Position numbers and translations under genes: made by a program
Origin: Pseudomonadota bacterium
GTDB taxonomy: Bacteria > Pseudomonadota > Gammaproteobacteria > Burkholderiales > Burkholderiaceae_D
Length of the DNA stretch: 33,338 bases
Direction of reading: 5' to 3'
Assembly: GCA_021821365.1 (NCBI GenBank)
Contig: JAKACN010000023.1
Coordinates: 1 to 33,338, forward strand
The notes under the pieces: generated by a model
Database searches by the model: none
Seen by the model: only the letters and a program-made list of their open reading frames with translations
What the model was told of the DNA's origin: nothing
Part shown: positions 1-33,338 of the stretch, piece after piece
How positions within the stretch are numbered: the first letter of the stretch is position 1
Layout of the letters: each line of letters begins with the position of its first letter

Positions 1-1034
1 TTCTCCAGCCGCATCAGCGCGTCGCGCGGCGTGTTGGCAAGCAGCGTCGCCAGCGAGCCTTCGTGGCCGGTGTTCATCGCCTGCAGCATGTCGACCGCTT
101 CGGGGCCGCGTACCTCGCCGACGATGATGCGATCGGGCCGCATGCGCAGCGCGTTCTTGACCAGCGCGCGCTGGCTGATCTCGCCCCGGCCCTCGATATT
201 CGGCGGGCGCGATTCCAGCCGTACCACGTGCGGCTGCTGCAGACGCAATTCGGCGGTGTCCTCGATCGTGACCACACGCTCGTCGGTACCGATGACGCCG
301 GACAGGATGTTCAGCAGCGTCGTCTTGCCGCCGCCGGTGCCGCCCGACACGAGGATGTTCAGCCTCGCCTTGACCATGGCTTCCAGCAGCCTGGCCATCG
401 GTTGCGTCAGGCTCTGGAACTGCAGCAGGTCGTCCATGCCCAGTGCCTTGGTGCCGAAACGCCGGATCGACATGATGGGGCCGTCGATGGCGAGCGGCGG
501 GATGATGACGTTGACGCGCGAGCCGTCGGGCAGGCGGGCATCGACCATCGGGCTCGATTCGTCGAGACGGCGACCTACGCCGGAGACGATCTTGTCGATG
601 ATCTTCATCAGATGCGCGTTGTCATTGAAGCGGATCGGCGTTTCTTCGAGCTTGCCGTGGCGCTCCACGTACACCTGGTCGCAGGTGTTGACGAGGATAT
701 CGGACACGGTGGGGTCGGCCATCAGCAGTTCGAGCGGTCCGAAGCCGAGCATTTCGTGCAGGATGTCGCGCACCAGGTTCTTGCGTTCGGCATCGTTGAC
801 GGCGGCATTCTCCGCGCTGAGCACCATCTCCACCATGTGCTTCAGCTCGTCCTTGCGCTGGATCTGCGGCAATTTCTCGATGGCCTTGAGATCGATGCGT
901 TCGAGCAGATTGAGATGGGTGCGCAGCTTCAGGTCGCGATAGGCTTCATCCTCGCCGGCGCATGCCTGCGGCGCGGTGGCGATGCCGGCCGTGGTATCGG
1001 CGGTGGCGTTTCCCAGCAGCTTTCTGAGTGACAT
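1..1034 (-). CDS. cpaF: Tad/Flp pilus assembly ATPase CpaF (TadA), 3' part missing
   Basis: Secretion-type ATPase of the GspE/VirB11 family that powers Flp pilus assembly at the cytoplasmic face of the inner membrane. The translation starts [14 protein letters not shown] at an ATG at 1032-1034. It carries an N-terminal helical region, the [19 protein letters not shown] segment, a Walker A loop GGTGGGKTT near residues 230-239 with its lysine near 237, a [11 protein letters not shown] box, and [21 protein letters not shown] (Walker B and His box). The frame is open to base 1, so about 100 C-terminal residues are missing. It is last of the Tad genes visible and follows cpaE by 23 bp, so it is surely co-transcribed with it; tadB and tadC would be expected beyond the left edge. 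Confidence 0.96.
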
Positions 1035-1057
1035 GATGACTCTCCCTGTTTCCCGGT

Positions 1058-2272
1058 TCATGCGTTCACCGCGGCATTCGGCGCCATGGGGACGGTTCGC
1101 GCAACATGCCTGAAGACACGTGCAACCCAGTTGTCGCTGTCGCGCGCCGGCCGGCCCAGCAATTGCGCGCTCCATTGCATCAGCGCGCGCGATACCGGGC
1201 TCTCCGGCGCCGACTGTCCGATCGGGACGCCCTGGTTCACGGATGCGGCGACCGCCGCGTAGTCGTTGGGTATCGTGCGGTGGATGCGGTGTCCGAGCAC
1301 GTCTTCCATATCCTTGATGCGCAGATCGCCGCTCTTCTCGTAGCGATTGACCACCAGTTCCACTTTCTGCTCCGGATACTCCAGGCTGCGGAACACCTCC
1401 AGCATCCGTTTGGCGCCGCGCACGCAGGGCAGGTTGGCCTGCAGCACCGCATGGATCAGGTCGGCGTGATCGAGCGCGCGCACGCTTGCGGCATCTACCG
1501 TGCGGCCGACGTCGAGCACGATGTAATCGAAATGCCGGCGCGCCAGTGAAAGCAGGGATTCGACATGCTCCGGCCTTGCTTCCAGCCCGTGCGAAGGATC
1601 GATTGGCGCGGCGAGGACGGCGAGCTTCGGGTTGACGTTGAGCATGCTGGCCTTGAGCAGCGCCGCGTCGAGGCGGTGGATGCCGCGCACGACGTCCGAC
1701 AAGGTGTGAGGCGCCTCGCGGTCGGTCAGGAACATGTGCGCATCCCCGAATTGCAGGTTGAAGTCGATCAGCGCCACGTTGGCATCTCCTGCCGATGACA
1801 GCACGCTGGCGAGATTGCTGGCCAGGAAGGTGGCGCCGCTGCCGCCCTTGCAGGCGGTGAAGGCGATCACCTTGGCACGCGCTGCCGATGGCGACCCGGC
1901 CTTGCCGTGGATTCGTTCGATGGCGGCCTGCAGCGCCAGCGTGTCGAGCGGATACGAAAGCACCTCTTTGACGCCCAGCCGCATTGCCTGGATCAGGAAC
2001 TCGGGCGACTGCCTGTTGCAGACGATGATGGCCGCCGTGGCAGGGTGCGATTCCGCGACACGCGCCAGCGGTGCGAGTTCATCGATCTGCTCGCCGCCGC
2101 ATTCGGCAATCAGGATATCGGTCGGCGCCTGGACTTCCGACTCGGCCATGCGATGCAGTGTCCCTTCGATCGCCCTGATGTGGCTGCTGCTTGCCGCCGT
2201 ATGCAGCGCCGCCCGGATTTCGTCCAGATGCCGCTTGTCGGCCGACATGATCGTGATGCGCAGGTTGTTCAT
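1058..2272 (-). CDS. cpaE: Pilus assembly protein CpaE (TadZ-like, receiver domain plus MinD/ParA-type ATPase)
   Basis: 404-residue localisation ATPase of the Tad secretion system, which positions the pilus machine at the pole in characterised relatives. Residues 1-120 form a receiver-like domain without the full set of acidic phosphorylation residues. Residues 134-150 hold the deviant Walker A motif ([10 protein letters not shown]) of the MinD/ParA superfamily. [13 protein letters not shown] and [13 protein letters not shown] follow as switch and Walker B-like segments. The start ATG at 2270-2272 is preceded by AGAGGA at a 4-base spacing. It lies 42 bp downstream of the lipoprotein gene and 23 bp upstream of cpaF in the same operon. 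The length is normal for CpaE. Confidence 0.95.
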
Positions 2273-2314
2273 GCTGTCCTCTGTTTCAATGCGTGTCTCG
2301 TGGTCGTTCGGAAT

Positions 2315-2602
2315 TCAGTGCGCGCCGCTTCCCACGCCGATGGTGAAGATGTTCTGATTGGGCACCGGCGCGGCGAACGATTTGTAATAGCGGTCGATGG
2401 CTTCCTTGGCGGGACGGCCGTCCAACTCCGGATTGGCGGTATTCGCCGATGCCTGGGGATTGATCGTCTGGTAGCTCTTCAAGGCGGTGAGGCTCTTGCC
2501 GAAGTGGTCGTCCACCCTGGGTGCGACCGGCGTGCAACCGGCGGCCTGGGCCAGCGCGGCGGCGGCGAGCAGGAACTTCGAATGCGCCAGTAATGTTTTC
2601 AT
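2315..2602 (-). CDS. Small lipoprotein of the Tad pilus operon (CpaD-position protein)
   Basis: 95 residues. The start has a strong ribosome site (AAGGAG, 6 bases before ATG at 2600-2602). The first 20 residues form a lipoprotein signal with a lipobox-like AQAAGC and Cys23, so the mature protein is probably anchored to the outer membrane. The rest (PVAPRVDDHFGKSLTALKSY...) is short, polar and has no catalytic motif. It lies between the secretin gene and cpaE, the place where cpaD/tadD-type lipoproteins sit in Tad loci. A role as secretin pilotin or stabiliser is inferred from position only; full-length CpaD is about twice as long, so this may be a distinct family. Confidence 0.85.
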   Translation of the reverse strand: MKTLLAHSKFLLAAAALAQAAGCTPVAPRVDDHFGKSLTALKSYQTINPQASANTANPELDGRPAKEAIDRYYKSFAAPVPNQNIFTIGVGSGAH

Positions 2603-2612
2603 GATGTGCTCC

Positions 2613-4139
2613 TTAGTTCAGTTCGAATCCGGTGAGCGTTGCGCTCGGTGTCGCTGCAGGCTTGTCTGCAGGGGCGTGCTGGCCTGCCGGAGATTCCCTT
2701 GCTTCCATCCGGCCTTCGAGGAAGAGCTCCTGGCGCGTCGGCGCGACAAAGCTGTCGGTCGGCAGCGGATAGCTGGCCGGCAGCGGCTTGACCAGGTGCG
2801 GGGTAACGATGAACACCAGTTCCGTCTTGTCGTTCTGGAAGTCGCTGCTGCGGAACAGCGCACCGAGAACGGGCACCTCGCCGAGTCCCGGTATCGCCTT
2901 GATGTTTTCCGTGACGTTGTTCTTGATCAGGCCGCCGATGGCGAAGCTCTGGCCGTCGAACAGCTGCACCGTGGTTGCCGCGCGGCGGGTGGTGATCAGC
3001 GGCAGGATCGCGTTGCCGCCTGTCGCGGTGGACGTGAAGCCGACGCCCTCGCGCGACAGTTCGGAGACTTCCGGGGCTACCTTCAGGTTGATGCGTCCGC
3101 CATCGAGCACGGTCGGCGTGAAATGCAGGCCGACGCCGAATTCCTTTTCTTCCAGCGTGATCTTGCCGTTCGAGTCCTGCGCCACCGGGATGAAGATGCG
3201 GCCGCCGGCGAGGAAGCTGCCTTCCTGGCCGCTGACCGCCATCACGGTCGGCTCCGCGAGCACCTTGACGAGGCCGTTCTTGGCGTCGGCATCGATTTTC
3301 AGCATGTCGTTGCCTTTCGTCAGGCTCAGGCCGGCGTTGGCGCCTGCCGCGAAATTCGATAGCAGGGTCGAGGTCCAGCTGCCGCGGGTCGAATCCAGCG
3401 ACAAGGTGCCGCCGATCTTGTCCAGCACGGAGCGCGAGACCTCGGCCACCTTCACCTCCAGCATGACCTGTTGCGGCGAGCCGACCGACATCATGTTGAC
3501 GACGCGATCCTGCGTGGCGCCTGCGATGCCGCCCTGCTTGCGCACGAAGGCGCCGGCGATCGTCATGATGCGGTCGATGGCGCCCGCATCGGACACGGTG
3601 CCGCTGACGACGAGCGAATCGGCGGCCGCGCTGACCTTGACGTTTTTCTCGGCAGGCAGCAATTCGTGCAGGCTGGATTGCACGGCCGCCGTATCGATGC
3701 CGACATTGAGCTCCACGATCGCGCAGCGTCCCTCCTTGTTCTGGAACATCAGGTTGGTCGCGCCGACCTTCTTGCCGAACGCGAAGAACATGTTGCGCGG
3801 CGTGGCCGAGGTGAGCGGCTCCATCTGCACGACGTCCGGATTGCCCACCGAGCGCAGCCAGGCCGGCGCGGGCAGATTCATTTGCGCCAGGTCGAGCGTG
3901 GCCGACTTGCCTTCGGCGACATGCATGCTGGCGGATGGCCCGATTTCGCCGGCGCAGACCGGCGTGGCCGGCTGTGCCGGTGCCTTGGCGGTGGCCGCCG
4001 TTTTTGCTGGCGCAGCGCTGGCGCTGTTCGCGAGGCATGGATAGGTAAGGGCGGCTGCGGCAGTCGCGGCGATGAGCATCGCGCCCGGCCCGGATAGCTT
4101 GTGCGCCCCGGATTTCACAATTTGCTGAATCTTGTCCAT
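2613..4139 (-). CDS. cpaC: Flp pilus secretin CpaC/RcpA
   Basis: Outer-membrane secretin through which the Flp pilus leaves the cell, about 508 residues. An N-terminal signal segment (about residues 15-45, rich in Ala) leads to a Pro/Ala linker. The pilus-and-flagellum N-terminal domain follows (SASMHVAEGKSATLDLAQ), then a BON-like domain with SADSLVVSGTVSDAGAIDRI. The secretin domain follows: VAEVSRSVLDKIGG, FLAGGRIFIPVAQ, GVGLHFTPTVLDGGRINLKV, and the C-terminal GQSFAIGGLIKNN, IPGLGEVPVLGALFRS and ELVFIVTPHLVKPL signature. Two Met codons are adjacent; 4139 sits 5 bases after AGGGGG and is preferred over 4142. A further in-frame upstream Met at 4190 overlaps the cpaB end and has no ribosome site. 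Confidence 0.95.
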   Translation of the reverse strand: MDKIQQIVKSGAHKLSGPGAMLIAATAAAALTYPCLANSASAAPAKTAATAKAPAQPATPVCAGEIGPSASMHVAEGKSATLDLAQMNLPAPAWLRSVGNPDVVQMEPLTSATPRNMFFAFGKKVGATNLMFQNKEGRCAIVELNVGIDTAAVQSSLHELLPAEKNVKVSAAADSLVVSGTVSDAGAIDRIMTIAGAFVRKQGGIAGATQDRVVNMMSVGSPQQVMLEVKVAEVSRSVLDKIGGTLSLDSTRGSWTSTLLSNFAAGANAGLSLTKGNDMLKIDADAKNGLVKVLAEPTVMAVSGQEGSFLAGGRIFIPVAQDSNGKITLEEKEFGVGLHFTPTVLDGGRINLKVAPEVSELSREGVGFTSTATGGNAILPLITTRRAATTVQLFDGQSFAIGGLIKNNVTENIKAIPGLGEVPVLGALFRSSDFQNDKTELVFIVTPHLVKPLPASYPLPTDSFVAPTRQELFLEGRMEARESPAGQHAPADKPAATPSATLTGFELN

Positions 4140-4180
4140 CATTTCCCCCTGGTTCAGGTCTGGTTGGGTGCGGTGTGCGG

Positions 4181-5038
4181 TCAGTAGCATTGCGTGATGA
4201 GCCCGGTGCCGGTCATCAGGTGCTGGCAGACGGCCGGTGCTTTCGCAACGATTTTTGCCGGATGCGGCTTTGCGGGAGCAGGCTTGGCGGCGGCGGGCGG
4301 TGCGGAAGCTGCGGGCTTGGCATTGGCCATGCCCAGCAAGGTGTCCTTCGTGGCGCCGTTGGTCGCGGCCGGTGTGACGTCCACCTGGTTGCGCAGCACC
4401 AGGGAGAGCTGGCCGACGCTGCGCGCCAGGTCCAGTTTCTCCGCCTGTTCCGGTGTCACTTCCAGCGTGACCGCATTCACGACCTTCGGCGCAGTGTCGT
4501 TCACGCTGGCTTCCTGCGCCACCGCAAGCACGAGGATGCGCTCGAGAACGACCTTGGAAACGCTCTGATCGAGATGCTCGCCCTGTTTGGCCTTCTGATC
4601 GTTCTGGGTGCTGACCAGGATGTCGACGTAATTGCCGGGCAACGCAAAGCCGGCGACGCCGATCACGTCGTTGACGCGCACGGTCATTGCCCGCTTGCCT
4701 TCCGTGACGACCGCCGAAAGGCCGCCTGCCGCACCGGGCAGCGCGAGCTTGGATTCCAGCAGCGGCTCCCCGCGTTGCAGTGCGACGCGTGTGACGCGTG
4801 TTTCAAGCGGCTTGATTTCGGTGAACGCGCCGGCCGGAACGCTGTCCGCGGGCCAGTCGGCCAGCCGCATCATATCGGGTGCCAGCCGGGTACCAAGGTT
4901 GAGGTTGTCCGCGGCAATGACAATCTTGCGTGTGCTCAGACTGGCTTGTTCATTCATCCAGCGCGACGCGAGGAATACCGCGGCCATCGCGGCTGCGCAG
5001 GACACGCCAATCATGATGGCAGCTCTTGATCCTTTCAT
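4181..5038 (-). CDS. cpaB: Flp pilus assembly protein CpaB (RcpC)
   Basis: 285-residue Tad protein with one N-terminal membrane segment (IMIGVSCAAAMAAVFLASRW) and a periplasmic SAF-like domain (TRKIVIAADNLNLGTRLAPDM...) followed by the RcpC/CpaB domain (AMTVRVNDVIGVAGFALPGNYVDIL). It works with the secretin, possibly by binding peptidoglycan or gating the pore. The start at 5036-5038 is fixed by a near-perfect ribosome site GGGAGG 5 bases upstream; longer frames up to 5134 lack one. The C-terminus is Ala/Pro/Lys rich and low complexity. It ends 41 bp before the preferred secretin start. Upstream is a long gap with one copy of the duplicated 81-bp element, so cpaB probably begins its own transcription unit. 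Confidence 0.93.
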   Translation of the reverse strand: MKGSRAAIMIGVSCAAAMAAVFLASRWMNEQASLSTRKIVIAADNLNLGTRLAPDMMRLADWPADSVPAGAFTEIKPLETRVTRVALQRGEPLLESKLALPGAAGGLSAVVTEGKRAMTVRVNDVIGVAGFALPGNYVDILVSTQNDQKAKQGEHLDQSVSKVVLERILVLAVAQEASVNDTAPKVVNAVTLEVTPEQAEKLDLARSVGQLSLVLRNQVDVTPAATNGATKDTLLGMANAKPAASAPPAAAKPAPAKPHPAKIVAKAPAVCQHLMTGTGLITQCY

Positions 5039-5721
5039 ACCTACCTCCCTGTGTTCGTCAAAAATGTCGCAGGCGGCTATTGGTTCTCGTACTCCTGCGC
5101 TTCCACTGCTGTTATCCGAATCGGTTACCTGCACTCGATTTGCGACCAGGTATCGTTTCGTTACTTGATCTTGTGTGGTAACAATTTGTGACGAGTTCCA
5201 TGGAGGAACGGGATTTTTTGGGAGAGGCGGTAACTGTTTGTCAATCAGGGATCAACCCGGCCTATTACCCTCGACAGCCGCCCCGGGCGTCGTCGTGGAA
5301 GAGTTGCAGGCAGTGCGAAACGCACTCATGGATATTCCACGTCCACCGAGGGGCACTGGATATCAGTGCGAATGCGGCCGCGACGATGGCGAGGGCGTAT
5401 CTGGCCGGGACGGCCGCCGTGGCTTCGAGGATGGTCGCGGACAACAACTATGCGCTATTGAAAACGAGTCAGGATAAATTGTCCGGATTGCGTCGCGAAC
5501 ATGCGCAGGTTCCTCATGTCGAGGAGGCACTCAAGGCGATGTGTATCCAATTGAGGACCATGGCGATGGAGCAGGCGGCGTACCGTTAGCCACGCTTCTG
5601 GATGCGGAGGTTTCGGCGATGCGGACTTCGGAAGCGCGATACGGCTACGTGCGTCGACCGTCTTCGTCACCCATGCGGCGGGCAACATGTGGTCCTTCGT
5701 GCGCCAGAGTTTCCGCTGCCG
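5039..5721. other. Intergenic region between prepilin peptidase and cpaB genes
   Basis: 683 bases. It holds the cpaB ribosome site, the 81-bp element at 5122-5202, and a plus-strand open frame from ATG 5200 (or 5188) to 5589, about 130 codons. The frame's product (MEERDFLGEAVTVCQ...) resembles no family I recognise; its second half (SANAAATMARAYLAG..., LRREHAQVPHVEEALKAM) looks more protein-like than the first. There is no clear ribosome site in front of it. I see no other gene. Confidence 0.6.
5122..5202 (-). repeat. 81-bp duplicated upstream element, copy 1 (ahead of cpaB)
   Basis: Matches 6792-6872 at 77 of 81 positions in the same orientation, offset by 1670 bp. It begins CGGTTACCTGCACTCGATTT and ends GTGACGAGTTCCATG on the plus strand. 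It lies 84 bp upstream of the cpaB start. It is flanked by unrelated sequence, so conservation of just this block suggests a shared promoter or regulator-binding region. I cannot decide between strands for a promoter. No terminal inverted repeats or transposase suggest an insertion sequence. Confidence 0.85.
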
Positions 5722-6336
5722 TCATCCGATCATATCCAGAAACCAGGGCAGGCTGCCGCCGGTGCTCTTGAGGGCGATGTAAATGATGGTTCCGGCGGCG
5801 ATCGCCAGTGCATACGGCATCCTGCCGGCGGGCTCGCGCACCGCATCCACAACAGGCGTTTCATGCATCGCCAGCTTGAAGAAGGCCGTCAGCAGCATCG
5901 TGCGCAGGTTGCCGAGCAGGAGCCGGAGCGTGCCGTTGCGCAGCACCACTGCGAGGATCATCGCGCCACCGGCGATGAAAGTCGCCAGCACCACGCCGAC
6001 AGCGGCTCGCGGTCCGAGGAAGGCGCCGACCATGGCCATCAGCTTGACGTCGCCGGCGCCTAATGCGCGCAGGACGTATAGCGGCAGCATCAGGCCGAAT
6101 CCGGTTGCCAATCCGCCCAGCGCGATCCAGAAGCCAAGGCCGCCCGGCAGCCCGCTGGCAAAGCCGAAGCCTTCGGGCAGGACCGTGTTGAATACGATGC
6201 CGGCAAAAGCACCGGCGAATACCAGGCGGTTGGCGATCCGGCGCTGCCGGACGTCGCTCCATGCCGCGCCGGCCAGCAGCAGGCACAATACGGTCAGGAC
6301 TGCGTTGGCAATCAGCGATGGCGTCAGGTGGTCCAT
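5722..6336 (-). CDS. cpaA: Prepilin peptidase TadV/CpaA (A24 family)
   Basis: 204-residue inner-membrane aspartyl protease that cleaves the leader of the Flp prepilin. The two catalytic aspartates of the family are visible: Asp28 in AAWSDVRQRRIANRL and Asp96 in the GxGD motif (LGAGDVKLMAMVG). About six hydrophobic segments are present. The start at 6334-6336 is preceded by GGAGA with 7-base spacing; the frame is open further upstream to 6537 but that part overlaps the pilin gene and reads as Arg/Pro-rich nonsense. It follows flp by 97 bp and probably shares its transcript. Length matches the short TadV type, which lacks the methyltransferase domain of PilD. Confidence 0.94.
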   Translation of the reverse strand: MDHLTPSLIANAVLTVLCLLLAGAAWSDVRQRRIANRLVFAGAFAGIVFNTVLPEGFGFASGLPGGLGFWIALGGLATGFGLMLPLYVLRALGAGDVKLMAMVGAFLGPRAAVGVVLATFIAGGAMILAVVLRNGTLRLLLGNLRTMLLTAFFKLAMHETPVVDAVREPAGRMPYALAIAAGTIIYIALKSTGGSLPWFLDMIG

Positions 6337-6433
6337 GTCAGGTCTCCGCCTTGGAAAATTTACAGATGGTCTCCGTTGTGGCCTGCCGGCCCGTGGCGGC
6401 TTGCGACGCCGCCACGGTGGAAGGCATCCGGTA

Positions 6434-6646
6434 TCAGGACAGCGGGCCTGCGCATTGCACCGCTGCGCCGCCGCCGAGGCGCGTTGCGATGGTCTTGAAG
6501 GTCTCGCAGAGACGATTGCCGACCGTGGACACGGCAACCGCCACTACAACGGCGATCAGTGCGGCAAGGAGGCCGTACTCGACGGCCGCCGCACCTTCTT
6601 CGTCACGGATAAAGCGCTTCACAGATGCAAAGAATTGGGTTTTCAT
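6434..6646 (-). CDS. flp: Flp/Fap-type pilin
   Basis: 70-residue type IVb pilin subunit. The cleavage site and Flp motif are clear: EEG followed by AAAVEYGLLAALIAVVVAVAV, with Gly18 at the cut and the conserved Glu23-Tyr24 pair. A single hydrophobic helix forms the pilus core, and two Cys residues (47 and 65) near the C-terminus could form a disulfide. The start at 6644-6646 is preceded by AAGGA at 7 to 8 bases. It is the first gene of the Tad locus and is followed directly by its prepilin peptidase. A second copy of the 81-bp element lies 145 bp upstream. Confidence 0.96.
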   Translation of the reverse strand: MKTQFFASVKRFIRDEEGAAAVEYGLLAALIAVVVAVAVSTVGNRLCETFKTIATRLGGGAAVQCAGPLS

Positions 6647-6791
6647 GATTTCTTCCTTAAAAATTGAATCAAGTCACTCAAGACCGGGAGCCGGAGCAAT
6701 ACAGCATCAAATTTCCCATCCCCCTGATCAGCCATGCGAACTCCGTGTCGCGAGGCCACGGAAGTAATCTCCGGATATCCTTGATTCGAGC

Positions 6792-6872
6792 CGGTTACCT
6801 GCACTCGATTTGCTACCAGGTATCGTTTGATTACTTGAACTTGTGTGGTAACAATTTGTGACGAGTTCCATG
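6792..6872 (-). repeat. 81-bp duplicated upstream element, copy 2 (ahead of flp)
   Basis: Partner of 5122-5202, with four substitutions in 81 positions. It lies 145 bp upstream of the flp start. Conserved internal blocks include the imperfect palindrome ACAATTTGT and the AT-rich GTGTGGTAACAATTTGTGAC. On the plus strand TTGATT, 16 bases, TAACAA resembles a sigma-70 promoter in this copy but not in copy 1 (TTCGTT), so I do not assign a promoter. Confidence 0.85.
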
Positions 6873-7222
6873 ATGGAGAGAAATATTGCCGGACCGGCTC
6901 GAATAACTGATTGGCAAGATTCGAAATTGGCCTTGAGGCGCTTCTGACCGGGCGGTCATCCATTGCATGAGGGAAGTGCGCGAAGACGCTGAGCAGGGAT
7001 TTCGCCGGAAGCGGTCAGTTGTTTGGCTATGAGGAAATAGAGAAGCCCGTCGCTCCCGAGCGCCAGTTGCCGTCCTGGCAAAGCGCGGAAGAATGTGGAA
7101 GGCAATTGCCCGATTCGCAGGATGCGCGCGTGCCAATGCTCCACAGGCGCCCGGCGGGGTATTTGCCCTGCGGGCATGATTACATCTCGGCTCGACCCAA
7201 AACCCTATGACGCCGCTATATT

Positions 7223-7292
7223 CGACATTAGAGTAATAATGTCATAATAAAAGGTTTAAAAGTTGGAAATTAATAGTATTACGCAGTAATAT
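7223..7292 (+). promoter_or_regulatory. Promoter region of the kfrA-like gene with two perfect inverted repeats
   Basis: Two dyads are seen: GACATTA (7224-7230), 6-base spacer, TAATGTC (7237-7243); and TATTAC (7277-7282), GCA, GTAATA (7286-7291). Both overlap possible promoters: TCGACA (7223-7228), 17 bases, TAATAA; and TTGGAA (7263-7268), 18 bases, TAATAT (7287-7292). KfrA proteins are known to repress their own promoters by binding such dyads, so autoregulation is likely. Which promoter is used is not decidable here. Confidence 0.5.
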
Positions 7293-7319
7293 CAATAAAA
7301 TATCCGACTCCCCGATATC

Positions 7320-8375
7320 ATGAACGCTTCCGAATTCAACGAAAAACAGCTTCTTGCCGACATCGACCAGCTGCGCGGCCAATTTCCGCAGACTCAGGAT
7401 CTGTACCGCGAAGTCTGCGTCTTGCTGTTCTTCCGCTACGGGGTGACGCCAACCACCAACAAGCTATATCAATTGGTGCGCAAGGGCAGCATGAGCGCGC
7501 CGGCGGAAGCGCTCGGCCGCTTCTGGGAAGACCTGCGCGACAAGAGCCGCGTGCGGATCGAACATCCCGACTTGCCGGAGTCGCTCAAGACGGCAGCCGG
7601 TGAACTGGTGGCGCAGCTCTGGTCTTCCGCTCAGGCCGCTGCGCAGGAAGGGCTGGCCGTGTTGCGCGGCGACGCGCAGGCGCAGGTGGCCGAAGCGCGG
7701 CAATTGCAGGCGGCGGCGGAAGCGGATCGGGAGACGATGCGCGTCTCGCACGCGTTGGTCAGTCAGACGCTGGACCAGGCGCATACTCGCATCGGCGAGC
7801 TGGAACAAGCGGTCGCCGCGCGCGAGGCAACGATCGCCGCAATGGAGAGCCAGCTACAGGTTGCCCGTGGCGAGAACGCTGCCTTGCTGCAGAAACTGGA
7901 AGAGGCGCGGCGGGATTTCAGCACGGAGCTGGAGAAACTGCGGGCCGCTGCAAGCCTTGCCGAGGAGCGCTGCCGGGCATCGGAGGCGAGGGCGCTGCTG
8001 GAGATCGATCGCGAGCGGATGGCCGCCGCGAAGCTCCAGAAGGAGCTCGATGCGAGCCGGAAAGCCGGGGAGCAGCAGGCGGAACGCCATCGTGTCGACG
8101 TGTCGATGCTCAATCAGCAGCTGGGCGATTTCCGGCAACGGGTAGGTGAGCTCGAAGGCAACCTGAAGGAAGTCACCACGAACCGCGACCTGGCGTCGGA
8201 CGAGCTGAAAACCGTGCGCGCTCTGCTCAACGACAAGCATGCTTACGCGGCACGGATGGAAAACGACGCGATCGAGCTGCGAGCGCAGCTCGATCAGGCG
8301 CAACGCAAGATGGAAGAACTGGCGAAGGCGGTCAAGCCGCCACGGCAACGCAAACCCAAGACGGATGCAGCATAG
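7320..8375 (+). CDS. KfrA-like DNA-binding coiled-coil protein
   Basis: 351 residues. Residues about 1-115 match the KfrA N-terminal DNA-binding domain (VCVLLFFRYGVTPTTNKLYQLVRKGSMSAPAEALGRFWEDLRDKSRVRIEHPDLPE in segments). From about 120 to 340 the protein is one long heptad-type coiled coil, rich in Ala, Glu, Arg and Leu. The tail VKPPRQRKPKTDAA is basic. KfrA was first known as a plasmid-stability repressor; chromosomal homologues are common in betaproteobacteria and their role is less clear. It is monocistronic, divergent from the Tad locus. The start ATG has no good ribosome site. I see no plasmid replication or partition genes next to it. Confidence 0.85.
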   Translation: MNASEFNEKQLLADIDQLRGQFPQTQDLYREVCVLLFFRYGVTPTTNKLYQLVRKGSMSAPAEALGRFWEDLRDKSRVRIEHPDLPESLKTAAGELVAQLWSSAQAAAQEGLAVLRGDAQAQVAEARQLQAAAEADRETMRVSHALVSQTLDQAHTRIGELEQAVAAREATIAAMESQLQVARGENAALLQKLEEARRDFSTELEKLRAAASLAEERCRASEARALLEIDRERMAAAKLQKELDASRKAGEQQAERHRVDVSMLNQQLGDFRQRVGELEGNLKEVTTNRDLASDELKTVRALLNDKHAYAARMENDAIELRAQLDQAQRKMEELAKAVKPPRQRKPKTDAA

Positions 8376-8571
8376 GGCCTGCCTGCCTTTGCGCGCAGGT
8401 TGGACAACCTGAAGTTCGGAACAACCGGGCAGAGTCCGGATATTCAGGCGTTCTTGTTTCGCGCGCGGTCGTGATCGAGGTCGTTGATACCCGGCATGGC
8501 ATGATCGAGCCGGCACAAGCCGCACGTCGCATGCGGCCGATTGCGACGGTTCGCCATGGTGCAGCCGATCG

Positions 8572-9408
8572 TCAGGGCCGCTTCGCGCCCTTGCGATGTG
8601 GTTTGGTTTTTGGCCTGGGCGTATTCACCGTGCGGCCGCTGGGTTTCCCGCCCACCGGCGGCGCGGTTCCTTTACCAGTGAAGTGCGACTCGCCGTGCGA
8701 GCGTGTCTGCGCGTGACTGATGCGAAGCTTTTGCCCCGACACGGCTACGTCCTTCAGTTGCCTGAACAACGCTTTGGGCATTCCCTCCGGGAGATCAAGC
8801 AGGCTGTAGTCGTCGTGGATATCAATGCGACCGATGTGCTTCGGGTCAAGACCCGCCTCGTTGGCGATGGCGCCGACGATATTGGCCGGCTTCACTCCAT
8901 GCACATGGCCGACTTCGATGCGGTACGTCTGCATGCCGGCAGCGGCAGGGTGAGCGTTGCGTTCGATCCTCGGTCCGGCGGTGCCTTCCGTCTCCCGTGT
9001 CTCGCGCGTCTCCCGTGGTCGTTCCGTGCGGCCTGTTCGCGCCAAGGTATCGTCACGCATGCCGGCGTTTTCAGATGGGGCAGAGCGCGTCTTCCTGCCG
9101 GCGGTCTTGCCTGCCGCCGCTGGTTCGCCCTCGCGGGTGATCTGCAATTGCCGACCGGCGACCCATACCTTCTTGAGATGAAGGAGAAGATCGTCCGGCA
9201 TGCTGTCCGGCAAATCCAGCGTGCTGTAGTCGTCGTAGATTTCAATACGGCCGATGTACTTCGACTCCAGCCCCGCTTCGTTGGCGATGGCACCCACAAT
9301 GTTGCCCGGCTTGACGCCATGCGCATGTCCGACTTCGATGCGGAAAGTCTGCATGCCGGCTTCGGGCGCTCGCTCGACTCGCTCCTTCTTCGGAAATGCG
9401 TCCCGCAC
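8572..9408 (-). CDS. Tandem DbpA-type RNA-binding domains, C-terminal part of the helicase in a shifted frame
   Basis: This frame encodes two copies of the DbpA RNA-binding domain. The first begins MQTFRIEVGHAHGVKPGNIV and the second MQTYRIEVGHVHGVKPANIV; both contain GAIANEAGL, an IGRI.I.DDYS.LDLP block and end near V.G..L.I. They are joined by an Arg/Glu/Thr-rich linker and followed by a basic tail. No good start codon or ribosome site opens it (first candidate is GTG 9408). The frame stays open upstream to a stop near 9630, encoding a natural-looking linker (VDRTGRGERTERNPRG). It therefore reads as the missing C-terminus of the helicase encoded just upstream, separated by a frameshift at 9524-9545. 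Confidence 0.8.
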   Translation of the reverse strand: MRDAFPKKERVERAPEAGMQTFRIEVGHAHGVKPGNIVGAIANEAGLESKYIGRIEIYDDYSTLDLPDSMPDDLLLHLKKVWVAGRQLQITREGEPAAAGKTAGRKTRSAPSENAGMRDDTLARTGRTERPRETRETRETEGTAGPRIERNAHPAAAGMQTYRIEVGHVHGVKPANIVGAIANEAGLDPKHIGRIDIHDDYSLLDLPEGMPKALFRQLKDVAVSGQKLRISHAQTRSHGESHFTGKGTAPPVGGKPSGRTVNTPRPKTKPHRKGAKRP

Positions 9409-10862
9409 TGTTGGTTCGCGGCGCTCCGGCCTGTCGCCTCTTTCAACGCCGCGAGGGTTACGCTCGGTGCGCTCGCCGCGCCCGGTGCGATCAACCTGAT
9501 CGGCGGGCGCACGATGATCGACCGTCCGCCTGTCCGCCTGTCCGCGTCGAGCAGTAGCGGAATGTCGCCGCGGGCCAGTTTCGCCAGCGCGGCGGCGACC
9601 TCGATCGCCGGGACATTCCGTTCGCGCTCATAGTCTTCAATCAGTGCCTGAAATTCTTCCAGGCCGCCGGCAGCCAAGGTCTCGCTGATCTGGTCCTTGA
9701 ACCGGGCAATGCGCACATCGTTGACAGCCTGAATGCTTGGCAGTTCAAGGGGCGCCACCGGCTGCCGTGTCGCGCGCTCGATGGCCTTGAGCAGGTTGCG
9801 CTCGCGCGGCGCAATGAACAGGATGGCCTCGCCGCTGCGTCCTGCGCGCCCGGTGCGGCCGATGCGATGGGTATAGCTCTCCGGGTCGTACGGCACGTCG
9901 TAGTTGATCACATGGCTGATGCGCTCGACGTCCAGCCCGCGCGCAGCAACATCGGTCGCCACGAGGATGTCGATCTTGCCGTCTTTCAGCATTTGAATGG
10001 TGCGCTCGCGCTGCTGCTGCGCCATGTCGCCGTTGATCGGGGCTGCCGCGAAGCCGCGCGCCTGCAGCTTGGTCGCCAGCTCTTCGGTACCGAGCTTGGT
10101 GCGCGCAAAAATGATCATGCCGTCGAACGCTTCGGCCTCCAGGATCCGCGTGAGCGCATCGAGCTTGTGCATGCCGCTGACCAGCCAGTAGCGCTGGCGG
10201 ATGTTCTCCGCGGTGCCGGTCCTGGCGGCGATGGTGACCTCGGCCGGATTGCGCAGGTAGGTCTGCGCGATGCGGCGAATCGCTGGCGGCATCGTCGCTG
10301 AGAACAACGCGGTCTGGCGCGATGCCGGCGTTCTCTGCAGGATGGTCTCGACGTCGTCGATGAACCCCATGCGCAGCATTTCGTCCGCCTCGTCGAGCAC
10401 CAGCGTCCTGAGTTGCGAGAGATCCAGCGAATTCTTTTCGAGATGGTCGATCACGCGGCCGGGCGTGCCCACGATCACGTGCACGCCGCGCCGCAGGGCG
10501 CTCAGCTGCGGGCCATAACTCTGCCCGCCGTAAATCGGCAGCACGTGGAAACCGGGGATGTGCGTGGCATAGCGCTGGAAGGCTTCGGCGACCTGGATCG
10601 CCAGTTCGCGCGTCGGTGCCAGTACCAGGGCTTGCGGCGTACCCGGCCTGATGTCGAGACGGGCAAGGATGGGCAGCGCAAAGGCCGCGGTCTTGCCGGT
10701 GCCGGTCTGCGCCTGGCCAAGCACATCTCTTCCCTCCAGCAAGATCGGAATCGTGGCGGCCTGGATCGGCGACGGGGATTCATAGCCGAGTTCCTGCAGC
10801 ACGCGCAGCAAGGGAGCGTTCAGCTTCAGGTCGGCAAACAGCGGGGAGGTCGTATCGGACAT
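8892..10862 (-). CDS. deaD: DEAD-box RNA helicase, DeaD/CsdA type, frameshifted after the core
   Basis: ATP-dependent RNA helicase of the cold-shock/ribosome-assembly type. Motifs in order: Q motif region (GYESPSPIQ), AQTGTGKTAAF (Walker A), PTRELAIQ, GTPGRVIDHL, DEADEM (Walker B), SATMP, FARTK, TDVAARGLD and HRIGRTGRAGR. After LARGDIPLLLDADRRTG, near residue 440, the reading frame leaves the family sequence and continues as nonsense to 8892. Deleting one 8-bp repeat unit at 9524-9545 would give an unbroken 760-codon gene from 10862 to 8572. The ATG 10860-10862 is preferred over a TTG 12 bases upstream. The gene may be a phase-varying or broken helicase, or the sequence may contain an error. 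Confidence 0.9.
   Translation of the reverse strand: MSDTTSPLFADLKLNAPLLRVLQELGYESPSPIQAATIPILLEGRDVLGQAQTGTGKTAAFALPILARLDIRPGTPQALVLAPTRELAIQVAEAFQRYATHIPGFHVLPIYGGQSYGPQLSALRRGVHVIVGTPGRVIDHLEKNSLDLSQLRTLVLDEADEMLRMGFIDDVETILQRTPASRQTALFSATMPPAIRRIAQTYLRNPAEVTIAARTGTAENIRQRYWLVSGMHKLDALTRILEAEAFDGMIIFARTKLGTEELATKLQARGFAAAPINGDMAQQQRERTIQMLKDGKIDILVATDVAARGLDVERISHVINYDVPYDPESYTHRIGRTGRAGRSGEAILFIAPRERNLLKAIERATRQPVAPLELPSIQAVNDVRIARFKDQISETLAAGGLEEFQALIEDYERERNVPAIEVAAALAKLARGDIPLLLDADRRTGGRSIIVRPPIRLIAPGAASAPSVTLAALKEATGRSAANQQCGTHFRRRSESSERPKPACRLSASKSDMRMASSRATLWVPSPTKRGWSRSTSAVLKSTTTTARWICRTACRTIFSFISRRYGSPVGNCRSPARANQRRQARPPAGRRALPHLKTPACVTIPWREQAARNDHGRRARHGRRKAPPDRGSNATLTLPLPACRRTASKSAMCME
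9524..9545. repeat. Tandem 8-bp repeat at the helicase frameshift
   Basis: GTCCGCCT occurs at 9524-9531 and 9532-9539 and is followed by GTCCGC at 9540-9545, so 2.75 units. It sits at the exact point where the helicase core frame and the RNA-binding-domain frame must join. Loss of one unit (2291 minus 8 = 2283 bases, divisible by 3) restores one frame across 8572-10862. Confidence 0.9.
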
Positions 10863-10988
10863 GGCGGCTCTCAAGGGAAGGGCGAATCGCGGCAGGAGAA
10901 GGGTTTGCCATCCAGTCTACTCCAGCGTGGCGCACGACGCCGATGCACCGCCCTTTGGCGGCGCATCAGGCTCGGCAGGCGCGGAAGA

Positions 10989-12701
10989 TCAGGCGAACAG
11001 CTTGTCGTAGGCGGCCAGCAAGGTCTCATGCATGGCGCTTCCCTGCATGTCAGGCCGCAGGTCGTGCAGCCCGAAGAAACGCTCGCTGCGGTCAAGCAGC
11101 GCTTCGGCCTGCCTGACAGTCTCCGCGCCGTACAGCAGCACCATCGCGCGGCGGTAATTTTCCACGTCATCCATGTTCAGCATGCTCGCGATGCAGCGGT
11201 ACACCAGGCGGCGCTCTGCGGGCAGGTCGTTGAAGTGGTGAATCCAGTCGCAGCCTTCGAGAATGGCGTCCTCGTCGCCGATGGCCAGCGCCAGCAGCGT
11301 CTTCAGCTCGCCGACCCGCAACTGTTTCCAGGGCGTGCCGACCGGAATGGCGAGGCCGAGGATTTCCCACAGCGGACGTTCATCGTTCAGATTCATGGTC
11401 TGCAGATCGGCCAGCAGGCTCGCACACTCTTCCTCTCCCAGCTCTGACAGGCGCACCAGCTTCGGACGCAATGCATTGCCGATGCTGTTGTTTTCCCATT
11501 CCAGGTCTTCCACCGGATAGATCTCGGACATGCCGGGCACCAGGATGCGGCAGGTATACGCGCCTTGTTCGGTGAAATCGGATACGTAAATGTCGCGGCC
11601 TTCGCGATGGATGCAATCCACCAGCCAGCGATAATCCTCCTCCGTGGTGCTGCTGAAGTTCCAGTCCGCGAAGGGGAAATCCGGCGTATCGCCGAGGAAG
11701 TTCCAGCTGATCACGCCGCTGGAATCGACAAAGTGGATTTCCAGATTGGCGACCGCGTTGACCTCGGTCATGTCGAAGCTTGGTTCGGCAAAGCCTTCCA
11801 GCGAATCGAGCGCCCGCCCCTGCAGCAGCTCGGTCATTGCCCGCTCCAGCGCGATCTCGAAGCGCGGATGCGCGCCGTAGCTGGAGAACACGCCCTGGTC
11901 CTTCGGATGCAGGAGCGTCACGTTCATGACCGGGTAGCGGCCGCCGAGCGACGCGTCCTTCACCAGGATGCCGAAGCCCGCCTTGCGCAGGCCGGCGATG
12001 CCGTTGCGGATATTCGGGTAACGCGCGATGACTTCCTCCGGCACGTCCGGCAGGCACAGCCCTTCGCTGATGACCCGGTACTTGATATGCCGCTCAAAGA
12101 TTTCGGACAAGGCCTGGGTGCGCGCTTCCATCATCGTGTTGCCCGCCGCCATGCCGTTGCTGACGTACAGATTGCCGATGATGTTGACCGGGATGAAGGT
12201 CTGCGCGCCGTCGCGCAGGCGGGCGTAGGGCAGCGTGCAGATCCCGCGTTCGACATTGCCCGAGTTGAGGTCGACCAGCACCTCGGCGTCGATCTCTCCG
12301 TCCGGATTGTAAAAGGCATGCAGCTCCGGATTGAGGATGTCCGACGGCCACTTGCCGTCTACCGCCGGCGCAAACCAGCGCTCTTGCGGATAGTGGACGA
12401 ACGGGCGATTGGCGCGCGTTTCGCCCAGATAGAAGTGAGTCCAGAAATAATGCGTGCTCAGGCGCTCGAAAAACTCGCCGTATGCGCTGGCACGCGCCGC
12501 CAGTTTTGACGCTCCCTTGCCATTGGAGAAAAGCATCGGGCAATCATTGTCCTTCATGTGGACCGACCAGATGCCGTCGACTTCATTCAGCCAGGACGAT
12601 TCATTGAGCCGGAAACCGCGTGCCGCCAGCTTCTTCTGCATGGTTTCAATGGTCGATTCAAGAGAGGCATCTTTGCCGGGAATGAAGCTTTCGGATTTCA
12701 T
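10989..12701 (-). CDS. ycaO: YcaO-type protein (RimO/S12 beta-methylthiolation accessory factor)
   Basis: 570 residues, close to the E. coli YcaO length. YcaO-fold ATP-dependent cyclodehydratase-like domain with the substrate/ATP region SNGKGASKLAARASAYGEFFERL near residues 84-106 and ARTQALSEIFERHIKYRVI near 200. The C-terminal third (ERRLVYRCIASMLNMDDVENYRRAMVLL) is the TPR-like domain of the E. coli form. It ends LAAYDKLFA, without the Pro-rich tail of azoline-forming YcaO proteins. There is no peptide precursor or SagB-type gene beside it, so this is the housekeeping type linked to ribosomal protein S12 methylthiolation, not a natural-product enzyme. The start at 12699-12701 has only a weak ribosome site. 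It stands alone. Confidence 0.93.
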   Translation of the reverse strand: MKSESFIPGKDASLESTIETMQKKLAARGFRLNESSWLNEVDGIWSVHMKDNDCPMLFSNGKGASKLAARASAYGEFFERLSTHYFWTHFYLGETRANRPFVHYPQERWFAPAVDGKWPSDILNPELHAFYNPDGEIDAEVLVDLNSGNVERGICTLPYARLRDGAQTFIPVNIIGNLYVSNGMAAGNTMMEARTQALSEIFERHIKYRVISEGLCLPDVPEEVIARYPNIRNGIAGLRKAGFGILVKDASLGGRYPVMNVTLLHPKDQGVFSSYGAHPRFEIALERAMTELLQGRALDSLEGFAEPSFDMTEVNAVANLEIHFVDSSGVISWNFLGDTPDFPFADWNFSSTTEEDYRWLVDCIHREGRDIYVSDFTEQGAYTCRILVPGMSEIYPVEDLEWENNSIGNALRPKLVRLSELGEEECASLLADLQTMNLNDERPLWEILGLAIPVGTPWKQLRVGELKTLLALAIGDEDAILEGCDWIHHFNDLPAERRLVYRCIASMLNMDDVENYRRAMVLLYGAETVRQAEALLDRSERFFGLHDLRPDMQGSAMHETLLAAYDKLFA

Positions 12702-12969
12702 GTGGATTTCTTGGTTGGGACGTAATCAGGTGAGGAACTCGCGCGGCAGCGCTGCTGCGGGACACGAGGAATCGTCGGACGGGCACCGGCGCGCAGGCGA
12801 AGCATACACGGGTCTGCGCATGGCGACAAAGACAAACTGCCGCATGCGGGCCGCGGAAGGTGGAAGAAGAGCGGGGGCGAGCCATTCTTCGTGCATGGCG
12901 CCGGCGGCCGCTGTTTATTGTCAGTCCCGCAATGCCTTGTACCGGATGGCGCAGGCCGCCCGCACGTAG

Positions 12970-13170
12970 TCAATCATTCAATGCGGCTTTGGCCGCTTCT
13001 TGCGGCGTCAATCCGTCATAGAACATGTCGGTGAACCACTCGACCTGTTCTTCAATATGCTCCTGCGCCTGCGCCAGCGTTGCGCCGCCGGCAACAAGGA
13101 ATCCTTCCACTTCGGTACACCACTGGATCAATGCAGCGGTTTCCGGGTCGAGCTTTTCTTTCCTGGCCAT
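12970..13170 (-). CDS. Small acidic conserved-looking protein, unknown function
   Basis: 66 residues from ATG 13168-13170, which is preceded by AGGAAG 5 bases upstream; the frame is open to 13245 but upstream codons lack such a site. The sequence (MARKEKLDPETAALIQWCTE...AQEHIEEQVEWFTDMFYDGLTPQEAAKAALND) is helical, acidic and rich in aromatic residues. No signal or membrane segment. I recognise no family. The flanking gaps, 12702-12969 and 13171-13408, hold no supported gene. Confidence 0.7.
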   Translation of the reverse strand: MARKEKLDPETAALIQWCTEVEGFLVAGGATLAQAQEHIEEQVEWFTDMFYDGLTPQEAAKAALND

Positions 13171-13408
13171 CTGGACTTCCTGTCTGTTGATGAGTTTTGC
13201 CGCGCTGCGCACGGCAAGGGCTATTTTAGAACTCATTTCCCGCACAGGAGTGAATCGCGCCCATTTTCGCAGGGCCTTTCAGGCCTTTTGCAATACGTCG
13301 TGCACTTGCCGCCGGTTGCCTCGGCATACACCGCAAATTGAGGTGCAGCGTGCCGCCAGGTTATCGCCGCCGGCGCTTTCCGATAATGCAAATACCGCTT
13401 CGTCGGCA

Positions 13409-14068
13409 TCAATCCCGGTCCGGTGCTCCCAAGGGGAAAAGCTGCCGATATGGTCGCGCCTCTTCCACCGCCCGACTGAAGGCCGGGCGCGCAAGCAACC
13501 GTTGGCGGTAGGCTTGCAGCGTGGGAAATGCGTCGGAAATCGGATGCGTCCAATCTGCATAGAACAGCGCGGGCGCGGCTGCGCAATCCGCCATGGTAAA
13601 GTCCGCGCCAACCGCCCAGGTCTTGCCGGCAAGCTGCCCGTCCAACCACGCATACGCGAGATCCAGTTTTTCCTTGGCAAATGCCAACCCGTCCTGACGC
13701 TTCACAGGGTCGCCTGTCAATGCGCCGCTTACTGCGTGTTGGACCGGAGTCATTATGTGCAGGTCGAAGAAGCGGTCGAGAAAACGTACTTCCAGCGCGA
13801 GCATCGGATCCTGCGGAAGCAGGCACACTGAACCAGGATGCCTATGCTGCAGATACTCAATGATGATGCTCGATTCGATGACGCTGCGCTCGTTGTCCAC
13901 CAGCAGCGGAAACTTTCGCAAGGGCCAGCGCCGCAGCCACTCTTCCGCATGATGTGGCGTATCGGGTCCGAGGCAGCGAAATTCAAAGAGTGTGCTGTTC
14001 TCGTACAGCGCGATGAGCACTTTCTGCGTGTACGAGGAAAAGGGGTGGCCGTAGAGTGCAAGTGTCAT
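13409..14068 (-). CDS. Glutathione S-transferase family protein
   Basis: 219 residues. The N-terminal thioredoxin-like domain begins MTLALYGHPFSSYTQKVLIAL, with Ser/Tyr candidates for glutathione activation at residues 11-13, and has the cis-Pro region RKFPLLVDNERSVIESSIIIEYL that binds the glutathione gamma-glutamyl group. The C-terminal helical domain contains WAVGADFTMADCAAAPALFY, the usual N-cap box. A strong ribosome site (AGGAGG, 7 bases) sets the start. It is divergent from an HxlR-type regulator, with a perfect 16-bp inverted repeat over its promoter, so it is probably that regulator's target. The substrate is unknown; detoxification of an electrophile is the usual job. Confidence 0.92.
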   Translation of the reverse strand: MTLALYGHPFSSYTQKVLIALYENSTLFEFRCLGPDTPHHAEEWLRRWPLRKFPLLVDNERSVIESSIIIEYLQHRHPGSVCLLPQDPMLALEVRFLDRFFDLHIMTPVQHAVSGALTGDPVKRQDGLAFAKEKLDLAYAWLDGQLAGKTWAVGADFTMADCAAAPALFYADWTHPISDAFPTLQAYRQRLLARPAFSRAVEEARPYRQLFPLGAPDRD

Positions 14069-14083
14069 TGGGGAGCCTCCTGG

Positions 14084-14120
14084 TTGTTCAACTACTTGCT
14101 GTTTGCAAGTAGTTGAACAA
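14084..14120. promoter_or_regulatory. Perfect 16-bp inverted repeat between gst and hxlR-type gene
   Basis: TTGTTCAACTACTTGC at 14084-14099 and its exact complement GCAAGTAGTTGAACAA at 14105-14120, 5-base spacer. It lies immediately upstream of the gst ribosome site. Length and symmetry fit a dimeric regulator's operator better than a terminator: no gene ends here and no T-run follows. Confidence 0.75.
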
Positions 14121-14125
14121 TACCT

Positions 14126-14152
14126 CTACCACTTTCATAATGCAAGTGGTAG
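14126..14152. promoter_or_regulatory. Second inverted repeat ahead of the hxlR-type gene
   Basis: CTACCACTT (14126-14134), 9-base spacer, AAGTGGTAG (14144-14152). The half site resembles CTACTTGC of the first repeat. It ends 7 bases before the regulator's ATG, where binding would block its own expression. Confidence 0.65.
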
Positions 14153-14159
14153 AAGGAGA

Positions 14160-14663
14160 ATGGCCGTGCCGCAAACAAGACGATCGGGCTGTCCGATCAA
14201 CCTGACGCTCGAACAACTCGGGGACCGCTGGAGCCTCATCGTCATTCGCGACGTCATGTTCGGGAACCGGCGCACCTATGGGGATCTGCTCGAAAAGAGT
14301 GAGGAAGGCATTGCGTCGAACATCCTCGCATCCCGGCTGAAAAGCCTCACGGCGTCCGGCCTCCTAACGCGACGTCCGGATCCGCATCATCGGCAGAAGG
14401 GAATTTACAGCCTCACGGAAGCGGCCATCCAGCTTGTACCCGTGCTGGCGCACATGGCGGCCTGGGGCCGCCGGCATTTGCATCCAAGCAAAGAATTGTC
14501 CGTACGTGCGGAGCTCCTGGAAAAGGGCGGCCCATTGCTGTGGAGTGCCTTCATGGATGAGCTGCGTCATCTTCATCTTGGCGCCCCACGCCCGGCGCGC
14601 TCGGTATTTGGCGAGTTGCAGGCGGCATACGAGAAGGCGCTTGCCCACAAGCCGCATCGATGA
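14160..14663 (+). CDS. HxlR/MarR-type winged-helix transcriptional regulator
   Basis: 167 residues. The HxlR domain is clear: SGCPINLTLEQLGDRWSLIV with the family Cys (Cys11), then FGNRRTYGDLLEKSEEGIAS, LASRLKSLTASGLLTRR (recognition helix and wing) and KGIYSLTEAAIQLVPVL. In relatives such as YodB, QorR and HypR the N-terminal Cys senses electrophiles or disulfide stress. Divergent from the glutathione S-transferase gene, with two inverted repeats between them; this suggests redox or electrophile control of gst and of itself. AAGGAG is only 2 bases from ATG 14160; GTG 14166, in the same frame and 8 bases after it, is an alternative start. Confidence 0.9.
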   Translation: MAVPQTRRSGCPINLTLEQLGDRWSLIVIRDVMFGNRRTYGDLLEKSEEGIASNILASRLKSLTASGLLTRRPDPHHRQKGIYSLTEAAIQLVPVLAHMAAWGRRHLHPSKELSVRAELLEKGGPLLWSAFMDELRHLHLGAPRPARSVFGELQAAYEKALAHKPHR

Positions 14664-14706
14664 GCTTCGAGAGACTGGTTTCTGCGTCACGGATCGTAAC
14701 GGCGCG
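14650..14706 (-). pseudogene. Possible remnant of a Phd/YefM-type antitoxin N-terminus
   Basis: The minus strand encodes AVTIRDAETSLSKLIDAA, which matches the characteristic beginning of Phd/YefM antitoxins (a short strand, then the EAKTHLSKLIEEA-type helix). The frame then runs antisense through the end of the hxlR-type gene and loses all similarity. No toxin gene follows. It would be a fragment of about 18 codons next to an integrase gene. The similarity is short and could be chance. Confidence 0.35.
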
Positions 14707-14787
14707 GCCATTCAACAAGCCGCATGCCAGCAAAGCTTCGACGACCTGTGGGGAACCTTGGAGCAGGAAGCGGATACGAGAAGCCGC

Positions 14788-15996
14788 TTAAGGCCGCGTC
14801 ATCCAGTTGATCTTGTGACGCTCCTCCGTTTCACGGTGCCGGGCATCGTCGGAAGAGTGCAGATAGCCGCTGGTGGTGCTGAGCGACTCATGCCCGAGGT
14901 TGTCCCGCACATGGCGCAGGTCGACATCGCTGTTCGCCATGTGCGACCCGGCCGTATGCCGCAGCCAATGCGCCGACGCGGCTTCGACGCGAGCGGCAAG
15001 GGGTTCGAGCTCCGCGCCGCGCGTCCGCAGGCGAGCAGCCGTGCCCTGGAACACCTGCTTCACAACCGCATGCACGGCGCCCCGCGTCATCTGGCGCCGC
15101 TGTGTCCCGACCGGGAGCAGCAGGGGGACATCTTCGGTATGAGTGGGGAAGGGCGGAAGTCCTTTTTCACGCCGATAGCGGGCCAGCTCGACCATCAACT
15201 CGTTGGTGGCCGGGATGAGGCGCGTCTTGTCGCCCTTGCCCGTTATTTCCAGCCACCAGCGCTCCTGGCCGTCTTTATCTCGCCGGCAGAAGAATCCGCC
15301 CATCGTGTTCCCGACGACTTCGGAAATCCGCAGCCCGCAGAGGTAGAGCAGGGAAAACAGCCAGCGCATCCGCAGGTAGTGCTCACGCTCGCGGCCCGTT
15401 TCCCTGGGCATGACATCGATCGTCAGCTTGACTTCGTTCCACAGGTCTTCCTCAAGGTAGCGCGTGATGCGCGGCATGGTTTTCCGTGCCCGCTGACGGG
15501 ATAGCGAAAGGGGATTTCCCGCCAGATAGCCGGCGTTCACGAGCCACGAGAACAGGGTGTTGAGGATGATGAATGCCTGCCGCTGGCTTGACGCGGAAAG
15601 CGGGCCGGCGAAAGGGCGCCATTCCGGATGGGCGCGCCCGAACTTGCGTCCGTCGCGCATCACCCAGCGCGCCGCGGGCTGCGGGTCGGCAAGGAAATGC
15701 CGGTACGCGAGCAGGTCTTCGTGCGTCAGGGAGGAAAACGGCTTCTGCAGTTGCACTGTCGACCACAGCAGGAGCCGCTCGGCTTCCTTGCGATAGTTGT
15801 CGAACGTTGTCTTGGTATCGACGAACCGCGCCAGCCAGGCCTTGATCGCATCGATGTCATTCGTGGCGGCAATCTGGGGACGGTTTCCGGTCGCGCGGTT
15901 CGTCCCGTTCCGACCGTCGAAATCCGGCGAGATGGCGAGGGTTTCGATGGGTGCCAGGGAGTTGGCTAGAGAGGAATGGCTGGCGTCGGTGGACAT
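14788..15996 (-). CDS. Tyrosine recombinase / phage-type integrase
   Basis: 402 residues. The N-terminal SAM-like core-binding domain covers about 45-160 (IKAWLARFVDTKTTFDNYRKEAERLL...). The catalytic domain has the expected residues: Arg223 in LCGLRISEV, Lys254 in TGKGDKTR, His343-x-x-Arg346 in HWLRHTAGSH, His369 in LGHES and the nucleophile Tyr378 in TSGYLH. All are present, so the enzyme should be active. The C-terminus follows the XerD-like stand-alone integrase pattern. No excisionase, att duplication or other phage gene is seen close by. A strong promoter lies upstream at 16032-16059. It may be a relic or driver of a small island with the Fic gene. Confidence 0.92.
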   Translation of the reverse strand: MSTDASHSSLANSLAPIETLAISPDFDGRNGTNRATGNRPQIAATNDIDAIKAWLARFVDTKTTFDNYRKEAERLLLWSTVQLQKPFSSLTHEDLLAYRHFLADPQPAARWVMRDGRKFGRAHPEWRPFAGPLSASSQRQAFIILNTLFSWLVNAGYLAGNPLSLSRQRARKTMPRITRYLEEDLWNEVKLTIDVMPRETGREREHYLRMRWLFSLLYLCGLRISEVVGNTMGGFFCRRDKDGQERWWLEITGKGDKTRLIPATNELMVELARYRREKGLPPFPTHTEDVPLLLPVGTQRRQMTRGAVHAVVKQVFQGTAARLRTRGAELEPLAARVEAASAHWLRHTAGSHMANSDVDLRHVRDNLGHESLSTTSGYLHSSDDARHRETEERHKINWMTRP

Positions 15997-16031
15997 GCGG
16001 ATGGCGGCGGCGATGCGGGAACTGGTTTGAC

Positions 16032-16059
16032 ATTATAGGTGCGGTGCGCTGTCTCTCAA
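16032..16059 (-). promoter_or_regulatory. Sigma-70 promoter of the integrase gene
   Basis: On the minus strand: TTGAGA (16059-16054), 16-base spacer, TATAAT (16037-16032), five and six matches to consensus. Transcription would start near 16025, about 30 bases before the ATG. One of the best sigma-70 matches noticed in the window. Confidence 0.65.
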
Positions 16060-16084
16060 GCCAGGCCGATGCCGAAATATGCCA

Positions 16085-17209
16085 CTACGCGGGCAAATCA
16101 TCCAGTTCATAGCTGGTGCTGCGCCCGCCCGCGCCCGATTTACGCAGCACGCCGCGCGCCAGCAGATCGTTGATGTCGCGCAGCGCCGTGTCGGGCGAAC
16201 ACCTGGCGATGGCCGCCCACTTGCTGGTGGTGAGCTTGCCTTCGAAGCCATCGAGCAGCCGGTTGAGCAACTTTACCTGTCGCTCGTTCAGCGGCATCGT
16301 CGCCCAGCGCTGCCAGAAGCGCGCCTTGGACAGCACGGCGTCGAGCGTGAGCTGCGCCTGGTCCACGGCACGATGCAGGGCATCGAGGAACCAGGCCAGC
16401 CAGGCGGTAACATCGAGCGTCCCCTTCTGCGTCCGCTCCAGGATGTCGTAGTAGGCTTTCCGCTCCCGCTGGATCTGCGCCGACAGGCTGTAGAAGCGCT
16501 GCGGGCTGCCATCCGCCCGCGCCAGCAGCAAGTCGCCGATGGCGCGGGCAATGCGGCCGTTGCCGTCGTCGAACGGGTGCAAGGTGACAAACCACAAGTG
16601 GCCGAGGCCGGCCTTGATCAGCGGCGGCTCCTTCGTTGCGCCATTCACCCAGTCGAAAAATCGACGGGTTTCGGCCGCCAGGCGATCGGCGGGCGGTGCC
16701 TCGAAATGCACGCGCTGCCGTCCGATCGGGCCGGACACGACCTGCATCGGGCCGCCGGCGTCGTCGCGCCAGCCTCCGATCCGGATTTTGGACAGCCCGG
16801 AATAGCCGGTGGGAAACAAGGCGGCATGCCAGCCGAACAGACGCTCCGGCGATAGCGGCGCACGGCAGTTGTCGGTGGCATCGAGCACCATGTCGACCAC
16901 GCCTTCGACATGACGGTCCACCGGCGCCAGCGCGCCGATGTCGACGCCCAGCCGGCGGGCGATGGACGACCGTACCGAGTCGACGTTGAGCCGTTCGCCT
17001 TCGATCTCGCTGGTCTTGACGACGTCCTCGGTCAGCGCGGCCAGGCTCGCCTGACCGCGCAGCGCCATGCCGACGTCGGCCAACCGGCCGAGCAGGAGCC
17101 CCTGCGCCCGGCTGACCTCGGCCATGGGGCCGGCCACTGCCGTCAGGTCGTAGCGCCAGTTTGGCCAGTCGCCGGCCTGCCAGATATACTTGTAATCACC
17201 GCTTTTCAT
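16085..17209 (-). CDS. Fic-domain protein with N-terminal inhibitory helix and C-terminal winged helix
   Basis: 374 residues. Fic AMP-transferases add AMP (or related groups) to protein hydroxyls. The catalytic motif HPFDDGNGRIAR begins at His211 and matches HPFx(D/E)GNGRxxR. The class II inhibitory motif (S/T)xxxE(G/N) is present as TSEIEG, residues 66-71, with Glu70 expected to block ATP binding. A DUF4172-like N-terminal domain precedes it. Residues about 315-370 (LNERQVKLLNRLL..., SPDTALRDINDLLARGVLRKSGAGGRSTSYEL) form a winged helix. The whole is the long, self-inhibited Fic type. It stands alone, antiparallel to nothing, and appears to be transcribed without a leader. The target is unknown. 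Confidence 0.93.
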   Translation of the reverse strand: MKSGDYKYIWQAGDWPNWRYDLTAVAGPMAEVSRAQGLLLGRLADVGMALRGQASLAALTEDVVKTSEIEGERLNVDSVRSSIARRLGVDIGALAPVDRHVEGVVDMVLDATDNCRAPLSPERLFGWHAALFPTGYSGLSKIRIGGWRDDAGGPMQVVSGPIGRQRVHFEAPPADRLAAETRRFFDWVNGATKEPPLIKAGLGHLWFVTLHPFDDGNGRIARAIGDLLLARADGSPQRFYSLSAQIQRERKAYYDILERTQKGTLDVTAWLAWFLDALHRAVDQAQLTLDAVLSKARFWQRWATMPLNERQVKLLNRLLDGFEGKLTTSKWAAIARCSPDTALRDINDLLARGVLRKSGAGGRSTSYELDDLPA

Positions 17210-17244
17210 GCGGAGATTATGGCTGGGAATCTCCGCACTCGCAA
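17209..17244 (-). promoter_or_regulatory. fic promoter/operator: leaderless start and perfect 10-bp inverted repeat
   Basis: On the minus strand TTGCGA (17244-17239), 17 bases, CATAAT (17221-17216), then 6 bases and the ATG at 17209. The predicted transcript would begin at the start codon. The inverted repeat TGCGGAGATT (17209-17218) / AATCTCCGCA (17228-17237), 9-base spacer, covers the -10 box and the start. A similar half site, TTCTCCGCA, occurs at 17249-17257 and is followed by TATGCGG. No ribosome site is seen. Confidence 0.6.
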
Positions 17245-17301
17245 GTTATTCTCCGCACATTATGCGGCGAAAAATGGCGAAATCGCCGCAAATCTGCACG
17301 T

Positions 17302-17538
17302 TTATCGCCCGTCGAGCCATTGCTCGATCTTTTCCCGGCTGGGTATGCCGCCGGCGTGCACCACCTTGCCGTCGATGACGACGCCGGGCGTCGACATCAC
17401 GCCGTAGCCCATGATGTCCTTGATGTCCTCCACTTTGCTCAAGGTGATCGGGGTGCCTTTGGCTTGGGCGACCTGCTCGATCAGCGAAATGGTATTCCGG
17501 CAATTGGCGCAGCCAGTGCCGAGGACTTTGATTTCCAT
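17302..17538 (-). CDS. Small thioredoxin-fold protein (TM0996/MTH895 type)
   Basis: 78 residues with an N-terminal CxxC active site (MEIKVLGTGCANCRNTISLI, Cys10 and Cys13) and the cis-Pro loop VMSTPGVVIDGKVVHAGGIPS. This minimal redox fold is often encoded with arsenic-resistance permeases, where it may reduce or transfer oxidised arsenic species or thiols. The start is set by AAAGGAG 5 to 6 bases upstream. It is the last gene of the arsenic cluster, separated from the DUF2892 gene by 192 bp. Confidence 0.9.
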   Translation of the reverse strand: MEIKVLGTGCANCRNTISLIEQVAQAKGTPITLSKVEDIKDIMGYGVMSTPGVVIDGKVVHAGGIPSREKIEQWLDGR

Positions 17539-17730
17539 GAAATGCTCCTTTTTGCCTGAGTCAGGAATTTGACGTCGATGTCCGCAGTGAGTCCCTCGTT
17601 GTCGAGGGTACCGGCGCCGGTATCACCCATGTCGGCGCAGACGCCTTCCGTGATCCGTCTGAACTGCACTTCAAGTGCCGCGGCAGGCGCAACGGCAAAG
17701 ACCGTGAGAGGTCCGGTGATACGAGACGGC

Positions 17731-17964
17731 TCAGCCGCAGCATGACGAACCCTTCGTCGTGTCCTTCATGCCCAGTGCAGCGAAGATCCTGGCTGCAGGG
17801 CAAAACCCGGTGAAACCCATCTGGAACAGGTTAAAACCGACGAAGGCGGTGAGCCAGAGCCAACCGGCCTTCGACATATCGATTTGTGCGGTGAAATGGG
17901 CCAGCGCCAGGCTGGCCATGATCATGAAGCCTGCAAGGATGCTGATTGCGCGATTGACTGTCAT
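17731..17964 (-). CDS. DUF2892 inner-membrane protein (YgaP transmembrane-like)
   Basis: 77 residues with two hydrophobic segments (AISILAGFMIMASLALAHF and AGWLWLTAFVGFNLFQMGF) and the DUF2892 signature GFTGFCPAARIFAALGM. It corresponds to the membrane part of YgaP without the rhodanese domain. The tail DTTKGSSCCG ends with two Cys residues that could bind a soft metal. The ribosome site AAAGGAG is 6 bases from the ATG. It sits 36 bp after the ArsP-type permease gene and is part of the same operon. Confidence 0.88.
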   Translation of the reverse strand: MTVNRAISILAGFMIMASLALAHFTAQIDMSKAGWLWLTAFVGFNLFQMGFTGFCPAARIFAALGMKDTTKGSSCCG

Positions 17965-18000
17965 TTGACTCTCCTTTGGTGAATGAAAACGAATGCCTGG

Positions 18001-19038
18001 TCACAAGACCGCATTGAATACATAGCCGACGATGAGTATCCCCGTCGCGACGACGCCGGCGAACGTTGCGATCAGGCGTACTTTCAGTACCTTGCGCAGG
18101 ATGATCATCTCCGGGAGCGACAGCGCGATCACACTCATCATGAAGGCCAGCACGGTGCCTAAGGCCGCGCCCTTGGCCAGCAGCGCCTGCACGATCGGAA
18201 TCACGCCCGCCGCGTTGGTATACATCGGCACGCCGATGAGCACGGCCAGCGGCACCGACCACCAGGCGTTCTTGCCCATGATGGACGCCATGAAATCCTC
18301 CGGCACATATCCGTGGATCAGGGCGCCCAGCGCAATCCCGCCCAGGATGTACGGCCAGACCTTGCCCACGATCCCGCGCACTGAAGCAAGGCCCGCGTCG
18401 ATGCGGTCGGCCAGCGTCATGCCGGTGTCTTCAAAGCGCGCAGCGGCTTTCGGCATGTCGCGCACCCAGTCCTCCAGGTGCTTTTCCATCTTCAGGCGGC
18501 CGATGACCCAGCCCGCGACGATTGCAATCAGCAAGCCCAGCCCCAGGTAGAGCATCGCGATTTTCCAGCCGAACATGCCGAACAGGAGCGTCAGCGCGAC
18601 TTCATTGACCATCGGCGCCGAAATCAGGAAGGAAAACGTGACGCCCAGCGGTATGCCGGCCTGCACGAAGCCGATGAACAGCGGCACCGCCGAGCACGAA
18701 CAGAACGGGGTGACGATGCCGAGCGACGCCGCCATGACATTGGCGACGCCTTCGGCGCGGCCGGCCAGCAAGGCGCGGGTACGTTCCGCCGTGAAATAGC
18801 TGTTGATCATGCCCATCACGAACACCACGCCGGTCAGCAGCAACAGGACCTTGGGTGCGTCGTAAAAGAAGAATTGCAGCGCGCCGCCGAGATGGCTGTC
18901 GCGCGCCACCGGCAACAGGGCGACCAATGCTTCCGAGGCCGGCGTGAGCAGCTGGTACAGGGCAATCCACACCAGCAAAGCGGCAACGAGGAACGCACGC
19001 GGCGTCGTACGAAGCCGGGCTATGGACCGTGCCATCAT
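18001..19038 (-). CDS. ArsP/YraQ-type permease
   Basis: 345 residues, an integral inner-membrane protein with about eight to ten hydrophobic segments. The ArsP_1 family signature TPFCSCSAVPLFIGFVQAGIP (read in pieces) is present, with the Cys pair of organoarsenical permeases. SFLISAPMVNEVAL and the second-half repeat GVPMYTNAAGVIPIVQALLAKG, also typical, follow. A cytoplasmic loop lies in the middle (RLKMEKHLEDWVRDMPKA). The start at 19038 follows GGAGA by 7 bases. In the ars context, export of methylated or organic trivalent arsenic is plausible; other members move unknown solutes, so the substrate is inferred. Confidence 0.9.
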   Translation of the reverse strand: MMARSIARLRTTPRAFLVAALLVWIALYQLLTPASEALVALLPVARDSHLGGALQFFFYDAPKVLLLLTGVVFVMGMINSYFTAERTRALLAGRAEGVANVMAASLGIVTPFCSCSAVPLFIGFVQAGIPLGVTFSFLISAPMVNEVALTLLFGMFGWKIAMLYLGLGLLIAIVAGWVIGRLKMEKHLEDWVRDMPKAAARFEDTGMTLADRIDAGLASVRGIVGKVWPYILGGIALGALIHGYVPEDFMASIMGKNAWWSVPLAVLIGVPMYTNAAGVIPIVQALLAKGAALGTVLAFMMSVIALSLPEMIILRKVLKVRLIATFAGVVATGILIVGYVFNAVL

Positions 19039-19201
19039 GTCGGATTCTCCAGGTTGTTGATGTTTTGAAAACCCGTGCGTGCGGCGGAGCAATCAGGATT
19101 TTCTCGTTCAATCTGAAGACGAATGAGCCGGCAAAAGGATGCAAACAAGGCGGAAGCGCCGGACGATCACGGGCGTCCCGGCAGGGCAGTCCGGTCGGAT
19201 T

Positions 19202-19765
19202 TCAGGTGCGCGTCCGCGACGTATGGCAGCACACCGAGCCGGTCTCGTCGAATCTGACCTGGCAGTTCCGAATCAGCCATTCGCGCATACGCTGCCGCGC
19301 GCGCAGCAGGCGAGATTTGGTCGCCGGCAGGCTCAGCCCGTGCGCATCGGCGTACGCCTGCTGTTTCACTCCCTCGATATCGCACCGGCGGAGGATGTCG
19401 CTGTCTTCCACGGATAGTGCCGCAAGGACGCGCGGCAGGCATTCCGCGAGTGCATCCACGGGAGCGAGGTTGGACTCTTCCTGAATCAGGTCGTCAGGCA
19501 GCGGTACGGTGGGTTTGGACAGCCGCGTGCTGTCGATCAGCGCATTGCGCGCCACCTGGAACAGCCAGGCGCGCGGGTTCTCCAGGCTGCAGAAGTTTTT
19601 GCCCTGGGCCATCGCTTTCAGAAAGACGTCCTGCACCAGGTCGTCGGCCAGATGCGCGTCCTGCAGATGGTGCGCCAGGTAACGGCGCAGCTCGACCTCG
19701 TGCTGCTCCCACGCGTTGAGCACGCACGCGAAATTGCGGAATTGCGCAACCGGAGAGTCAGTCAT
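19202..19765 (-). CDS. ECF sigma factor, SigZ-like
   Basis: 187 residues. Region 2 is seen in EVELRRYLAHHLQDAHLADDLVQDVFLKAM and FCSLENPRAWLFQVARNALIDSTR. Region 4 is VEDSDILRRCDIEGVKQQAYADAHGLSLPATKSRLLRARQRMREWL. The C-terminal tail has Cys residues (NCQVRFDETGSVCCHTSRT), as in SigZ-type factors, which could sense a metal or thiol oxidation. No anti-sigma gene is adjacent. It lies between acr3 (24 bp) and the permease gene in one ars operon. Its promoter target is not visible; self-control of the permease genes is a possibility. Confidence 0.88.
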   Translation of the reverse strand: MTDSPVAQFRNFACVLNAWEQHEVELRRYLAHHLQDAHLADDLVQDVFLKAMAQGKNFCSLENPRAWLFQVARNALIDSTRLSKPTVPLPDDLIQEESNLAPVDALAECLPRVLAALSVEDSDILRRCDIEGVKQQAYADAHGLSLPATKSRLLRARQRMREWLIRNCQVRFDETGSVCCHTSRTRT

Positions 19766-19789
19766 CCCGTCACCTGTTCCGTGTACCCG

Positions 19790-20866
19790 TCAAGCCCGTG
19801 AACCTGCTTCGTACCAGGATTGCGTGGCGTTGACCACGCGAACGACCAGCAGCATCACCGGCACTTCGATCAGCACGCCCACCACGGTGGCCAGTGCGGC
19901 GCCCGACTCGAAACCGAACAGGCTGATGGCTGCGGCCACCGCGAGTTCGAAGAAGTTCGATGCGCCGATCAGCGCGGATGGGCAGGCCACCGCGTGCTTT
20001 TCGCCCAGCTTGCGATTGAGCCAGTACGCGAGCGCCGAGTTGAAAAACACCTGGATCAGGATCGGCACCGCCAGCAGCGCGATCACCAGCGGCTGCCTGA
20101 TGATGGCATCGCCCTGGAACGCGAACAGCAGCACCAGCGTCAGCAGGAGCGCGCCGATCGACCAGGGTTGTATCTTCGCCATGGCGGCATCGAATGCGGC
20201 CTGGCCCCGGGCCAGCAGCATGCGGCGCAGCGCCTGCGCGATCAGGACCGGGATCACGATATAGAGAATGACCGAGGTGATCAGGGTATCCCACGGCACG
20301 GTGATGCTCGATACACCCAGCAACAGGCCGACCACCGGCGCAAACGCGAACACCATGATCAGGTCATTGAGCGCCACTTGCGACAAGGTGAAATACGGGT
20401 CGCCGTCGGTCAGGCGGCTCCATACGAACACCATCGCGGTGCAGGGCGCGGCGGCCAGCAGGATCAGGCCGGCGATGTAGCTGTCGATCTGGGCCGCGGG
20501 GAGCAGCGGCGCGAACAGGTGGCGAACGAAGATCCAGCCGAGCAATGCCATTGAAAACGGCTTGACCAGCCAGTTGACGAACAGGGTCACGCCGATCCCT
20601 TTCACATGGGCGCGCACCTGGTGCAAGGCGCCGAAGTCGATCTTCAGCAGCATCGGAATGATCATCACCCAGATCAGCAGGCCGACCGGCAGGTTGACCC
20701 TGGCGATTTCCATGGCACCGATCGCCTTGAACAGCGAGGGCAGTCCTTGACCCAGGACGATTCCCACCACGATGCAGGCCGCGACCCAGGCGGTCAGATA
20801 GCGTTCAAAAAATCCGAGCGGCGCGCCGGCGGCGCGTTTCCCGGTCACTTCACATTGGATGGTCAT
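19790..20866 (-). CDS. acr3: Arsenite efflux transporter of the ACR3 family
   Basis: 358-residue inner-membrane arsenite (and possibly antimonite) carrier with ten hydrophobic segments. Family marks: LTAWVAACIVVGIVLGQ at the N-terminus, NLPVGLLIWVMIIPMLLKIDF, NWLVKPFSMALLGW, LLAAAPCTAMVFVWS with the essential Cys in segment 4, GDPYFTLSQVALNDLIMVFAFAP, and SALIGASNFFELAVAAAISLFG (AxNxFExAIA type). Often named arsB although unrelated to the E. coli ArsB. It follows arsC by 57 bp and works downstream of it, exporting the As(III) that ArsC makes. Confidence 0.96.
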   Translation of the reverse strand: MTIQCEVTGKRAAGAPLGFFERYLTAWVAACIVVGIVLGQGLPSLFKAIGAMEIARVNLPVGLLIWVMIIPMLLKIDFGALHQVRAHVKGIGVTLFVNWLVKPFSMALLGWIFVRHLFAPLLPAAQIDSYIAGLILLAAAPCTAMVFVWSRLTDGDPYFTLSQVALNDLIMVFAFAPVVGLLLGVSSITVPWDTLITSVILYIVIPVLIAQALRRMLLARGQAAFDAAMAKIQPWSIGALLLTLVLLFAFQGDAIIRQPLVIALLAVPILIQVFFNSALAYWLNRKLGEKHAVACPSALIGASNFFELAVAAAISLFGFESGAALATVVGVLIEVPVMLLVVRVVNATQSWYEAGSRA

Positions 20867-20923
20867 GGTGCTCTCGTTCAGGATACGGAAGAAATGGCGG
20901 ATGCGTGCGATGCCGGTTCGTGC

Positions 20924-21400
20924 TCAGGCGAGGTGGCCGATCTTGTCGAGTTCGGCTTTTAGCGCGGCCTTGTCGTGCTTGAGCGTTTCCAGCGGCAAGG
21001 CGAGAAAGGCCTCGATGCGCTTGCGCAGGATGCGGTACGCGGTCATGAACGCGGCATCGATTTCTTCGTCGGTACCGGTGGCATGGGCGGGATCTTCGAC
21101 GCCCCAGTGCGTGCGCATCACGGGACCCAGATAGGCCGGACAGGCTTCGCCGGCGGCGCTGGCGCACACCGTAATGACGATATCCGGCGTCGCGGGCAAG
21201 TTGTCCCAGGACTTGCTGTAATAGCCCTCGGTCGACATGCCCTCGCGGTCCAGCAACGCCAGCGAACGCGGATGCACTTGTCCGGTGGGTTTGCTGCCGG
21301 CGCTCATGGCATGCCAGCCATCCGGCGCCAGGTGATTGAAGGTTGCTTCTCCGAGGATGGAGCGGCAGGAGTTGCCGGTGCAGAGAAAGAGGACATTCAT
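20924..21400 (-). CDS. arsC: Arsenate reductase ArsC (LMW-phosphatase fold, thioredoxin-coupled type)
   Basis: 158 residues. Cytoplasmic enzyme reducing As(V) to As(III). The P-loop CTGNSCRS (Cys7 to Arg13, CX5R) opens the protein, and the shuttle Cys79 and Cys87 are in VITVCASAAGEACP. The catalytic Asp is in GVEDPAHATG. The C-terminal helix is longer than in the Staphylococcus enzyme. Because the small thioredoxin-fold gene is in the same cluster, a dedicated electron donor is conceivable. The start at 21398-21400 has no strong ribosome site. It follows arsR by 64 bp. Confidence 0.95.
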   Translation of the reverse strand: MNVLFLCTGNSCRSILGEATFNHLAPDGWHAMSAGSKPTGQVHPRSLALLDREGMSTEGYYSKSWDNLPATPDIVITVCASAAGEACPAYLGPVMRTHWGVEDPAHATGTDEEIDAAFMTAYRILRKRIEAFLALPLETLKHDKAALKAELDKIGHLA

Positions 21401-21464
21401 GGTATGCGGGTCGTCGGTTTGGTCGGGATGCGGTTGATGTTGTCCATGATGGCGCCGCCGGTGT

Positions 21465-21806
21465 TCACGGCGCGGCGTCCGCGGTCGTGCAGTCGGTCTT
21501 GCAGACAGCCAGGCAGGGATTGCCGCCGCAGCAGTTATCCGTCAGGAAACTCATGAGAGCATTCATCGTCTCGAAATTCGCCGCGTAGATGACGAAACGA
21601 CCTTCCTGTTTCGGCACGACCAGGCCGGCATGGGTCAATTCCTTCAAATGAAATGACAGCGATGACGGCGGAATCCCGAGGCTTTCCCCGATCTTGCTCG
21701 CCGCCATGCCTGCCGGCCCGGTTTGCACGAGCAAGCGGAAAACCGCAAGCCGGGAATCCTGCGCGAGTGCCGCCAGCGCGGAAATGGCGTCCTTGGTCAT
21801 CATCAT
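21465..21806 (-). CDS. arsR: ArsR-family arsenic-responsive repressor
   Basis: 113 residues. Winged-helix dimeric repressor: ALAQDSRLAVFRLLVQTGPAGMAA, SLGIPPSSLSFHLKELTHAGLV (recognition helix) and EGRFVIYAANFETMNALM (wing). It lacks the ELCVCDL As(III) site of the E. coli type. Instead Cys92, Cys93, Cys98, Cys102 and Cys106 lie at the C-terminus (NCCGGNPCLAVCKTDC), like the Acidithiobacillus-type ArsR where C-terminal cysteines bind As(III). Three Met codons in a row (21806, 21803, 21800) leave the exact start open. First gene of the ars operon and divergent from the molybdoenzyme operon. Confidence 0.94.
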   Translation of the reverse strand: MMMTKDAISALAALAQDSRLAVFRLLVQTGPAGMAASKIGESLGIPPSSLSFHLKELTHAGLVVPKQEGRFVIYAANFETMNALMSFLTDNCCGGNPCLAVCKTDCTTADAAP

Positions 21807-21842
21807 CGTCAGGGTGGATCAAATCCGTTAAAAATTCAATGC

Positions 21843-21858
21843 TTCCATAATAATGGAA
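21843..21858. promoter_or_regulatory. Likely ArsR operator
   Basis: TTCCAT (21843-21848), AATA, ATGGAA (21853-21858), 37 bp upstream of arsR. On the minus strand TATTAT inside it matches a -10 box in five of six positions, so binding would block the arsR promoter. ArsR operators are typically AT-rich dyads of this sort. Confidence 0.55.
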
Positions 21859-21935
21859 ATGTGAGAATGTTGCACCTCCGACTGCATTTTACCGATTGAC
21901 ATGGGTCACAGTTTCTTCGTCGGGTTGTTGTTGTC

Positions 21936-21947
21936 TGGTAATTACCA
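21936..21947. promoter_or_regulatory. Perfect 12-bp palindrome upstream of the molybdoenzyme operon
   Basis: TGGTAATTACCA, 71 bp before the ATG at 22019. Different in sequence from the putative ArsR site, so it may bind another regulator. I see no convincing sigma-70 boxes placed around it. Confidence 0.4.
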
Positions 21948-22018
21948 TGTTAGCGTCATGGTCAATATCGCCTGCGTGCAACAGGCAAATTCCATTCTCA
22001 AACGAAGAGGATCAGGCC

Positions 22019-24622
22019 ATGGAACTGAGTCGCAGAAAGTTCATGCAAGGTGTGGGGGCGTTGGGCGGGGCGGCGGCTGCGTCGGCATTCAGCTTTCCCG
22101 CTATCGCCGCCGCGGCGAAAGACGCGAAGAAGAGCAATGGCGCCGCGAGCGCCATCGAGGTGCGCAAGGTCAAGTCCGGCTGCGCGATCTGCCCGAATTT
22201 TTGCGGCATCGAGGCGACCGTCGTCAACGGCATCATCCGCACCATCTACCCCGATACGGCGCGCGCCGAGTTCTACAACCACGGCATCTGCCCGAAGGGC
22301 GCCTCGGGCATGTTCAATACCTACGATCCGTACCGCCTGAAAAAGCCGCTGCGCCGGACCAATCCGAAGAAGGGGCCGGGCGAAGATCCGCGCTGGGTCG
22401 AAATCAGCTGGGATGAAGCATTCAACACGATCGCCGAACGGCTCAGGAAGCTGCGCGCGGAAGACCCGCGCAAGCTGATCTGGCAGCATGGCCAAGGCAA
22501 GTACCTGATCCAGGAACAGTATTGCCAGGCATGGACCAAGGCGTTCGGCACGCCGAACATGGTGCATCGGACCACCGCCTGCGAAGCGGCGCGGCACGTC
22601 GCGGACGAATTGACCTGGGCCGGCGGCGGCATCCTGCCGGACCTCAAGTACTCCAAGCTCCTGCTCAACTTCGGCGCGAACTACTACGAGGGCGAGCAAG
22701 CCTCGCGCTGGCTGGACTGGCAGACCATGCAAAGCATTGACAACAACGGGCTCAAGACCATCGTTGTCGAGCCGCGGCTGTCGGGCGTGGCGGGCAAGGC
22801 GAACGAGTGGGTGCCGGTGCGCCCCGGCAAGGACGTGGTGATGATTCTCGCCATGGCGAAGGTGATGATCGACGCCGGCACCATCGACGAGCCTTTCCTG
22901 GTCGACTTCACGAATGCGCCGCAACTGGTCGATGCGTCAGGCGCCATCCTTAAGGACAAGGACGGCAAGACGCCCCTGGTGTGGGACATCGTATCGGGCA
23001 GCGCCAAACCTTACGCGCAGGGCGTCAAGCCGGCACTGAAGGGCAGCTATACCATCGACGGCAAGCCGTACCGCACCGCGTTCCAGGTGCTGGCGGACAG
23101 CATCGCCGATATCACGCCGGAATACGCACAGGAAGTGGCGGACGTGCCTGCTGCGACCATTACGCGCCTTGCGCAGACCTTCGCGAAGGAAGCGCGCATC
23201 GGCGAAACCATCGTGATCGACGGGCAGACGCTGCGCTACCGGCCAGCCGTGCTGTATTCCTTCCGCGGCCTCGCGGCCAAGGAGCACGGCGTGCAGGGCT
23301 GGCGCACCGGCCTGATCCTGAACATGCTGGTCGGGAACATCGACGCCGTCGGCGGACTGATGCTCGGCGGCGCCTACGGACGTCCGCAGTACTTCGATGT
23401 CAGCAAGTGCGAGTACCCGCCCAGCCGCGCCGACCTCGCGCAAAGCGTGTTCTTCCCGTATTCCAACCACCACATCGCGCAGACGCCGAACCTCGTGGTG
23501 CAGGACCCGAAGGCCTACGGACTGCCGTACCAGCCGGAGATGCAGATCTTCTACGGCACCAACCGGCCGGTGTCGATCCCGAATTCCTGGCAGCAGTTCG
23601 CGGGCCTGGCGAAGACCTATAACGTCGTGATCGACATCGTGATGAGCGAGAGCGCGTGGTACGCCGATATCGTGTTGCCGGACAAGACCTACCTCGAGTC
23701 CTGGCATTTCGCGCCGACGCGCGGTACCACCGACACCGGCCATATCGCGATCCGCCAGCCGATGGCGAATCCGTACAACCTCGAGCACGATGCCTTCAGC
23801 ATCATGTGGGAACTCAGCAAGCGGGTCGGCTTCCGCGACCAGTACGCGACGGAATGCAACAAGTCCTGGGGCCTCAAGGAAGTGACCTTCAAGCCGGGCC
23901 GCGATTACACCACCCGCGAGGGTGTGGAAATCCTCTGGGGTGACAAGGCGAAGAAGGATTTTTCGGTGGCCATCGAACAGGGCTTCGTCGGCAGCCGGAA
24001 AAGCGTGAAGAGCAAGTATCTGTCCGGCGCCGAGGACAAGTTCAAGGGTCCGGGCAAGGCCAAGATGAAGTTCTACGCGGACCAGCTGATCGACACGTAT
24101 TACAAGGCCGAAGGCATCGTCAAGAAGAACAACCTTGCATCGTTCGACCTGGCGAAACTGCGGATTGCCTATGCGCCCTTGCCGACCAGGGAGCATGCCT
24201 TCCCGACGCCGCATCGAGAAGCGAAGGACTATCCGTTCTACGTGATCACGCACAAGCGCATGTACCGCAACCAGTCCGGCAACACCGTCAACAACGCGAT
24301 CCTGAACCAGGCCATCGGCGGGGATGCCGCGACCAACTTCGTCCAGCTCAACGCCGCGACGGCCGGCACGCTCGGCATCAAGAGCGGCGACGCGGTGACG
24401 ATCGAAACGCGCGTCGGCAAGATCAAGGGCACCGCGCAGGTTATTCAAGGCATCCGTCCCGATACCATCGCCGTGTCCTACCACTATGGCCAATGGAGTC
24501 CCGGCTACGCGCCCGACGCGCATCACGGCACGGCGATCAATCAGGTGCTGGAACACCATCCCGACCTGATCTCCGGGCACAACTCGTTCAACGATACCAA
24601 GTGCAAGCTCTACAAGGCATAA
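22019..24622 (+). CDS. Tat-exported molybdopterin oxidoreductase, catalytic subunit (Arr/Arx/Psr/Ttr-like)
   Basis: 867 residues. A twin-arginine signal (MELSRRKFMQGVGALGG) sends the folded enzyme to the periplasm. A [4Fe-4S] site follows: Cys55, Cys58, Cys62 (CAICPNFC) and Cys91 (GICPKG), with Lys93 bridging to the cofactor. Cys188 in HRTTACEAARHV is the likely molybdenum ligand. The guanine-dinucleotide domain has NFGANYYEGEQ and VVEPRLSG, and the C-terminal domain NAATAGTLGIKSGDAVTIETRVGKIKG. NPKKGPGEDPRWVEISWDEAF is typical of the arsenate/polysulfide/tetrathionate reductase branch. AGAGGA 7 bases upstream sets the start. Its position divergent from arsR suggests arsenate reduction or arsenite oxidation; thiosulfate, polysulfide, tetrathionate or selenate are alternatives I cannot exclude. 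Confidence 0.88.
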   Translation: MELSRRKFMQGVGALGGAAAASAFSFPAIAAAAKDAKKSNGAASAIEVRKVKSGCAICPNFCGIEATVVNGIIRTIYPDTARAEFYNHGICPKGASGMFNTYDPYRLKKPLRRTNPKKGPGEDPRWVEISWDEAFNTIAERLRKLRAEDPRKLIWQHGQGKYLIQEQYCQAWTKAFGTPNMVHRTTACEAARHVADELTWAGGGILPDLKYSKLLLNFGANYYEGEQASRWLDWQTMQSIDNNGLKTIVVEPRLSGVAGKANEWVPVRPGKDVVMILAMAKVMIDAGTIDEPFLVDFTNAPQLVDASGAILKDKDGKTPLVWDIVSGSAKPYAQGVKPALKGSYTIDGKPYRTAFQVLADSIADITPEYAQEVADVPAATITRLAQTFAKEARIGETIVIDGQTLRYRPAVLYSFRGLAAKEHGVQGWRTGLILNMLVGNIDAVGGLMLGGAYGRPQYFDVSKCEYPPSRADLAQSVFFPYSNHHIAQTPNLVVQDPKAYGLPYQPEMQIFYGTNRPVSIPNSWQQFAGLAKTYNVVIDIVMSESAWYADIVLPDKTYLESWHFAPTRGTTDTGHIAIRQPMANPYNLEHDAFSIMWELSKRVGFRDQYATECNKSWGLKEVTFKPGRDYTTREGVEILWGDKAKKDFSVAIEQGFVGSRKSVKSKYLSGAEDKFKGPGKAKMKFYADQLIDTYYKAEGIVKKNNLASFDLAKLRIAYAPLPTREHAFPTPHREAKDYPFYVITHKRMYRNQSGNTVNNAILNQAIGGDAATNFVQLNAATAGTLGIKSGDAVTIETRVGKIKGTAQVIQGIRPDTIAVSYHYGQWSPGYAPDAHHGTAINQVLEHHPDLISGHNSFNDTKCKLYKA

Positions 24623-24633
24623 GGGAGAAGAAA

Positions 24634-25326
24634 ATGGCCAAGTACGTTCGCGTGATCGATACCAGGAAGTGCATGGGCTGCCGCTCCTGCGTGGCAGCCT
24701 GCGCGGTGGAGAATCACTTCACTCCCGGCGCCCCGTGGAGCGCCATGATGGAATACGAGGTCGGCACCTATCCCCAGGTGAAGAAGATCTATACCCCGAT
24801 GGGCTGCATGCACTGCGAGCATCCCGCCTGCAAGGCGGCCTGCGACTATATCGGCAGGAAGGCGATCAGCAAGAACGCGTTCGGCGCGGTGATCATCGAC
24901 TACGACAAGTGCAACGGATGCGGCTATTGCGCCTCCGTTTGCCCCTATGGCGTACCGCAAGTCAACAAGTCGCTGCAACCTCTACGCCCCGGCAAGGGGC
25001 CGATCGGGTCCGAAGCCCTGCCCGCCGATGCGCGCCACCCGACGCATCGCAAGAAAGCCAATACCGCCGAAAAATGCACCCTCTGCAGCCACAAGCTGGA
25101 AAAGGCCGTTGCCGACGGCAAGGCCGATCGCATCGGCAAGGACCAGGAATACACGCCGACCTGCGACCTGGTCTGCCCGGTGCAGGCACGCGTGTTCGGC
25201 GACATCGAGGACCCGAACAGCGAAGTGTCCAAACGCATCAAGGACGGCAACGCGGTGCAATTGAAGAAGCAGTTCAATACCGGGCCGCAGGTGTACTACA
25301 TTCTCGAAGAAGGGGCATCGTCATGA
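24634..25326 (+). CDS. Four-cluster ferredoxin subunit of the molybdoenzyme (ArrB/PsrB/NrfC-like)
   Basis: 230 residues, electron-transfer subunit with sixteen cluster cysteines expected. Seen: RKCMGCRSCVAACAVEN (Cys13, 16, 19, 23), MGCMHCEHPACKAACDY, DKCNGCGYCASVCPYGVP, and the split site CTLCSHKL ... PTCDLVCPVQAR. It has no signal of its own, so it should be exported with the Tat-borne large subunit, as in this family. AAGGGAG before ATG 24634 gives a good ribosome site, 11 bases after the large-subunit stop. Its stop overlaps the next start (ATGA at 25323-25326), implying translational coupling to the cytochrome gene. Confidence 0.93.
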   Translation: MAKYVRVIDTRKCMGCRSCVAACAVENHFTPGAPWSAMMEYEVGTYPQVKKIYTPMGCMHCEHPACKAACDYIGRKAISKNAFGAVIIDYDKCNGCGYCASVCPYGVPQVNKSLQPLRPGKGPIGSEALPADARHPTHRKKANTAEKCTLCSHKLEKAVADGKADRIGKDQEYTPTCDLVCPVQARVFGDIEDPNSEVSKRIKDGNAVQLKKQFNTGPQVYYILEEGASS

Positions 25327-25616
25327 AATCCTTGATCCTGGGCGTCCTGACCTGTGCGGCCGCGCTCGTGATGCTCGATGCATCGGCAGCCAGGTATTCG
25401 ATGGCCGAGAAAGGTTCCTTCCACAAGGTCCACGCGAAGAAGGCCAAGACCGATTGCGAGGATTGCCACAGCAAGGACCCGATTGCCGACGATGTTCTGC
25501 TGGTGAGCCGCAACAGGCCGCTCGCCAAAGGCTCGCCGGGTTTCGTCGATCCCAAGGAGTGCTACGAATGCCATCGGCAGAAGAGCAACCGGCTACCGGT
25601 CTATGCACCGCACTGA
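25323..25616 (+). CDS. Periplasmic diheme c-type cytochrome
   Basis: 97 residues. A Sec signal (MKSLILGVLTCAAALVMLDASA) precedes a small domain with two CxxCH haem sites, CEDCH and CYECH, and other His residues (FHKVHAKK) that could give bis-His ligation. The ORF overlaps the ferredoxin gene by 4 bases. It would pass electrons between the periplasmic oxidoreductase and the respiratory chain. It takes the place that an NrfD-type quinol-binding membrane subunit has in Psr, Ttr and Arx operons, and no such gene exists here. Its origin resembles the short multihaem/NapB-like group, but I cannot name a family. Confidence 0.88.
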   Translation: MKSLILGVLTCAAALVMLDASAARYSMAEKGSFHKVHAKKAKTDCEDCHSKDPIADDVLLVSRNRPLAKGSPGFVDPKECYECHRQKSNRLPVYAPH

Positions 25617-25617
25617 C

Positions 25618-26280
25618 ATGAATGCCCATGTCGAGTGCTGCGCGTTTGCGCGGGAACGCAGCCAGGCCTACTGGCTGCTGTCGCGATTGTTCCTGCAGGT
25701 GCCGGACCTGCCATGTCTGCGCGAACTGCAAACGCTCCTTGCATCGGCCGATGGGCAGGGGCCGCTTGGCGAGCTGAAACGCGAAGTCAGTGCGGCGATG
25801 GAGACACCTGATGAGGCAGCGGTAGAGTTCACACGTCGCCTGGTTGTCGTCAGCAAGGACAGCGGCGAGAGCCTGCCCTTCGAATCGTTCGTGCGCGAAG
25901 GCATGCTTCCCGGCACAGCGACGGCCGAGGTGGCCGCGTGCATGGCGGATGCTGGCTTGCCCGATGCCGCGCCGGATGCCGCGACGCCCGACCATATCGG
26001 CGCCGAGTTCGGATTCATGGCACTGCTTTGCCATGAAGAGTGCCGGGCATGGGCAGAGAACCGGCAGGAAGAAGCGCTGCGCCTGGCCGGGAAACAATGG
26101 CATTTCCTGAACCGGCATCTTGCCGCATGGATCCCCGATTACTGCGATGCGCTTGAAGCCCGCGCTGCGCACGGATACATGAAGGCAGTGGCGCGTCTCG
26201 CGCGTCAGTGCGTGCTGGCCGATGTGGACGGTTACGAAGGCGTTCCCGACGTTTCGGAACAATGCGCAGAGATGCGGTGA
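25618..26280 (+). CDS. TorD-like molybdoenzyme maturation chaperone
   Basis: 220 residues, all-helical TorD/DmsD type. N-terminal RERSQAYWLLSRLFLQVPD matches the family start, and the later LPFESFVREGMLPG and HIGAEFGFMALLCHEE (the EPxDHxxxEL-like zone) and FLNRHLAAWIPDYCDAL are the conserved segments. It binds the Tat signal of the large subunit and holds it until the molybdenum cofactor is loaded. Start ATG 25618 is 1 base after the cytochrome stop; an ATG at 25603 would overlap the cytochrome gene. Last gene of the operon; a hairpin lies at 26360-26377 before hipB. Confidence 0.88.
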   Translation: MNAHVECCAFARERSQAYWLLSRLFLQVPDLPCLRELQTLLASADGQGPLGELKREVSAAMETPDEAAVEFTRRLVVVSKDSGESLPFESFVREGMLPGTATAEVAACMADAGLPDAAPDAATPDHIGAEFGFMALLCHEECRAWAENRQEEALRLAGKQWHFLNRHLAAWIPDYCDALEARAAHGYMKAVARLARQCVLADVDGYEGVPDVSEQCAEMR

Positions 26281-26436
26281 CAGACGTCATACCGGCGTTT
26301 TCCTTGGCTGGCGCCGCCGCTGCAGCGGTATGGATGGAGCGACAGGACTCTGAAGCAATCGCTCAATGACTTGAGCGTCCGAACTGTGTGATTTTTAATA
26401 ATGGCTCTGCGCGGAGCAGCGGCTGACCAGCGAGGT

Positions 26437-26745
26437 TCAGAGGGACGGGGTGCGGAGATCGCTCCCCGCCGCGCGCACCACGCCCAGCTTAAGCCCCACC
26501 ACACCCAGGATCCGGTTCAGGGTCTGCACCGTGCCTTCGCTTCGCTCGCCTTCAATATCCTGTAACGTGCGGAATCCCAACCCGGAAAGCTTGGCCAGTT
26601 CCGCGGTCGTGAGGCGCATGGTCGTTTTCAGGTGTCGTACGGACTGTGCCAGGCTCCATTCCGGGTGCGCCAGCACGTCTTCGACGGCTTTCCTGCGCAA
26701 AGCCAGCTGTTCGTTCGGCGGCAGGGTGTTGTAACGTTTATCCAT
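26437..26745 (-). CDS. HipB-like antitoxin, XRE-type HTH
   Basis: 102 residues from ATG 26743-26745; the frame is open to 26922 but overlaps hipA and reads as Arg-rich nonsense. The HTH is MRLTTAELAKLSGLGFRTLQDIEGERSEGTVQTLNRILGVVGLKL (in segments), the family of HipB/XRE repressors. Its start is 10 bp after the stop of the hipA-like gene, so the pair is one operon in toxin-first order, opposite to the E. coli hipBA arrangement. It should neutralise the kinase and repress the operon. Confidence 0.85.
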   Translation of the reverse strand: MDKRYNTLPPNEQLALRRKAVEDVLAHPEWSLAQSVRHLKTTMRLTTAELAKLSGLGFRTLQDIEGERSEGTVQTLNRILGVVGLKLGVVRAAGSDLRTPSL

Positions 26746-26755
26746 GGTGACGGTG

Positions 26756-28102
26756 TCAGGCAAGCGCCTCGAGTTGTAGCGCCTGATTCTCGATCCCTTG
26801 CAGGAGATAGGCATGTACGTCCGCGTCCAGGCCAAGTGCCGGGCCTTCCGCAGCGATGCGGCGCAGCGCCGGCGCCATGCTCTTGAGCCCCTGCACCAAT
26901 GCTTCGCGCCGTATGCCGGCAATGCGTTCTCGTCCTCGACGTTTCCTGTCTTCCTGCCGGGCTATGCGTTGTTCGGAGAGCTGGCAAACCCGGTCGACGA
27001 CCCGCTGCCAATTGGGCTCTCCGTTATCGTTGTCCTGCCACCGGATGCGGCGTGCGATGCCATCCGGGTGCAGATACATCGGAACAAAGTCATACAGCGG
27101 CGTCAGCGCAATGTTTCCCTGAAAATCGCGCTGCAGGGCGGTGTTGCGCGCGTGATTGTCCTTGTTGCCCAGCGCGAGGTTGGCGATGTCCCGCTTGATG
27201 TACTCGAGCACCTCTGCTTCAGGATGCGTGCAGCGGGTCAGCAGTTGAAGACATACTTCGTCGTGGCTGGGCACGGCGCCGAAGCCTGGCATGTCCGTGA
27301 GCGTGGCGATGCTTTCCTGTGCAAGACGGATGACGCGATTTTCCGCCAGGACCCGGTCGAAACGCGGAATGAAGAGTGCGCGCTCGCGCAAATGCAGTGG
27401 TCCGTGAACACGCAGGCCGAGCAGCTTTGCCAGCGCCATGTAGGGAGCCTCATGCCGAAGAATGGTGGCGAGCTGGACGTCGGGGCCGCGTCCGAACTTC
27501 ACGATGTAGTGCTGGCGCGCGCGCGCATCCGGCAAGGTATGGTCGAGGTAAAGCAAACCATCGTCGGCGCGTGTCATCAGAATCTTGGGCCACTCGCCTT
27601 GCACGCCCGACGATCCCGCCACAAAAAGGCCATGCTGAGCGAGGTACTCGGCGAATCGTTCGCCGCGCATGGCAACTTCCTCGTCCGTAAAGCCACGCGT
27701 CGGACCGGCATTATTGGCCAACCATTGTGCCGCTTCCTTGACGCGCAGATTGCCGATCGGATTGCCGGCACCGGTGAGCAAGAGTTGCCAGTCGGCCTCA
27801 ATACCGGCGGCAGGCCTCATGCCGAGGCGTTGCAGCAGCTCTTCACGGCCGAAGCCCTGAGGCAGCATATCGATCAGGAACACCGGCCAGTGTGGTTGCT
27901 CAAACGGCTCCAGCCCCACCGGGAAGCGACAGGCGAAGGCATGCGCATCGCGCGCCCCGGTGTGAGAGACGGCCCAATCCACGGCATAGCCGGCGTAGGT
28001 ATGGGCTCTCCATCCGTCGCTTGCAGCGCCGAACAGGCTCACGCTGCCCATGTCATGCCAGGCATCGTCGGAAAATAGTTGGAGGGTGCATTCGGTATTC
28101 AT
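26756..28102 (-). CDS. HipA-like serine/threonine kinase toxin
   Basis: 448 residues. Family HipA toxins phosphorylate aminoacyl-tRNA synthetases such as GltX, stopping growth. Visible elements: the G-loop-like GSSGVQGEWPKILM (163-176) with candidate autophosphorylation serines, the Lys202 region HYIVKFGRG, the catalytic LGNKDNHARN (Asp315, Asn320) and the metal-binding LTPLYDF (Asp338). The N-terminal HipA_N subdomain is present (LFGAASDGWRAHTYAG...WPVFLIDMLPQGFGREELL). Full length, no break. Start ATG 28102 or GTG 28108; neither has a ribosome site, which, with a possible TAATAT box just upstream, leaves a near-leaderless start possible. Confidence 0.9.
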   Translation of the reverse strand: MNTECTLQLFSDDAWHDMGSVSLFGAASDGWRAHTYAGYAVDWAVSHTGARDAHAFACRFPVGLEPFEQPHWPVFLIDMLPQGFGREELLQRLGMRPAAGIEADWQLLLTGAGNPIGNLRVKEAAQWLANNAGPTRGFTDEEVAMRGERFAEYLAQHGLFVAGSSGVQGEWPKILMTRADDGLLYLDHTLPDARARQHYIVKFGRGPDVQLATILRHEAPYMALAKLLGLRVHGPLHLRERALFIPRFDRVLAENRVIRLAQESIATLTDMPGFGAVPSHDEVCLQLLTRCTHPEAEVLEYIKRDIANLALGNKDNHARNTALQRDFQGNIALTPLYDFVPMYLHPDGIARRIRWQDNDNGEPNWQRVVDRVCQLSEQRIARQEDRKRRGRERIAGIRREALVQGLKSMAPALRRIAAEGPALGLDADVHAYLLQGIENQALQLEALA

Positions 28103-28287
28103 TTGCACGAAATATTAGCATAACTATGACCTGATTTCCTTTTAATATTGATAGATTTTCGTGTAATTGAAATTGCTTTTGGCATGCATGGCGAGATCGA
28201 CCGGATGCTTTCGATACCGGACAGGGGCTGTCCGACATGCAGCAGTGTCATTTCTCACCGCTCCTCAATGAGCAAAGCAGCCACAAT

Positions 28288-28335
28288 GATATTTCCAAAC
28301 TGAAATATCGCATAAAGTTATTTATGTAAACTTTA
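28288..28335. promoter_or_regulatory. Two adjacent inverted repeats, orphan operator region
   Basis: GATATTTC (28288-28295), 6 bases, GAAATATC (28302-28309); then TAAAGTT (28313-28319), 9 bases, AACTTTA (28329-28335). They are 3 bases apart. No intact gene starts within 300 bp on the plus strand, so the gene they once controlled may be lost at the junction. Confidence 0.5.
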
Positions 28336-28379
28336 CGGCGCTGGCCGGACTGCCTATGCGAAGTCATGGTCCCTGCAAT

Positions 28380-28411
28380 TAAAGTCGTAAAGTCGACAAT
28401 TAAGTCGTAAA
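28380..28411. repeat. Short direct repeats at the tyrS breakpoint
   Basis: TAAAGTCG occurs twice in tandem (28380-28387, 28388-28395), and AAGTCGTAAA occurs at 28382-28391 and again at 28402-28411. They lie about 20 bases before homology to tyrS begins. They may be the end of a mobile element I cannot name. Confidence 0.5.
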
Positions 28412-28429
28412 CTTTTTCCCCTTAGGGAA

Positions 28430-28933
28430 TGCCTGTCCCCGTACCACTTCTGGCAATTCTGGCGCAATGTAGATGACCGTGACGTTGGGCGATTCCTTGC
28501 GTTATTCACCGAGCTTCCGCTCGACGAAGTAATGCGCTTGGGTTCACTTCAGGGAGCGGAGTTGAACGAGGCGAAGATCGTACTGGCTAACGAAGTCACC
28601 GCGCTTGCACATGGAAGGGATGCGGCGGAGGCATCACGCCGAGCTGCCGCTGGCGCCTTCGGTGGATCGGAAGGGCATGAAGACATGCCGACACTCGTCC
28701 TAACTCGGAACCGCAGGGATGCCGGCATAACACTTGCGGAACTAGCTGTGGAAACCGGTCTGGCAGCCTCGCGTAGTGCCGCCCGCCGGCTGGCTGCAGG
28801 GGGAGGACTACGTCTCGACGGCGGCTCAGTCGAGAGCGCCGATCACGCCTTGCCGTTGGAGGGAGACAAATGGATTATGTCCGTGGGTCGAAAGCAACAT
28901 GTGCGAATCGTTTTAGCCGAGAAGGAGGGATAA
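28430..28933 (+). pseudogene. tyrS: 3' fragment of a tyrosyl-tRNA synthetase gene
   Basis: In one frame the segment reads LSPYHFWQFWRNVDDRDVGR and LFTELPLDEVMRL, then GAELNEAKIVLANEVTALAHGRD and the S4-type tail LAVETGLAASRSAARRLAAGG, ending SVGRKQHVRIVL. This is the C-terminal third (about 165 of roughly 410 residues) of bacterial TyrS, of a type that looks alphaproteobacterial. The nucleotide-binding fold with HIGH and KMSKS motifs is absent. Homology begins abruptly near 28430 after a stop in frame. It lies between orphan operator sequences and the transposon end, so it was probably carried in and truncated. No enzyme activity is possible, though an internal ATG at 28532 could give a 133-residue S4-domain protein. 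Confidence 0.88.
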
Positions 28934-29010
28934 GGTAAGGCAAAGGAGGCATTGGGGAGTAGATCTCAGAATGATCACGATCTTCCAATGGGTGACCAAA
29001 ATCGCCACTA

Positions 29011-29048
29011 GGGGTCGTTTCAGAAAACGGAAAATAAAGCACGCTAAG
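29011..29048. repeat. 38-bp terminal inverted repeat of a Tn21-type Tn3-family transposon
   Basis: It starts GGGGTCGTTTCAGAAAACGG and ends AAAGCACGCTAAG. I recall the Tn21 end as differing at only one position in the left half. It is a complete 38-bp repeat with its GGGG end outward to the left. The expected 5-bp target duplication would be CACTA (29006-29010); its partner is beyond the right edge. Confidence 0.85.
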
Positions 29049-29098
29049 CTATTGCCAGCAATCTCCGACGATAACGGCGACGGCTCGGCTCAGTGGCA

Positions 29099-29112
29099 GC
29101 TAAGTCTGCCTG
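29099..29112 (+). repeat. 14-bp repeat GCTAAGTCTGCCTG, copy 1
   Basis: Identical to 30162-30175. This copy is 49 bp before the PepSY gene start, the other 44 bp before the first DUF347 gene. The matching distance to two starts suggests a binding site, perhaps for the response regulator of the same module. Confidence 0.5.
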
Positions 29113-29160
29113 CGTAACTTCTCCACCGTGCAAATCCCTGCACTCTTCTGGAGAAGCATC

Positions 29161-29496
29161 ATGTACCGCTACACCAAACTTTCCCTGCTGGCCATCGCCA
29201 TTGCTACGACTGGCGCTGTCGCCTATGCCGCCAAGGGCGGGATGGAAAACGACGCCTTGGCGATCACCAAGGCCAAGATTCCGCTCACCCAGGCCGTCAC
29301 CGTTGCCGAGCAGCACACCAATGGCAAGGCATCGCGCGCCGAGTACGAAAACTCGAAGCAAGGCTGGGTCTATGACGTGGAAGTCGTCAGCGGGGCCAAG
29401 GTCTTCGATGTCCGGGTCGATGCCGACAAAGGCACCGTCATCTCGTCTGCCGAGGACAAGGCGGATCACGATGACGACCACGACAAGCAAGACTGA
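29161..29496 (+). CDS. PepSY-domain periplasmic protein
   Basis: 111 residues. A signal peptide (MYRYTKLSLLAIAIATTGAVAYA) is followed by one PepSY domain: ITKAKIPLTQAVTVAEQHTNGKASRAEYE and WVYDVEVVSGAKVFDVRVDADKGTVIS. The tail is Asp/His/Lys-rich (DKADHDDDHDKQD) and might bind divalent metal. GGAGAA 5 bases upstream sets the start at 29161 over an earlier in-frame ATG at 29128. PepSY proteins often act as inhibitors or accessories of sensors and peptidases; here a two-component regulator gene lies downstream. First cargo gene after the transposon end. Confidence 0.88.
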   Translation: MYRYTKLSLLAIAIATTGAVAYAAKGGMENDALAITKAKIPLTQAVTVAEQHTNGKASRAEYENSKQGWVYDVEVVSGAKVFDVRVDADKGTVISSAEDKADHDDDHDKQD

Positions 29497-29552
29497 CCGC
29501 CTGCCAGTGTGGCCGGATCGCACGTGACGCCGTGATCCGGCCCGGAGACTTC

Positions 29553-30149
29553 ATGGAACATCTCAACCAAACATTCTTCCTATGGCTCAACGCGCCTGAA
29601 CACCCGAATGCTCTGGTGGTGACGCTGGCCACCTTCTTTGCGGAATGGCTCATCTGGGCCGCCCCGATCCTGATCGGCATCGGCTGGCTGCGTGGCAACG
29701 AGAACACCCGCAAAACGCTGCTGATCGCTACCGCATCCGGCCTGCTTGGGCTGCTGACCAACCAAATCATCGGCCTGGCTTGGTCGCACTCCCGGCCTTT
29801 CATGATCGGGCTGGGTCATACGCTCATTCCCCATGTTGCCGACTCGTCATTCCCCAGCGATCACCTGACGCTGTGGTGGTCGGTTGCCTTCAGCTTTCTG
29901 CTACAGCGAGAACTGCGAAGGGCGGGCGTCACTCTGGCACTGTTTGGCCTGCCCATCGCCTGGTCGCGCATCTACCTGGGGGTTCACTTTCCGCTGGACA
30001 TGCTTGGTGCCATCGCGGTCGCGGCGCTCAGTGCCGTGCTGACGTTGCACGAAGCACGGTGGTATCTGGGGCCGATCTACCGGCTGGCGACCCGTATCCA
30101 TTGCCTGTTGTTCGGCAGGCTGATCGCGCTGGGATGGGTGCGCGAGTGA
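29553..30149 (+). CDS. PAP2-family phosphatase (BcrC/undecaprenyl-diphosphatase-like)
   Basis: 198 residues, integral membrane enzyme with about six hydrophobic segments. The three PAP2 motifs appear as WSHSRPFMIG (motif 1), DSSFPSDHLTL (motif 2, PSDH in place of PSGH) and WSRIYLGVHFPLDM (motif 3, SRxYxGxHxxxD). Members dephosphorylate undecaprenyl diphosphate or lipid phosphates at the periplasmic face; BcrC-type ones give bacitracin resistance. GGAGA is 4 bases from ATG 29553; a GTG at 29532 in the same frame is less likely. It follows the PepSY gene by 56 bp. Confidence 0.92.
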   Translation: MEHLNQTFFLWLNAPEHPNALVVTLATFFAEWLIWAAPILIGIGWLRGNENTRKTLLIATASGLLGLLTNQIIGLAWSHSRPFMIGLGHTLIPHVADSSFPSDHLTLWWSVAFSFLLQRELRRAGVTLALFGLPIAWSRIYLGVHFPLDMLGAIAVAALSAVLTLHEARWYLGPIYRLATRIHCLLFGRLIALGWVRE

Positions 30150-30161
30150 GCCTATGGATGG

Positions 30162-30175
30162 GCTAAGTCTGCCTG
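30162..30175 (+). repeat. 14-bp repeat GCTAAGTCTGCCTG, copy 2
   Basis: Second copy of 29099-29112, 43 to 44 bp before the first DUF347 gene. Confidence 0.5.
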
Positions 30176-30218
30176 GTCAGACTGGCGGCAATCCCTTTCA
30201 CCCCGGCAGGAGAACACC

Positions 30219-31001
30219 ATGAACAATTTGCCCACGGTCAGAGCAGGCGACTGGCTCAACAAAGTCCCTGAAGTCACGCTGTCGTTCTGGATTATCAAGA
30301 TCATGTCCACGACGGTGGGCGAGACCGGGGCCGACTTCCTGGCGGTCAACGCGGGCTTTGGCCAAGGCTTGACGCGCACTGTCATGGGTGCGTTGTTGGC
30401 AGTCGCCCTGTTCACGCAACTGCGTACCCGTCGCTACACCCCTTGGATTTACTGGCTAACGGTCGTGTTGGTCAGCGTGGTCGGTACCCAGATCACCGAC
30501 CTGTTGACCGACGGCCTGGGCGTCAGCCTCTACGTCAGTACCTCGGCGTTCGCCGTGGCGCTCGCGGCGATCTTCTTTGTCTGGTATCCGGTTGAACGTA
30601 CCTTGTCTATCCACGACATCGTGACGCGCAGCCGGGAACTGTTCTATTGGTCCGCCATCCTCTGCACGTTTGCGCTGGGCACCGCTGCCGGCGATCTGGC
30701 GACCGAGGCGCTGGGCTTGGGCTTTACCTGGGGCGCAGTCGCCTTCGGCGCGCTGATCGGCATTACCTATGCCGCCTGGCGTATGGGTGGCAACGCCGTG
30801 CTGACCTTCTGGATCGGCTACATCCTGACCCGTCCCTTCGGCGCTGCGCTCGGCGACCTGCTGACGCAAGCCAAGACTTACGGTGGCCTCGGAATGGGGG
30901 CCATGTGGACCAGCGCCCTGTTCCTCTCAGTCATCGTCATGCTGGTGGCCGTTGCGCAGATCGGCATGAACGCAGGCCGCTCCGCCCAAGCCGCCGAGTA
31001 A
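30219..31001 (+). CDS. DUF347 four-repeat membrane protein (COG4705), first copy
   Basis: 260 residues, about eight membrane segments. Four internal repeats share an aromatic FW or YW, then G-x-x-x-x-D-L: [19 protein letters not shown] (23-41), [19 protein letters not shown] (78-96), [19 protein letters not shown] (143-161) and [19 protein letters not shown] (197-215). This is the DUF347 pattern, whose function is unknown; the repeat may mean a transporter or channel with pseudo-symmetry. AGGAGA lies 5 bases from the ATG. A paralogue is encoded downstream at 32096. Confidence 0.88.
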
Positions 31002-31029
31002 CCCTCTTCCCAATTTCCAAGGAGAAATC

Positions 31030-31482
31030 ATGCCCAATCAGCACTCTATCGCTCGCCTTGTCGCCGCCGTGTCGGCGGTGGCGCTCGTAGCCCTGGCCGC
31101 CGGCTGCTCCAAGCCTACCGACCAAGGCGGCACGAGCGCCGTGCCTGCTCCTGCGACCAACGCCAGCACGACATCGCCGGGCAAAGCCGCTTCCAAGCTG
31201 GGCGACCTGACCGCATTTCGCAGCATCGCCACTGACGTGGCCGCCATCGTGGACAAGGGTGATCTGCCCGCCGCCAAGACCCGCATCAAGGATTTGGAGG
31301 TGGCCTGGGATTCGGCCGAGGCCGGACTGAAACCGCGCGCTGCCGACGATTGGCATGTTCTCGATAAGGCCATCGATAAGGTGTTGGCAGCACTGCGCGC
31401 CGATACGCCGAACCAAGCCGACTGCAAGGCTGCGATGGGTGCCCTGCTGAAAACCTTCGACACGCTCGAAGGCAGGAGCTGA
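31030..31482 (+). CDS. Helical lipoprotein of the cargo operon, unknown function
   Basis: 150 residues. A lipoprotein signal ([17 protein letters not shown]) ends in lipobox LAAGC with Cys26; a Thr/Ala-rich linker follows. The C-terminal domain ([41 protein letters not shown] in segments, then [19 protein letters not shown]) is an all-helical periplasmic fold with a repeated Trp/Asp pattern. It resembles small helix-bundle periplasmic proteins, without a family I can name. AAGGAG is 5 bases from the ATG. It precedes the DedA gene by 2 bp. Confidence 0.82.
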
Positions 31483-31484
31483 AG

Positions 31485-32099
31485 ATGGACATTGCCAGCT
31501 GGGGCCTGCCTGCCGTGGGCGTCGGCAGCTTTCTCGAAGGCGAGTCCGTACTGCTGATCGCTGGCGCCGCCGCCGCGCGCGGCCATCTTTCGATCCAGGC
31601 GGTGATGGCCGTGGCGGCCGTGGCCAGTTTCATCGGGGACCAGTTGTTCTTTCTGATCGGTCGGCGCTACGGCACCGCCCTGCTGATGCGCTTTCCTGCG
31701 TTGCAGCCACGCGCCCAGCGAGTAACCGTGTTGCTAGAGCGTCATCACCTGCCGCTGATTCTGTCGATTCGCTTCCTCTACGGCCTGCGCGTCGCCGGGC
31801 CGATCGCGATCGGCATGAGCCGCGTGCCCTGGCCACGCTTTCTGGCGCTCAACTTCGTTGGCGCCGTATGCTGGGCCGTGCTGATTGGCGGTCTCGGCTA
31901 CGGCACGGGGCATGCACTGGCGTACGCACTGCAAAGCGTCGATGCCGATGAGCTCTGGGGGCTGGCGTTGCTGGCCGTGGCGATTTGCATCACCTGGCTG
32001 ATTGCGCGACACAGCCCACGAGGGCCATCGGGTGGAGAAGGTGCCCATACCGATCTGACACACGCCTCAGCAAAACACCATATTTGGAGCAAAAAATGA
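31485..32099 (+). CDS. DedA-family membrane protein
   Basis: 204 residues. DedA proteins are flippase-like and help recycle undecaprenyl phosphate and other lipids; they affect polymyxin resistance. Seen are FLEGESVLLIAGAAAARGHL (the membrane-embedded acidic Glu), FIGDQLFFLIGRRYG (FxGDxxxYxxGRxxG), FLYGLRVAGPIAIGMSRVPWPRF (RFxPxxR-like, basic residues) and FVGAVCWAVLIGGLGYGTG. Complete and conserved, though the N-terminus is somewhat short. The TGA stop overlaps the next ATG (32096-32099). The gene pair with the PAP2 phosphatase suggests action on the same lipid carrier. Confidence 0.9.
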   Translation: MDIASWGLPAVGVGSFLEGESVLLIAGAAAARGHLSIQAVMAVAAVASFIGDQLFFLIGRRYGTALLMRFPALQPRAQRVTVLLERHHLPLILSIRFLYGLRVAGPIAIGMSRVPWPRFLALNFVGAVCWAVLIGGLGYGTGHALAYALQSVDADELWGLALLAVAICITWLIARHSPRGPSGGEGAHTDLTHASAKHHIWSKK

Positions 32100-32869
32100 A
32101 CACCAATGAATCGACGACCAACCTCCAGGATGCATTGACCAAAGTACCCGAGGTCACGCTCGGTTTCTGGCTGATCAAGATTGCCGCTACCACACTCGGC
32201 GAAACCGGCGGCGATGCCGTCTCGATGTCCATGAACCTGGGCTATCTGGTCGGCACCGGCATCTTCGCGGCGATCTTCCTGATAGCCGTCGTCGCGCAGA
32301 TCAAGGCCAAAGGTTTCCATCCATTCCTGTACTGGACCACCATCATCGCCACCACCACGGTCGGTACGACGCTGGCCGATTTTGCGGATCGTTCGCTCGG
32401 AATCGGGTACGCTGGCGGTTCGACCTTGCTGCTGGCCTTGCTGCTCGGCTCGCTCTTCGTCTGGCATCGCATCCTCGGCTCCGTATCGGTGAGCTCCGTC
32501 AGCTCACCCAAGGCGGAAGCCTTCTACTGGCTGACGATCATGTTCTCCCAGACGCTGGGCACGGCGCTGGGTGACTGGACGGCGGATACGGCGGGCCTGG
32601 GCTACACGGGCGCGGCGGTCGTGTTCAGCGGGTTGCTCGCTTTGGTCGTGGCGGCCTACTACTGGACTAGCGTGTCCCGTACGCTGCTGTTCTGGGCGGC
32701 GTTCATCCTGACCCGCCCGCTGGGTGCCGTGGTCGGTGACTTTCTGGACAAGCCGTTGAGCGCGGGCGGTTTGGCGCTGAGCCGCTATTCGGCGTCGGCA
32801 GCGTTGTTGGCCTTCATGCTGACCGCGATCCTGCTATTCAAACAGCGGGCAGCCCGGACGGCGCATTGA
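32096..32869 (+). CDS. DUF347 four-repeat membrane protein (COG4705), second copy
   Basis: 257 residues. Starts MNTNESTTNLQDALTKVPEV, overlapping the DedA stop by 4 bases, so translation is coupled. The four repeats are FWLIKIAATTLGETGGDA, YWTTIIATTTVGTTLADFA, YWLTIMFSQTLGTALGDWT and FWAAFILTRPLGAVVGDFL. The first 20 residues align with [10 protein letters not shown] of the 30219 gene, so the two are paralogues of about 45% similarity by eye. Having two copies in one operon suggests a heterodimer or divided function. Confidence 0.88.
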   Translation: MNTNESTTNLQDALTKVPEVTLGFWLIKIAATTLGETGGDAVSMSMNLGYLVGTGIFAAIFLIAVVAQIKAKGFHPFLYWTTIIATTTVGTTLADFADRSLGIGYAGGSTLLLALLLGSLFVWHRILGSVSVSSVSSPKAEAFYWLTIMFSQTLGTALGDWTADTAGLGYTGAAVVFSGLLALVVAAYYWTSVSRTLLFWAAFILTRPLGAVVGDFLDKPLSAGGLALSRYSASAALLAFMLTAILLFKQRAARTAH

Positions 32870-32891
32870 ACAACGATTGAAAGGAGGGGGA

Positions 32892-33338
32892 ATGCGGGTA
32901 TTGCTGGTCGAAGACGATCCCATGATCGGTTACGCGATCCACGGCGCATTGAAGGATGCGTCCTACGCGACTGACTGGGTAAAGGACGGAGCAACCGCCC
33001 TCACGACACTGGGCTGCCAGCACTATGACCTGGTGCTGCTCGACTTGGGCCTGCCAGGCAAGGATGGGCTGGAGGTGCTGGCCAGCATCCGCGCCAAGGA
33101 CAACCCGATTCCCCTGCTCATCATCACGGCGCGTGATGGCTTGGATGATCGTCTGCGCGGCTTGGACGGCGGGGCCGACGACTACGTGTCCAAGCCCTTT
33201 CAGATGGCGGAGCTGTTGGCCCGGATGCGTGCCGTTCTGCGGCGCAAGGGCGGCACCGCAGCACCCGTTCTCAGCAATGGCGTGGTGTCGCTTGATCCAG
33301 CCACGAAAGAGGCCAGCGTCAAGGGTGGTTCCTCAGTG
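32892..33338 (+). CDS. OmpR-family response regulator, N-terminal part
   Basis: 149 residues up to the window end. The receiver domain is complete: acidic pocket in LLVEDDPM, phospho-acceptor Asp51 in LLLDLGLPGKDG, Thr79 in LIITARDG and Lys101 in YVSKPF. The DNA-binding domain begins with GGTAAPVLSNGVVSLDPATKEASVKGG, as in QseB/PmrA-type regulators. AAGGAGG lies 5 to 6 bases from the ATG. A sensor kinase gene would be expected to the right. It is last of the visible cargo operon and probably controls it, with lipid or envelope stress as a likely but unproven signal. Confidence 0.93.
   Translation, partial: MRVLLVEDDPMIGYAIHGALKDASYATDWVKDGATALTTLGCQHYDLVLLDLGLPGKDGLEVLASIRAKDNPIPLLIITARDGLDDRLRGLDGGADDYVSKPFQMAELLARMRAVLRRKGGTAAPVLSNGVVSLDPATKEASVKGGSSV

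Follow-up and report, generated by a model that had tools for sequence, protein, structure and literature searches.

The stretch of DNA analysed here, called the window below, is 33,338 nucleotides of contig JAKACN010000023.1 from a Burkholderiales genome. From the list of open reading frames and profile matches, four genes (A, B, C and D) were identified on the plus strand, divergent from an arsR gene. Both positions and domains agree with the four-gene molybdoenzyme operon proposed in the preliminary description. A (22019..24622, 867 aa) is a catalytic molybdopterin subunit with a Tat signal, an N-terminal [4Fe-4S] domain and molybdopterin and dinucleotide-binding domains. B (24634..25326, +, 230 aa) is a ferredoxin electron-transfer subunit whose 16 cysteines form four [4Fe-4S] cluster motifs. 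C (25323..25616, +, 97 aa) is a diheme c-type cytochrome with heme motifs CEDCH and CYECH, a His-x-x-His preceding the first CxxCH and an N-terminus that looks signal-like by eye; its top Pfam match, Cytochrome_C7, falls slightly below the cut-off (22.8 vs 24.8 bits). D (25603 or 25618 to 26280, +) is a TorD/NarJ-family chaperone (PF02613). A and B are separated by 11 bases, B and C overlap, and C and D either overlap or lie one base apart.

Cys188 of A aligns with the Mo-ligand cysteine of ArxA and ArrA and is invariant in the 21 aligned family members (all 25 except L017, L022, L032 and L130). A cysteine as Mo ligand characterises the Cys-ligated sulfur/arsenic group of CISM enzymes (Psr/Phs, Arx/Arr, Ttr), to which A conforms. 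Its signature is WQHGQGKY, in which HGQGKY, with Lys161 and Tyr162 as its last two residues, occupies the place of the ArxA GRGWG and ArrA (R/K)GRY motifs. Among the loci compared, the closest match of B outside the family is ArxB (37-39%), followed by ArrB (36%).

The genes on the other side of the divergent promoter region (21807..22018) form an ars run on the minus strand. It begins with arsR (21465..21806; HTH_metalloreg, 57.9 bits for a cut-off of 55), whose product carries cysteines at 92, 93, 98, 102 and 106, that is a C-terminal cysteine pair and further cysteines, resembling the type 2 As(III)-sensing ArsR described in the available text of PMC6683785. Next come an arsC of the low-molecular-weight phosphatase kind (20924..21400; TIGR02691, 75.7 bits, under the cut-off of 174.3), an ACR3 arsenite efflux transporter (19790..20866; TIGR00832, 399 bits, cut-off 283), a sigma-70-family (ECF-like) factor (19202..19765), an ArsP_1-family permease (18001..19092; PF03773, 254 bits) and, adjoining it, a small thioredoxin-like protein (17302..17538); the last two are also present in loci L014 and L015. 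At 21843-21858 the promoter region contains the perfect palindrome TTCCATAATAATGGAA. It may be an operator through which ArsR would control the operon in the window. We discarded it as a conserved operator because its exact form occurs only in the window's own sequence and not in the relatives' loci.

Twenty-five loci of the family were compared: the window, 23 scanned loci and one further genome (L129, the same genome as L026 by its genes, was left out of the counts). A, B, the diheme C with its two CxxCH motifs and TorD are kept in all 25, so that the four-gene set is more than a chance association. The large subunits are 49-94% identical, and the hosts range from Betaproteobacteria through Scalindua and Nitrospirae to Archaeoglobaceae. 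On plasmids, no close relative was detected: all matches were below 60%, the best among the matches listed being about 30%. Two further sequences, from Natronorubrum (L059) and genome G510 (L131), join the family in the tree (96/93), but as long branches.

No NrfD-type subunit is encoded near the operon, as had been noted, or at any of the 25 loci; together with the constant two-heme gene, this fits the proposed periplasmic complex with a cytochrome as electron exit. A whole-genome search located NrfD at three places in the window genome, none on the operon's contig; the gene on contig C111 stands immediately before a TtrA-like gene. The further suggestion that the missing anchor alone sets the system apart did not hold, since the ArrAB locus L137 (ArrA 1742 bits, cut-off 1600) is likewise devoid of NrfD.

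The preliminary description had called for a phylogeny of the large subunit. From a first tree of 55 rows, seven were dropped (L066 and L079, both wrongly chosen as SoeA, together with L015b, L007, L049 and the family rows L018 and L021). Against 29 reference rows, the A family formed its own clade (100/100), outside the ArxA, ArrA, PhsA, PsrA-like, TtrA, SoeA and DmsA groups of a comparison set that did not include SrrA, SrdA, AnrA or SbrA. In topology tests on 32 rows, 7 of them family members, grouping the family with ArxA alone was rejected (p=3e-5). More than one deeper placement passes the tests without rejection: the best tree leans to TtrA/SoeA (93/93), a clade with TtrA alone gave p=0.153, and a single clade of ArxA, ArrA and the family, absent from the best tree, gave p=0.327. 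For every catalytic-subunit model that NCBIfam lists, A stays below the curated threshold, with 192.7 bits out of 1600 for ArrA (NF041714), 289 out of 694 for PhsA (NF012032), 113 out of 985 for the type II model and 59.2 out of 1750 for TtrA (NF011567), a cut-off that the reference TtrA rows do not reach either (718-1497). On these scores A was rejected as an ArrA, PhsA or TtrA, and as a PhsA or PsrA also for its separate place in the tree and the lack of NrfD. Neither the (R/K)GRY motif of ArrA nor XGRGWG is present in the window A, GRGWG being found in L133, L134, L135 and L154; this, its position outside the ArxA clade and the lack of ArxC/NrfD in all 25 loci led us to reject A as an ArxA.

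The link to arsenic is drawn from the relatives' loci. No ArxX homologue was detected in the window genome at E 1e-20, while 14 of the 25 family genomes have one. A co-occurrence with ars genes, which the preliminary description proposed to look for, is present: ACR3/ArsC was found in 7 of the 25 loci (6 of the 23 scanned and the window), and ACR3 in 6 of 23 corresponds to p<=2.2e-7 if 1-3 copies per 4.5 Mb are assumed, a rough value as the loci are not independent. An ArxX-type (AioX-family) arsenite sensor is encoded at 8/25 loci, that of L015 being alignable only in part. In total, 14/25 loci exhibit ars genes, the sensor or both, which strengthens the initial guess at arsenic; the other 11, including both Photobacterium loci and Scalindua, exhibit neither. 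Both are lacking in the two deepest branches, Nitrospirae L031 and Archaeoglobaceae L030 (just 5.5 kb), so that the ancestor may have used a different substrate.

The L016 sensor scores 188 bits against the solved AioX vs 134 against ArrX and is 60-61% identical to the ArxX adjoining ArxA in L133 and L134. The family sensors share the seven binding residues of these ArxX proteins; at one of two loop residues, L033 and L130 have Val for Ala. On a quick tree they interleave with ArxA-linked and ArrA-linked sensors, so that the sensor-enzyme link probably arose more than once. The sensor was set aside as an indicator of reaction direction because the ArrA of L155 adjoins one of the same type with identical residues. 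Sigma-54-like sites (10-11 of 12) were found 68-119 bases before A in 4 of the 5 loci with a directly divergent sensor (not L130; L032 was outside the scan), and a comparable one before ArxA in L154. An ArxB2-like ferredoxin is encoded at 14/25 loci, but it occurs in only 1 of 3 ArxA loci compared and has a homologue in the AioA/ArrA region L152; we regard it as a weak arsenic marker and lowered our estimate for the substrate element. In the window genome, the only B2-like gene is a distant one located on a different contig. Some family hosts already encode known arsenic enzymes: ArxA in G747 and ArrA in G753 and G632. In G632, one contig carries ArrA and an AioA-like gene (judged by eye) within about 30 kb of each other. 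A second arsenic enzyme would be redundant in these hosts.

We tentatively propose, with a probability of roughly 0.37, that A and its relatives are a separate family of Tat-exported molybdoenzymes whose periplasmic role is to interconvert arsenic oxyanions, arsenite oxidation being the likeliest direction. The statement that the substrate could not be decided from sequence stands for the direction of the reaction and was too pessimistic for the element: arsenic or antimony is somewhat favoured and, given arsenic, oxidation appears the better guess than reduction. Counted for oxidation were the ArxX-type sensor, the sox genes of L011 and the fccAB genes beside A in four loci; counted against an arsenic oxyanion were the window genome without ArxX, the absence of an ArxA or ArrA motif and the 11 loci with neither ars genes nor the sensor. 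The substrate would react at the Cys-ligated Mo centre of A, and electrons would pass through the clusters of B to the diheme cytochrome C, then to a soluble cytochrome c or to a separate inner-membrane cytochrome (an octaheme-b561 protein; NapC in some hosts) meeting the quinone pool. D would mature A ahead of export. Such a complex would join wiring as in Nap or Aio to an Arr/Arx/Psr-type catalytic core.

The complex may still have a membrane link, octaheme-b561 or NapC being a likely quinone contact, and the same components could run the other way, as a respiratory arsenate or antimonate reductase fed from quinol through these proteins, the diheme cytochrome and B to A. We consider this somewhat unlikely. 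CymA feeds ArrAB in Shewanella, and a NapC gene lies immediately 5' of A in L026 and L028, which suggests quinol oxidation, i.e. substrate reduction. Octaheme-b561 and a monoheme cytochrome c are encoded near A in L012, L016, L017 and L020, another octaheme-b561 copy adjoins the RGRY-bearing ArrAB of Sulfuritalea (L155), and the window genome has one on a different contig, next to a DmsE-type decaheme cytochrome and an MtrB porin; MtrB/PioB-type modules, however, also work in oxidation. At E 1e-100, octaheme-b561 was detected in 11/15 betaproteobacterial family genomes vs 11/248 other genomes of the order (13/250 before removal of G950, identical in place and score to the family genome G754, and of G000). 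Either this protein or NapC (E 1e-30 or better) is present in 14 of the 21 family genomes tested for both (L017, L019 and L021 excluded), but neither in the remaining 7 at these limits, and NapC was rejected as the electron feeder in the window, with just one weak 26.5-bit match genome-wide. Against a reductase also speak the ArxX-like sensors, the oxidative Sox and FccAB neighbours and the absence of an ArrA motif in A.

A rather unlikely explanation is that the substrate is a sulfur intermediate (thiosulfate, tetrathionate, polysulfide) or thioarsenite/thioarsenate, ars genes standing alongside because arsenic is released. Consistently, soxC, Y, Z, A, X and B stand upstream of A in L011, the Herbaspirillum sp. 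ST 5-3 locus, separated from it by four small ORFs, and ars genes follow directly downstream; fccAB-like genes adjoin A in L024, L025, L033 and L130, and in the first three a sigma-54-like site precedes the fcc genes, about 3 kb upstream of A; and the tree results for TtrA and SoeA point the same way. However, sulfur genes were recognised at just 5/25 loci, the PhsA and TtrA scores are far below their cut-offs, and according to the available text of PMC5908839 neither thiosulfate nor tetrathionate nor sulfate was bound by AioX or ArxX. It is less probable still that the complex joins the arsenic and sulfur cycles, as a new family of periplasmic dehydrogenases of arsenite or thioarsenite wired through cytochromes; in one sub-clade it would be encoded with flavocytochrome c sulfide dehydrogenase under an arsenite-sensing sigma-54 system, and arsenic-sulfide species would be oxidised by a single co-regulated unit. 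That A is a divergent ordinary member of ArrA, ArxA, PhsA/PsrA, TtrA or SoeA, or one of the published antimonate reductases, AnrA and SbrA, is very unlikely in view of its own clade, the rejected grouping with ArxA, the sub-threshold model scores and the different motifs, even though the ArxA+ArrA+family clade is not rejected and AnrA and SbrA lie outside the comparison set.

Among known systems, Arx (ArxB2ABCD and ArxXSR) shares with the family the Cys-ligated Mo subunit, an ArxB-like B and TorD and, in relatives, ArxX/S/R homologues (60-61/46-48/58% for L016), the sigma-54-like site and a B2-like ferredoxin. The family differs by a diheme cytochrome in place of ArxC/NrfD and by the motif and tree position of A, and the window has arsR and lacks arxXSR. 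With Arr it shares an AB pair whose locus lacks NrfD, as in L137, and the octaheme-b561 module of L155, but not the (R/K)GRY motif or the ArrA model score, and it has its own diheme subunit in the operon. In Nap, too, a soluble catalytic subunit works with a diheme partner that receives electrons from a membrane cytochrome; its catalytic family is another one, whereas here a separate FeS subunit B is present and the diheme cytochrome is c7-like, the Pfam matches of C including no NapB model. The four-gene logic of A, B, cytochrome and chaperone recurs in the type II operons for perchlorate, chlorate and selenate, whose enzymes use Asp as Mo ligand, in contrast to the Cys of A. The antimonite oxidase NaoABC is also a lineage-specific molybdoenzyme of the As/Sb cycle and differs by its Rieske-type NaoC and a NaoA nearest to NapA, as given in the available text of PMC11521347.

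Judged from these sequence comparisons, the A family may add another enzyme to the arsenic cycle. To our knowledge, extracytoplasmic electron transfer with arsenic as donor or acceptor is confined to a few enzyme families, namely Aio, Arx, Arr and an alternative archaeal reductase listed in the available text of PMC10100899. If the proposal is true, surveys for arxA, arrA and aioA would miss this additional family, which has a motif and cytochrome wiring of its own, and the reading of arsenic metagenomes from groundwater and sediments would change. The results also suggest that arsenite-sensing regulators have been reused by several catalytic lineages. The family includes two named isolates, Herbaspirillum sp. 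ST 5-3 and Photobacterium proteolyticum 13-12, which make an experimental test feasible. Should antimony or thioarsenic be the substrate of some members, the family would bear on processes for which few enzymes are known.

The operon at 22019-26280 is, as the preliminary description claimed, a complete and tight plus-strand run of four genes divergent from arsR, with arsC and ACR3 also on the opposite strand. Pfam and NCBIfam searches identified a molybdopterin oxidoreductase (A), a 4Fe-4S subunit (B) and a TorD/NarJ chaperone (D). The third gene (C) encodes a 97-residue protein with two CxxCH motifs, whose top match, Cytochrome_C7, lies slightly below the cut-off of that model. The reported lack of an NrfD membrane anchor also held: a genome search detected none on this contig, the three NrfD genes of the genome being located on contigs C111 (next to a TtrA-like gene), C169 and C19. 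When all 17 candidates of the genome were scored, the next match to A reached 59 bits; the ArrA model found A alone (2 of 14 candidates scored). ORFs resembling by eye an integrase, a Fic protein and a HipAB pair lie on both flanks of the arsenic region (14788-17209 and 26437-28108), which suggests a genomic island. Elsewhere in the window, minus-strand ORFs at 1-6537 resemble by eye a Flp/Tad pilus assembly cluster, and two related membrane-protein ORFs of one BLAST cluster (30219-31001 and 31985-32869) lie close together ahead of a response regulator.

Scanning contigs with short exact peptides, which retrieves close kin only, yielded 23 loci with A relatives 49-94% identical. In a class-wide search, A scored above 1400 bits in 3 of 369 genomes (its own, that of L026, and G632), followed by 387 bits and a remainder of up to 287. 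The family was counted as 25 distinct loci: the window, L011-L033 and L130. All 25 carry A, then B, the two-heme cytochrome and TorD, the A of L032 being truncated at its contig end and an octaheme gene sitting between cytochrome and TorD in L016 and L017. NrfD, searched with a profile and single queries, was absent from all 25 loci, which vary in length (shortest 5.5 kb); the same search was positive in reference loci L133, L134, L135, L138 and L139. By eye, His-x-x-His precedes the first heme motif in every two-heme cytochrome (25/25), which suggests that their hemes may be bis-His. L015 also encodes a second molybdoenzyme of no clear family upstream of the operon (1994-4846), with FeS-subunit and chaperone-like neighbours. 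In L031 (Nitrospirae; 4192-6744), the N-terminal cluster motif has D in place of its first Cys and is otherwise kept.

A tree was built from 48 rows, 19 of the family and 29 references (ArxA, ArrA, PhsA, PsrA-like, TtrA, SoeA, DmsA, two long single rows and two outgroups) labelled from NCBIfam score, motif and operon. L137 (ArrA) and L138 (PhsA) scored above cut-off; the TtrA rows (718-1497 bits) lie under the TtrA cut-off of 1750; L133-L135 were named ArxA on GRGWG and an NrfD gene; the names SoeA, PsrA-like and DmsA denote likeness only. The family forms a single clade (100/100), outside the named reference groups, and ArxA plus ArrA form a separate one. In the best tree the family leans to TtrA and SoeA (93/93) and is joined by the two long single rows (96/93). 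Grouping it with ArxA alone was rejected (constrained tree, p=3e-5); constraints with ArxA+ArrA (p=0.327) or TtrA (p=0.153) were not. The clade is therefore solid, and its deep placement may be with ArxA+ArrA or with TtrA. Where ArxA carries XGRGWG and ArrA (R/K)GRY, as stated in passages of PMC6549141, the window A reads HGQGKY. A regular expression found the pattern G-x-G-K/Q-Y in 19 of 21 aligned members, including the variants QWGQGKY (L021) and TGHGQY (L029), and missed L023 and L031, the latter reading HHAHGKY.

Of the 25 loci, 14 carry ACR3/ArsC and/or an AioX-family periplasmic binding protein: ACR3 plus ArsC in seven (window, L011, L014, L016, L018, L026, L032) and the sensor in eight (L015, L016, L017, L020, L021, L025, L033, L130). 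The L016 sensor scored 188 bits to the solved AioX versus 134 to ArrX and is 60-61% identical to ArxX of L133 and L134; its kinase (46-48%) and regulator (58%) also resemble their counterparts there. The seven binding residues Tyr88, Cys106, Tyr131, Ser161, Ser163, His192 and Asp210 are kept in 8/8 sensors, with Thr at Ser163, as in both compared ArxX; the sensor beside ArrA in L155 has the same residues. A quick sensor tree (5 of 12 inner branches starred) intermixes family, ArxA and ArrA loci, which argues that arsenic sensing may have been recruited repeatedly to the family operon; no direction of reaction follows. ArxX homologues (E 1e-20) occur in 14 of 25 family genomes, solely off the locus in six of these, and are absent from the window genome at this limit.

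The sensor-linked regulator is a sigma-54 activator, and in five loci the sensor is directly divergent from A. Four of these loci (L016, L017, L020, L021) have sigma-54-like sites matching 10-11 of 12 consensus bases, 68-119 bases before A, equalled in 0-3 of 200 base shuffles; the best site before A in L130 matches 6 of 12. ArxA loci L154 and L133 have sites of 10 (2/200 shuffles) and 9 (14/200). Since the 26 loci scanned, 480,910 bases in all, contain 49 sites of at least 10, single sites carry little weight; four in register do count. L024, L025 and L033 have such a site some 3 kb before A, in front of fccAB and of a gene that by eye is CRP-like. No site was found in the window, where the regulator is likely arsR.

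Of the 25 family loci, 14 carry homologues of a ferredoxin gene, about 500 residues long, that lies downstream in ArxA locus L133; identity is 47-49% in four and 31-38% in ten. We named it ArxB2-like from position and make-up; passages of PMC6549141 place arxB2 downstream of arxABCD in strain M52 and describe it as apparently specific to arx. Because the upstream ferredoxin of L134 matches at only 29%, that of L135 has no match and a homologue (33%) occurs in the AioA/ArrA region L152, this identification is weak. With the gene included, an arsenic-type marker is present in 19 of 25 loci and lacking in L023 and L027-L031; at another place, the L023 genome holds an ArrA locus that has a sensor (L155).

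For the electron route, an octaheme protein with a b561-like membrane part (octaheme-b561) and a monoheme cytochrome lie near A in L012, L016, L017 and L020, and an octaheme homologue truncated by the contig end adjoins ArrAB in L155. A copy of 60% identity is present in the window genome on contig C348 (L128, 1264-7284), where a DmsE-type decaheme, an MtrB/PioB porin, octaheme-b561 and a monoheme cytochrome are consecutive, a possible extracellular electron transfer cluster. At E 1e-100, octaheme-b561 was found in 12 of 25 family genomes (26 searched, G580 being the same as G756) and in 11 of the 15 counted as betaproteobacterial by record title (the window genome by kinship), versus 11 of 248 other genomes of the order (Fisher p=1e-10, ignoring kinship; two family genomes taken out of the controls). 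NapC directly precedes A in L026 and L028; of 20 family genomes, 7 have it at E 1e-30 and 12 show any match above cut-off, the window genome giving a weak match only. One or both occur in 14 of the 21 genomes tested for both, and neither in 7 at the same limits. At the membrane, octaheme-b561 and NapC would be alternative ways of connecting to the quinone pool. ArrA-like genes lie near multiheme cytochromes in L136 (2671-5253; nine CxxCH, accompanied by a b561-like ORF seen in L035; no NrfD match) and in L155 (1-5469; the octaheme homologue); ArrAB may have several membrane links.

For the proteobacterial members as a group the arsenic link is good; for the deep members it is a possibility. 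Oxidation and reduction are almost equally likely: ArxX-type sensors, Sox and FccAB speak for the former, NapC and the octaheme module common to an ArrAB locus for the latter. Arsenite oxidation by the family is the reading that we favour, at a probability of about 0.37. A sulfur or thioarsenic substrate is a further possibility because sox genes (soxC, Y, Z, A, X, B above cut-offs) and ars genes flank the operon in L011, with four small ORFs between sox genes and operon, and fccAB-like genes adjoin it in L024, L025, L033 and L130 (flavoprotein confirmed by Pfam in L024 only). Identity with the antimonate reductase AnrA or SbrA is a less likely possibility. Among the open-licence papers that our searches listed, we found no description of the four-gene set in titles, abstract openings or passages; passages of PMC10100899 mention unassigned branches of the superfamily, possibly with this clade among them.

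Some hosts hold other arsenic enzymes. An ArxA operon is present in G747 (Herbaspirillum sp. ST 5-3), which also encodes, on another contig, a sensor-linked PsrA-like molybdoenzyme (L153, C23, 8634-11330; 40% to L140; ArxX-type sensor system upstream), possibly another arsenic or antimony enzyme, with a sister beside the ArxA operon of L134 (2494-5127). In G632, ArrA and a gene that by eye resembles AioA share the contig of the family operon and lie within about 30 kb of it. Since these genomes hold such enzymes besides, the family may do what Arx, Aio and Arr do not.
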